Assembly (NCBI GenBank): GCA_015179045.1
Contig: WHUZ01000069.1
Coordinates: 124,001 to 188,000 of the forward strand
DNA length: 64,000 bases
Direction of reading: 5' to 3'
DNA from: Kalaharituber pfeilii
Lineage: Eukaryota > Ascomycota > Pezizomycetes > Pezizales > Pezizaceae
The first letter of the stretch is position 1. Every line of letters starts with the position of its first letter. Made by a program: the position numbers and the translations under genes. The notes beneath the pieces were generated by a model. It worked only from the letters and a program-made list of their open reading frames with translations. It searched no databases and was not told where the DNA came from. Shown here in pieces: positions 1-64,000 of the stretch.

Positions 1-667
1 TACTTTCTGAACGAGGGAGTATACCGTGCGCAACATCACAGTAACTCAGTAGCTTCCCATCCACACGGTGATCGCAGCGTATTAGCTTGTGGCGTCTCTC
101 CGCCTCAGGAATCGATAGCGTTTTACACTTTGGGCATATCACCACTACTATGTTCTATCTTGGGCCCCCTTCAAGTTGGGCTTTCTACCGGGCAAAACTC
201 AAGATGTGAAAAATTATCCTCGCCCTTTCCGTCCGGCCCCAGTGTATTCCTCACTAGTGCCTGGGTGAGGCTTCTTCCGGACCACTAGTGAGGCGATTAA
301 GCCCACTTCATGGTGGTCATGGCAACTCTGTCTATCAACTGCATGGTGTGCTCGAGCAACGCTGGTGGGCAGGAGAATGGGCAAATCGTTGGCAGTGCTC
401 TGGTCCGCTCGTGAACGGCCCTCCCAGTAGGGCCATTGTGCACCTGCGACTTTAACCATTTCCAACTAAGCCACTGCAGACCGGTTCCAATATCAATGGC
501 CTGTAGATCCCTCTACTCGATACCGGAGGAATAGAAAATGATTGGCAAGGCATGGAATTGTTTCAGCCCTGGGATATGCAACCACGAACAGAGAAAGCCT
601 TATGTGTATGCTTATCGGAGGACGAACGGGTTCCAGGGTGGAGAGTGTACAGTAAGTAATAACCTAC
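1..667. other. Region without a supported gene
   Basis: I see no convincing coding region here. The open frames are short, have no recognisable motif and overlap on both strands. The region ends at a poly(A) insertion. Confidence 0.4.
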
Positions 668-674
668 TAGGATA

Positions 675-714
675 CCCCTGCCATAGACTTATAGCTTGTA
701 GGCGGGTTATGCCG

Positions 715-758
<44 letters not shown>
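675..758 (+). mobile_element. Poly(A) micro-retroposon (CCTGCC family), 44 A
   Basis: A 40-nt segment starting CCCTGCCATAGAC, with an internal imperfect hairpin and ending GGGTTATGCCG, is followed by 44 A. The 7-bp sequence TAGGATA flanks it at 668-674 and 759-765, a target-site duplication. The segment resembles the LINE 3' ends elsewhere in the window (for example 33447-33511). Only the extreme 3' end was copied. Confidence 0.75.
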
Positions 759-760
<2 letters not shown>

Positions 761-765
761 GGATA

Positions 766-1153
766 TAACCAGTGGTATATTAAATTGCGTTTCGACAGCA
801 GTGGATCGACTGGGAGTGATGCGTTACGATGTTTCGTTTATCTCAGGTGACAGTAGCTTTATGGTATCAAGCTTCGAGGCCTGTGAATACGTTGCTACAA
901 TATAAACCTTTCCTGGTCACTGATGAGCAGCTCGGCACAACTAATTCTACAGCGCTGTAAATCACAAGGGAATGCATAATTACATTGTAATCTAAGTATG
1001 TCACCATAAAGCCCGGCACCTTGTAACGAAAAACATATGCAATGAAAACACAAGCGAGATCTACTGATAACTGAAAGGAGACTACGAATTCCAACTTAAC
1101 CCCACGCCTTCCTCATGAGATAGTATTTACGTTTACCACCGGACCTTGTACCT
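766..1153. other. Intergenic region downstream of the transcription factor
   Basis: No supported gene. This is the 3' flank of the minus-strand Zn2Cys6 gene and probably contains its 3' untranslated region. Confidence 0.4.
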
Positions 1154-4100
1154 TCAGACACCATCCAGGCCCGCTCCCCCTTCTAGGCCGAGGCTTTCAC
1201 CTTTGTCAACAGTCTCACACCATCTCTCCCACGCAAACCAATCAAACTCTAACGGCCCCTCACCCGCCGCCATTGCCACTCTATCCTGGAACTCGCGATC
1301 TGCCTCGCTTACGTGCCCGTGCCCACTTTGGAAATTTCCACCGTGGCCAACATATGTCGTATCCACGTAGCTTGTGCCATCCACCCCCTGGCCAGCGAGC
1401 ACAGGACCTGGCAGGCTAGTTGTAACCCAGGCACTGAAGCCCGGCGTGCCGCTGGTGCCACCCCAGACGGGATCGAGCTCGTGCTCCGAGAGCCCCGAAA
1501 GATCTTGCATGAGCTCGAGTGAGTCGTCATTAGCATTGATGGGGTATACGGGCGCAAAGTTGCTGGTGGTCGGGGTGGGGCTCGTCACGCTGACCGCTGG
1601 AATAGGGCCAGACGTGGTGGACGCAGATGTGTACGGCGCCGGAGTGATTTGGCCTAAATTGGCCATGCTGCCCGCACCAGGCCACGTGATGAAGTTTGCC
1701 AGCGTCAGGTCAATATTGACCTGCGACGGCTTCGGCTGGTTGTAACCCTGATCCGGATATCTCCGCAGCAGGTCCTCGCTCGGAACCGGTTCCTGCCCCC
1801 GCCGCACCTCCTTCTCGTGGCCCTCACCACCATCCACCCCATCCTCTACCCCTAGTTTCCTCTTCCCCACCACCTTCCCTGCCGGCACCCTCACGCCGTC
1901 GCCTTCGTCCCAATAAACAGCCTCAACATATCTCGCCGCAATGCGCACAAGGGCCTGCACGACCGGAAGCAGCTTCGCGGCGCCTGAATGCACATCCCTC
2001 ATATTGTTGAGAAACTCAACGACAAATTTGAGGAGCGCAAAGTCGGATTGCGCTGTGTGCAGATGCGGGGCTCGCACGATAGTAGTAAAGAGAATAAAGA
2101 AGGTCGTAAAGGGGTAGTATGAGAACAACCTGCATGTCATTTCAGTACCAAGTAGCAAGCTACCTCGGCTCACTACATGTGAAGGAAGGGAAAAGTCCTT
2201 ACGTACCACATCAGCATTACACTCTCGCTCAGTGGATTGCCCTTCTGTTTGGCTATGTCCATGACCAGCAAGATACTCTTCCTCGCATGCTCTCGACAAA
2301 TCATCTCGCTCTCCGACGGCGTAAATCGGCCCCCATCATGTTCCTCATCGCCCTCCATTCTTTCGCCCTCCTGCGTCCTCGCCTTCTCTGTATTCATTCT
2401 ATGCACCAACACCAATGTATTATACCACCCAAACATGAGATCCACCGCCAAGTATCTTCTCTCCACGCTGCCCTCTTCGCCTTCCTTCTTGCCTGCTCCT
2501 GCCCTCGCCGCAATCAACAACACTTCCCACTCTTCCCACCACGCCCGGAGTTGCCCATCCAACTCCCTGACCGCTGCCTTCCTCTCCCGTCCACCCATCC
2601 TTCCCGCTCTTGCCGAGTACAGCCTTATCCAAATATCTCCCTGAATCTGCGCATGTTGTGCCCATGCTAGGAACAAGTCTGACAACGGATTCCGCGGGTC
2701 ATCGGCCGGTGGCAGCGGCACGTCGATGTCGTGATCGTGCAGCGACGACGGGCGGCCAAGCGTGAGGCACAAGGACTTGTCCATTATGTAGAGGGTCCAG
2801 AAGAGGTATCGGCGGTCGAGCACGTCGGGATCCATATCCGCCGGAGGGCACCCTTGTTGTGGAGTGCCAGAAGAGCGTGAAGCGGTGAGTCCTGAAGTCA
2901 TCCGGGAGCAGGGAGGAACATGTGCGCGGTGCAGGCCGAGGGATTTTGCAAGCGAGCAGGCATTGCAGAGAAGCATCCAGCAGAGGCCGGGGCGGGCGAT
3001 TTCGTTTGCTGACGCTGCCTACACATATAATTGCCGCATCCAAGATTGTCTCGTCAGTCACAATATCCATAGAGATGGAAACTGAAAGAGATAGCTACAA
3101 AACCTGTAGTTATCGCCATAGCCCACAGGGCGGCAAGCGATCAATGATATAAAAAAAAACCTGTAGTTAAAACAATAAAAACTCACCATTATCAACAACA
3201 TTCTCACATTGTCCACTCTCGGTCTCAGCAATGTCTCGGTCCCCACCTCCTCCATCAGCTCCCATGCCTGCCTAGTGGCCCTCAGCATAATCATCATCCT
3301 CTCGCTTCCCTCCCTGTACTCCCTCAGGAGGTCCTCCTTCATGTGGCACGCCCCATACACCCCTGAGGTTACAGCCATCAAAAACACCATCAGCCATCCA
3401 ACGTCCACTGCCGAGTCGGGATTGGCATACATTGCCTCCACCTCCGTCATGAAAGGCTCCCGCTTGAAGATGGGGAGCAGCCACACAAACGAGCTGAAAT
3501 AGGCGTCCAGGATTCGTACTGCGGCTGGCTTAGGAGGAAGCCAGTACTTGTGATGCTGCGGCCTGTGGCTCAGCATGATGTATGCGTTCGGGTCAAGCAA
3601 AGACGACACCTTGTCCTGGAGGTCCGTCAGGTCCGCCGCGGGGATGTTGGGCGTGCGAGGGGACTTGGAGGCCGCGGTCGATGATGAAGCTTGGTTTGCG
3701 GCTGCCGCCGCTTCTGCCGGGATCCCCAGCATCGATGGGGCGCCGTAGAAGAAAGTGTTACCTTCGACGTCTTCGACAAAGGATTGGCGTCCGGAGCGGT
3801 TTGAGGGCGGCGAGTAATCTGTATCTGGCTGGGCATACGTCGCGTGGTCGAGGTCATCGCCGTCTGGGGAGGAGTCCGTAGAGCCCATTGAGATCGTAGA
3901 ATCTCGCCATCGAGTGCGGTTTGATGCGGTACCTCGGCGCTGCACGCGCACCCCGATGCTACTTTCATGCTGAATGTCGAGGGCCGCCGCGATGCGTGAC
4001 ATCGTGACGTCGAGTTTGTCGAGGCGCGCATGGACTTCATCGAAGAGATGTGCACTAGCGATAATAGAAATTATATCAACCACATGTAACATCAACAAGA

Positions 4101-4416
4101 CGTGTGTACCTGAATTAGCACAAGCACATTGCAGAACCAGTTCACACGTACTTCCGCATCTGGTCGTTCTCTCTCTTTGGCCTGTCCGAATACACACACA
4201 CCAGCTTCCTAGTTGTACAGTTGCCGCACTGCGGCCTCTCGCGACCGCACCGGATTTTCTTCTCCCGGCAGTAGTCGCATGCGGGGGTTTTTGGAGGGTC
4301 CTGTTGTTCTTGTATATCCGGGCCAGGGGTGCAGTTAGAGTTGTTGTTTACCAATTTCTGACTGACGCTAAAAGGGAGGAAGGTAAAGGGAACGACACCT
4401 GGTCTGGATTAGGCAT
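1154..4416 (-). CDS. Zn2Cys6 (Gal4-type) transcription factor with fungal-specific TF domain
   Basis: Probable nuclear DNA-binding regulator. The first clear exon (4152-4357) carries the binuclear zinc cluster CDYCREKKIRC, then CGNCTTRKLVC: six cysteines with normal spacing. The next exons are about 3187-4054, 2207-3018 and 1154-2129. Introns at 4055-4151, 3019-3186 and 2130-2206 have GT..AG ends and join in phase. Exon 2 starts with a short heptad-like segment (FDEVHARLDKLDV), usual after the zinc cluster. The middle homology region includes WLLPIFKREPF, RPGLCWMLLCNACSLAKSLGLHR and a DRRYLFWTLYIMDKSLCLTLGRPSSL-type block, typical of the fungal-specific TF domain. The exon with the zinc cluster opens with no in-frame ATG; an 18-bp start exon at 4399-4416 (MPNPDQ) with a 41-bp intron is possible but unproven. 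The target and pathway cannot be read from the sequence. The 3019-3186 intron contains a micro-retroposon. Confidence 0.85.
3113..3157 (+). mobile_element. Micro-retroposon (B family) inside a transcription factor intron
   Basis: The insert begins TCGCCATAGCCCAC, forms a GCCC/GGGC stem-loop, ends CAATGATAT and has a short A tail. The 12-bp duplication AACCTGTAGTTA flanks it (3101-3112 and 3158-3169). It lies inside the third intron of the minus-strand transcription factor, in antisense orientation to that gene, and makes up about a third of the intron with its duplication. Splice sites are untouched. Confidence 0.88.
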
Positions 4417-6650
4417 TTCTTGGATCCGGAACAATCTAGACTAGTAGACCTGTTGGTACGCGGAAATGGTGTGTGGGGGTGAGATGGGTGGATGTGGTGG
4501 GATCCGGCGGAACTATGGCCAGCACGTCCCTGACACTGGAATGAAATGTCCTGCCTGCGGAAAATACTTTTGTTTGAAGCGAAGTTTGTCTGTTGAGCGA
4601 TGGAGCGGGTCAAGGCAGCGGCCAGATGGTTGGTTCGGGATTGCTAATGCAGAGCTCCCGCTGGGATGGAAAAACGGGACGATCCAGAAAACAGGGTGGA
4701 GAATAATAAACTACTTGTTTCCAAGCTCTCTATTCCCGATCCACTTCCTCTGCATGCAGTTGCTAAAATGAGTCCGAAAGTGAACTATAGAAACTGCGCC
4801 GGAAAAGAAAAAAAAAAGTTGAAGAAACTTCGGAGTTAATTTTCCCCCGCCAAATATATTATTCTCCGACCGTTATATTTTAGTCTTCTATGATAAGGCT
4901 GAATCATTGTCCGCCGGTTCGGGATTGGCGTAGTGAGGGGTGGGCAATTGTGTTACCGAGGGTAGTTAGGGTCCGGTAGTAACTCCGCCAATTTGTTGCA
5001 CAGCCAGCGGACGATCGGCAATCGTTGCCGCTAGAGCTCTCTGGACTATATTTGGTTCGCGAATGAGAACCTACACAATAGACTTGTTTGGAGGCGATGT
5101 TTAGAGGCAATGAATGTGTGGCGCGCTGGTCTTTGGGTGTACTTTGCGCGCTGTTTCTCGAGTATGCTGGCAGACCATTGGAGGCACGGGATGCGTCGGT
5201 GACCACTGGTGAATGGGAAGGTTATGGTACATATTAGTTGACACGTGCGGAGGCACATTGGGTTGCATAAGATTAGGCGTAAGGCTGCCACGTTGCCCAG
5301 ATGGATCTAGAAAGGAAGTGGCTCAATTGGTATATTGCTTCGCCCGTACTGTGGCTCACAGTTTGTGCACCTGGTCAGAGAGCACATGCTTGCAGGCATA
5401 CCCCAAGAGGTATACGAGCCCCCCATGTTTTTTTTTTATGATAAAACAAAAAAATGCGAACCCCCCATGTCCGCTGCGCCTGCTGTGGCATCAGCTAATA
5501 TCTGATAGAAAAAAGCGATGCATACAGCAATTTTATTTCTGTCCTTAAACCACGACTCCTGTCGCATGAGGTACAAGTTTGTACGGATTTTGTCCCACTG
5601 TTAGGTGTTTAATATTTCAGATGCACGGGTAATTTGATTGGCGACTTTCTAAGGTCGCTATGTATTACAATGCAGCCTTCTTCGGTCAAATTATATACAG
5701 AGTTTTCAACGGCTCGAGAATAAAGCAAAGCCCCAATTGCGAACACTGTGCATTTGGTTACATAAGTGGGCATACGTTCCCCGAATTCAGGTATCACAGT
5801 GCCTTGCGTACGGGATATATTCTACCATCAAAAGCACAACTTGTTATTCCGCCGCAGAGTTGTGCCTTCCGCGCACCCAGAGGCTGACATTGATTTGCTT
5901 AGCAACAAGGCGATATCTCGGTGGCTGCTCCGCGTTTGGTCTATGGATCGCTACGGCAGAGGCGTTTTTAAGGCAGCTATCCGTGCAGTCAGGCCAATCC
6001 TTCGGATACGGGGTTTTAGCGCGTGACTTGGTGTGACATAGTGAAGTGTACTGGAGTTGGTGGGAGGCGCCACAGTCTGCCGCAAGCACCGAGGATGAAT
6101 TTTACAGGATTGTGAGCTAGTGAGTTTCAGGCCTCTGCACGGGTGATTGGAACACTGACCCGAGTCGCGCCTAAATTATGTACCACAGCCCCTGCATCAA
6201 TATGACTACAGTAACTACCTCATACTTTACGCAGCGGAACATTAGCTTCGCCCAACCGCTGGCTGAATGTTAACTATTGTACAGTAATTCTAAGCCTAGA
6301 ATCACCTTTTTACCAGTTACTTCCGCAGCTGTATTGACTTAAACTTGACGCCGCAGCGAATGTGAAATCCATATCAAGAGCAGAGCGTTTCAAACGTCGT
6401 GGAAGCTGTTCAATTTCGTCCTTTGACAAACGTGGGCTCAATGTTGAGTGACTAGTATTCCGATAAAGATCCATCTGTTTCAGTAGGCGTTCAGGACGCT
6501 GCGTAAGTACCGCACTTTGATGGATGTCAAATGACAGCTGGAGATACTGTACGAAGGATTCTTCTGGCAGTGAATTCTTATAACATTGGCCCAACGAGGT
6601 TTCTGATTACTATCACCGGCTAGTTGTTCACGGCTTGTGCTTGGAGAGAT
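4417..6650. other. Long region with no supported gene
   Basis: It begins with the probable promoter region of the Zn2Cys6 gene. The remaining open frames are short, overlapping and without recognisable domains. No repeat or RNA gene was identified by eye. Confidence 0.4.
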
Positions 6651-6656
6651 TGCAAT

Positions 6657-6735
6657 GAATCCAACAGGCCAGGCCAGGCCAGGCCAATCAGGCCGGTTCA
6701 GGCCATTCAGGCCAGTCCAGGCCGACCAGGCCATT
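6657..6735. repeat. GGCCTGA/GGCCAG minisatellite, block 1
   Basis: A short array of degenerate 5-10-bp units (AGGCC, CAGGCCAGTCC, CAGGCCGGTT). The same GGCC-spaced motif recurs at 7072-7124, 7300-7540 and 25948-26042. Confidence 0.8.
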
Positions 6736-7071
6736 TACGTAAATTCAAGCGATTTTGGAATTTAACCCAGGTGAATTAGATTTTAATAATCCTGGATATT
6801 TCCACTATCAGTAATTGACAGTTGCGCATCAGGTATCATCATCGAAGAATTGGGTCCAGTCTGTTGTATTATCTGGAAGGTCCATCATTTCTAAATTATT
6901 TCTTAGTATATATACTTGAATACAAAGTGTGATACATACTTGACAAAAGTCGTAGACCGCTGCTGTTTGAAATTCTACACATACGGGAGATTCTACTCAT
7001 CTAAATACTCAAACAATCTGGTAAATGCTGGCCTCAATTCAGCTGGATAGCTGTGGAGTGATTCGTTTAAT

Positions 7072-7124
7072 TGGCCTGAACCGGCCTGAATGGCCTGAAC
7101 CGGCCTGATTGGCCTGAACCGGCC
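7072..7124. repeat. GGCCTGAACC minisatellite, block 2
   Basis: About five alternating units of GGCCTGAACC and GGCCTGATT/AT. It is the same repeat family as block 1 in opposite orientation. The roughly 330 bp between the blocks is unrecognised AT-rich sequence. Confidence 0.8.
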
Positions 7125-7299
7125 TTGTTAGAGATCTACAGTAATGTCGGAGTGTCGGAGGTGTCGGATATCAGAGAGGTCCGTGATAAAGGGTGGTAAG
7201 GGCCCGAGAGCAACCTCATGCTCTATGTATATAGGTGTATTACTTTGGCTACTCTCTCTACGAAGGAATAACAATCATCTCTTTCTACCCAAAGCTCAA

Positions 7300-7540
7300 C
7301 AGGCCTAATTGGCCTGAACCGGCCTGATTGGCCTGAACCGGCCTGATTGGCCTGGACCGGCCTGATTGGCCTGGACTGGCCTGGTTGGCCTGATTCATGT
7401 GGATCAGGCCGGTCCAGGCCGGTCCAGGCCGGTCCAGGCCACTGAGAATACCGGCCTGGACCGGTCCAGGCGGTTTCAGTCCAATGCAGATCACGGCCTG
7501 TCAGGCCAGGCCAGGCGGCCTGGTCGGCCGGCCTGGCCTG
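7300..7540. repeat. GGCCTGAACC minisatellite, block 3 (longest)
   Basis: Roughly 20 units of GGCCTGA(A/T)(C/T)C-type sequence. Orientation switches near 7400, where GGCCTGATT units give way to CAGGCCGGTC units, so the array is partly palindromic. Open frames across it are a by-product of the period and base composition. Confidence 0.85.
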
Positions 7541-7601
7541 TTGGATTCATTGTTCCAAATGCGGTCCGCGGGGTTTTCAGAATAAACCACCCGTGAAAGC
7601 A

Positions 7602-8966
7602 TTACAAGTGGCAAAAAGTGTCCCCAGTGAGACCCAAAGTTCGTTGGCTTATTGACATCTCTGCCTTGAACATACATATTACGAGGAAAGGGATTACTGC
7701 AGTTGAGACATAACATAGGAGATGACTGAACGTCATATCCCAGAAAAAGACTGCAGCAGAAACTTGGAGGGAGCTGGAGGATACACTCGACCGCAAGAAT
7801 GTAACGTCTACCTTTCATACACTCAATACCTTGCTGGATCTCAAGAAAGACGATTCCACGACCATCGCAGCGCACATTCAGGCCTTTGAAGCACAATGGA
7901 CTCGTCTCGTCTCGCTGCGATGGTCGTGGAATCGTCTTTCTTGAGATCCAGCAAGGTATTGAGTGTATGAAAGGTAGACGTTACATTCTTGCGGTCGAGT
8001 GTATCCTCCAGCTCCCTCCAAGTTTCTGCTGCAGTCTTTTTCTGGGATATGACGTGCTTATACTCAGGAGAGACTACTTGAATAAGATGGAATTTGGCCA
8101 TTTTATTCTTTCGCTCCCAGTTGCGATGGCGGTCCTGCTCCGGTTAGACTTCCGTGCCAAGTACTACTTCCAGTACATCAGCTGCGTCGAGAATGGTACG
8201 TGTTTCGCTTTGCCATACGTTATAGTTGGTTCCATCGAGAATTGTAGGAGTCGAAATCTTGATAGTAACGGCTTGCCATTTTTCGTCAGTTGGTGTGGGA
8301 GTAGTAGAGGAGGAGGATGAGGAAGAAGAACCGCGGTCGGCCATTGTTGTCGAGGTGGGTACAAGCGCGAAATGACAGAAGAAAGAAAACCAAGAGAATG
8401 TGAGACTTAAAGGAATGAGTGGTAACGAAGATCGACGAGGCGAAATGAGAGGTGCGAAGAGGTGGAAGGAATGAGAGGTGCGACTTGATGCCTTTTTACA
8501 GCGTCAAGCCGGGCTCATGACCTGACTGAACGTCGACCCTGAATTCCGGCTTCGCACTTAGAATAAGGAGGGCTTCGTCACGTAGGAAAAAACAAGAAAG
8601 AGCTTCTCTGAAGGAATAAAGAAGATCTGTACCGTTGGGTCCAATAAGTCTGATTAATTAAAGAGATGCAGAACAAACAGGATTATATACATAATGAGCA
8701 TTTCATGACGTGACCGCAGAACCATGACTAGACAGGCAGGTGTAACATATCAGGCAGGTGCGGAAGTAACGGAATGCATGGCTTGCAACTAAGCGCTGTG
8801 GCGTGAAGTTGGTACTTATTGCATGATGAATGAAAGTACAGAACAGCAACCAATAAACAGACGAAACAGCAGTCAGAAGGAACTATCTATTAGTAACAGT
8901 AACAGGAAGAAACGTATTCATTAGTAACAGTAACAGAATAAATGTATCTATTAGTAACAGCAACAC
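7602..8966 (-). mobile_element. Copia-type LTR retrotransposon relic (5' leader and gag)
   Basis: The minus strand carries a start at 8344 and an N-terminal gag with a Ser-rich leader, then KISTPTILDGTNYNVWQSE, typical of Copia gag (DUF4219/UBN2 type). More gag follows (EYKHVISQKKTAAETWRELE, TLDRKNVTSTFHTLNTLLDL). No protease, integrase or reverse transcriptase follows; the gag runs into an inverted copy of itself. The region upstream of the start (about 8345-8966) is a leader or LTR remnant with three AGTAACAG(C/T)AACA-type tandem units at 8888-8966. Clear LTR ends and target duplications were not found. Confidence 0.7.
7731..8054. repeat. 142-bp perfect inverted repeat with 40-bp spacer inside Copia gag
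   Basis: Positions 7731-7872 are the exact reverse complement of 7913-8054; the spacer is 7873-7912. Both arms are the same central piece of Copia gag in opposite orientation. The left arm plus spacer reads gag on the plus strand; the right arm reads it on the minus strand. Transcription across it would give a long hairpin RNA. Confidence 0.93.
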
Positions 8967-9042
8967 ACGGCTAGCGGATGTTGATAGATAGCTCGAAAAC
9001 GGGTGGCGGATGTCATCTTTCGACAGTAGAGGCCGATGGCCC

Positions 9043-9102
9043 TTTTTTTTTTTTTTTTTTTATTTCATTACTCGCATACCGCCTATCAGGCTACGGCGAG
9101 GT
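9043..9102 (-). mobile_element. Micro-retroposon (B family)
   Basis: Read on the minus strand this is CTCGCCGTAGCCTGATAGGCGG..GAGTAATGAAAT plus a poly(A) tail of about 19. The 7-bp duplication ATGGCCC flanks it (9036-9042 and 9103-9109). Confidence 0.8.
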
Positions 9103-9575
9103 ATGGCCCAGAGCATAGGTGGTGGGGGTGAAGAAGAACAGATGGCTGCTTATCTGTCGAACGAATGTAGTGTAAGGAGAGTGGCGATATTGAACCCACG
9201 AACGAACGGGAGAGAAAGGACGGAAAATGAACAAGTAGACTTCCTGAAGTAGTTTTAGCGAGGACAAGTTCAGAAGCGCGAAACGGAGGAGCAGCAGGGC
9301 GTGCGATATATGTTGATGCATTCTTTTTCGTTTTACTTCCTCTATAAACAGCTTAGGCTGGGCATAGATAGCTCGATGGACAGAATGCACATTATTATTA
9401 TGCCAGCAATGATATAATAAGAATCAAAAAGAATTCCCATTGGCAATTGCGTCCAAAAGTATGGCTCAAGCATCTCATCCATTTCCCACCTCCTGCACCG
9501 GCGCCTTCAATCTGTAATGTGGTCCGGGAAGGAAAGCCTGGCTAAGTTGGTCTGCGAATTTCCGAAGCAACAGGT

Positions 9576-9677
9576 GCTATTTTCTTTCTAATTATTATTA
9601 TTTTTTTATTGTTCTTTTATTACTTTGTTTTTGATCACATAACCCTGCGCGCAGGCTACGAGCCTATGGCAGGGAAA
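9576..9677 (-). mobile_element. Micro-retroposon (C family) with A-rich tail
   Basis: The minus strand reads CCCTGCCATAGGCTCGTAGC, then GTTATGTGATC and an A/T-rich tail of about 55 nt. CAACAGGT flanks the insert (9568-9575 and 9678-9685). Confidence 0.72.
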
Positions 9678-10084
9678 CAACAGGTCCAAATCCTCTTACA
9701 GAACAACCAATTAGTGGGCATATGAGGATGCTTGCTTTATGGGAGTACTAGACGAGCCAGGTCTATAATACCATTGGGGGGACGATGCCTGACTCAGTGG
9801 GGCTGTTACTTCCAAAGTGAGGTACACTGGGGTTAGGTGTAGAGGGCGAGCTGTCTGTCTTGATGTTGTTATTGTCTTTCTTTTCTTCTCTCTCGTTTTA
9901 TTTTATTTTATTTTTTTGCTATGTTTTGTATCGTTGCTTCATTTTTGGGCCAGGATTGAGTTGTTTGTATATGGCTTTGGAATTGATGAGACCGCGGCAG
10001 GTTGGATGGAAGGGTGCAGGAGGTGGAGGTTAAGTAGGCGTGCCCCGTCATAGTAAGTCCATATATACCGGGACGAAATGGTCA

Positions 10085-10735
10085 CAGGGCGGGTATGCAC
10101 CAGTCAGCCCAAGCACAGCGGGCGAACGAAAGAAACAGATTGGGACTGAGCTATAGGCCTCTGCACAGGCTGGCCTGCTGGGAGGTAAAGGACTGCGGGC
10201 CTGGGGCGACAAGATAGGGAAGGCAGACGGGCCAGAGTACAGACGATGCGGAGAAGAGGAGGAAACGGTGTCACACATATGGGAAAGGATCGGAGGCAAT
10301 ACACATACCACCGGAGACAAGGGAAGGAGAAGGGGATCCTTTTTTTTTTTTTTTTTTTTTTTTTATTTCATTAATCGCGTGCCGCCCTGGGGCTATGGCG
10401 ATATGTAGATACATGAGTATATAACAAAAATAGATAAATGTGTAGATGGATGTAAAAATAAGGAGATATAGAGTCTCTACTCCCCCTCTGCCCATTCCAG
10501 AATCTCTACCAAGTTCGTGTCTTCATCGATCTGTCTTATTCCATCCGCCCCCTTTGTGGTCTTTCTTTTCCATAAGGGGATCCTTTGGCGGAACTTATGG
10601 AGTGGGTAGAACGTTAGTTGTCAGTCTCGGCTTTGCTCACGGATTTTGTTTTTATATCTTTTGTATTTCCTATCTTTCCTTCGTACGTAATCTCGCCATT
10701 ACCCATAGGGCGGCATGCGAGTAATGATATATATG
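10085..10735 (+). pseudogene. LINE C-terminal fragment and 3' end (B family), interrupted
   Basis: The plus strand keeps a fragment of the LINE C-terminal zinc motif (PEYRRCGEEEETVSHIWE; the first Cys is changed to Tyr). After a break at 10340 it resumes with a short acidic tail and a 3' UTR that ends at 10700-10735 with the B-family hairpin CTCGCCATTACCCATAGGGC and GAGTAATGATAT plus A. The homologous segment at 30929-31420 shows the layout without the break. It is a 5'-truncated dead copy. Confidence 0.75.
10340..10573 (-). mobile_element. 5'-truncated B-family LINE inserted into another B-family LINE
   Basis: A 234-bp minus-strand copy of the LINE 3' UTR, hairpin and poly(A), flanked by the 10-bp duplication AAGGGGATCC (10330-10339 and 10574-10583). 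Removing it rejoins the outer LINE fragment, so the order of insertion is clear. Confidence 0.88.
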
Positions 10736-11052
10736 AAAAATGAAAACAGTTCACATATGTATTTGTCTCGTCGCACGTTAGCCATGCCTCGTCATGTACA
10801 CGAGAAACTCATTCTTACCGGCTCGAGGTCTTCAGATTAGTTAGAAGTATTCGAAGATTGTCATATCCGACGTAAATGAAAATGTGAGGTTTTCCTTTCT
10901 CTGAACGCTTCCTATTGTTTGGCGAATACTTGGGTCGAGCATTTGCCAAATTCACACGCAAAGTTTCACTTGCATGTTGTAAACTTGGCTTTGCAGTCAT
11001 CTATAACCAACTTCATTACCTTTTCTAAATCCCGCCATCATCTATAAACCAT

Positions 11053-11462
11053 TTATTATCTACCTAGAGGGGGAGGTAGAATCAGATAGTCAAACACTAG
11101 CGAAGATACGGTTATCAGGCAAATGGCACCACTCGTGCCTGTATGACTGGGACAGAACTACAAAGGTGGACGGAAAGGGGAAGGAGAGGGATGTGGAGGA
11201 GATGGACATGACTGCTTGATTGTCTGGGGGGATATTTGGATCTTCGTGCTTGATTGTTCTCATGGGACATTGGGCTCTCGCTTTGTGTTTCCTCCGCATC
11301 ACCGAAGTAGTGGTATCTTTGTGTCTTTTTACAAGGGGTCGAATGTGTAGGTAGTTGCACAGGTGCCTGTCTCCGGGCCATAAGGACTTCGGTCCAGGGA
11401 CCCTGCCATGGCGAACAGCTGCAAGCGGGGTTACGTGAAATAAAAAAAGAAAAAAAAAAAAA
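11053..11462 (+). mobile_element. 5'-truncated ORF1-only LINE derivative (A family)
   Basis: The insert has the 13-bp target duplication ATCTATAAACCAT (11040-11052 and 11463-11475). Its first 165 bp are homologous to the C-terminus of the 48.4-49.4 kb ORF1 protein (KWHHSCLYDWDR-type region ending near EEMDMTA). The rest is the same 3' UTR, ending CCCTGCCATGGCGAACAGC, GGGGTTACGTGAAAT and an A-rich tail. There is no reverse transcriptase between ORF1 and the tail. Confidence 0.88.
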
Positions 11463-11475
11463 ATCTATAAACCAT

Positions 11476-13526
11476 CATGCTGTTCCTTGAGGCCTACATT
11501 GCGCCTGTAAAAGTTCAGTTTTGTTTATTTACTTTACCTGTTTTTCTTCGTCTGAGATTGGCTTCAATGAGTGTTATCTTCTCAATATTAGAATGCTTGC
11601 GATTGTTGAAACAACAATTAGACGTCTCGCGGATTACTGTATTGGCAGGAATGATTGTACTCCTACTGTACTACATTGGTATAAGCTGCTGTGACAGCGT
11701 AATTCAGGCGGGTTATTACGTAACATTGTCTACCAGGATGGGATGCATAACTGAGATGTTGCGCATTTCCTGATTCCGTAACAAAAAATTTCTGTGAGTG
11801 CAAATCGCCCTCAAGTGGGCTCAAATTGAAGCCAGAGCATGGCAGAACATGGTGAACCATCCTCTGCATATTCATTGGGCCAATTTTACAGTATCTGAAT
11901 AGTGACCTATTTGGTATATATCAAATCAGATGCTGGACATACTCTGAGTTGCCAGGTATCAATGATTCTAGCAGACATCTTATTCATTTTGATGTATACT
12001 CTATGACCTATGCTGAGGAAGCATAGCAAGTTTGATGGTTACGGGTCACCACATCCGGAGGACGAGAGGCCTGCATATGTATCTCACAGATATCAGCGCC
12101 GCAAGCACGCAATAGAGTATACAGCAGCAATAAAGGTGTTACCGTCACGCAGTGCTTAAGAGCTGTACACAGTCTCAAAAGCGGCACAGCGGGCTAGGCA
12201 AATAGGCTAAATATGTAGAGAGTGGTACTGTTATATCCAAGAGTACATTTTCGGTTATGTAGGTACAGAGCAATACTGGGCTACTATGCACTGTAAAAGG
12301 TGTGCAGGCAAAGGCACGCATAGGAAGATGGCGGTGCTGGCTACTGGATTTGAGCGGTTGAGACCACCGTCGCAATGCTGCATGTCTGACTTATGCATGC
12401 CGATTACCCTACGGGTGTGGTGACCCCGTGACATCACCAAACTTACTATCCTTTTTTATAACTGACAAAATCTGGTACCGAGAGTATGTCAATTGAGGAT
12501 AAGATAGACAAATCGATAATCCGATACTATGTCAGTTGTGCGAGATGTGTCTAGGCTGCAAAGTATCATAGAACTCCGCAGGAGCGGCGTTGAAAAAAGC
12601 AATTGCAATGAGTTGATTCCATCCAAAATTGCTTTCACCTGTTTTTCCTATTCACTGGTATTCACACACAATATTGTACTGAGCTCAAAAGTTGCACAGT
12701 GCAAGCCATTAAACTTTCACAATGGCTTCTCATGACCAATTAATTCCTCATGTACAGGTTCCTTAAAATTATTTTCCGCTTCCATCTCTGCCATAGGCTG
12801 GTAGCCTGTATGCGAGGTTACCTGACCAAAACATAAAAAATAGAAATAAAAGGAAAGCTCATCTTCAATACACTGCCGTGTACCTATGTACCTTCCAGTA
12901 CCGGTGGATGCATGTTACATTGCCCTAAGTATGATAAACCTGGACAATTTGGAGAATTTGTGCTCAGCCAAAGAGACGATCCATCATGCTTTAAAAAACT
13001 CCTGAGCTCCACAGGGGAGGTCATCGTTGTATGTTGTAAAGTAGGCCACAGCTTCTCTACATCCAGCTACGCCACTGAATGCAATTTTTAGTTGTGGCTC
13101 GTAGACCTTTAATTCGCAAAGAAAGTCTCTACCATAGGGGAGATGGTCAGGTAATTTAGGATAGAGGATGGCTTGTAAGGGGAAATAAAAGTGCAAATGG
13201 AAATAAATCACCAGACGTGAGACAAAATCTTCAATCCATAGTCACCAGAAGGAAATCAAATGAACGTAAAATGGGACTCAAATGAAGCCTGGATGTAACG
13301 AGAGCTAAAAGCGAAGAACATATTAAGTTTATTATTAACATTAGACGCACGCCCATCATTACGCCCGAAACACCCGCCGCAGCTTAGGAAGTAGATATAA
13401 CTTTTTGAATCCCTAGTACATTCTGTGACAAACGAGAACAGAAATCCTTTACACAGCCTCCATCCCCCCCCGCACAGTCCTCTCAAGTACAAGCTCAGTT
13501 CTATCCACTCCATACCCTCAGACTCC
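11476..13526. other. Long region with no supported gene
   Basis: Only short unrelated frames. A C-family retroposon tail lies at about 12787-12850: CTGCCATAGGCTGGTAGCCT, then GAGGTTACCTGA and an A-rich tail. No clear target duplication was found for it. Confidence 0.45.
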
Positions 13527-14677
13527 TCACCTCCCAATATGCGTCCGAAACTCTTGCGGATTCGAGCTTACCCAGTCCTCACATGAGTCGGCCAACCCCG
13601 AGCACCCGGCCTGTGGCCACCTCCATGCGGCACCAGCCCAGTCCCCGCAGAAGGTGACGTCAAAAATGATATGGTTCCACCGAAAATGCTTGTTGATGTC
13701 ACATGGACCAGAGAACTGTGCTGCTGGTCGGCCCCAGTTTGCCGGTTCGGGCGTTGAGCCGTAAATATCTTCGGGCGCCGAGTCTCGCGGGAGGAACCAA
13801 ATCTTGATGAAGTCGGACGTCCACTCCAACGCGTAAAACCCTCCACCGCCAGCATTGAAGCCATCGCCATAGGAGTTTGGCGGGGGTCCTGCAAGATTGT
13901 TCCGATGGTGTCAGCTACGGCTGGAAGGCATCAAAACACGGATGAATAAACGAGGAGGACAAACAGAAATGGAACACCCCTGGTTACTCGTCTGCTCCTC
14001 CATGTAAGCATAACAATCCGTAGTAAGAACATGCCCGTCCATATCTGCTCATTGATCCTACACTCGCTACCTGTGTGCAATGCCATATGATTATTGGAGT
14101 TCATGTGCACCCCCTCAATAATATCAATTTCTCCGTCGAAGGGCCCATTATCGCGCCCCAGCATCCAGCTACAGCGCCCAAGTGATCCTAGTTAGTGTCA
14201 CAATCCTGACTCGAGGAACGCAACAAGGCACTCACAACGCGGGCCAGATACCACATATACTCCCGGCATATGCGTGAGGTCTAGAACGAACAAACCACGA
14301 GTGTATGCCTTTTTGGACTCGAGTCGAATGCTTTGCCGACCATGGGCGCTTGGTTCGTATGGTCCACACCGATGTAGACGCTGTCCCCGTTTTTGCGGAT
14401 GAGGCCTTGGTTCCAGGCGCGACCTTCATCGATGTATCTATTGAGCATTAGCACTACATTCATAGGGAAACGGCGTGTGCGGGAAGCAGAGGGGAGAATA
14501 TCAAACAACGTACCTGACGAATCCATTCGTGGGATCATGGCCGGTGAAGAAATCGAATTTGGAGAAGAAGTTGTCGGGGTTGTAGTCGTCCTCCAAGACA
14601 CTATACCACCCTGATACTCCAGTAAGGAGTGACAACATCGGTAGTCCGAATCGCAGGGACAACAATATTGGTCGCAT
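13527..14677 (-). pseudogene. GH16 family endo-beta-glucanase, secreted; frame broken in homopolymers
   Basis: Glycoside hydrolase family 16, probably a secreted endo-1,3(4)-beta-glucanase. Start ATG at 14677 gives a signal peptide (MRPILLSLRFGLPMLSLLTG). Exons are about 14514-14677, 14236-14437, 13965-14168 and 13527-13888. The catalytic motif GEIDIIEG is present with both glutamates and the central Asp, preceded by CGIWPAFWMLGRDNGPFDG-type sequence. The C-terminus (EWTSDFIKIWFLPRD, RWNHIIFDVTFCGDWAG) is typical of the fungal family. The frame slips by one base at AAAAA near 14323, at the GGG near 14265 and at the GGG near 14042, and possibly at the CCCCC at the start of the last exon. Each slip is explained by one missing base in a homopolymer. 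Either it is a young pseudogene or the assembly has homopolymer errors; with the bases restored the family fit is complete. Confidence 0.8.
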
Positions 14678-14992
14678 TGCCGGCAAAGATTTTGGAGGTT
14701 CTTGCATATAATGCGTGACTGACAAAGGCAGGATGGAAATTAAAAGGGCAGCAAACGGTGTAAAACCTCATCACGCGGACGATGGCGATTGAGCTAGAAA
14801 AGCATTCTTTATAGCCACATTCATTGTTCTGGGTACTTCTCGGAGGGATTTTTACTAGAGTGTTGTCCTTGATACTGCGAAGCCAGGTGCCTTGTCACCT
14901 GTATGGCTGTGAGTGTAACCAGGAGATAATTACTATTACTATTGTAGGTATCTGCAGGCTTGGCACTTGCTCAGCCTTCCGCTACAGCACTT

Positions 14993-15049
14993 TGTTTTGG
15001 TTTTTTATCACATAACCCCGCTTGCAGCTGTTCGCCATGGCAGGGCGGT
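14993..15049 (-). mobile_element. Micro-retroposon (A family)
   Basis: The minus strand reads CCGCCCTGCCATGGCGAACA, GCGGGGTTATGTGAT and an impure A tail. TACAGCACTT flanks it (14983-14992 and 15050-15059). Insert length is 57 bp. Confidence 0.88.
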
Positions 15050-15059
15050 TACAGCACTT

Positions 15060-16217
15060 GGGGAAACTTTTATGAACATGCTTCTGAAGTAGTATTTGTC
15101 GTGGCGCGGGTTGAACGAGATAGTTCAGGGTGACCTGCCAAAACACAAACGCAATCATCCATGCCACGCCCATTTGAAAAATCAACTTTGTGGGATAATT
15201 CGATTTAGATTCCCTATGCATCCGGTCATCCTACCACAAAAATTAAATCGTTACACAATGACACAGATCCCTGCAAAGGCAAACCATTTCACAACATTGG
15301 TTCTCCCAGAATGCAAGCCACGAACAGTAAGCATGCCTCAAATGGCGGTTAACTAACTTTAACTGTCAAGAAAGTATTTTGGCAGGGTTATGATTACAGT
15401 AGCCAGGTAAAAAAGCAGGACTCTTCCCGATGACGAATATCAAGTAGGTAGAGAATGCGCTCTGCCACGAATTAATATCAGTTGCCGAAAGGGTGGAGCT
15501 CAATAGAATCGCTTCGTACAGCCAAAGGCTCGTGGACATCCCTGGTCACCGCATGTGCATATATTTTCGCCATCTCTACCAACACAAGTGTAACCTACAG
15601 GCTTGTTGGAATTAAGCGGGCGCTGAGTACGGTTTTCGGAGACATATCGGAAAGTTTCCATTACGTTCCCGTAGAGGCCTTCCACACTAGGCTTAACTAC
15701 TAAGCAATGGCTGTGATTTGCAAATGGGAATGTCGTGCTCAACCGGTTTAGTCTCTAGCAAACAGCCGTAAAAACTCCTTGGAATAAGAGAACATCCGTG
15801 GACGAAAATGAAGGGTATTCAGACTAAAATTCTACCTTTTTTTTTTACTTTTTTTTTTTTCTTATTCAAAATCATCATATGTCCAAGTATTTGAGGGGAG
15901 GCTTGCAATTCTTAAGGAAATCCGTCATGTGCTCGAGAATACTCACAGGATATGTCTGACATACGTCAACGGTCAAGTATGCAACAGAAAAAAAATCGAG
16001 TATAAGTGAATAAGATATAGATTATGCAACCCAGAATTTTTTATCTCAGCGCTCCACAGCATTAGTATGAGACTATAACTACACAGCAGCTATATGACCA
16101 TGATGCAGCTACTTTCCCACTAGGAACCGCATACAAACCAACAATTTACGTCTGGATTTGGCAAGTATTCGGTCTAAGTATTCGCTAAAACAAAAGGGGA
16201 CTCAGAGAAGGAAAAAT
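15060..16217. other. Region with no supported gene
   Basis: Short frames only. Two T-rich stretches at 15839-15862 are not attached to a recognisable LINE tail. The right edge adjoins the truncated Gypsy element. Confidence 0.4.
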
Positions 16218-16583
16218 TCATATTACTAAATATATAGTACCACTACCGTTGACATGTACTTGAACAGTTTTCCAGAAAGATGGATATTTGGAAGATGGTG
16301 TAAGATAGATTTGCCGCTCCTGCGCTCGGTCCTTGCGTTTGGCGTCGAAAAACCGCTTATTGTGCATCCGGCTTTTTCTCAGATTCTCCGCAGCCGTTTT
16401 CAAGTCCTCCTCTGTTGCGACGTATGCAATTGGCTTTCCATTAATCATTTCTACTACTTCCACAGAGTCATCTTCCTCAACTGTAATACAACTAGCCTCA
16501 AACATCTCACATTCTTTGTTTCGGAATTGCGCTGCGACCCATTCTCGTTGCCATTCGATTTTTCCATCCTTTTCTGTGGGCAC
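16218..16583 (-). pseudogene. Gypsy pol C-terminus (after integrase), degenerate
   Basis: The frame includes YVATEEDLKTAAENLRKSRM and NKRFFDAKRKDRAQE, the typical end of fungal Gypsy polyproteins following the integrase. After RAQE the sequence departs from the copy at 27699-27965, which continues LQIGGLVLVYNSQLN, so this copy is truncated there. Confidence 0.7.
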
Positions 16584-19376
16584 TGGAACCCGAATTGAGC
16601 CGCCTACCCCTCTTGCCCAAGGTATCGAACTGGCCCTTGCTGATGAACATCCCCTCGCGCTAGAGCCTTCCTTAACTCTTCACAAGATTCCCTCCAATGC
16701 ATGCCCCCATCCCAATAGCACACTCGGATATTAACTCTATTTGCTGTGGGCGGATAATCACGATTACCATATTGTGTGGGCGAATAATACGGCTTAGGTT
16801 GTAGGGCCTTTATCTGTGCGATTTGCTCTTCGATTTGCCGTTGTGCTTTCGCTTAATAGCGCCTAAGCTCCTTCATCATTTTCGAGATTTCGTCGACGTC
16901 CTTATCCTTACCCACGATCCCGGAAGTTGCCTTGCTAGTTTCGGACTGCGAATGCGATTTCGGTTGCAATTGCGGCTGAAAATACGTTCTGGAACCGTTC
17001 TGAGCTTCGTTTTCGGCCAGGCGTTTAACCTTCCACAACTTCATCTGCGAGTCGTCTTTGGTGCATAACCCTAGTGCCTCCTTTTTCAATGTTGCCCAAA
17101 CCTGCTTCGTTGTGGTTGTATCCTCCATATCAATTTCACACTTCTTACACAGCTTATCACCTAGCTTATCGGAAAATGCCTGCAGGAAGAGAAAGACTCG
17201 GGTATGCTCATTGATAATTCCTTTCGCAAACAGCTGATCTGCCCTCTCCGCAAAATCGAAGATAAAAGCTCGGAATTGCGAAGGCGTTGGGTCCAAGGTG
17301 TCACGCATTGTGCGAGCGATTGATTGAAGGTATGCTTCAGTATACTTACGCTGCTCTGTATCGTCGTCCTTAAATTCCTCAAGGAACTCATTCTTGAACT
17401 CGTTCCAGCTGGTAATCTGCTTGAAGTGAACCATGGTTTTGATATACTTGCTAACAATCTTGTCGCAGTATACTGTGTTCTACCGGGATATTGCGCATTT
17501 TCGGGTGACTAATAAATGACTTGTCAAAATTCAACGACTTGTTCAATTGACTTCAAAATAAATACAATGCATCTAGATACATGTAGAAACCTATTTCAGA
17601 CCTCGTTTAAGCACACAGAAATTTTTCAGGTGGGGCCATTTTGGTAACATACCTATTTGGGAAGGACAGACACTTGAAGGTCTAACTTTTGCAGAATCAT
17701 TTCCTAAGTCTCACAGCCATTTGGTAGATGCTCTTGTGGGTCTAGATGGTGGGTGCGAAGTAGGAAAGAGCTGGCGTCTTGTGGGCGGAAGTGGTGTCTG
17801 AACAACTATAGTATCCAAAGTGGTATCTGAGGCAGCATCAGATGTTTCAGAGTCATCTGTATCAGACCAGGCTTCTGGTGACTCTGAAGCAATTCTAGCT
17901 TGTTTGCGAGTACGTTGGGATGGTTGACGCTTGTTTTTGGCCTGTGGTTGCTGTGACTTCGGCTTGGATGTTCTTTTTTTTTTTCGGTTTTTGCTTCTTT
18001 TGCTCTTCCATCTCTAGCTGCTTCCTGAGCCTGATAATATCCTTTCCAGTGATGGGCCCAATGACTGGAAGACGTCTTTGGTCCTTTGTCTCGAGTTTTT
18101 TACCACGCCTCTTGAGTTTCATATTGATATCTCAACCTCAGTCATTGCTCCTAATGCTGCTGATGAGAGTGTAAGAAATGACTTTTTGATTTCTGACTGA
18201 GAGGCATTTGGAAGTCGTTGAATGAAGCGAATGGTACGACTTTTGAGTGCTCTTGGTGTTCTAGGAGTATAGACACTATGGGAGGATATTGGACGTACTG
18301 GAGAGAGGTATTTTTCGATAGCTGTATGTTGCATATTGCCAAGGGGGATTCTATAGTTGCTAGGATATATTCTAGTCCCTGCCCATCTAGACTTGATATT
18401 CTGCTCCGTAAAGGCACGCTCTCGAGCTGTCTTAAGCATTGGCTAAAAATTTCCTTTTCTAATAATATCAAAATTCTCTCTAGTAAAGGTATCCACCTCT
18501 TGACTATAGGCATGTTGTAGAGGTGCAAATAACCCAACATCTAAAGGCTGTAGAAGATGCGTTGAGTGTGGGGGAAGACAAAACACTAACATATCATGCT
18601 CCAGACACCATGAAAGAAATTCCCAAGAGCAATGAGAGGCATGTCCATCTAGAAACAATACAAGACGATGAGTTTTTTTGGACAATTTCGTTGCTAGGGG
18701 GTAAAAATGATTCTGCAAATAGTCTTGACCGATTTTATTATCTGTCCATCCCTTAGGTGAGTGGTTAAATCTTGCTTCCTTATCCTCTGGAGTTATACCT
18801 GCATACCATCCTGCTACATGAGCTTTTCCTTTATATTTCATATATGCAGGTAATACTTTACCGGCTGCATTAATTGTCTCAATATCTGTAATTATTTCTC
18901 TGTTTCCATCCACCCTCTCTCGCACATGCTTTCTCCCAGCTCTACAAATCACTTTGCATTTGCTTCCTCTTCCTAACATAAACCCTTTCTCATCCATATT
19001 CCATATATTCTCTGCGAGTATCTTATTCCTTGCTATCACTTTTTGCGCTGCCTGAATAAACCTTTTTACCACTTCCGGATTATTTGCTACTGCCCGCTGG
19101 CGCTCCTGAGCTGTTGCTAACTTCTGTTTGACCTCTGGGTGTCTTTTCACAAACCTGCGTACCCAATTTTTACCTAAATCTTGCTTAATACCCCCCTTAC
19201 ATTTAATTATTAAACTAGTAGCAATCTCTCTCAAAGTTTCTATCTCAATAGGAAATCCCATATCATCCATTCGCTCAAGATATCTTACCACTGCCTTCTC
19301 CTGCTCTTTATCTAGGTGCTGCTGACTCTCATGACTAATGTCACAGCCCACGCCCTACAGTCTCCGCACATCAAGC

Positions 19377-19675
19377 CACGACCGCCGGCAAGCCACGACC
19401 GCCGGCAAGCCACGACCGCCGGCAAGCCACGACCGCCGGCAAGCCACGACCGCCGGCAAGCCACGACCGCCGGCAAGCCACGACCGCCGGCAAGCCACGA
19501 CCGCCGGCAAGCCACGACCGCCGGCAAGCCACGACCGCCGGCAAGCCACGACCGCCGGCAAGCCACGACCGCCGGCAAGCCACGACCGCCGGCAAGCCAC
19601 GACCGCCGGCAAGCCACGACCGCCGGCAAGCCATTACCACCGGCAAGCTACGACCGCCGGCAAGCCGTGACCGCC
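19377..19675 (+). repeat. 17-bp GC-rich minisatellite inside the solo LTR
   Basis: About 15 identical units of GCCACGACCGCCGGCAA, then degenerate units (GCCATTACCACCGGCAA, GCTACGACCGCCGGCAA). Because 17 is not a multiple of 3, open frames in all directions are artefacts of the repeat. Confidence 0.95.
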
Positions 19676-19729
19676 TCCTGCCAACAGCCGGCAAGCTCAT
19701 AGAACCGGCTAGCTACATGTAGCTAGCAA

Positions 19730-19820
19730 CCTGCCAGTATAGCCCGCCTGCCAGTACAGCCCGCCTGCCAGTATAGCCCGCCTGCCAGTATCGCCCGCCT
19801 GCCAGTATCGCCCGCCTGCC
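19730..19820 (+). repeat. Second 17-bp minisatellite in the same LTR
   Basis: Five to six units of GCCTGCCAGTATAGCCC with T/C and A/C variants at two positions. The period equals that of the neighbouring array but the unit differs. Confidence 0.9.
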
Positions 19821-20755
19821 ATGAAAACTCTGCCTTCACCACTCTGTTCTTACTTCTGCCCTCGTCGCTGCTTCTACCTTTGTATTATGCTTCTCAGGTA
19901 ATGAACCTATCATGTATATATAGGCTCTATCTTGCCCTCATGTAAATAGTTCCTTCTCTCCTTGTCTGTTGTCTTGTCTCCTTAATAGACCCATATGGTT
20001 CCTCGCAGTCTATATGTTCTTGTTATTCTTGTCAATCCCTAGATCCAATTCAGTACTTGGTCTTCTCTGCCTTTTCACCATAGCCTGCCATCGCCGTTGA
20101 ACTGGAACCGCTGAACTGCTCCTGTCAAACCTCTCTTGTCAAGTTTGTCAGGCTTCTGCCATTCAGCGCTTGCAAAACTACTGTTACCCTGAACCGGTCG
20201 TATCCCTTAGCAGCACCAGCTTGCCGCCGCGTGACAACTAACTTTATGAGTAGTAGTCTTCCCCTTATATCTATTTCTCACTGTAGCTTCAGCTAGTCCT
20301 AAAAGGTCTGCTGCTCTCCGAACTGACTTGAACTTACCATCTTTGAGGCCCTTAATAGCCTCCTGGATTTTCGCTTCTTGATCTTTTGCCATGGCTGGGT
20401 TCTATAGACCTCTGGGAATGATTGTTGTTGTGTTGCTGTGCCCCACAATGCCCCGCAACTGTAGTGTTATCAAGTAAACGCGCTAGCGCACTAGCGCCAC
20501 GCTAGTGCGCAACATCCCGGTCGTGCGCAATATCCCGGTAGAACATAGTAGCGGGAGCTTCTTTATGCGGTATTCGTCACTGCAATCAACAGTCAGATCC
20601 TCCCAGGTCATTAGAAAGTCCATTGCGTTATTGCCATCGAAGTGTGGGGCACCAGGCTGGTGTGGAAGCGGGAAGAAATAAGTTGCAGGTGCGTGAGTAA
20701 CAGTGGGTTGAGCTGTCTGAACTGACCCTTGCGAAACGGAAGCACTCTCAGCCAT

Positions 20756-21671
20756 GGTTGCTATTGCCTTCTCAAGTGCTTGGATAGATAAACGAAGTTG
20801 CTGAGTCCAATGATCGATTACTGATAAACGGTCCTTTCTTCTGCTGGATGCGGGTGCTAAGTATCGTTTCGAGCGAAGACGAGAGTGACCAGTGCGAGAG
20901 TACGGTGTGTGGAAATGCGAGGTAGTGCGAGGTGTGCAAGGCGTACAAGGTGTGGTGCGGTACGAAGGTGCGGTGCGGTGCGGTGCGAAGGTGCGAGGAC
21001 GAGGAGGTGCGAAGGTGCGGTGAGGGCGAGAAAGAAGAAGAGGAATGTGCGGGGAATGAAGGAAGAGCGAGGTGTGCTGATGAAGCGTGCAGTGCTGCTT
21101 CTTCTGACGGTGTGTGCCCTCTGAGCTTCCTCATATCTTCAGAAACGCTACCATACCTAGTACCAAAAGAGCTACCGTCATCATTTCCGCTTGCCGTGCG
21201 GTTCAGTTCCAATATGCCAAAAATGATGGTAGATATTACCAAACTTGGAAAGGTGGCGAAATGGCTAATGATGGCGACTCCAACTAAAATCACTAGACTA
21301 TCCGGCTGTCCATTCAGATACCCCGCCACGTGCTTTGCCACATGCTTGGTAAGCCTTGACTCCATTCTTGTTACGATACCGAAGACCCTTATCACTCTGG
21401 AAAATTGTTCCTCTAACACTATCTCTATGGCGTTTTTCAGGGTCTCCAGCTGTTCCCACTTTCCTAAGCGTTGAGTTGACCCTCCGTAGTGCGAGTATGA
21501 GATACAGATGTGTGCGAGGGGTGCGACTTGTGCGAAGCGTGCGAAGCGTGCGAGTATGCAAGAGTGCGAGTTGTGCGAGTTTATGCTAGCCCAAAGCTGC
21601 CGGAAGATGCCCAAGATGCGAGTTATCGTAGGTTCGTTCTTCAGCCACAGCTCTCCGGTCGAAGGGACCAT
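20756..21671 (-). other. Gypsy 5' leader with a long open frame of unknown origin
   Basis: The segment between LTR and gag start is open for about 300 codons on the minus strand. One part (ETLKNAIEIVLEEQFSRVIR, AGYLNGQPDSLVILVGVAII) looks less repetitive than its flanks; the other parts are GTGCGAG-type low-complexity repeats (around 20890-21010 and 21480-21580). I do not recognise a family. It may be a captured sequence or chance. Confidence 0.4.
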
Positions 21672-21960
21672 TGTAAGATAGACAGATAGTATCAACTACT
21701 GCCTTGCGATGGACCGGAGCGGTGAGAACTGGCAGAACGAACGTACGACCAAATGCGAGTGCGAGTGCGAAAAGAAGAGAAGAAGGTTGTTGATTGTATG
21801 TGCTACAGTACAGAGAGTCTATATATACGATATCGCCTCACGTGCTGCCCTTATCTCCACGTGCCTTCCATGCCAAGCCTGCCATTACCCATTCCGTCGC
21901 GTCGGGGACATTAAATAATAACAAGCCGTCACCACAATGGGAGCAGAACAATCCACAAAC
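21672..21960 (-). repeat. Gypsy 5' LTR (outer element)
   Basis: The segment starting TGTAAGATAGACAGATAGTA is nearly identical over about 150 bp to 26238-26387. The minus strand continues into a U3-like part with TATATATAGAC near 21830. The outer boundary is approximate. A related U3 fragment (GATAAGGGCAGCACGTGAGG) lies at 25891-25910. Confidence 0.7.
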
Positions 21961-21969
21961 AACCACGGC

Positions 21970-22840
21970 ACGAAATGTCCCCTATCGCAAAATGTATGTC
22001 CTTGGAGAGGTGGCGAAAAGGTAGTCTCATACCAAGCCCCTAGGCGAAAAGGTAATATATTGGTGCACTAGAATAATTTACAAATGGTATTTGGGCGGGG
22101 GCACAGGAGGGCTCTTGAAAATAAAGAATACAAGCAATATGCCTGGGTCCGATGCCAACTTGTTTATATCAGTAAGAAGAAAATTGCGGTTTCCAGAGAA
22201 TCAATTGTAATGCATGTTCAAGTGAGATGACTTGCCTGCCGGCTCACCGTCGCCTCTTCGGGGGTAGCAAGATTCGTCCGGAACACTCTCATGATGCCAG
22301 TTTCTAAGCAAGTCGCCACGAGAATTTTCTGCCATGAGTCCGACCAAAGTTGCGGAATGAAGGTAAATACACCTCCCAAGGCCGAAGACACAATATCACT
22401 GCACCTAGCATAATCAGGAATTTTCGGAAGTTGTTTCGGGCTACCGGTGGTTCCGTATGCAAAGCAAGATCCAAATTTTTTCAGCAAATAGAGGAGTGTT
22501 TTTGTTCTTTTTCCACGTTTATTGGATATAAATATCTTTAGAATTGAGTGTTGTCGGAAATATACAGTCTTAAGCTCAGGTTTCCGGATTTCGGAAGGGA
22601 AATTCTCAAGATTTGGCACCTTGCTAAGGCAACATATTTGTTTCCCAAACCCTGAAAAAGTTCGTGGTTTGTAAAACCTCTCTATTGCAAGGGTACAGTA
22701 CGAGCTACTTAACTGACTCAGAATTCACTTCGAAGCTAATTTATAATAGCAGCTCATGAGGCAATTCCCATTCATCTACGAATTCTTGTATCAATTACAA
22801 TGAAACTGCATGCTGTAAGAACCCCTATATCCCTTCACGC
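21970..22840. other. Region with no supported gene
   Basis: Short overlapping frames with no recognisable domain and no repeat seen. Confidence 0.4.
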
Positions 22841-22844
22841 AACT

Positions 22845-23240
22845 CTACGGTTTACACTCCTCTGCCGTAGTTTCCTCTGGCTCTGTCGCTACAGCCTCAC
22901 TAGTCCCGTTCTTAGCGTCACCAGAATATCGCCTACCACGTGCCACCGTTTCCGCGTGCTCCGACTTGAACTGGCACCCGCTCTGAAGCGTCACCTCGAA
23001 CTTCATCCTTCTTTTCCGCGCCGAGGCTGCCTTAGTCCTGCGGTACCGCACCGGTAACCCGATGACCGCGACTATCACAGACACAACGCCGATGACTGTA
23101 CCAACGATTTCGGGACTGCCGAAAGATTTCGAATGGGAAGTTGCGCTGGGGAAGGTTGTTGGGTTTGGAGCGGAAGAGATGTAGAGAGTTTCGATGGCGC
23201 TGGTATCATTTGAGATCTCGGTTTTGGTATCGGATTGCAT
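22845..23240 (-). CDS. Small single-pass membrane protein, hypothetical
   Basis: An uninterrupted 131-aa frame from an ATG at 23240. The N-terminus is Ser/Thr-rich (SNDTSAIETLYISS, NPTTFPSATSHS), followed by one hydrophobic segment (residues about 46-66: EIVGTVIGVVSVIVAVIGLPV), then a basic stretch (RYRRTKAASARKRRMKF) and a Glu/Thr-rich tail. This layout fits a type I-like membrane protein with a cytoplasmic tail, but there is no signal peptide in this frame; an upstream exon is possible. No family recognised. Confidence 0.45.
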   Translation of the reverse strand: MQSDTKTEISNDTSAIETLYISSAPNPTTFPSATSHSKSFGSPEIVGTVIGVVSVIVAVIGLPVRYRRTKAASARKRRMKFEVTLQSGCQFKSEHAETVARGRRYSGDAKNGTSEAVATEPEETTAEECKP

Positions 23241-23538
23241 CGTTGTCCGTCGGAGACAGTTCGACGTCCTCTGAGTGATATTGACAACATGTTCGTTTAG
23301 TCCAATTCACACCTGTATTCTCAGCGCATCGTGAATTTGCCGGATTCATGATCGCCTACCCCACCAACCCACATTACTCCTTCAACAGCCCCCTTGCCGT
23401 CTCTGTGTATTCCATCCCCTGCGTCTCCTTTCCAAATTCCGAATTCTCACATAGTGCCTTCCCACATTCGTACGATATTTCTGTGCTCGCCTTGTCGGGA
23501 TCTCCGCAGAGGCATTGGCTCGTCTCGCAACCGAGCTT

Positions 23539-23602
23539 TTTTTTTTTTTTTTTTTTTTTTTTATTCACGTAACCCCGCATACAGGCTACCAGCCTATGTT
23601 GG
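23539..23602 (-). mobile_element. Micro-retroposon (C family), target duplication unclear
   Basis: The minus strand reads CATAGGCTGGTAGCCTGTAT, then GCGGGGTTACGTGAAT and a long poly(A). The hairpin AGGCTGGTAGCCT is perfect. I could not identify matching flanks, possibly because of the adjoining tandem duplication. Confidence 0.6.
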
Positions 23603-23705
23603 TTCGAACGGGGGGATCATGCTATGAGCTCTGTGCTTCGAAACTTGACTATCTAGATATTTGGTTCGAACGGGGGGGATCATGCTATGAGCTCTGTGCT
23701 TCAAT
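23602..23705 (+). repeat. Tandem duplication of about 60 bp
   Basis: GGTTCGAACGGGGG..ATCATGCTATGAGCTCTGTGCTTC occurs at about 23602 and again at about 23662, with six versus seven G in the run. It directly adjoins the C-family micro-retroposon. Confidence 0.8.
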
Positions 23706-24386
23706 CGGGTCATAGCATTTCAATGGAAAATTGTTAGTGGATTCCAACATTCGACAATCACCTGTTAAGACTCGCTAAGCAGATCATGCTGCAATGTATA
23801 AGATGATCAAGTTTGATCACGCCATTTCCCCAGAGTTGAAAGCGGAAGAACTGACCGAGAACAATTCCACCACGAAATCTTTCCTGCGTACAATGCATGT
23901 CGTCAGTGACCAACATTTTGCTGACCTATCGCGTGATGGCTGCGCACCAAGTTAGAGAATACATCTTTCATTCTGACTTGTGGTACCGGTAGGTGGTGCA
24001 CGCTCCTTTGGTTCCCGAACGAATGGGTGCATAATTAGCCTCTCCTACATTTCCTCCCACCCTTTCCTTTGACGTCACAGGAGGACCTGTGGCTGCTTTT
24101 AAAAGTTGTGTCCACTCGCATGTCATGCATAAGGTTGCGTCATTCTGAGCTGCATTGAGTAGAATCCACTTCGCCTGATAACAACTGCAACGCAGCGCAC
24201 TCACGTTACTACTTGGCATTGGTGGCCTTACCTGTCACATGGCGAATTTCTCAGACACTCCTCTGGCGCTTCTATCTGTTCACACCGTTCGAAGTCGCAG
24301 ATATAGTTTCAACCGCCTGGACAAGTGAACTTACTGCGTCCCGTCATTGCGCAGCAGATGGGCAGCACTCATAACGTACTGAAAAA
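23706..24386. other. Upstream region of the MYND gene
   Basis: No supported gene. It probably contains the promoter of the MYND-domain gene that starts at 24387. Confidence 0.4.
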
Positions 24387-25736
24387 ATGTCAGATTTCAA
24401 TGCTTACGAGGCCTGGATGACGGAGTGCAACGTATGCGCTCAAGAGGCCAGCCATTTCTGCCCGCGATGCGAGAAAGTCTGGTACTGCAGTCAGGAGTGC
24501 CAGAGATATGACTGGCAAGTTCACAGACACCTTTGCTCCTCTGATTCACAACTTTACCCCGTGAAAGACCCGACAAAGCCCTCCAGACGAGCAATCTACT
24601 TCCCAGAGCACGGCGGCAGACCTACGTTTGTTGAAGTTCCGTTTGAGACGTGGGATGAGGGCTACGATATATCGTTGCATTGGGAAAGACTAGGAAACGA
24701 ACCAATTTTCCGCAAAGAGTGGATTGTGCAAAATATCGAAGTGGACAAAAATCCAATAACCGGACGCGACTTGGGGTATCAGCTGTTGGTAGGTATCAAA
24801 GACGACGCCATGCAGGATCCCAAGTACAAACCCAACAAATGTATAAAGGGGCTCAATTTTACCAGTTCTCATATTCCACATTCGTGGCCTGGCCCACTCA
24901 GGGCGGTCAAAGTAGCCCCAAAGTCACCGATGCTAGATTCTCATCCCCGTTATCTAGATATTGAAATTGGAGATTTGAGGCACTTGGTGGACTTCTTTCT
25001 GGTTTATGGCCTGAGTGGAGCCGCATTGGAAGAGACTGTTTTCCAGCTCCGCATGGGACTTCCAGCATTGCCAGAGGAACTTGATGAAGACTTACTCGGC
25101 GAAAGCTGGGATTCTGCCCCCGCCTCGCCATCATCGGCTTTACATAGTCCAACACCTCAACTCCCTACGATTTGGGGCATAACACTGTACTGCAAGGGCG
25201 ACCAAGCGCAACTGAACGTTCCGCCGTACGATGTGAAGGAAATTACCTTGCAAGAGGCGCAAGTCCACAATCTGCAAAATTGGCCCGTTTTCGACATCAC
25301 CCAGCTTATCGGGCTCCCCATCCAGTATCGTCGAATCCCCACGAGCATTCGCAACTTGGAGAATCCATTTTGGTCCCCGGACAACGAAGCTGCACTCTTA
25401 CTCCAGTTAGATCCAAAGACCGGGGAGGTTCCGGAGCGGTGGAAAAAGGATTCTGGTACATGGGTAATTGTGCGGCAGGATGGGCGGCAGTTGTATCCAG
25501 AGCATCTCGAGGCGTTAGTTGCTTTCGTTAAGCAGCATCTAGTCCCATTATTTGAGGAATGGAGAGGAAAAGATACCAATGCTTCGGTGGGAACAAGGAA
25601 GGTGGACGGGGAAATGACGAAAGAGAGGTTCTTAGAGTGGTTTGAGGGGTACAGAAGAGAGAAACTGCAGAGGTTGAAAGACGAAGAGGGCTTTATTTCG
25701 GAGAAGTGGATCTCTCCATTTGATGTGCCTACATGA
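24387..25736 (+). CDS. MYND-type zinc finger protein
   Basis: A single-exon frame of 449 aa from ATG (MSDFNAYEAWM). Residues about 15-51 form a MYND zinc finger: CNVCAQEASHFCPRCEKVWY, then CSQECQRYDWQVHRHLC, with all seven Cys and the final His-Cys present. MYND fingers usually bind short proline-containing peptides in partner proteins. The rest (about 400 aa) has no SET or other catalytic domain that I can recognise. It resembles the large fungal class with an N-terminal MYND finger and a long uncharacterised body. It is one of the few uninterrupted host genes here. Partner and process are unknown. Confidence 0.88.
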   Translation: MSDFNAYEAWMTECNVCAQEASHFCPRCEKVWYCSQECQRYDWQVHRHLCSSDSQLYPVKDPTKPSRRAIYFPEHGGRPTFVEVPFETWDEGYDISLHWERLGNEPIFRKEWIVQNIEVDKNPITGRDLGYQLLVGIKDDAMQDPKYKPNKCIKGLNFTSSHIPHSWPGPLRAVKVAPKSPMLDSHPRYLDIEIGDLRHLVDFFLVYGLSGAALEETVFQLRMGLPALPEELDEDLLGESWDSAPASPSSALHSPTPQLPTIWGITLYCKGDQAQLNVPPYDVKEITLQEAQVHNLQNWPVFDITQLIGLPIQYRRIPTSIRNLENPFWSPDNEAALLLQLDPKTGEVPERWKKDSGTWVIVRQDGRQLYPEHLEALVAFVKQHLVPLFEEWRGKDTNASVGTRKVDGEMTKERFLEWFEGYRREKLQRLKDEEGFISEKWISPFDVPT

Positions 25737-25947
25737 AAGCTGTACTTATCGGTAGCCGCGAGTGTCGAGCAATTGTCTAGTAATTCAGAATCGTTATTAT
25801 CATACCTAGGACAGTAAAGTTTTTCATGCAACTGTTGTGGGGATGACGGCGGAATGGGTAAAGGCAAGCTTGGCATGGAATGCGCGTGAAGATAAGGGCA
25901 GCACGTGAGGCTTTTTTCCCAATATCATATGTATACAGTGTTCCCAA
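25737..25947. other. Short intergenic region with an LTR fragment
   Basis: At about 25866-25925 there is a fragment similar to the U3 of the Gypsy LTR at 21.8-21.9 kb (GATAAGGGCAGCACGTGAGG). Confidence 0.55.
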
Positions 25948-26042
25948 CGGGCCGGCCAGGTCAGGCCAAGGGTACGGCCGGGGCCGGCCTGGGCCGTAAA
26001 AATCTAGGCCTGGGCCTGGCCTGATCTTTCAGGCCGTCCAGG
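25948..26042. repeat. GGCC-spaced minisatellite, block 4
   Basis: Degenerate GGCCGG/GGCCTG units (GGGCCGGCCTGGGCC, AGGCCTGGGCCTGGCCTGAT). Same family as the blocks at 6.6-7.5 kb. Confidence 0.75.
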
Positions 26043-26237
26043 ACAAAGAGTGAAATAATGTAGCTATGTACATGAGAGAATAATAGGTGGTGAAATACAT
26101 ACATGCGGTATATGAAAGAATTATGGGTAGCGAAATAACTACACCTGAAAAGAATGAGGTGGTGAATTAAAAACGTGTTCACGCGATATGTGACCTCAAT
26201 CTGAAAGAATAATAGACTGCGAAATAAGCACACGTGG

Positions 26238-26460
26238 TGTAAGATAGACAGATAGTATCCACTACTGCCTTGCGATGGACCGGAGCGGTGAGAACTGGCG
26301 GAACGAACGTACGACCAAATGCGAGTGCGAGTGCGAAAAGAAGAGAAGAGAAGAAGGTTGTTCATTGTATGTGCTACAGTACAGAATGTTTAACTTCCGA
26401 AAACACAAGAAACTGACAGGAGATTAACAGAAGAATCCGCTGATTTCAACATCATTTTCA
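26238..26460 (-). repeat. Gypsy 3' LTR
   Basis: 223 bp with TG..CA ends (TGAAAATGATG at 26460 on the minus strand; TATCTTACA at 26238), placed directly after the polypurine tract. Its R-U5 part matches 21672-21820; its U3 part does not, so U3 sequences have diverged or been exchanged. Confidence 0.78.
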
Positions 26461-26544
26461 CTCCCCCTTGAAAAAAAAGCGGACTCCTCGCGACAAAGAA
26501 AAGGAGCAGATTATCAATCAAGCGAAGTAAGGAAAAGACAAGCA

Positions 26545-26583
26545 AATGAACAAACGAACAAACGAACAAACGAATAAACGAAT
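26545..26583 (+). repeat. GAACAAAC tetranucleotide-type microsatellite
   Basis: AATGAACAAACGAACAAACG and following units in the Gypsy 3' region. Confidence 0.8.
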
Positions 26584-26859
26584 GTGCAAACGGTTCAATA
26601 CAAACGAGATCTATACCTACCAGCCTGCGTACACCTCAACATCTCAACATCTTCACGGCCCCCCCCCCCAATGCTGTTCAGTCCCCCTCTGCATCCGATG
26701 CCTCAGAGTCATCATTTTCGACCTTGTCCACCCCCCTACGTGGAAAGAACTTCTTGATTCGGTCCCCGGAGATCACGGAATCCATGGGCATGCCATCTAG
26801 CTCTGTGAGAAGGTAGGTCCCCCTGTCACGCTTTATTGGCCTGATAATATAGGGCCCTA

Positions 26860-27704
26860 CTGTAGTTCACCACTTTCCCGGACACACCACTTTCCCGGAC
26901 ACATTTACCACCAAAACTGCGCAACTTTCGCACTCAATATCTCAACAACCATAACAGCATTTGTGAATGCGCTTTGTATAGCTATTAGACAAACTGTAAT
27001 TCTTGCTATCTAGCACTTTTTCTTCATCAAAAATTGTGGGTGCAAAGGGATTATGGCTTGTCGCATTTTTGTTGGAAGGCTTGGCATTTATTTGTATGGG
27101 ATCTCCATACAAATGTCACCGCCCCCGAATTCTGCATGCTACACATGCAATCAATTCATGAAAAAAACTCAGACACTCACATTCAATAGGATCACTCAGT
27201 TGGAAACTATGAGCAACGTAGTTAGGTAATACCTGTAGTGGTTGTGAAATCATTCACAATATTCATATTTCCCATAGAAACCATTTGTATGAGAAACTAG
27301 ATAGTTGTACACCAACTCTACAATTCAACAAATGAAAGTAAACTAAATGCAGCACCTTACTATAACTCTTCAGGTGATTCTGGACATATACTATCATAGC
27401 TATTGTAATTAGCGTTGAAGAGTAGGACTATATTCAAGTCTTATGAACGTTTTGTATGGAGATCCCATACAAATAAATGCCAAGCCTTCCAACAAAAATG
27501 CGACAAGCCATAATCCCTTTGCACCCACAATTTTTGATGAAGAAAAAGTGCTAGATAGCAAGAATTACAGTTTGTCTAATAGCTATACAAAGCGCATTCA
27601 CAAATGCTGTTATGGTTGTTGAGATATTGAGTGCGAAAGTTGCGCAGTTTTGGTGGTAAATGTGTCCGGGAAAGTGGTGTGTCCGGGAAAGTGGTGAACT
27701 ACAG
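26860..27704. mobile_element. Long-TIR MITE (845 bp) at TA, copy 1
   Basis: The terminal inverted repeats are about 254 bp, beginning CTGTAGTTCACCACTTTCCC and ending with the near-palindrome TTTGTATGG..CCATACAAA. TA flanks both ends (26858-26859 and 27705-27706). The central 340 bp is unique and non-coding. It interrupts Gypsy pol between NNRWI and GPYIIRP. The TA target and CTG/CAG-type ends fit the pogo/Tc1-mariner superfamily. A second copy with inverted core lies at 52427-53255. Confidence 0.92.
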
Positions 27705-28258
27705 TATCCACCTATTGTTAAGCTTTCTGGACCACTGCTTATTAAGCTGGCTATTGTACACGAGAACCAGGCCCCCGATTTGTAGCTCCTGTGCTCGCTC
27801 CTTGTGTTTGGCGTCGAAAAACTGCTTATTGTCCATCCGGCTTTTTCTCAAATTCTCCGCAGCCGTTTTCAAGTCCTCCTCTGTTGCGACGTATAGAATT
27901 GGCTCTCCATTGATTATTTCTACAGAGTCATCTTCCTCGACTTTAATACAACTAGCCTTGAACATCTCGGATTCTTTCTCTCGGAGTTGTGTCGCGACCC
28001 AGTCTCATCGCCCTGCCTTGGCGAGCAGCCGCACGCGGGGTCATGTGATTAAAAAAAAAAAAAAAAAAAGACCCAGTCTCATTGCCATTCAATTTTTCCA
28101 TCCTTTCTGTGGGCTCTGGAACCCGAATCGAGTCACCTACCCCCTCTTGCCCAAGGTATAGAACTGGCCCTCTCCGATGAACACCCCCTCGCGCTAGAGC
28201 CTTCTTCAACTCTTCACAAGAATCCCTCCCATGCATGGCCCCATCCCAATAGCACCCT
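27705..28258 (-). pseudogene. Gypsy pol C-terminus and knuckle region, second copy
   Basis: The frame includes YVATEEDLKTAAENLRKSRM, NKQFFDAKHKERAQELQIGG and LVLVYNSQLNKQWSRKL, the region after the integrase core. Upstream is the gag knuckle-like segment with CYWDGAMHGRDSCEEL near 28230 and the conserved RRGPVLYLGQEG. A micro-retroposon (28009-28069) interrupts the sequence between them. Confidence 0.75.
28009..28069 (+). mobile_element. Micro-retroposon (A family) inside Gypsy
   Basis: A 42-nt segment (CGCCCTGCCTTGGCGAGCAG to GGGGTCATGTGATT) plus 19 A. GACCCAGTCTCAT is duplicated (27996-28008 and 28070-28082). The paralogous Gypsy copy near 16530 has a single GACCCATTCTCGT and no insert, so the empty site is visible within the window. 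Confidence 0.95.
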
Positions 28259-28349
28259 CGGATATTAACTCTATTTCCTGTGGGCGGATAATCACAATTA
28301 CCATATTGTGCGGGCGAATAATACGGCTTAGCAGCGGGTTGTAGGGCCT

Positions 28350-28645
28350 TTATCTGTGCGATTGCTCTTCAATTCGCTGCTGTGCTTTCGCTTGATAGAG
28401 CTTAAGCTCCTTCATCATTTTCGAGATTTCATCGACCTCCTTATCCTTACTCATGATCCTGGAAGTTGCCTTGTTAGTTTCGGACTGCGAATGTGAATGC
28501 GAATACGATTGCGATTGCGACTGAATATATGTTCTGGAACCGTTTTGAGCTTCATTTTCGGCCAGGTGTTTAACCTTCCACAACTTCTTCATCTGCGAGT
28601 CGTCTTTGGTGCATAACCCTAGTGCCTCCTTTTTTAATATTAAAC
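28350..28645 (-). pseudogene. Gypsy gag C-terminal fragment, second copy
   Basis: KKEALGLCTKDDSQMKKLWK and KVKHLAENEAQNGSRTY match the gag at 16.9-17.1 kb, then a Gln/Ser/His-rich linker and DEISKMMKELKLYQAKAQQR. Upstream gag sequence is absent; a MITE begins three bases later. Confidence 0.75.
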
Positions 28646-28647
28646 TA

Positions 28648-28812
28648 CAGTCCGACCCGTCATATTGGATAAAGTTGGGACCGGCAGGTTTAATCCAGTA
28701 AGACAATTTATCCACTAATCCCCACTTGTCCCCAATTACCTCGGACCGGCAGAGTTGATGTAATAGGACAGGTTGTCCAATATGACAGGATCCAAGACGG
28801 GAGGTTCGACTG
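28648..28812. mobile_element. 165-bp MITE at TA (CAGTC ends)
   Basis: It starts CAGTCCGACCCGTC and ends GACGGGAGGTTCGACTG, imperfect inverted repeats, with TA on both sides (28646-28647 and 28813-28814). The CAGTC-type ends and TA target are typical of pogo/Tigger-type miniature elements. Confidence 0.75.
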
Positions 28813-29460
28813 TAATATATATTGAGCTGAAAAACAAGATTAATTTACGGTCTTTAGCTGTGCCCTGCCACATGCACGTCCGTCCCTTTTTCAACATCCA
28901 CTTGCTACCAGCTATAAAAACAATACCAGTGCGCATGCACGTATACATTTTAATGTGATATCAAAACACGTTCGGTGGTAGTGATGGCGCTATATATATT
29001 TGTGACAACCGTTCGCGACAAGGTGTGTATGTTTCTCTTCTGCGACGGCTGTGTCTTAGGGAAGTAGGTTATTTCGCGATGGAAGAGACCCTGGCCGAAG
29101 TCCTTATGGTTGGCGTGAGTGTAATGGTATTGGCAAAAGATAAAGGAACTATATAAAAATGGTTGATGCTCTTGAATTTATGCAGTAATGCATTATCACA
29201 TGATCCGGGACTTTAGGGTAGACATTGAGCAGCTCGGAAGCACCTGCGGTTGACGTATTATGGATTCTTGACGTCTATTTGTTTTCGTGCTTTGTTTCTT
29301 TTCTCAATCTGTGAACCAAAAATGTATCCCCGAAGTCATGATAGCTTCGAGATGATGTTACTACTAAAGTTAGGTACCGTACTGAGTACATCCCACTCAC
29401 GGCAGAAATGTACCCCATCGACCAGTTGTGCAATCAGATTTTGCTACTATGCAGCGTGTT

Positions 29461-29518
29461 TTTTTTTTTTTTTTTTTTATCACGTGACCCCGCATGCAGC
29501 TGTTCGCCAAGGCAGGGC
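29461..29518 (-). mobile_element. Micro-retroposon (A family)
   Basis: The minus strand reads GCCCTGCCTTGGCGAACAGC, GCGGGGTCACGTGAT and 18 A. ATGCAGCGTGTT is duplicated (29449-29460 and 29519-29530). Confidence 0.93.
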
Positions 29519-29607
29519 ATGCAGCGTGTTAAATGGGATATTAAGCAGTCCTGGGCGACAATTAGTATCTCGTTGGGGCATATGCACGTACATCTGAACT
29601 GCATGAG

Positions 29608-29668
29608 TTTCCCTGCCATGGCGAAGAGCTGTACGCGGGGTTATGTGAAATAAAAAAAAAAAAAAAAA
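29608..29668 (+). mobile_element. Micro-retroposon (A family), short duplication
   Basis: TTTCCCTGCCATGGCGAAGA, then GCGGGGTTATGTGAAAT and 17 A, flanked by CATGAG (29602-29607 and 29669-29674). Confidence 0.75.
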
Positions 29669-29903
29669 CATGAGCCAAGTAGTTGAACCTAGCTAGAGAA
29701 TCATTCTTTGACTACCGGAGAGCCCCAACTACTTTGCTGCAACGCAACCACAGCTGCTGCTGTTTTGGATTCTATTCTGGGAACCATTTTGATAGCGTTT
29801 ATACCCGTGCGAATAGCTATTTTGGCAATCATCCCGACAACTATTTTTGACAGCCATGCAGCAGCAGTTTTTCTCAGCAATTTCAGTAGCAGTCTCAACA
29901 GTC

Positions 29904-30345
29904 TTTTTTTTTTTTTTTTTTATATCATTACTCGCATGCCGCCCTATGGGCTGTGGCGAGGTTTAGTTACATGTAAAGGGAAATAAAAGAATAAACTAAA
30001 GGAAATAAAAGAATAGACTAGATAACGTGTCACAGTGAATTATAACCGTCTAAGCGCCCACCCCCGAATCCCTTGCCCAGTCCAAGATTTTTGTCAGGTC
30101 CTCGTCTTCGTTTCCTGTGAGCCTGCACAGTCCTTCCATCCCCCTCGGGCACTTCCGTTTCCACACTCTGCATTGCGTTGGTACGTGTAGGGGGGTCTCA
30201 TAGTCTTCCCCGCACCACCGGCATTCTGGGCCGTCGGCGGTGCCTATTTTGAATTTCAAATGTCGCAGTCCTTTGCCTCCGATAATGCCGGCCAGAGTGG
30301 CGGCTCTGTTCCCGAGCCGCTGCCATTTCAGAAGATATTTTGACG
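29904..30345 (-). pseudogene. 5'-truncated B-family LINE with C-terminal zinc motif
   Basis: The minus strand encodes KWQRLGNRAATLAGIIGGKG, then PECRWCGEDYETPLHV..QCRVW, the CxxC..H..C motif that ends Tad/I-type LINE proteins. It continues to a stop and a 3' UTR ending in the B hairpin (CTCGCCACAGCCCATAGGGC) and poly(A) at 29904-29922. The 5' boundary is approximate. It is inserted in an imperfect repeat of about 12 bp (CAGCCATTTCGG-type units at 29820-29890 and 30360-30420). Confidence 0.75.
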
Positions 30346-30928
30346 AAAATTTCAGTACCCGCTTTGCAACAGCCATTGCAGCAGCCATTTCGACAGCCAT
30401 TTCGGTAGCCATTTCGGCCAAAACCTCTCGGGACAGGCACTTTCTGCCTGTACGCACACTGGCCGTTTTTCCCACTTATGATCGCCTGGTCTCAACCTAG
30501 GCCTCAGTTTGAGTCCGAGCTGGCCATGGAATTTCCCCAAGATACCGGTAGCCTCCGCTTGTCTGAGAGTGCTTTCACTTGATTTGCCAGTAGTACGGCA
30601 ACGCATAGGGAGGAAAGGGCAGAAAGATTTTTTGCGCAATGATGTAGTTGGTAGAGGATTGCTACGCACGGATGAGGCTTGTAATATCCATGCATTTATT
30701 TTTTACACTAGTCAAATACCTACTAGTAGGGACTGATGGATCATCTCTATTTCTATCATGATATCGATTATCATAGCAAGTTAGACAAGAGATGGAAGGC
30801 ACGCAGGATTGACTATAAGAAGGGCCAGCAAGAGCTGCCCTCTCAAAGACCAAGCACCAAGCGTTGTGCTTAGTTACACCCTCTATTCACTACATCATCG
30901 TAGAAACCGTAACAACTCCCTCCTACAT

Positions 30929-31420
30929 TGGGCGAGAGATAGAGCCAGACTGCGCCTAAGTTACACTGGAGCGCCTAGGCGGACAGGTCACTACGTTAGC
31001 GGGGCTTCTGGGAGACAAGGGCCTCAGAGCCTGGAGGCACAAGATAAGCAAGGAAGAGAGCCCAGAGTGCAGATAGTGCGGGGAGGACGAGGAGACGGCA
31101 GGGCACGTCTGGAACGAATGCAGAATGTGGAGACTGAAGTGGCCGTGGGGGGACAGAGGCGGTGGGAGACCCACTGAAGGCGATGGAGGGGGAGAGCGAC
31201 CCCTTAGAAGAGATGCTGGAGTGGGCAGGGCGATGAACAGTTCCTCCCTCTTTTTTTTTGTCCTTTCCCCTTACTCCCAATTTCTTTTCTGTTATCCGGG
31301 TGGGCGAGACGATAAAGAGGCGGAGCATTTTCCTATAAACTTTGTTTCCTTACTCTTCTTTGTACCTAAGCTCCCCATAGCCCATAAGGCGGCATGCGAG
31401 TAATGATATGAAAAAAAGAA
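30929..31420 (+). pseudogene. 5'-truncated B-family LINE with C-terminal zinc motif
   Basis: A PEC..CGEDEETAGHVWNEC motif is readable at about 31069-31125, with one stop codon replacing a residue between the first cysteines. It ends near 31200, then a 3' UTR and the B hairpin (CCATAGCCCATAAGGCGGCA) with GAGTAATGATATG and an A-rich tail at 31373-31424. Confidence 0.72.
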
Positions 31421-31429
31421 GAAAATCTA

Positions 31430-32284
31430 CTGCTTATAATGAAGAGATATAGCAATCTTGGTGGTGACTGGATAAATACCCGCAGAGTGCCACAGTCATT
31501 CTTATATGAACATTTTACCTATTTAGGTAGAGATACTATTAAGTGATTATGCAACGGAGAAGATGAATAGAGACCATCTAAAGCTATGAAACGGCAATAC
31601 ATGTATAGCAAGATAACTTACAGCAACAGCCGCTGAATTGGGTACTTGAGTGCTACCGGACACATGTGTGCAAAAAAAAAAAAAACATGTGTGCATATAT
31701 GTATGCCCAATTTATCATGCCCGTAACAGGAATCAACAGGGATTAGATCTTGGTAACCAGATCGACCCGAGTCACAAAATGCTCTCGAACCGCGCCAACC
31801 GCCGTAGGCAGTGCCAATAGCGGTTGCAGAGCCGAACAACCACAGCTCTACAGCACTCTACATCATTCTACAGAATTCTGCAGTGTCTTTCCATGTCGTC
31901 ATGTTTCTATGTCGGAATGTTCAAGTCCATGAAATATTCGTATCTGCTACACCTGTTCACAGTGTCTCATCTATATATAGATATAGTATACCTCTCCTAC
32001 TCGCCTGTATGTGGACTCCACTGGTCAACGTACATTCATTCCCTCTTCCACTGTGCCTTCATCCCTCTCTCTGTGTGCCTGCCGCCTCGTAGCACCCGCG
32101 ATCGTTACCTAAGTTCTACTGACCTTCAGCGCCTCTTTACACAATTGCCCGACCTCATGCATAGGGGTACTTAGATATATGAGGTCATTGGGGCTAAGAA
32201 ACATGATTTAGCAATTTAGCAGTCCAGGCCATCACTTGGTCTCTGATGCCACAGGGTCACTGCAGCTATTTGGGTCGGTGGGGT
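31430..32284. other. Region with no supported gene
   Basis: Nothing coding that I can support. It contains a 13-A insertion with flanking duplication (31672-31684). Confidence 0.4.
31672..31684 (+). mobile_element. Poly(A)-only insertion with target duplication
   Basis: Thirteen A between two copies of ACATGTGTGC (31662-31671 and 31685-31694). No LINE-derived bases are present. It would be the extreme end of the truncation series seen elsewhere, or a chance duplication. Confidence 0.5.
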
Positions 32285-32296
32285 AGTGCCCTGCAA

Positions 32297-32357
32297 TTTT
32301 TTTTTTTTTTTTTTTTTTTTATCATTACTCGCTTGCCGCCCTGAGGGCTATGGCGAG
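32297..32357 (-). mobile_element. Micro-retroposon (B family)
   Basis: The minus strand reads CTCGCCATAGCCCTCAGGGC, GGCAAGCGAGTAATGAT and 24 A. AGTGCCCTGCAA is duplicated (32285-32296 and 32358-32369). Confidence 0.93.
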
Positions 32358-32369
32358 AGTGCCCTGCAA

Positions 32370-33000
32370 GTGAATATGCGCGAATGAATGTGACGTCGCA
32401 TACACGTGACATGTGATAGTCATAACCAAACTGCAATATAGAGGACTAGTGATATCGCTACAGAAGGGGTTTCTTTGCATGGCTGATGGAAAGGACATAG
32501 CTCTCTCTCTCTCTCTGATCCCCATTACAAATATTGGGAACTTATATCCCACCTGGGCTACAAGGGAACACTTGACTAGACAGATTGAACTCAGTCACAC
32601 CATAATTACTCTTTTAGACTCTGCACATGCAAGTAGATATTTCTATACCCAGGTAAGCACTTCCACACATGGCAAAGCATATGTAACAAAAGGGCTGGAT
32701 ATATACCAGAATAGGTCACCAACTCATATGCCATAAGTTGGCGATAGGAATGTGCGAAAAATAATGTACTGCCCTCTCCTATGAGCTGGCTTTAATTTGA
32801 GCCCAATTGACCATTTGCATTCACAGGAGCTTCCGAGCTTTATCCGTTGTTCCATAAAGTTGGGCGGTTTCTCGGTGATGGGCGGTTTCTAGGTGAAACA
32901 CTCTAGCTCCCTATTCAGTTATGGTTCTTTAGTCATGTTATGCTATGCTTTCTCATGTATATAAGCTTACTGTACTTGCGACTCTGAGGGTGGACTGCGC
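32370..33000. other. Region with no supported gene
   Basis: Short frames only, plus a small CT microsatellite near 32500. Confidence 0.4.
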
Positions 33001-33009
33001 CAAGAGTTA

Positions 33010-33511
33010 GTTCGAAAAAGAAAGGAGCAGAGAGAGCGAGCTGGGTTTGGGAAGGGCAAATTTGTGAAGTGGGGCAGAAGAGCTCTTACAAACTACACCT
33101 CGCTGCAGACTGGCAAAGGAGGAGCCATGTGGAGGAGGAAGATCAGTGGTGAGGAGGCGCAATGCACCTGCGGAGAGGTGTGGATTGCTGAGCACATAAT
33201 ATTCAGGTGTGCTAGGCTGGAGCGGCCCCAGAGGAAGGATATACAGTAGATGGGGTGCAAGCCACATGGCAATCCTGGGAGGAACTAGAGGAGAAAGGGT
33301 GGAAGCAAGAGGGCGTGGAGGGCGACCTGGTCGAATACTGGTTTGCCTGCCTCGATCTGGGGTAGCCGGGGACGGAGGGCACTGGGTGCTCGAGGTGTGT
33401 ATGTAGAATTGGTAGTTAGTTGTTTTTAACCCGACCCGAGTATATGGGTCCCTGCCATAGGCTGGTAGCCTGAACGCTAGGTTACGTGACTCAAAAAAAA
33501 AAGAAAAAAAA
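33010..33511 (+). pseudogene. 5'-truncated LINE (C family) with C-terminal zinc motif
   Basis: A short frame encodes GKFVKWGRRALTNYTSLQTG, then CTCGEVWIAEHIIFRCARLE, the LINE C-terminal zinc motif, close in form to CSCGEVQTGAHLAFQCS at 51086-51145. The 3' UTR ends CCCTGCCATAGGCTGGTAGC, GTTACGTGACTC and an A-rich tail. It identifies the source family of the C-type micro-retroposons. Confidence 0.75.
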
Positions 33512-34095
33512 AGACTCTTAGATTGAAAGACTCAACGGTATCTCTATATCTTCCTTTCGTGATTTAGCTTTCACCATGATAAAGCAGCCCTCGCATACTC
33601 TCTCGCTTTCATAATCTTCACACCCGTATGCAATTTTGTATGGCTAGCTTCTAGAGTCATATAAATTCAGCAGAACGGCGTCCACTGGGGCCAACAAACA
33701 ATTCTACTGGCGAACTCAGTATATCCTGCCCACGGGTTGGTTCAGTATCTGTCCATCGTAATTATTACTAGCTCTAACACAATCCGAACTTGCCATTTTG
33801 GTTTGGAACAGAAAACCGCCCGTTAGTCTCCCTTCATGGCGGTTTTCTTAACTTGTATTCCGCAATTATGGACTTGCTCTATTTTTTTTAAGTACAATTT
33901 GCATAGCATTCGTAGATATAAGATCTGTCTATTATACCATACCAAAAGCGTACAGAATGCTTGCATTACTCCGCCATTCGAATATGGATAACTCCACAAC
34001 TTCTTCAAAAAATTTTCTTGGTATACTTCTAACATCTTTGAATAAGGTAAAATATTAATTCAAGTGTCCTCCTGTTTTTATTAAATGCAATTCAG
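33512..34095. other. Left flank of the 9.7-kb element
   Basis: No supported gene. The sequence ends at the 9-bp target GTGTGGTAA (34096-34104). Confidence 0.4.
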
Positions 34096-34104
34096 GTGTG
34101 GTAA

Positions 34105-34181
34105 TGTTCTCGTGCCCAGACTCTCTTGGCACGCTTAAATAATTCGCGAAAGGAAGAGAGTCTGGTACGAAACATCTCCGA
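34105..34181 (+). repeat. Left terminal inverted repeat, 77 bp
   Basis: It matches 43713-43789 in inverse orientation without mismatch. It includes the motif CATCTCCGA at its inner edge, which recurs inside the element. Two CCGGAGATG motifs follow at 34217 and 34238. Confidence 0.95.
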
Positions 34182-34414
34182 AATGGGGGGCTCCTCAGCT
34201 CCGGCTGCCAAGAGGGCCGGAGATGCTAGCGCATGTTCCGGAGATGCTAGCGTGTTCCTTAGTGACACTTGGCGCCAGAAGTGTTCATTTATATTGTGAT
34301 ATGAGGTGGTATGCTCACAATACTTGTCTCCACCACCCTGTTCATGCATATATATCTGACTAGTCCACCATTGGAATACACTCAGCAATACCTATCGTCA
34401 TTCCTGTACAGACC

Positions 34415-36894
34415 ATGCCTCGGAATTTTAGAGCTAGCTCTATGAATTCCTTACGCAAACCGGCAAAGAACTGTTCTCGCGCCCAAGTTAAGCTAGTTGA
34501 GGCGGATGGTTCGGTTAATGTGGAATGTGTATTTGAACCATTTACACCAAAGGATATGGAAAAGTGGCTTCCGAAAGCAGTATTGGAGCTGGTAGTTGCA
34601 TCTGCAGTAAGGCACCTGACATGACATTTCTGAGCTTAACGTCTCACAAGTATACAGACAGTTGAAGAGTGGAGAGCGAAAATGAGATGGATGGTGGCAA
34701 TGATCTTTTTCAAGATCAGAAATTTCAATAAATTCTTCCTCAATGAATTACTCCGAGTTTGCAAGACTAGCAGAGATAATATTGTTGATACTGCGGGAGA
34801 GAAAGAGACTATTCTAGGGTACCTACATGACTTGCAGAATTCAATTTGTGAGGTACTTGGTCGTCTTGCCAAAGCTTGGATTGCAGGACCGGCAGGACAA
34901 GTGTATGTGTCGATAGTGGAGAATAACAGGTACGTCATATATTCGGGTGCTCGCGAGCCAGGGTCGTACTTGAGCAGGATTAGAAATTAAAAGAGCTCTA
35001 ATGGGAGTGAGTATACAGGAAAGTAAAAGGAAAAATGGCTAGGCCGAATATTCATGCCATTGAGGAATTCTTTGGATTTACGGCCGCTGATTACCGTGCA
35101 ATTTGGGGACCAATTGCATATACTGTGGATCCAATTTTTTGGCACCCCATCGTTGGATCGAATAGAAAGTATTACGACGAATTGAGAGTTAGCACCTTGG
35201 CAATCATTGTGCGCTTGATTCATATCCTGACTACAGGAAGAGTACATCAACGAGTGTTAAGTGTCAGTGCCAGAATTAAGGTACTAGATGCAGCTACTTT
35301 TTCTGATGATGTTAACTTGGATTGGCCGGTTCTGAAGCCGAAAGCAGAGAGACCAAATGGGACTAATGCATGGGAACAAGAGGGTGAATCCTATCCAAGG
35401 CATTTGGAGTTCCCAGAGATAGGAAAGTTGTGGGAGAAATTTGACAAGCAGGAAACGATTGAGGTAGAAAGTTACCAGGAGGAAGCAGATGAAGTAGCTG
35501 AAGAAGAAGAAGAGGAGGAGGAGGAGGAGGAGGAGGAGGAGGAGGAAACGCATGTTGATCTCTCACGCGAAGAAAAGCAAGAAGAATGTGAGATGGGTAG
35601 TCAGGGATCGGTTGTGGGAGACAATGGCGGGGATAGGGAGACAAGTACTGAGGCTGTAGAAGGAAAAGCCATGGAAGAAGAAATAGTGGATCTGACCACT
35701 AGAGCTAGTAATGAAGAGAATGGGGCAAGTGAAGGAGAGTTCGGTGAACCTGAAAAGTGTATCAAGAAAGACGAGGAGGACAGTGAGGTCGAAGTTACTA
35801 TGGACGACATTCCGGCGGTTCCCATGGAACATGGTTCAGAATTCGCGGCAGATCTGGGGGAGGAAGCTATGGACGAAGATGACATTAGTGGGTGGGTGAC
35901 TTTGGAACAATACGCAGAGATCGACCGCGAGAATAGGGAAGACAGGAGGATTGATGATGACATTATTGAAATGTTGAGACCAAGCATGAGTGTTTCAGAG
36001 CTGTCTAGGTGCGGCCAAGGCGCAAAGATTAATGGCTAGGAGAAGTGCTAACTAATGGGCTGCGGTTGCTTTAGTTATGTTACCGATGAGGCAGTCAGAA
36101 TTTCCTTGATGGGACCCTTGGGTTTGGCGAGATGGGCGACATGTGCGGCAGAGAGGATTGTCCAAAGGAATGATCAATTATGTTTCCTAATTGACAGGAA
36201 ATTGGCTCGGAGCAACAATGTGATTGAGCGGTTGAATGAGAGCACTGAGGAAGCAATTAGGTCAATCGAAAGAATGGCTGTGCTTAGGGAGGAGCTAGAT
36301 GGCAAAGTTAAGGAAGTGGCGCTTGCGAGACAGAGAAATCAGGAAGCGAAAGCCCGGATGGCTGGAACGAGGGCCCCTACGGCGATTAAGCCATCAGCGG
36401 TGCCCACGACTTTTACGCGTAGCAAGCCAGCGGGTTTGACTAGAAGCCGGGCCTTGCCAGCTGGGGTATTGGCCCGTGGGGGAGGACTAGGGCGAGGAGT
36501 AACTCAGAGTTCGGTTAAGGTGACGAAAGGGGGAGGAGATAAGGCTATTGGTGTTCGCGTCCCGTCTGGAGGGTCTAGGCCGGATTCTGGGCAGTTGAAT
36601 GTGAAATCTAGGTCTGAAACAGCACAGCCAGAGGCGGCAGAGGTAGGTTATATCAGTTGTCCTGCCCAAAGATTTTGGACTGATAGTGTGGGTCTGGGAT
36701 AGGACAAGAAGGAGGTTGGTAGGGCAACTCCGGGTAAAGATATCAAACTCAACGTTACTCCGGAGGAAACGAGGAGCTCTATTGCAGCTAAGGATAGTAA
36801 CGCCAGTCCGTCTGCGGTTGTACCAATGAAGCGTAAAATGTTGGATGAAGTGATTGATGATGAAAATGATCTCATTCCAGGCGGATCGAAGTAA
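34415..36894 (+). CDS. Element-encoded acidic protein, unknown function (737 aa)
   Basis: Five exons in my model: 34415-34606, 34658-34929, 35019-36008, 36075-36642 and 36703-36894. Every junction has GT..AG and keeps the frame; the intron before exon 4 has a clear GCTAAC branch site. The first third has several predicted helical stretches (TVEEWRAKMRWMVAMIFFKI, YHDLQNSICEVLGRLAKAW-type). The middle (around residues 280-460) is very acidic, with a run of about 18 Glu, and poor in hydrophobic residues. Exon 4 has a coiled-coil-like helix (NNVIERLNESTEEAIRSIER) and a basic Gly/Arg/Ser-rich tail. I do not recognise a domain. The intact frame inside a TIR element suggests a role in its movement or regulation, possibly as a DNA- or chromatin-contacting accessory protein. 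That is inference. Confidence 0.7.
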
Positions 36895-37323
36895 TGGCGG
36901 TGATGTCGCACGCGACCGCTAGTATCGCTGGGCTCATTCCCGAATATTCCTGACACTTCCACATAGTTCCTGATATTTCTTTGGTCTTCTACATGTTTCC
37001 CTCGTTTGCTTGTTTGCTCGTTTGTTTGCTTGAAGGAATTTGGGACCGGCAGCTCTCTATAACAGAGGCCCTCCCTCCCCTCTCTCTTGACTCTGCACGC
37101 AACAACTTGTATATAGCTTTCAATACATCTACCACTCTGTACCATATAGCGCCGACTGCCTCTGCCTCTGCCTGCTGTGAATCCGCCCCGACGCCTGCCG
37201 CCCGCCCCGTACCCGGATCCCGTACCCTGGACCCCCTGAGACCCCGTATCCCGACCCCGACCCGGCCCGACCGATTTATTACACCCGTTCATTACAAATG
37301 GCTCGATCAAGTTCAATATATCA

Positions 37324-37381
37324 CCCTGCCATGGCTTAGCGCTGCAAGCGGGGTTACGCGATGTTAAAAACAAAGAAAAAA
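37324..37381 (+). mobile_element. Micro-retroposon (A family) inside the 9.7-kb element
   Basis: CCCTGCCATGGCTTAGCGCT, then GCGGGGTTACGCGATGTT and an A-rich tail. AAGTTCAATATATCA (15 bp) is duplicated (37309-37323 and 37382-37396). Confidence 0.93.
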
Positions 37382-37466
37382 AAGTTCAATATATCAATGT
37401 GACGGCGTGCGCCCGCCCTACGGTTGCGGTGAACCCGCGGGTGGTGATCGGTACAGGGCGGTCGGT

Positions 37467-37830
37467 ACAAGCACCGACATACTAATTCATCTCCGAATTG
37501 ACCTGAAAACACCGGAGATGGAAACTAAGGGTACCATTTACTTTTACATATGCTAAAGATGTTACATACCATCTCCGAAGTCATTCTGAGTAACACTTCT
37601 CATGCTGTTGGGAAGTTTGCGTGGTTGAGGCAGGCGGGTACGTAAAGAGGTGAGTGACAAGCACCGACATACTAATTCATCTCCGAATTGACCTGAAAAC
37701 ACCGGAGATGGAAACCAAGGGTGTCATTTACTTTTACATATGCTAAAGATCTTACATACCATCTCCGAGGTCATTCTGGGTAACACTTCCCATGCTTTTG
37801 GGAAGTTTGCGTGGTTGAGGGAGGCGGGCT
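37467..37830 (+). repeat. Two-copy direct repeat upstream of the helicase gene
   Basis: The segment beginning ACAAGCACCGACATACTAAT at 37467 is repeated at 37657 with about 95 percent identity over roughly 160 bp. Each copy has three motifs of the CATCTCCGA/CCGGAGATG type. The position in the helicase upstream region suggests tandem binding sites. Confidence 0.88.
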
Positions 37831-37997
37831 CGTCTGGACTGTGTAAAGAGGTGAGTTGAACATGATCTTGGCATTTGCCTTGGCGCTTGGTTACGGTACT
37901 CAACGTGTAAACCTCAGTATAGTAGAAGATTGCACCATGGACCAAAATCATCTCCGAAGACGGCACCACTGAGCGAAAGCGTACCGGAGATAGCGAG

Positions 37998-40372
37998 ATG
38001 TCCTTACAGGGGCATACTATTGATGAAATACTAGCAGAGGTCTCCTCCGGAAGGTTGTTTGTTGAATCGGAGATCAAGGAAGTTGGGGACTTACGAATGC
38101 AAATTCGTGAAGTTGCTAGGCAGACTGCCCTGAGCCGGGACTTGCCACTCAAAGTTCTAGCATGGCAGGTGGAAGTTGCTGCACGCATGATGGAAGGCAA
38201 GGATCAGCTATGCATTGCAAAGACTGGTGATGGAAAGTCATATTGTTTTGTGCTCGCATCCTTATATGAGAAGTGTAAAAGTATCCTAGTCGTTTCACCG
38301 TTGATATCGCTGATGGAGGATCAGGTAAGTGAAGCTCCGCAGAAGAGCAATATGTACCGGAGATGAAAACATTTATATTAATATGGCATAATAGGTGAAA
38401 CATGCTGAGAAATTTGGTTTAAAGGCTGTTGCAATCACGTCGGAGAACGTGAGAGCATCTCCGGAGATTTTGCCCAAAGCAATTTCTGGATTTTACCAGC
38501 TCATCTATGTAGCTCCAGAAGTCCTTATTATGGAAAACGACATCATGGTTCAAATGGTACGCTCTAAAGCCTTTAAGGCAAAATTAATGGGCATTGTAAT
38601 AGATGAAGTGCATTTATGCCACCAATGGTCAGTGGCAATTAATTTGTTAAGTGCTACAAGAAGGCTTCTAACTGATCTGTAGGCGGACCTTCCGCCCACA
38701 ATATACCGGTATCGGCTTACTGCGAGTTTTCTTCAGAGGAATACCCTTCTTAGGACTCAGTGCAACAATGCCTGCGCATGTTCGAGGATTTGTTCACAAA
38801 AGCCTAAGATTACCTCAATCCTGTGAACTGCTCCGGAGAAGTGTCGATAGGCCAAACATATGCATAATGGTATGCCCAATCATGTCCACCATTGAGTCTT
38901 TTGATGACTTAGCCTTTATAATTCCCCGTAACATACGGAAGCCCGAGGATATACCTAAAACCATGGTTTTCACTGATAGTCTTCGAGAGACTTGCCGCAT
39001 AACAACAAATCTCTCAAATCGAGTTCCGAAAAACATTGCAGATATCGGCCTCCATCTAGTTCTTGAATATTCGACTGCGATAACTTATGATCGTCGGGCA
39101 TATAATCTGGAGCTTTTTGCAAGTGGCGAATGCCGTGTTCTAGTTTGCACCGAAGCATGTGGTATGGGAGTCAACATCCCAGATGTTGAGAGAGTCATCC
39201 AATGGAGGATAAGTACTACTACCAATTTGAGTAATATATATCAACGTTTGGGGCGCGCGGCTCGTAAACCCAATGTCCAAGGGCTTGGAATCATTTTCCA
39301 TACAAATTCAGCCCTCATCACACCCCAACATTCCCCCGAAGCTCAAATCTACCGTCGTTCGTGGAATCATCCTCGTTATCATGAAGTCCTTACAGACATC
39401 ATCAAATTTGACATGGGCTTAGTCTCCTGTACTGCAGGTGCGGGGAAGAAGCGGAAAATAGATGGATCGACCGAAAGCCACACGGAAATCTTTCAGCCGC
39501 AGGAAGAATTGGAAAATGGCCAACTTGGAAACAGAAACATCCGCAGCAAGGCACTACCACTGACATGCCGTGCGTCACTATCCGTGGTGAATACCACTGA
39601 ATGTCGACGACGTGTGATCCTCAGATACTTTGCAGAGTCACCCCCTCCTTTGCAATATGAATATCCATGTTGTGATCGTTGCATGGGTGACAACATACCC
39701 CCAGAGATACTACGATTAATGCCGCCAATTCAGAAAGCTTCGGCGGAACAGGTGGTAATGACTAAACCACTCCGCCGTGGAATCCCGAAGCTATCGTCTG
39801 AATATCAAGCTGCCGTTCGTAGCGAACTCCGTGCGATTCGCACACGCTTGTGGTTTGAGCAAGGGGGGGCCCATCGATTCTGTCCTTATCCAGCAAGCAC
39901 ATTAATGCCTGACAAGGATATCAACATTATGGCTTGTGCGAAACAAATTAAGACCCCGGAAAATGTTCGCGAAGCCTTGCGACGCAAAGAATCACGTTTT
40001 GAGAGCTCTTTGCAGAAAAAAATGTATGATCACGTCTTTGACACTATAGTAACATTGTCGCGAGATTATCCCGACACTCCGGCCCTGACGTCCCCAGCGC
40101 CGACTTTGGACCGAGCGCCCGCAAACCCTGAATGCATCCCTCAAGTCGATTTTTCAAACATTAACGGGACGCCTTATCGTACCCAGCATGCTGAGAATAG
40201 GGCCCTACAGGAAATATCTCCTAATGCCAATGCCGCACATGCTCCACCCGCATTCTCCACTTTATCCAACCTCCACTCCAGAGACAGCGGAAAACCAGAT
40301 CGGATAAGGGCAAACCAAGGGGTCCTAGGGTCCAACAAAAGGACTGATGCTATATCCTTGTATAAGTACTGA
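37998..40372 (+). CDS. RecQ-like superfamily 2 helicase, element-encoded (749 aa)
   Basis: Exons 37998-38324, 38395-38627 and 38683-40372 in my model; the second intron (55 bp) starts GTCAGT and ends CTAACTGATCTGTAG. Domains in order: N-terminal region; helicase core with motif I IAKTGDGKSYCF, Ia VVSPLISLMEDQV, motif II DEVHLCHQW, RecQ-type FRPQYTGIGLLR and motif III GLSATMP; C-terminal core with MVFTDSLRETCR, motif V VCTEACGMGVNIPDVERVIQ and motif VI YQRLGRAARKP. A possible zinc site (YPCCDRCMGDN) follows, then an unstructured tail. ATP-dependent 3'-5' DNA unwinding is the expected activity. The frame is uninterrupted. Telomere-linked RecQ helicases of fungi are an alternative relation, but the flanking TIRs and target duplication place this copy in a mobile element. 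Confidence 0.88.
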
Positions 40373-40474
40373 CATACCCATATTGCATAGTGATGTTACA
40401 TTCCTGCTCAATTTATGTAGTCATTTCTGCTCCTTTACTCATATCTGCTCGTTTCCGCATCCTCACCCTCTCCT

Positions 40475-43400
40475 TCACTGCGTACCTTCATCTTCCGAAT
40501 CTACATAGTCCACCAAGTCTTCTAGCTCATGATCTTCCATTTCTAATTCGAAATGATCCCCATCCCGCCATGGTTCCCTTCTATCTGTTTGACTATACAG
40601 AATATCCCCATAATCAAGGTCATCATCTTCCACATCCACATCATCTCTTTGCTCTCGCTGGTCCAACGCACCTCCTGTGGCCTGTTCGTCTTCCATTGTC
40701 AAATCTTGATTGCCATCGCCTGATCCCTCCTGCGCTCTATACTCTAACTCCGCTTCAATCTCCTCTCGGAGGTAATCATCAATCTCTTCATCCGAATCAT
40801 CTCCAATCAATCCACCTAGACGTTCCTCAATTATTTTATCTAGGAAAGGAGTGTTCATGATTTTTCGCGCCCCCGAAGCAAATAAGTCCAGTGCTTGTTT
40901 CACTTCCACTGGATTGTGAGTCGAGCCTGCAATATACCGACCTTTTTTGTACTCCAGGATCTCGCCTTGCAACAGGATATCCACCACCAATTCTATATCA
41001 TTTTTATCTTCCACTACCCCATGTTTAGTCCCATAGTGCGGGACGTGTGCTCCATTATTCATAGCCTTTTTTACCTCATTGAACATAAACGCATTTTGAG
41101 ATACTGAATTCAGAAAAAAATCCTTGCTCTGCCATGCGCTTCTGGGGTTGTGCTGATCTTTGACCCTCCGAACAACGATTTCATTCACTTTATCGATGCC
41201 CATATACTTTCCAGGTCTACCGCTCAAGTTCAGCAGGATGTTGTTCAACCACTCATATCGCATATGTGGTGTCCACACTACCGCATTATCCAATAGAAGA
41301 TTCGTTGTCGCCTTAGCATAATGACCCTTACCACTTCCGGCAAACCATACAGCAAGCGGCTCTATATCCTTCAACACCGCTCCCGAATCTCCTACACTGT
41401 TCAGTTATCAGCCACCAGAGGCGAACACAAACATTCATCAGCAGCACTCACCTAATATTATAGTGGAAATCTCTTACTACCAAATAATGCTGCAAATACA
41501 GCACGAAATTTTCATAGACCACGTCCCGGTTCTCAAGCGCCACACGCTTCAAGAACGCCTTTTTATTCAACTCATCCCCAACACGCTCCGTTTTCTTTTT
41601 TGTTTTCATCATTTCTGCCCAGGATTCCCGTGCTATATTCTCTGCCCTTTCCCGGAGGATGCTGACTGTCCGCGGTGTACATAGCCGTCGTACTACTGCC
41701 TGGCATACATTCACATAATCTAGGCCCTCCCCCAACTTTGCTCGCAGTTCACCTATATTTTCAACCTAGGTCACCAGATTAGCTTCTGTGCCGCTCATGG
41801 TCAAATCTACTCTCGTGCCCAGACTGTGCCCCAATCCGGGTACAAGAACACCAAATATAACTTACTCCGGCTTCCGTGCAAATTGCTGCCAGTATAAATC
41901 CTTCTCCGCATGTCCGTGTAAAACGCCGACAGGCATTATACTCCGGCATCTCTCCATTAATCCCCTTCAATCCCAATACATGTTTCAAATGGCATAATGA
42001 CCCCGGATCCATTCCATCCTCACGACCCCAATGCGCTCGAAACAGCATATCCTCTGCTGCCATCTCCATATGGAATAATCCCTCATGCCGAACCAGATGG
42101 TTATGCCGATTATGAACAAACTCCCTCATCCGCAATTGCTTTAGGGTTTCAACTTTCATCAGGGTCCCCAAATCTCCTGCATGTACTACTGCACGACCAA
42201 GGAATGATTCCACTGTCATTTCTGTTTCTCGATGTAATGCATCCAGGATTTGAGCCGTTCCTTCGATACTAGTTTCATCCAATTCTAGAGATGAAAGAGC
42301 ATGTACTTCAAATTTCATGAGTGGAATCTGATAAATTTTCTCGAACTCCGGTCGTGCACTATATGCACGCTTATCTTTCTTCGCTTGACTTTCTTTGGCT
42401 TTCAGCACATCCCCGAAGAACTTCCACAAGACATCCGACAAATGGACCACCATACGGTATGGCATATATTCGGCATAAGATTGCATTGATAGCAGCCATA
42501 ACCGATCAATACCCTCATAGTTTATCACCGTTTTTTTGAGAAGCTTCATATCCATACCTGGTGGGCTTCCTTGAGCTGATTTGCTCATTAATTCGGCATA
42601 AACCTCCTCGTATTCAGAACCGGCTTCTGGTTTGGGAATATGTAGGAACCATAATGCACATGCAGTATATTGTGTTAACCCCTTTCGATTAGCAATACTT
42701 TGTTCTGTCTTGTTTTGAGCAATTGTCATATTATCCCACATCCATCCAAAAGGCTCCCCCTATAACTCTATTAGGTCAATGATTATCCATGCCCGAGCTC
42801 ATTCACATACCTCCCAAATTCTTTTCCTTATAAGTTTCAAGTTAGCTGATCCCATTGACTTCATAGACTCGCAGATTGAGCTGTAGGAGACGCTTAGTCC
42901 GATATGGTTTAAGAAGCCGATTGCCTGTCTGGAAACTGTATTTGCCTGAAGATAGTAACCCACTAATGTCTGTAGGCGATTGCTTCTCCTGGATCGTGCG
43001 AACCCCATCATGCATAACACCACCGTACATATTACCTCTCGATTTCTATTACTATCGTCTTTTCCATCTCGTCCACTCCCGTTCCCCTGGCATACCGCCT
43101 GTACAATCCCGGAGAGCCGTGGGCAGCACTCTTCAAAGTTTTGCTTGAGTTTCTCAAAGGTTACTGTTTTCGCAACTTCGGGAGTTATATTTCCTACTCC
43201 CATTCTCGACTCTCCATTACTGCAATATGCACGGAGCTCTGATTCTAGAACAACATGAACAAGTTTCCACAAAGATAATCCCATCCGTTGTTTCAACTCA
43301 ATCACACTCCTGCTTGCATTCAAACTCCGCTTCTTAGGGTCAAACTCCATATGCGGTAGCATTGCCTCAAATACTCGCTGGAAGCCATCCTTTGCAAAGA

Positions 43401-43566
43401 ATACTCCTGCCTTCTGCTTCAAGCGTGGAGTTGAACTCTTCATAACACGTTCAAAAAATGTTGCTATATCCATTCCATGGTCTCGAATACTGGCCAAGAT
43501 GTTCCAGACTGCTGGTTCCCAATCTTCTGCTGTGCTGGTGGAGTCGCCGGGCAGTTCTGTATCCAT
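40475..43566 (-). CDS. DUF6589-like protein, candidate transposase (961 aa)
   Basis: Exons on the minus strand: 43566-42811, 42759-41866, 41765-41454 region (donor after 41452) and 41396-40475; the lengths sum to 962 codons with stop. The start ATG gives MDTELPGDSTSTAEDWEPAV. The N-terminal 250 aa are alpha-rich and unrecognised. The second exon has FGWMWDNMTIAQNKTEQSIA, HAGDLGTLMKVETLKQLRM and HEGLFHMEMAAEDMLFRAHW, which resemble the conserved blocks of fungal DUF6589 proteins. The Asp of WDNM, the Asp of AGDLG and the Glu of HEGLF are candidates for a metal-binding DDE triad; this is inference. The C-terminus is very acidic. The gene is convergent with the helicase gene, ending about 100 bp from it. 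It is the most likely transposase because neither other gene looks like a recombinase. Confidence 0.72.
41766..41865 (-). promoter_or_regulatory. Intron of the DUF6589-like gene containing a TIR end motif
   Basis: TCTCGTGCCCAGACT at 41811-41825 is identical to bases 4-18 of the element's terminal repeat (34108-34122). It lies within an intron, so protein coding does not explain it. It may be a binding site for the element's own transposase or a remnant of an internal insertion. Confidence 0.7.
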
Positions 43567-43712
43567 TTTCAATTGTCCTTTAAGTATGTTTTGTTTCTTG
43601 TTTGGATACAGTCGGCATGTACTATGGCATGAGACTAAAATAGCGCCATGCAGCGCTATTTTAGTGTCATGCGCTACCCAGCTCCGGGACCGGAGCAAAA
43701 GTAACCTCGACC

Positions 43713-43789
43713 TCGGAGATGTTTCGTACCAGACTCTCTTCCTTTCGCGAATTATTTAAGCGTGCCAAGAGAGTCTGGGCACGAGAACA
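43713..43789 (-). repeat. Right terminal inverted repeat, 77 bp
   Basis: Exact inverse of 34105-34181. It ends ..GGGCACGAGAACA, followed by GTGTGGTAA. Confidence 0.95.
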
Positions 43790-43798
43790 GTGTGGTAA

Positions 43799-44741
43799 GT
43801 GGAACTCAATACTAGTGGTTTTACAGCGAGAAATATATTGCCAAGCCTATGCCAATAGGTGGTGTACCGTATTATTTCGAATTTTAGATACTCCCGCTAG
43901 ATGGTTGAAATCTACTGAACTCGGTTTAGAACCTGGCACTCGACGGATGAGGCATAGGTGACGACTCTAGGTTAAAGTAAATAGAAACATGTGAATATCT
44001 CGGTGTCAAATCGCCGCAGTCCTTACGGAATCCCTTCCGTTCAAACTCATGCAGTCGAGCAGACCCTGGCAACAAAACACATCCCAATCAAAATGCTTCG
44101 ATTTGAATTCTGAGAAAGGATACTGTAACAAATCTGATGTTCAATTTGAGTTCTAGGATGTTTCAATATTGTTCTATGACTGTTTTTTGTGGTGTTACCG
44201 AACGATTTGAGAAACTAGGGCCGATTGTGATAAGAGTGATGGGAGTTAGAATTACTCCGACTCGCACTTGCGTATACCCACTTCTCACCCCGTTGACAGG
44301 CGCCGGTAAACGGATGCAACGTACGTTGCTGCTGAGATCGAGATTTTGTGTAGCCTAATGTATGGAATAGCATGCGTAAGGAGTTACGTACTTACTTGTG
44401 GTTCCCAAGTTACACAAGGGCTGGCGGACTTTGGACTCGCTGTTACGCGATCGCTAACGTACACATATAGTCAACGCTTGCTATGGTGGAGTGCACCTAG
44501 GAGGGACCACTTACAACCACCACGTTCGAAGACCTTCTACACCAAACCACACCTGATTGAAACCTAAAATGTAGTATTTGGTCTGCTCTACAGTTCTATG
44601 TCCTCTACTTAAAAAAAAAATTAAGGAGTGAGTAGAAGCAGATTGAAATGGAGGTACTTTGTATGGGAAAGCAACGTGCCAAGAACGCTAAATCAATGCT
44701 AGTACAGGAATCACTTACTATATTTAGAGATGATCTACATA
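43799..44741. other. Right flank of the 9.7-kb element
   Basis: No supported gene and no recognised repeat. Confidence 0.4.
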
Positions 44742-45122
44742 CAGTTTTCCCTTGCTATACCGGACGCTCTCATTCCGTTCCCATGCAAAACCCTCTTGCT
44801 ACACCGGGATACCGGACCGGAGAGGAATTGTCAGACACTCACGCCCCTGTCTCCTATACAAATAATATTTGCTATACCGGATACACTAACTTATACTTAC
44901 GTCCAATCTTTGGCTGCCCCACCTTTGCATCCACCTTGAACATGCTTACCACACTTGACTTTACATTAATTAAATTAGGTTGTCATTGTTGATCCACTTC
45001 CAAATTAGGCAATTTCCTTCTTTTTTTTTTAGCTATTGTATTTCTGCCAAGCATTTATTTTATAACGGAACCTTGCTATACCGGGCAGGATTTTACAGAT
45101 CCGGTATAGCAAGGGAAAACTG
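44742..45122. mobile_element. 381-bp pogo/Tigger-like MITE at TA, copy 1
   Basis: It starts CAGTTTTCCCTTGCTATACC and ends with its inverse ..GGTATAGCAAGGGAAAACTG; TA at both sides (44740-44741 and 45123-45124). Internal copies of TGCTATACCGG occur in both orientations. A related copy in inverted orientation is at 51471-51864. There is no coding capacity. Confidence 0.92.
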
Positions 45123-45124
45123 TA

Positions 45125-46051
45125 TCTCTTCGTCACAACCATATCGATATGAGTGTATAATAGGTAAACATTTATACAAAATGACTAATTGTGATATCAG
45201 AAACAGACTCAAGGCTTACTCAATCGTAATCTGCGAAGTTATATTATCATGAGTATAGCTTTTTGCAGCTGCCCCCCAAAAAACTTCATTAAAGTTGAGC
45301 TTACACAATAGAAACAATGAATAATACCAACGCCCACAAGCTCCCAGGTTGTCCGATATCAGGAGGTCTTTCAATTGCGAAGATGAGATGCCAAATGTGA
45401 GTGTATTGCGACTGAGGCCTGACGCCTGTGTGCAGGGTTCTCCCCCGTAAAAATTAAAAAAAAAAAAAGGTAAAAAGTATATTAGTCAGCGCCGGACGGA
45501 ATGTAACAAGTCTACTCCGTAGAGGTGCACTCCACCATATACCGGATGGCTACAACGTTCCCCATCCAAATCGCCCTGCTATACCGGAAGCTCTAAACAA
45601 TTCCGGACTGACTTCGCGTTCACAATAGAGCTTAGTGCCTACTTGATGTATGCAAATCGCAATAGAAGTTTCGTAATCTCAAACACTCGTCTTGGCTTGT
45701 TCGACCAACGGGCAAATTTACATCCGTATTTGCTTGGCACGACAATCTCAACTCGATATAGTACGTATGTACTTAATGCAGCTGCTATGAGGTGCTCGCA
45801 GTTAAGGCGCACCAATATCTCCGAGCTGCAATCTCACCGTTCGCCGTGTTGCGGAAAGGAAATCTATATGCCAATATGAGTTAGATATTATGTGGTGCCG
45901 GTGCGGAAAACATGTATAAATATGAGGAAGCCGCAATCCGTCTTATAGCACTGCAACCGCATACTTATTCTCTTCAATACAAGTAAGTATTTCGACGCAC
46001 ACCACCGCGGCACAAGTCTGAACACACAATTTGCACCGTTTGCAGCCCGCA
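45125..46051. other. Region upstream of the carboxylesterase
   Basis: It contains another TGCTATACCGGA-type fragment near 45540-45600. The final few hundred bases probably hold the promoter of the esterase gene. Confidence 0.4.
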
Positions 46052-47888
46052 ATGCGTCTGACTTCGAGTCTCTCGTGTCTCCTGTCTCTCCTCAGCCTCC
46101 CTCTCTGCTTGGCTACCGCCCCGCCAGCACCAACCATCACCGCCCCCTTCGGCACGATCATCGGGCAGCCCGGCAGGCTCGACCCCGCCGTGCACGAGTT
46201 CCTCGGCATCCCGTTCGCACAGCCGCCCACTGGTTCTCTGCGCTTCCGCCCTCCTGCGCGGCTACCGAACCGTTCTCCGCAATCTCCCCCAGTCGTCGCT
46301 ACAAAATTCGGCCTCTCATGTCCTAGCTTCCCTTTCGCTTCCGTGCCTGGTATCCCTTACAACTTTACCGGGATGACAGAGGGGGAGGACTGCCTAAGCT
46401 TGAACATCTGGACCAAGCCGGGGAGGACTAACGCCCCAGTCATGGTCTGGATCTACGGTGGTGCGTTCATGATTGGCGGAACCGATACACTCTTGTACGA
46501 TGGAACGCAGTTTTGCCGCCAATAATAACGTGGTAATGGTGACGGTGAAGTAATTGGCCTCCCTTTGTTTTCATGTTCTCTGGAGACCCACGGTGCTTGA
46601 CAATCCGGTACCCCTTCCATTGACTGCGAAGTACAAAACAAATTAATGCAACCCCTAATGTGTTCTCGTCGATAAAATTTAGTTACCGCACGAACGTCCT
46701 CGGGTTCCCTAACTCTCCTGCCCTCGATACTCAGAATGTCGGCATCCTGGACCAGCGCCTGGCCCTCAAGTGGATCCGCGACAACATTCACGCCTTCGGA
46801 GGCAACCCAGACAAAATCACGCTCTTTGGCGAGTCCGCTGGCGGCGTGTCCGTGGACCTCCACGCCTATGCATGGCCGCACGATCCCATTGTCCGCGGCC
46901 TCATCGCGCAGAGCGGCACGGTTGAGTTGCTTCCGATGTTCGACGCCGGGGGGAATTTCTACGCGTGGGGTAACTTGACCGAGAAGCTCGGGTGTGACGG
47001 CGCGGGATCGGACAGGGGCAAGTTGCAGTGCATGCAGGAGGTGCCCTGGGAAGCATTACTAAAGGGCTTGAAGTCGATGGAAAATTGTGAGTCGCCTTTC
47101 GCCATCATCTTCGGGCCGAGAGTAGACGGCAAGGTGATTTTCTCCCAGGAGGAGTACAAGCGCAGGGGGCAGTCCGGCTTGTTTGCAAAAGTGGTGCGTG
47201 GTGACCCCTCCCCCCACCAGCTCCTGACTTACTGCTAGCAATCAGAGACCGGCACTGATGCCAGGCCAATTTAGCCACTCCTTGTCGGCAACACGGACAA
47301 AGAATTTGTTTCAGGGTCGTCACTTGCTCCACCACTTGAAGGCTGCCCGGTGCCGGAACTTCCGGGGGACTTGGGTCCAGAGATAATCGCGAAAATTTCA
47401 ACGGCAGTTATTTTCACCTGTCCAGCCCGTGAGGCTGCCCGCCGTAGGTCCGAATCCCTTGTCCCCTAAAACCCACTTCCCCTCCCTTACCTACAGCTCT
47501 GCTAACGCTTCCTGGCCTGGCATCGTGTATCTCGTGAAGGCGTCTCCATAACGTCCCAACATGGCGGTACCGCTACTACGGCTCCTTCAACTCCGGGATG
47601 GGCGCCGCCCATGCCGCTGAATTACCTGTCCTGTTTGGCGCAGCGCGGCACGTCTCGGACCTCTCTGAGCGCGATTCTGCGTTCATCAACTACCTGCAGT
47701 CGGTGTGGGCGGCATTCGCAGCCTCCCCAGCTACAGGACTCAGTGCGCCGCCGTTCAACCTGCCACAATATAACCCGGACACATCGTCGCTGATTAGGCT
47801 CGATTACCAGCAAGAGTTGCAGGCAAGCACGACGTATCCGTACGAGTATGATTACTTGTGTGACGTGCTTTCGCCGAGATCGTTCTGA
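46052..47888 (+). pseudogene. Secreted type-B carboxylesterase/lipase, one frameshift
   Basis: Alpha/beta hydrolase of the type-B carboxylesterase family, hydrolysing ester substrates outside the cell. Exons about 46052-46549, 46683-47193, 47275-47447 and 47540-47888. It has a signal peptide (MRLTSSLSCLLSLLSLPLCL), then FGTIIGQPGRL, LGIPFAQPPTGSLRFRPP, EDCLSLNIWTKPG and VMVWIYGGAFMIGG (oxyanion region). The nucleophile motif is FGESAGG; the acidic residue is likely in GNTDKEF and the catalytic His in MGAAHAAELPVLFG. The frame slips once at TTTT (46511-46514): one base less would continue FAANNNVVMVTVNYR, as the family expects. The last intron has a weak donor (GTCCGA). It could be a recent pseudogene or a homopolymer error. 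Confidence 0.82.
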
Positions 47889-48400
47889 GAGCGTGATGTA
47901 GGAAGGAAACTGGAGCACTACCTGTATCGAGTTTCTGATAATCAATGCAGAATTAATTGAACCTCATTTACCTTGTGTTTGCTAAGTAGCCTAACTAGAT
48001 TGCGTATTTGGGAAATGCGTCTTTGAAACCTCAGTGTCAAAAATGAAGCACGTAGAACCACAGTAGAGCCATCACAAGCAGACACATAGGACTTTGAGGT
48101 TTGCTTTGATCCATAAGAGATCAGTAGCACGCAGGCTAACAGCGTTTAATCTTGTGTTTCGGTTTCCTTTAGTTGACATTATCTCATTCCATTTCTTCTC
48201 TCTCTCATTTGTACGTAACTCTCGCCACAGCCGCCAGAGTGGCACCCGAGTAATGTTTAAACATTGTAACTCTAGCAGCGACAACCACTTCGACAGGACG
48301 AGCACTCGGAAGCCACTCCGCAACCACAGCGTCCCCCCCAGCGAAACCTACATAGATCGAAAGCTCTCAGTGCGCTGAGTCTTTAGATCTAATTTTTATT
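47889..48400. other. Intergenic region with a degenerate B-family 3' end
   Basis: At 48209-48257 there is TACGTAACTCTCGCCACAGC..GAGTAATG, a decayed B-family LINE terminus without a poly(A). Nothing else is supported. Confidence 0.5.
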
Positions 48401-48419
48401 CACTACCCCTGACTTCTTG

Positions 48420-49612
48420 GCACTTCCACCATGGATCGAACCAATCGATTCGCGGCATTGGGCAGCCTGGCACCGAAAAACACATCTTCGGGTGCCAAGA
48501 CAACACTTGCCAGAAGTACTGTCTCGAGGCCCCACTGCTCCAATCAATCATTGAAAGACTTGGTGGAGTTAATATGACTTCTATGCTTGAGGCAGTGGGA
48601 GATATCATTATTCATATCCAGAAATGTGTAGAAGACCTTATGAAAAGACCAAACTTCGAGCCAACAGACTTGTTCCTAGGCTATCTCGGACACGCACACC
48701 AGCGCATAGATTTACTCGCAGCAGCAGCGAAAGGGGAACGTTGCAAGAACTATGCTGCCACACAGCGAAGTTATAGGCAAAAGGAAGGGGAAACACAGAC
48801 CGAGCCAGAGACAATACCTCCGCTGTCATATGCAGCAATAGTCTCTCAAAGCATTCCACCAAATACACCCCCAGCACAAAAAACCAACCCACCTCCAGCA
48901 GCACCACCGAAAAACCGAACAAGGTCCACCGCTTCTCAATCCAAAAACGCAGCAAGGGGGTCCAGTACCAACCCCCCCAAGCAGAACAAGAAGCCTCCAA
49001 CATCATCTCCGAAAGCAAGAACATCCCAGAAAGAAAGGCTCCCGCAATCTGGCCGGGCAGTTGTGGTGCATGGCATAGCGGTGACGAAGAAACTTGGGAA
49101 AGTAAGAGAGTGGATGGAAAAGGCGAACCCATGGATGGGGAAGATGGTTGCGGCAAGATGGTTGGTGAGAAAAGAAAGGAGGGAGGGAAAGAAGACTAGC
49201 TCGATTGTTATCTACCTGGAGGGGGAGATAGAATCAGATAGTCAAACACCAGCGAAGGTACGGTTATCAGGCAAATGGTACCACTCGTGCTTGTATGACT
49301 GGGACAGAATAACGAAGGTGGACAGAAAGGGGAAGGGGAGGGATGTGGAGGAGATGGATATGACTGCTTGATTCTCTAGGGGGATATTTGAGTATTCGTG
49401 CTTAATTGTTCCCTTGGGGGATTGGGCTTTCGCTTTGTGTTTCCTCCACATCACCGAAGTCATAGTATCGTTGTTTGTTTTTACAGGGGACAATTTTGTA
49501 TGTAGTTGCACAGGTGCCTGTCTCCGGGCCAGAAGGACTTCGGTCCAGGGACCCTGCCATGGCGAACAGCTGCAAGTGGGGTTATGTGAAATAAAAAAAA
49601 AAAAAAAAAAAA
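48420..49612 (+). mobile_element. ORF1-only LINE derivative (half-LINE), A family
   Basis: An ORF1-like protein gene is followed directly by a 3' UTR of about 240 bp that ends CCCTGCCATGGCGAACAGCT, GGGGTTATGTGAAAT and 21 A (49592-49612). The same ORF1-end-to-tail layout is present at 11053-11462, so the absence of reverse transcriptase is shared. The 5' end and a target duplication were not identified. Confidence 0.75.
48574..49371 (+). CDS. LINE ORF1-like protein (265 aa or slightly longer)
   Basis: ATG at 48574, with open frame extending upstream (CQDNTCQKYCLEAPLLQSII), so the true start is probably further 5'. The N-terminal part is helical (LEAVGDIIIHIQKCVEDLMK). A Pro/Ser/Lys-rich linker (residues about 80-150: TIPPLSYAAIVSQSIPPNTP and PPKNRTRSTASQSKN) precedes a C-terminal globular part (GRAVVVHGIAVTKKLGKVRE, NPWMGKMVAARWLVRKERR, KWYHSCLYDWDRITKVDRKG) with the look of the RNA-binding ORF1 domain of Tad-like LINEs. 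No zinc knuckles are visible. Expected role: binding element RNA. Confidence 0.65.
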   Translation: MTSMLEAVGDIIIHIQKCVEDLMKRPNFEPTDLFLGYLGHAHQRIDLLAAAAKGERCKNYAATQRSYRQKEGETQTEPETIPPLSYAAIVSQSIPPNTPPAQKTNPPPAAPPKNRTRSTASQSKNAARGSSTNPPKQNKKPPTSSPKARTSQKERLPQSGRAVVVHGIAVTKKLGKVREWMEKANPWMGKMVAARWLVRKERREGKKTSSIVIYLEGEIESDSQTPAKVRLSGKWYHSCLYDWDRITKVDRKGKGRDVEEMDMTA

Positions 49613-51255
49613 AGAGGCGCCTTCGTATGTGGACGATATAGCAGTGACGGTCCTAGACTGGCATGGCTATTTGGACATGGGGAGACTGAGAGAGAGAGAG
49701 TGAAAAAGGAGGTGAAAGCAGTAGCAGAAGAGGATCAGATTCTACTGGAGGAGTCGAAGTGGGAAATGATAACGTTTGGCGTGGGGAAGAGGCAGAAGAC
49801 AGAGGGGGAGTTCCTAAAGTGGCTGGGGGTTATTTTTGATGAAAACTTAACCTTCACGGCACACTGGAAGAACAGGGTAGGCAGGACGAGGAGTCTGGCA
49901 GGAGCACTGGCGGGGTTAGGAAACAGGGACTGGGGTATGAGCCCGAGGAGCTGGAGGCAAGTATACACGGGCATGATAAGAGCGGTGGCGATGTGGGGAA
50001 GCGAAATCGGATGGCGAGGTCAGAAGGAGTGGAGAAAGGAGGTAGAACGGTTGCAGCTCCGAGTCCTGAAGAAGGCAGCTCGGGGAGGGAGAGGAGCAGG
50101 GGCGAAGGGAGTGAATGCGGTGTGTGGGGTGGAGGTGGTGGAGATGGTCATGGATGTGGCGCAGGCAAGAGCAATCATCTGGGAGGTAGAGTCACCGTTA
50201 GAGCTGGCGGAGCTGTGCACGGGGGACTTTAAAGAAGGTAATGAGGAGGTAGAAGAAGAGGCGAGAAATTGGAGAGACTGGGAGGTGCAGTGGGCACTGG
50301 CGGAGGAGGATGGGTATGAAACAGTGTTGGACCGCTGGCAGGGCCAGTGGGCGCGATTCTCAGAAGAAGAGGAGGAGATCTCATGGGGAGGAGGATGTGA
50401 GGTGGTAGGGGTGGAGACTGCGGAGAGGCTGGGGAGGAAGAAGGGAGGCCGAGAGGAATGGGAGACCTCGATCGAGGAGGCTGGAAGGGAGAGAGCCGTC
50501 TTCTTCTCAGATAGCAGTAAGATCGAGGATAGCAAGGTGGAAGCAGGTGTGTGGGGGAGGTCGGCAGTGGTAGCGGAGGTGGTGGGAAAAACAGTGACGG
50601 TTTTTGACGGGGAGGTGAGGGGAGTGAGAAGAGCACTGGAGAGTGCACCGGAGGTACCGGCCCTGATCTGTCTAGATTCAGAAGCCGCTGTTATGGCGAT
50701 TCAGAAGGCAGGCAGGGAGGGAAAGGGAAAGACGGAGGATGTGAGAAGGGTGGTGAATGCAGTGGCGAGGAGAAAGAGGAAGGGGGGGGATGCGAAACTG
50801 TTGTGGGTAAAAGCTCATATCGGAATCGCAGGTAATGAGAAGGCGGATGAGTGGGCAAAGAAGGGGACGGGGATGTAGGGTAAGGAGGTGGCCACTGGAA
50901 GTGCAGTGCACCAGAGAGTGAAAGCGTGGAGAAAGGAGAGGAGAGAAGTGGAGGGCTTTGGAAAGGGAAGGTTATGGAGTGGAATAGGACAGCGGTGTCC
51001 AACTTCACTGCCATGCGCCTGGAGAGAGGAAGATGCGGGATGTGGTTGAAGAGGATGGGAGCGGCGGAATCGGAGAAGTGCAGCTGCGGGGAGGTCCAGA
51101 CGGGGGCGCACCTAGCCTTCCAGTGCAGTCAGCAGAGGTTTCGCTCAGAAGGCTTTAGAGAATGGGGGGATATGGAGAAGAACTGGAGAAGGGCAGCAGA
51201 GAATGGGGAGGAGTGGGATGAGTTAGAAAGGTTCTTCTCCGGGATCAGGTTTTAG
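49613..51255 (+). pseudogene. LINE reverse transcriptase C-terminus, RNase H and zinc motif, broken
   Basis: The YVDD segment (49619-49665) is out of frame with the rest because of a slip in a GA microsatellite near 49690. The main frame (49700-50878) includes FLKWLGVIFDENLTFTAHWK (RT thumb region), then type I RNase H: AVFFSDSSKIEDSKVEAGVW (first Asp), a Glu near EVRGVRRALE, LICLDSEAAVMAIQK (Asp) and LLWVKAHIGIAGNEKADEWA (His, Asp). A TAG stop at 50876-50878 and a frameshift separate the C-terminal part (50926-51255), with CSCGEVQTGAHLAFQC as zinc motif. Non-functional, but all RNase H residues remain. Confidence 0.85.
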
Positions 51256-51470
51256 TGCGCCGTGCGATTTACTGACCCGGGTCGGGTAAAAATTTGCCGT
51301 CGGGGAAGTTTGCTTGCCGGGATGCGAAGGAGTGGAGAAGAGGGGAGGGGGGAGAGGGGGAGATATATAGTGGAGCCTCCCTGAGGCAGAAATCGGAAGG
51401 ACCGTCCGGAGGTTTCTGGAATCAGGTTTTTGGACCGCCCGGAGGTTTCCGGATTCAGGGTTTAGAAGTA

Positions 51471-51864
51471 CAGTTTTCCCTTGCTATACCGGATCTGTAA
51501 AATCTGGCCTTTTTCGTCCGGTATAGCAAGGTTCCGTTATAGAATAAAATGCTTGGCAGAACAGAATAGGGATGGGCAGCAAAAATAATGTACGGTAATT
51601 GGGAACAACGACAGCCTAATTTTATTATGTAATGTTAAGTTTAGTAAGCATCTGAAGGTGAATGCAATGTGGGATAGCCAAGATTGGACGTATCGTGTTA
51701 GTGTATCCGGTATAGCAAATATAAGTTGTATGGAGACAGGGGGGTAAGTGCCTAGCAATTCCTGTCCGGTCCGGTATTCTTAGTGCGTCCGGTATAGCAA
51801 GAGAGTTTTGTATGGGAGCGGGATGTAGCAACCTGAGAGCATCCGGTATAGCAAGGGAAAACTG
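51471..51864. mobile_element. 394-bp pogo/Tigger-like MITE at TA, copy 2
   Basis: CAGTTTTCCCTTGCTATACC start, inverse end, TA at both sides (51469-51470 and 51865-51866). Core inverted relative to copy 1 at 44742-45122. It lies in the LINE 3' UTR and so postdates that LINE. Confidence 0.92.
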
Positions 51865-52426
51865 TAGATAGAAAGTTCTTTGTTTGTTAAGCCTGTCTCC
51901 GGGCTTCGAGGGCTTGCCCAGGGACCCTGCCATGGCTTGGCGCTGCAAGCGGGGTTATGTGATTTAAAAAAAAACAAAAAAAAAAATATACCGCTCCAAG
52001 CTGTATCTGCAATTTGGTTATCTTCTATGAAGATTTGGCCTTACAAGAGGCTGTGGTTAAAGTGCGCCGGATCCGGGTAATGCGCGAATTCCCCAGTCAG
52101 CGACGTTAGCTACCACCACTGGAAGCATACACAACGAACGGTATTGAAACTGTGGAAGAAAACATAATCTGAATCCCACCAGCAGCAACAACACAGAGAA
52201 TGTCTATTGGTTTGCTTTATTTCTTGTATTTCGTCCTGTGTTTGCGGGAAGTGCGTTCAGCCTACCAGCCTACGGCTGGGAGGAGAGCCGCCGTTTCAAG
52301 TACGTAGTTCACTGCACGAACTCTACAGCACAATATCATTGTCTGGTAGTCGAACAATTAAATTTTGCCAACAGAGATCCCAACGCTTCATAACTACCAA
52401 TGTTTTAACAATGTTATTGTATTATA

Positions 52427-53255
52427 CTGTAGTTCACCACTTTCCCGGACACATTTACCACCAAAACTGCGCAAACTTCGCACTCAATATCTCAACAACC
52501 ACAACAGCATTTGTGAATCCGCTTTGTATAGCTATTAGACAAAGTGTAATTCTTGCTATCTAGCACTTTTTCTTCATCAAAAATCGTGGGTGCAAAGGGA
52601 TTATGGCTTGTCGCATTTTTATTGGAAGGCTTGGCATTTATTTGTATGGGATCTCCATACAAAACGTTCATAAGACTTGAATATAGTCCTACTCTTCAAC
52701 GCTAATTACAATAGCTATGATAGTATATGTCAAGAATCACCTGAAGAGTTATAGTAAGGTGCTGCATTTAGTTTACTTTCATTTGTTGAATTGTAGAGTT
52801 GGTGTACTTTTGGGTGTGTTTCTCATACAAATGGTTTCTATGGGAAATATGAATATTGTGAATAATTTCACAACCGCTACAGGTATTACTTAACTACGTC
52901 GCTCATAGTTTCCAACTGAGTGATCCTATTGAATGTGACTGTCTGAGTTTTTTTCATGAATTGATTGCATGTGTAGCATGCAGAATTCGGGGGTGGTGAC
53001 ATTTGTATGCAGATCCCTTACAAATAAATGCCAAGCCTTCCAACAAAAATGCGACAAGCCATAATCCCTTTGCACCCACGATTTTTGATGAAGAAAAAGT
53101 GCTAGATAGCAAGAATTACACTTTATCTAATAGCTATACAAAGCAGATTCACAAATGCTGTTGTGGTTGTTGAGATATTGAGTGCGAAGTTTGCGCAGTT
53201 TTGGTGGTAAATGTGTCCGGGAAAGTGGGGTGTCCGGGAAAGTGGTGAACTACAG
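52427..53255. mobile_element. Long-TIR MITE (829 bp) at TA, copy 2
   Basis: Same ends (CTGTAGTTCACCACTTTCCC and inverse) and about 250-bp inverted repeats as 26860-27704. The unique core is in the opposite orientation. TA at both sides (52425-52426 and 53256-53257). One terminal repeat (left) lacks a 20-bp internal CACCACTTTCCCGGACA duplication that copy 1 has on both sides. Confidence 0.92.
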
Positions 53256-53257
53256 TA

Positions 53258-53774
53258 TACTTAAGCAACATAACTCCCCGTCGCAAATATATCGCATAAT
53301 TTTCCCCACAACATAAAATCCCACGCTTTTACACTGCAAGTGAAGATACTAAAAAAACAAAAGGCAAAATCACAATAAATATTTATCCCGCAAACCCGTC
53401 TGACTACACTTTCGACCCAGGTCTCTTGCCCAGAGTCAATCATTGCCTAACTACCGGACATTTACACTCCAACATAATCTTGCATGAATCGTCGATTTTT
53501 CCACTCCCAACCACACACGCTCTCCTCATATCTTGCCACACCAAGCTAACACTATATCCTCATAGAATAAAGGCGGAAATTTCGCACTTCTGCAGGTAAA
53601 AGAGATGAAATAAATATTTAAAGAAACGAAAAATAAACAAAAGAAAACAAAAGAAAACAAAACAAAACAGAGGGTCAGTAAATCGTTGAGATAAAAAATC
53701 GAATAACGATAAAGCATTCTCATTGCACTATTCTGGGAAACAAAACTTCATTGTAAAAAAAAAAAAAAAAAAAT
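53258..53774. other. 3' flank of the ankyrin-HET gene
   Basis: AT-rich, with AAACAAAAG-type low-complexity sequence and a run of 16 A at 53756-53771. Probable 3' UTR of the minus-strand gene. Confidence 0.4.
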
Positions 53775-56700
53775 TCACACAAATAAGGCATTGATCTTTC
53801 TCATCACGGAGCCACCGTCTTCCCTTAGGACCAAGAAGTCGCTGCTCGAATCTGTTCTAAGGACCCCAACCTTTTTGAGAACCTCGAGTTCAATAGCACT
53901 CTCATTCCCATCCTCTGACCTACATCGCCCATTTTTCCTACCAAGCTGTTTGCATACCACCCAATTGTTATAGGTTTGCTCTGGGTTGAGGATGGCAAGG
54001 GTGAATTGTCGATCATCCGTTTCAATTGGCGCTTGTGACAGGTACGGGCAATAGAATCCGAAAACCTCACCCCCTAACTTAACTTCATATTCATTTACTT
54101 CGCTTGATTTGTGGAGGAGAGCATGAGAAATTGCCCAGACGTCACAGAGGAAAATATGTTCAGTACTAATAGTCCCGTCCTCAGTATCAATCAACTCTGG
54201 GGTTCCGCGATTTTGAGGCCATTCTGTAGGGGTGTGCTCGTAGTGCTGGTCACGTTCTGGCCATTCCATCATTTGCTTCCAGGTCGGGAACCATTGCTGT
54301 TCTGTCCGCCGGTAAGGAAAGTCGAACAGGATCTCAATCTTTTTTCCGAATGGAAGCACATGAAAACATTGCCTCCAGGCAGTTTCGTCGTCTATTTTCT
54401 CGTCGTAAGTTGGTAGCTGAGTTGCACGCAGGAGGTAGAACAGTCCAGCCACTTTATCTGTAGGTTTTGTTGCACAGCGACTGGCCATTTCCCTCACGAG
54501 TTCATACAGATTGCAGCCGCCAGGGCTGTCTGCATCCATAGCAAGCTTCAGAACAGGACGAATGGCATCTCTCAGTGTAGTGACCTTCCCAGCAACTGTA
54601 CCCTTGGTGTTCAGGATAATACGCCCATTGCCGCGTGGCACTCCTCCATTAAACGTCCTGTTTTCCGTCCTGATCTCCTGCAAGGTCCAAGCTCGCCGTA
54701 GCCAATGACGGGGATCGTCCCAGCCTTCCTTACTAAATGGTGTTCCAAGGCCATTGAAATAACGCACCGTCTGCACTGCTGCACGGTATATATTACCAAT
54801 AGTAGGAACATCTATCTTCCATTCATCGTACTTGATTGTGTCGAGGGGAACGTTATTGTGAGTCAGTGTCTGGGGTGTAGAGGTGTCAGATTGCTGTCGG
54901 AGACAGAGAACATCAAGCCACACGTAGTTTGCGCCGATGGTGAGTAGCTCTCTCCGTAAGGACTCTATATCCACGCCTTTAGGAAGTGGGACAGGCCACT
55001 GGTATTGGTTAACAGAAGTCTTCACTGTCCTCATGTTACTAGTCCAGCTATGCGAGACTGCCCAGAAGGTAGGGCATCGAGTGCCATTATGTGGAACCTC
55101 AATGGAGTTGACTTCTGCATGCAACATTCGAAAGTCTACCACACGATTACTCTTCAGGTCCCAGATGCGGCGTGGCATTACGGCGTATGGTGACTTGATA
55201 AGATGCTGTCCAGTGCCGTCCCTGTAGATTGCATTTATGCGCTCTTGGTCAATTTCCTTCGCTTTCCTCAGCCACTGCGCCCTTTGCGCCACTACATTAA
55301 ATGCCTGTTCGTTGAAGTGTTTCCACCCAACATGGGCTGCGGCATATGCTAGACCAAAGTCAAAATTATGTGAAACAAAGTACTGAATATCATTTTGGAT
55401 CCAGCGTCGAAGACGTTCAGCGGAATCACTGCGGAGGCCGACAAGAGCTGTAAGGGCGGAAAAGAGCACTTTTTGGCTGATTTCCGTACAAGGAACGTCA
55501 GCAAGATCTGGGGTAAGGATGCCTCCAGCCCGGATTAGGCTCTGTAATTGTGCATTAGCGAGGAAGGGAGGTGAGGTATTGTTTCGTTTGACTTGTACTT
55601 CATGGCGAAGAGATGATGTTGGTAAATACCCGGCATATGGCATAGGAAAAGGGGGCGTCGCTTCATTGTTGCGATTGACATTCGCCATGGCGCTGGCCAG
55701 CAGCGCCTGCAGGCCCGGCTCGGCATTGCCGGACATTGCTGCATCCAGGGCAGTTGCGTACCCACCCAGAGGCGTTTGATACGGGCCACCTACGTAGAGA
55801 TCCCCCCCGGGCCAGCAGCAGCTTCACAACATCCGCATTTCCTTTAAATGCAGCCACACCCAGTGCAGTCCCGTGCTCACCACATACACCATTGACATCC
55901 GCCCCCTGGTCCAGCAGCAGCTTCACAACCTCTGCATTTCCTCTCAATGCAGCCACACCCAGTGCAGTCCCGTGCTCACCACATACACCATTGACATCCG
56001 CCCCCTGGTCCAGCAGTAGCTTCACAACCTCCGCATTTCCGCTGGATGCAGCCACACCTAGTGCAGTCCCATACTCACCACATTCAGCATTGATATCCGC
56101 CCCCCGGTCCAGCAGCAGCTTCACAACCCCCGCCTCTCCGCTATATGCAGCCACACCTAGTGCAGTCCCATACTCACCACCTACAGCATTGATATCCACC
56201 CCCCGGTCCAGCAGCAGCCTCACAACCTCCGCATTTCCTCTGGATGCAGCCACACCTAGTGCAGTCCCATACCAGCCACGTACAGCATTGATATCCGCCC
56301 CCCGGTCCAGCAGCAGCTTCACAACCTCCGCATTTCCTCTCAATGCAGCCACACCTAGTGCAGTCCCATACCTGCCACCTACAGCATCGATATCCGCCCC
56401 CCGGTCCAGCAGCAGCCTCACAACCTCTGCATTTGCACTGAATGCAGCCACACCTAGTGCAGTCCCATACCAGCCACGTACAGCATTGATATCCGCCCCC
56501 GGTCCAGCAGCAGCCTCACAACCTCTGCATTTTCACTGAATGCAGCCACACCTAGTGCAGTCCCATACCAGCCACGTACAGCATTGATATCCGCCCCCCG
56601 GTCCAGCAGCAGCTTCACAACCTCCGCATTTCCTCTCAATGCAGCCACACCCAGTGCAGTCCCGTGCTCACCACATACACCATTGACATCCGCCCCCTGG

Positions 56701-57317
56701 TCCAGCAGCAGCCTCACAACCTCCGCATTTCCTCTGGATGCAGCCACACCTAGTGCAGTCCCATACTTACCACCTACAGCATCGATATCCGCCCCCCGGT
56801 CCAGCAGCAGCTTCACAACATCCGCATTTCCTTTAAATGCAGCCACACCCAGTGCAGTCCCGTGCTCACCACATACACCATTGACATCCGCCCCCTGGTC
56901 CAGCAGCAGCTTCACAACCTCCGCATTTCCTCTCAATGCAGCCACACCCAGTGCAGTCCCGTGCTCACCACATACACCATTGACATCCGCCCCCCGGTCC
57001 AGCAGCAGCTTCACAACCTCTGCATTTTCACTGCATGCAGCCACACCTAGTGCAGTCCCATACCTGCCACATGCAGCATTGATATCCGCCCCCCGGTCCA
57101 GCAGCAGCTTCACAACCTCTGCATTTTCACTGAATGCAGCCACACCTAGTGCAGTCCCAAACCTGCTACATGCAGCATTGATATCTGCCCCCCGGTCCAG
57201 CGCAAGCGACACCTGTTCCTTCCTTCCTCCCCATATACCTTCGCACAATATCGAAATGGGGTCAAGTTCACAGCTGAACAATCTCCTTCCCCTCACCATT
57301 TTGCGGTATAACCACAT
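53775..57317 (-). CDS. Ankyrin-repeat HET-domain protein (about 1,180 aa), two homopolymer slips
   Basis: Probable cytosolic allorecognition or incompatibility protein. From ATG at 57317 (an open frame continues slightly upstream) an N-terminal helix is followed by 14 ankyrin repeats of 33 aa (ADINA..GTALGVAA..NAEVVKLLLDRG) and one degenerate repeat (GGYATALDAAMSGNAEP). The C-terminal HET domain has FWAVSHSWTS, YVWLDVLCLRQQS, IPTIGNIYRAAVQT-type sequence and WLRRAWTLQEI. The DNA repeats of 99 bp are nearly identical, and variation is concentrated at two patches per repeat. The frame slips at a C5 instead of C6 run (56496-56500) and at C7 (55802-55808); one extra base in each would give a single frame from ankyrin to HET. 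Most fungal HET proteins have HET at the N-terminus, so this order is less usual. Confidence 0.82.
55815..57200 (-). repeat. 99-bp coding tandem repeat (ankyrin array)
   Basis: About 14 units of 99 bp encoding ankyrin repeats. Blocks of two units (VCGEH-LRGN then VCGEH-FKGN) occur twice, which indicates unequal recombination. Confidence 0.93.
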
Positions 57318-57379
57318 CTTTTTTGCAGACACTTACTTTTTCGCTGGCTTGACACCTGGCTGGCGTTTAGGTTGTTAGG

Positions 57380-59259
57380 CCTTATTCCGTATAGTTGCCG
57401 ATTGTGGGTAGAAGAACCTAGGATATGTAGTAGTAATTGCGCCTAGTGATGTGGCCCTGACTCACTTCGGCACTAAGGGTCCTAGAAACAACAAAAGATT
57501 GTTTGTTGCACGCTTCTTAGTAGTGCGCAGACGTTTTAACCGCACGGTTTCGATTTATGACTTGGACATCGTTCAGATTTGCAGGGCGCCATTATTTATT
57601 CGTAGGGTGCCCATTTCCATCCTTTTCCTATCGCTCCCACCAACTTTCACGAATAGTAATTACATTGACCCATAAAAAAAGAAAAAACAGCCACGCTAGA
57701 GTCACCAGCTGGATGTTCAGCCTCGATAGGTGGAAAAATATCAAAGTGGGTTGTAAAATCTCAATACTTCACAATTTCCAATGACAATTGCGTACGATGG
57801 GTCAGAACAAACCGGGATAGATAAAAAATTCAAGCGGGCAAGTGGTGCGGGGAAATTGTTTACAAAAACTCAATGTCACTAGTGTACCCGTATCAGAAAC
57901 CTTTGACTGCATTTGTTGATCGACAAACATATATCTAATAATAGCATGTTCTAAAAAGAATCAAGAGCAACCACATGAAGAGCAACAGAGTTTAAGGTTA
58001 GGATTCGACAGTGATGTACTCTACAACACCCATGCATAACACTTCACCGACAGAATGATACCAGCGAATGGACTTGCAAGAACCGGCATTGAAATTGTGT
58101 ACCAAACCAGAATGACACCATGCTGCAGCAACCTTGCACGCTGGCCTGAGAACGCGCTAACATAGCTCAGCAGTAAAGAATTTGTGATGTAGAACACATG
58201 ATTCATCGTGTGGAACCATCGTAAATGAAAAATAAAGGTGCGCAGAATACCGATTATTGATAGGCTGTGATAACGATCGCTCTATTTTATTGATGCGAGT
58301 GCAATGTGCAGGAAGATAGGATGATGCCTGCGTGTCCATTCCTGTTGCCCGCTCTGTTCAGCAGCCGTATTCTCTGGCGTTGCATGGGCCCTCTCAGCTG
58401 ACCGTCTCTCACTGAGATTTTCAATTCACTCGCAGTACCGAACAGTTTGGTCGCTCGAAAATTCTTGCATTATACTCCAGTACTGGGGCGCCTCGGGACT
58501 GGGGTTGAGCTTCGCCAACATATCAGTGAGTACAGCGAACTGGAGGTGGCTAATTTCGTGCGTAGGCAAGCGACCAGAATGCCAGCTTCACTGGCCAGCA
58601 AAGTATATCGTGTCGTTATGCATGCGTGTTTGAATTTTGTGACTATCGCTTATATAGAGGAAGGCCATCTTGAGATGTATAGTGGGCCTTGGTAGCACAT
58701 TAGATAATAGTTTTTTATGCTATCATTAGTCAGAGTTACGGAGGGAGGTTCTTTATATCTGCTAGTGCCCCTTACCCTTACTTAAGGACAATCGTACTTC
58801 CCAATAAGAATCCAATCGTATCCAAATCCAATCTATTTATATGAGCTCTCCCTTCCTTGAATTGCAATTATTTTTTTGCTTATATATTTCCTTCGATTTC
58901 CCTCTACTCCATATGTGTACATAATAATTCACGTTTTCGACTATTACTGGAGAATTTTTCCTTCTTAGATACTAATAGGGGCCGAATACTCATAGGCTAG
59001 ATATCTTGTACCTTTATCTTACCAAGTGCGTTCATTTTGATATGGTCATTTGATTTTTCTTCGGAAATGTTGTAATAGCGCTATTGAGTACCTTGGGCTA
59101 CTGAATCTGCAAGTCTTTGCTTACAGAGTTGCATTGACTAGCGTCTGCATACATTGCAACTGGTACCCAAGGGTAAATGCAACTCGCGTACCATACCCTC
59201 CAAGTATCTTGTCCAGCTGCAGCTCCCTTAGCTCCACCTTGTGCACCCCGCTTTTGCCG
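57380..59259. other. Long region with no supported gene
   Basis: Probably includes the ankyrin-HET promoter. Remaining frames are short and without domains. Confidence 0.4.
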
Positions 59260-59292
59260 TCCTGCCATGGCGAAGAGCAAAAAAAAAAAAAA
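59260..59292 (+). mobile_element. Smallest micro-retroposon: 19 nt plus poly(A)
   Basis: TCCTGCCATGGCGAAGAGC plus 14 A, flanked by ACCCCGCTTTTGCCG (15 bp; 59245-59259 and 59293-59307). Only half of the 3' stem-loop is present. Confidence 0.9.
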
Positions 59293-59477
59293 ACCCCGCT
59301 TTTGCCGCGCAACTAACCACTAACGTGCCCGATGTGGTAACGATCTGCCCCCCTGTAACGATCCTACATTTTCACCCCCGCTTCGGCAACCTGCTCCTCA
59401 TCTTTCAACCGCGATTATCCTGCATATCTCAGCGAATTCTACATATTTTGAACTCGTTTTACCCGCAGTTAATAGCT

Positions 59478-61694
59478 ATGCGACAGGAGAGTAAGCCTGA
59501 AAACATTAACCGAGCAATCGCTTATGCATACAAACATCGGGAAGAGTCAATATCAAAAATTGCTTCCTACTTTGATGTAAAAGCTATTACATTACGTAGA
59601 CGACTCGATGGGGTACAGAAAGGAAGGAAGGAGGCTCGCGAAAGGCAGCAATTGCTTACTAGAGGTGAAGAGAATGCATTAGAGGCCTGGGCACTTACAA
59701 TGAGTGATATGGGCTTTCCAGTTCATTTGCGAATGCTGAGATCTATGGCTGTTTTAATTCTGCAGCGAAGGTTTAGCAATGCAGTTCCAGGAGATCGGTG
59801 GCATGAGAGGTTTTTATTTCGACATCCCATAGTTAACAGCAAATATGTACAATATATTGAGCGCATTCGGCATTCGCAAGGGACAAATATTCCAGCGCAG
59901 AAGGCATTTTATCGGTCACTCCGGACTACAATGCGCCAACTCAAGATCACCCCTGACAACCTCTGGAACTATGATGAAAAGGGTATTATTATGGGCATTG
60001 CAACTGGCAGGCAGAAATGTATTGTTCGAGCAGGTCCAAGGCGAAAAATTGCAGTTACTGATGGCAATCGAGAATTTGTTACTGTCATAGAGACAGTAAA
60101 TGCTGCTGGTCACATCATTCCTCCATACCTTGTCTGGCAGGCGAAAACCCATAGAGAAGGCTACTACGGTGCTGAGGGTGTCCATGAACTTCCTGCAACT
60201 TTTGGACGCTCGCCTAGTGGATACATGGATGATGAACTAGGTGTTGAGTTTATAAAATATCACTTTGAGCCATATACTCGCCCCGTGAACTCTACCACTA
60301 CCTCCACTACCTCCACTGCCTCCACCACCCCTGCCTCCACCACCCCTGCCTCCACCGCCTCCACCGCCTCCACCGCCTCTACCGCCGGCACCCCCATAGC
60401 AACCGGCCTTCCTACAAGCACTATACATGACAAACGCAGTATAATTATTTCGAGCGATTCACTGACCTTACCTCCCTCTAATATATCCGAATATCCTTGG
60501 CGCCTTTTAATTGTTGATGGTCACTCTTCCCATGTCGCTTACCAAGTCGTTGAATATGCACTCAATCACCGGATTCAAATGCTTTGTCTTCCCCCACATT
60601 CAACTCATTTAATGCAACCTCTTGATGTTGGATGTTTCTCTCCTCTCCAAAGACACTACCGCAATGGCTTACAAGATTGGATATATCAAAAGCCTTGTGA
60701 TATTTTGCGCAAACCTGACTTCTGGGAAATTCTTTGTGGTGCCAGACAATCTACTTTTACTACCGATACTATTTTGGGTGCATGGCGGGGGTCTGGATGC
60801 TGGCCTATTGATCCCGACAAAGTTATTCCTCCTCAAGTTCAAGCGACAATGACGGTCAATTCAGATCTCTCTATATTAGATACTCCATCAAAGCAAATAG
60901 TACTACGAACTGCTCTGGACAAGGCAATTTTGACTCCACATACACGCAAGACTGTGATGGATCATGTATTGTTTCTGGAGGAAAAGCTAACAAAATATAC
61001 GGTGATTGAGCCTAATGCTACAACCTTCAAAGCTCTACGGAATGGCAAGATGGTCAAAAAAGCTCCGGCTGGTAGTTTGAAGCATATTAAAGGCCCTCGG
61101 ACTCTTAATCGAGCGTATATTGAATCCTCTCGACAAGCCGAAGTCAAAGCAGCACTGGAAGCAGAGGAAAAGAAAGAGCGGAAGAGGCTGGAAAAGGAAC
61201 AGAAAGCAGTAGAGAAGATAAGAAAAGAGGAAGAGAAAATTCAGAAGGCAGAGGAGCGACGAAAAATAGCTGAGGATAAGAAAGAAGCTGTTGAAGTGAA
61301 AAAGCAGCTAGCAGCGGAGGAGCGAGAAAGAAAGGCAAAAGAGAAACAAGAACAGAAAGAAATAGCTGCAGCTGAGCGGGCCGCAAAGAGAGGTCGTGGG
61401 GGAACTCGCGGGCGAGGCCGGGGCCGAGGAAGGCCTTTGGTTCAGGAGGTGGGAGGGTCCGAACACCTGCTAGGGGGGGGCGTGAAGGAGGTTCCAGTAG
61501 TAAATCTCGAGCCACAGACCTCTTCTATCATACCTGATGCCTCAGACGAAGTTACTGCTACTATCTCTAGTGCTTCATCTACCACTACGTCAAGTCCTAG
61601 TATTCCTGGATCACCTGAGGACTCTGAGGACACTGATGATGATATTGAGGTACAGAGATTAGCTCGAGAATGTGAATTTCTTCTATATATTTGA
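59478..61694 (+). CDS. Pogo-type DDE transposase, intact (738 aa)
   Basis: Start ATG at 59478 (MRQESKPENINRAIAYAYKH); the frame is open further upstream but crosses the terminal repeat. N-terminal helix-turn-helix (ISKIASYFDVKAITLRRRLD), CENP-B-like domain (GDRWHERFLFRHPI), then DDE_1 with NYDEKGIIMG (Asp 1), LLIVDGHSSH (Asp 2) and LMQPLDVGCFSPLQ (Asp 3). Between Asp 1 and Asp 2 lies a Ser/Thr/Ala-rich low-complexity insert of about 35 aa (60292-60390) encoded by ACCTCC-type repeats, unusual inside the catalytic fold. The C-terminus is a long charged coiled coil (EKKERKRLEKEQKAVEKIRK) with an RGRGRGRGR segment. It binds element ends and integrates at TA. No disabling mutation seen. Confidence 0.92.
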   Translation: MRQESKPENINRAIAYAYKHREESISKIASYFDVKAITLRRRLDGVQKGRKEARERQQLLTRGEENALEAWALTMSDMGFPVHLRMLRSMAVLILQRRFSNAVPGDRWHERFLFRHPIVNSKYVQYIERIRHSQGTNIPAQKAFYRSLRTTMRQLKITPDNLWNYDEKGIIMGIATGRQKCIVRAGPRRKIAVTDGNREFVTVIETVNAAGHIIPPYLVWQAKTHREGYYGAEGVHELPATFGRSPSGYMDDELGVEFIKYHFEPYTRPVNSTTTSTTSTASTTPASTTPASTASTASTASTAGTPIATGLPTSTIHDKRSIIISSDSLTLPPSNISEYPWRLLIVDGHSSHVAYQVVEYALNHRIQMLCLPPHSTHLMQPLDVGCFSPLQRHYRNGLQDWIYQKPCDILRKPDFWEILCGARQSTFTTDTILGAWRGSGCWPIDPDKVIPPQVQATMTVNSDLSILDTPSKQIVLRTALDKAILTPHTRKTVMDHVLFLEEKLTKYTVIEPNATTFKALRNGKMVKKAPAGSLKHIKGPRTLNRAYIESSRQAEVKAALEAEEKKERKRLEKEQKAVEKIRKEEEKIQKAEERRKIAEDKKEAVEVKKQLAAEERERKAKEKQEQKEIAAAERAAKRGRGGTRGRGRGRGRPLVQEVGGSEHLLGGGVKEVPVVNLEPQTSSIIPDASDEVTATISSASSTTTSSPSIPGSPEDSEDTDDDIEVQRLARECEFLLYI
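60292..60390 (+). repeat. Coding microsatellite in the transposase (ACCTCC/GCCTCCACC)
   Basis: Imperfect units of CTCCACCACCCCTGC and CTCCACCGC encode Ser-Thr-Thr/Ala repeats. Confidence 0.85.
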
Positions 61695-62067
61695 AGGTGC
61701 GTGTATCCTATATAATTCCTATATACATTTATTAACTTTAACTGAAAAGACTAGTGCTAGGCGAATGATTATTACTCATTTTCTATATTATTTTACTGAT
61801 TCTGAGAACATTGAGCTATATTATATGCAGGGAGGGGTTAATTCATATAAATTATGATGAATTTGGTTATAGTTATTGGAATTTTGGCTTTTTCCTTATT
61901 ATGATAGTATATTCAGATTCAGCGGTATCAAATTGATATAATACTATGCAATTTCCGTAGTCGCAATATATCCAGTAATAGGTAATAGGGCAAGGAATGC
62001 ATGACGAGGAGTGCCAAGAGAGTGGATCGTTACAGGGGGGCAGCTCGTTACCACTTCGGGCACGCTA

Positions 62068-62437
62068 GCTCTATCGGGAATCTTGACACTGCGATCGAAC
62101 TTTCCTTGGAATCGCAGGATAACTATATTATGCACTGTACCATAATAGCAGCACTAGTAACTCCGGTGCGCCTTTAGCCCAACTCTAAATGGAGCTTGTA
62201 CAGTGGCTTGTATGGTTGCGGACTGCTTTAATCGGCACATTTTGATCCTAAATTTCAACGCCAATCACTGACGTAATAAAAGTCGGAAAAAATTCAAAAC
62301 TGCATATAGATAGGAAGAGAATTGAGTGATGAATTGATCTATATTGCGTTTTTGATTTTCTAAATTTTTCTGAAAAAGTTATTCAAAGTTAAAGAGTGGT
62401 AATTTTTGATAGAAGACCTCTAATTGAGTTACATACT
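62068..62437. other. Short flank between two transposons
   Basis: AT-rich; nothing supported. Confidence 0.4.
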
Positions 62438-63152
62438 AGCGGTGGTCATCAATTATCTACAGTAAAGTAAATGGAACATTTGTACATTTTACGCATCTTG
62501 GCAACAATGCCCATTGGCTATATTCCGCCCTGAAATGTACACTATCACACTACATTTCTGAAAAATCTACACCACGAAATAGGCCCGTGACTTTTGGAAA
62601 AACATTTTAGATTTGCTACGAACCACCCCCACTCAACACAACCCCACACCGCACCGCACCAAAAGGAGACTCTTTGCATCCGAAAAATAGCAAGAAATGC
62701 TGGATCTGGATATTAATTAATTAATTTTGATTGAATATTTAAGTCTTGCCTTCTAGCAGAGTTTTTGCCATAGTTGAGATATCGATTAGCTGCAATATGA
62801 TCACTCCTATCTACTAGCTCCTGAAGCTCCTCTAAGTCCTCCTCTTCTTCCTCTGAACTGTACTCTGAGTCAAACTCCGAATTTAGATCATACTCCGTTG
62901 CTGTCATCAAAACATCGATTTCAGCATCTATTTTCTTCTGTATTGACGCTTTTTGGCTTATAGGAGGCTTGCGAATCTGTAGTTGTGTTGATATGCAGGG
63001 TAGGGGTGAATGAGACTACAATTAGAGTACAAGCCTTATAGTAGCTCTTTTGCACCGGTCATCAATTGCCGGCATATATGGCTAGACGTACAGGGATATG
63101 AAATGTATGAATGTTCCATTTACTTTACTGTAGATAATTGATGACCACCGCT
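62438..63152. mobile_element. 715-bp TIR element, PIF/Harbinger-like, deleted
   Basis: 43-bp inverted ends beginning AGCGGTGGTCATCAATTATC, with ACT on both sides (62435-62437 and 63153-63155). A short minus-strand frame at 62713-62910 encodes an acidic segment (SEEEEEDLEELQELVDRSDH, then IAANRYLNYG) that resembles the N-terminus of DDE_4-type transposases. A 3-bp target duplication fits PIF/Harbinger, though its usual target is TWA. Confidence 0.72.
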
Positions 63153-63155
63153 ACT

Positions 63156-63629
63156 ACTACCAACTTTTTCAGAACGAGCGCTTGGAAGAACTACAACTTT
63201 CCGGCGCCTCCAGAACGTGAAAGTTATATCAAAGCGAAGCTCAGGACCGCCTGAGAAAGAATACCTCATTTGATTTACAGAATTCAGAAGTTTTGGACTC
63301 GTTTCGTCAAGGTCAAGTTTTCTGAAGTTTTTCAGAGAATTCCCACACAAATCTCGAGAGGCAGGGACCCGCACCTAGGATCGCGCAATCGCTTCGGAGA
63401 TCGGCCGATCAGCTGCAGAAGGGGCGACCAAGAACAGCAATAGTGTTACGGGGTATGCAGGTGTAAGCCATTACTAGTTAACTAAAAGGTTCACGAAGGG
63501 AATGATTCTGATGTCCGCGAAAATAAAAGTAGTTAAGGTAGTAATAAAGCTTTATATTTGTTAGGGTCGAGTTCCAGGTCCTTGCCCTTCAACTCCGGTG
63601 GGTCAGGCTTCTATTTATACAATTATAGT

Positions 63630-63634
<5 letters not shown>
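63156..63634. other. Region with no supported gene
   Basis: Short frames only. Confidence 0.4.
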
Positions 63635-63660
<26 letters not shown>

Positions 63661-63699
63661 TCACATAACCCCGCTTGTAGCACTTGGCCATGGCAGGGT
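63635..63699 (-). mobile_element. Micro-retroposon (A family)
   Basis: The minus strand reads ACCCTGCCATGGCCAAGTGC, GCGGGGTTATGTGATT and 24 A. AATTATAGTTCTTC is duplicated (63621-63634 and 63700-63713). Confidence 0.93.
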
Positions 63700-63713
63700 A
63701 ATTATAGTTCTTC

Positions 63714-64000
63714 GACGCGGTTCAATAGATCCAGCTCGAAAGGATTCTGGGGATCAAGCCACTGCAGCATCAGCAAAAAAAAAATTGCTTGCGTCCCAAG
63801 GCGTTACATGCGTCAGACGCACTAACGCCATGGGACGTCAACCGCCTATCCCAGTGACAGACCTTTTCCGACCCTGCGTCTGGACGACTTTCCAAGTCGG
63901 CTGTCCTCTTCAATGTTGAGCATTTTCTCTGGCGTCCGGAATTTGGCTCTTTTTTAATCATGTGTCCTCAGCTATGGTCTGATATTCACTGCATTCTCAA
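63714..64000. other. Right edge of the window
   Basis: Nothing supported. Confidence 0.4.

Follow-up and report, generated by a model that had tools for sequence, protein, structure and literature searches.

A 9.7-kb insertion in the genome of the ascomycete Kalaharituber pfeilii encodes a predicted RecQ-like helicase, a protein of the Pfam family DUF6589 and a third conserved protein, and raises the questions of what moves it and why a mobile element would carry a helicase. The window in which it lies is the whole stretch of DNA analysed here, 64,000 nucleotides of contig WHUZ01000069.1 (positions 124,001 to 188,000 of the forward strand; assembly GCA_015179045.1), and coordinates given below without a further label are window positions. 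We think it quite probable that the insertion is a DNA transposon that moves autonomously by cut-and-paste, with the DUF6589 protein as its DDE-type transposase, and AcademH is the known kind to which it most likely belongs.

The insertion and its three genes

The insertion spans 9,685 bp (34105-43789). Its first and last 77 bp (left terminal inverted repeat [TIR], 34105-34181, plus strand; right TIR, 43713-43789, minus strand) are perfectly complementary, as a first-pass annotation of this DNA had claimed, and complementarity is 90% when extended to 100 nt. The 9-bp target site duplication (TSD) in the same annotation was also recovered, with GTGTGGTAA flanking both element ends (34096-34104 and 43790-43798). 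When the flanks were joined with one copy of the 9-mer, 400 of 400 bases of the joined sequence aligned at 97% identity to an empty site, C327:197349-197748, which lies on the same contig as the element, some 30 kb further downstream. Among the matches listed, at least 37 further places span the empty junction at 83-88% identity, so the element has inserted into one copy of a dispersed repeat, and the empty site is a paralogue of the occupied one rather than an allele. The window element is a real, recently moved DNA transposon, in line with the recent movement suggested earlier, and is a copy that has open frames and for which an empty site is known.

Of the three spliced genes without internal stops that had been described, two stand as modelled, the DUF6589 gene with 961 aa and the helicase gene with 749 aa, and the third is open with uncertain splice sites; all models follow the GT-AG rule only and have no transcript support. 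This third gene, gene 1 (34415-36702, plus strand), yields open spliced models of up to 705 aa and has no known domain, the scanned pieces giving no Pfam or NCBIfam match. Its relatives occur in C298, C35, C2 and C57, and in C296 at 27% identity; there are 13 matches in all, most of them not near a DUF6589 match. We take the product of gene 1 for a conserved accessory protein.

The 749-aa protein on the plus strand (37998-40372; exons 37998-38324, 38395-38627 and 38683-40372) is, by its domain matches, a RecQ-like helicase: Pfam matches on this strand are DEAD and Helicase_C, with a RecQ zinc-binding match just under the cut-off, and the last exon has its best hits in NCBIfam and PDB among RecQ members, the NCBIfam ones lying below curated cut-offs. 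Upstream of this gene, a tandem repeat is present in two copies at 190-bp spacing (37467-37833), and the same repeat unit of ~190-200 bp forms arrays of varying copy number in non-autonomous relatives (L012, L013 and L016-L019; for example, L018:1492-2970). A ~60-bp stretch at 37323-37383 recurs in several other loci, including five places in L020, with an A-rich run at its end in at least one case, and is perhaps a dispersed short repeat.

The DUF6589 gene (40475-43566, minus strand; exons 43566-42811, 42759-41866, 41765-41452 and 41396-40475) was recognized from matches to PF20231 in two minus-strand ORFs. In an alignment of proteins from 11 of the 23 DUF6589 loci in the genome (the other 12, being short, broken or near-identical, were excluded), D448, H482 and E635 are invariant across all 11 rows, and D261 across 9 of 9. 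The motif contexts (WDN, GD and RDxxYEN) fit a DDE enzyme, with D261, D448 and E635 as a plausible catalytic triad. Five further acidic residues (D631, D723, E727, D788 and D825) are equally invariant and fold prediction gave no usable model (mean pLDDT of 36.8 for exon 2 by itself), so that the DDE assignment is one that we infer. A profile search with the alignment (A1) against PDB sequences gave no match, and three scans of viral contigs found no relative; a peptide-pheromone NCBIfam match in one DUF6589 relative (L029) was below the cut-off and was taken as chance. Comparison of the C2 and C57 relatives over 505 codons, with exon 1 left out, gave a dN/dS of 0.088 (dN 0.067, dS 0.76); the C314-C296 pair was saturated and left out. 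The invariant acidic residues, the low dN/dS and the co-occurrence with mobile ends support the earlier proposal of DUF6589 as the likely recombinase, and the protein is probably the element's transposase, which would give this unnamed Pfam family a probable function and link it with a helicase and with another conserved gene, gene 1.

Copies, relatives and class

The search for copies covered the 78-Mb genome in 360 contigs, and copy counts are lower bounds. Of 134 candidate TIR matches, 40 were scored, and 13 of these, the window's two included, are identical at 77 of 77 positions. Target duplications that are exact and at least 9 bp long occur at nine of the window family's 13 paired ends (C23 reads as 10 bp); the C344 pair has one mismatch, and no duplication was seen at the remaining three of the 13 examined (C357, C295 and C223b). 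C298 is the sole other full-length copy seen, with exons 98.3-100% identical to those of the window element and single-base indels in each of its helicase and DUF6589 genes. The search for multiple full-length copies thus turned up matching ends, different 9-bp flanks and an empty site, but only one further full-length copy. None of the 11 shorter paired copies has a DUF6589 match, and six of the 11 keep the start of the helicase (~136 first residues); ~105 first residues of DUF6589 are kept at one unpaired end (L023). A 43-nt unit at L024:208-250, with inverted TAGTCTCGTG tips and surrounding 9-bp repeats that differ by one mismatch, is possibly a very small derivative.

Beyond the window family, PF20231 gave 34 matches in the source genome, merging to 23 loci, and none in 14 control genomes. 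A RecQ match lies within 6 kb of 15 of these 23 loci, where 0.7% is expected per locus, and is convergent with DUF6589 in all 15; no such match lies near the remaining eight of the 23, and DUF6589 is missing from 28 of 43 RecQ loci. The three-gene set recurs in five other elements that were read at their ends (C298, C2, C57, C35 and C296), four of which have exact 9-bp duplications and the fifth one mismatch. The C2 (425047-434347), C57 (69524-81809) and C296 (305408-315023) elements each have an exact 9-bp duplication, and the one with the mismatch is C35 (449468-459619). Five TAGTCTCG-ended elements were examined, namely C296, a 3.2-kb element on C317 and three of ~130-140 bp, and the duplications are exact in four of the five, with none in C1. 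A family of helicase-carrying transposons, as claimed from the window alone, is therefore supported. The outcomes named in advance as refuting it, a lack of matching copies or a known transposase inside the element, are absent: ends that match occur with 9-bp flanks that differ, and no domain of a named transposase turned up inside.

The movement of shorter copies that lack DUF6589 indicates that the ends respond in trans, as they would if a transposase encoded elsewhere moved the unit and DUF6589, RecQ and gene 1 were passengers. Such an arrangement appears very improbable, since the same three genes occur in the same order in elements with diverged ends and 9-bp duplications, and the DUF6589 proteins of these elements are 25-41% identical.

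The primary AcademH paper is reportedly Kojima 2020. The nuclease of AcademX is XPG, and Kolobok elements target TTAA. XPG had no match in the 10 stop-to-stop ORFs of the window element at an E-value of 0.001, a feature that fits AcademH. A helicase inside a DNA transposon is not new: in the passages available from the published descriptions, AcademH combines a helicase with TSDs of 9 or 10 bp whereas AcademX carries a nuclease (PMC10045372), AcademH is present at low copy in Basidiomycota, Ascomycota and Mucoromycota (PMC10799480), and KolobokH, a DDD/E transposon of fungi, carries a RecQ helicase (PMC9587614). The window element resembles AcademH, as so described, in being a helicase-carrying DNA transposon with matching TSDs that occurs in fungi: the helicase is RecQ-like, and the duplications are exact at nine of 13 paired ends in the window family and in C2, C57 and C296, with one mismatch in C35. 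The element is likely of the AcademH kind, a likeness drawn from the description (helicase and TSD) and not from transposase sequence. It could instead belong to a separate superfamily with a RecQ helicase and 9-bp duplications, DUF6589 not being an Academ transposase. In the open-licence literature searched, we found no mention of DUF6589 and no statement linking it to transposons, and PF20231 appeared only in an unrelated physics paper, as would suit a separate group; yet the helicase, the 9-10 bp TSD and the presence in fungi all suit what the available text says of AcademH, and we regard a separate superfamily as unlikely.

Other known systems fit less well. Long TIRs and a 9-bp TSD are shared with Mutator-like elements, to which the first-pass annotation had compared the insertion, but the comparison is not supported at the transposase, no MULE domain being found in the 10 ORFs scanned. 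KolobokH shares the RecQ helicase but, in the available description, has it downstream of the transposase domain (PMC9587614), whereas here the two are separate, convergent genes. We rejected KolobokH on its TTAA target, against the varied 9-bp duplications found here, and Helitrons, by their definition, are ruled out by the TIRs and TSDs.

Hairpin ends, solo tips and a possible role for the helicase

The element ends compared number 11: both ends of the window element, C2, C57, C35 and C296, and a single end of C314. In all 11, a tip of approximately TRKTCTCGTRM is followed by a hairpin stem that starts at nucleotide 12 and runs CCAG...CTGG; in the window element, the left hairpin lies at 34116-34165, with 12-bp perfect arms, and the right one at 43729-43778. 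The perfect stem is 8-12 bp long at eight ends, and at the other three (C2 left, C57 left and C35 right) it is 4 bp followed by a mismatch, no longer than in shuffled tails. Folding z-scores range from -6.3 to -1.4. The arms vary between families yet match their own partners: past stem position six, none of 720 permutations among six distinct ends paired better than the arms left with their own partners, with the right-arm limits placed by hand at CTGG. In the window family, one stem pair has changed on both arms in the C124 and C79b copies, with a one-sided intermediate in C344; elsewhere, one-sided changes break or weaken stem pairs in C357b (L023), C2 (L026), C112 (L028) and C223b (L024). 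Two short derivatives, C24 and C295, are flanked by exact duplications yet have no such hairpin, so the hairpin may not be essential.

Solo 14-nt tips, which lack the rest of the TIR, were found at 104 places for TAGTCTCGTAACCAH (reversed-pattern control, 1), 52 for TGTTCTCGTGCCCAH (control, 0) and 20 for TAGTCTCGTGCCCAH (control, 0). Flanks were fetched for 20 of 100 listed TAGTCTCGTAACCAH places (every fifth), 20 of 52 TGTTCTCGTGCCCAH places and all 20 TAGTCTCGTGCCCAH places. Flanking 9-bp repeats, with up to one mismatch allowed, are present at 10 of 20 tips for TAGTCTCGTAACCAH, three of these representing one site copied inside related elements, six of 20 for TAGTCTCGTGCCCAH and none of 20 for TGTTCTCGTGCCCAH; cross-pairing controls gave 0 of 372 (TAGTCTCGTAACCAH) and 2 of 380 (TAGTCTCGTGCCCAH). 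The window element's own terminus is the one with 0 of 20 footprints. The retained tip is 13-14 nt long in 14 of the 16 flanked cases and 16 and 22 nt in the other two, lengths to be read with the fact that a 14-nt search pattern favours finding 14-nt pieces. A 19-nt fusion of both tips is present at five places (control, 0), one of which was seen between 9-bp repeats. A separate scan with 9-nt tips found exact repeats in 10 of 490 contexts, with a piece of 12-19 nt in seven of the 10, and shuffled motifs gave 0-7 in 11 of 12 cases and 28 in one; as the scan is no better than some shuffled motifs, we rely on the flanked solo-tip comparisons.

The solo 13-14-nt ends in the related families may be read as excision scars left by a long staggered cut, with the window element's terminus covered by extrapolation. 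They could also be very small insertions or remnants of one-ended events, uninformative about the cut, given that mostly one end is kept, that the window's own terminus has none and that the 9-nt-tip scan is weak taken alone. We consider this origin rather unlikely, as the 9-bp flanking repeats in two families stand well above the cross-pairings and the tip fusion was absent from its control. At window positions 22013-22052, exact 9-bp repeats (GCGAAAAGG) enclose a 22-nt piece that starts TAGTCTCATACCAAG, and the identical 22 nt lie between another, near-identical repeat pair in L025 near 8976; this piece is either a scar or a mini-element of a related family.

Read as excision scars, the solo ends invite comparison with the P element, which, in the available text, is cut with a 17-nt stagger inside the TIR, makes an 8-bp TSD and is repaired with the involvement of the Bloom helicase homologue (PMC7776569). 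A likeness may lie in a long staggered cut within the TIR, to be set beside footprints of 13-15 nt in the related families here and none at the window's own terminus; the TSD differs (8 bp there, 9 bp here), and the scanned ORFs of the element gave no match to a P-type transposase domain. In the mechanism that we envisage, DUF6589, acting as a DDE-type transposase, would cut and join the element ends. Going by the footprints of related families only, one strand would be cut at a point ~13-15 nt in from the element's end, close to the base of the subterminal hairpin, and the staggered cut would leave long single-stranded tails, as the 17-nt cut does in P elements. The RecQ helicase might then, speculatively, open the hairpin ends or help to process and repair the breaks. 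That DUF6589 cuts ~14 nt inside hairpin ends and the element's own RecQ opens the hairpins or steers repair, as an independent version of the P-element strategy, is a tentative proposal that we hold with less than even confidence; if true, an element-encoded helicase does here what the host Bloom helicase does for P. No description of hairpin ends or of excision-like solo-end scars was found in the literature searched. Together, the hairpin ends and the relatives' short scars hint at the excision mode of such elements, and turn the question of RecQ as cargo into one of end structure and staggered cutting.

Elsewhere in the window, two genes for unrelated transposases, with the domains DDE_1 and HTH_Tnp_Tc5, lie at 59232-61691 (plus strand) and 18446-19354 (minus strand), and an ORF with an RNase_H domain at 49595-50875 (plus strand) is possibly a retroelement piece. 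A MYND-finger ORF is located at 24375-25733 (plus strand), and an ORF at 53778-55823 (minus strand) has a HET match just under the curated cut-off.
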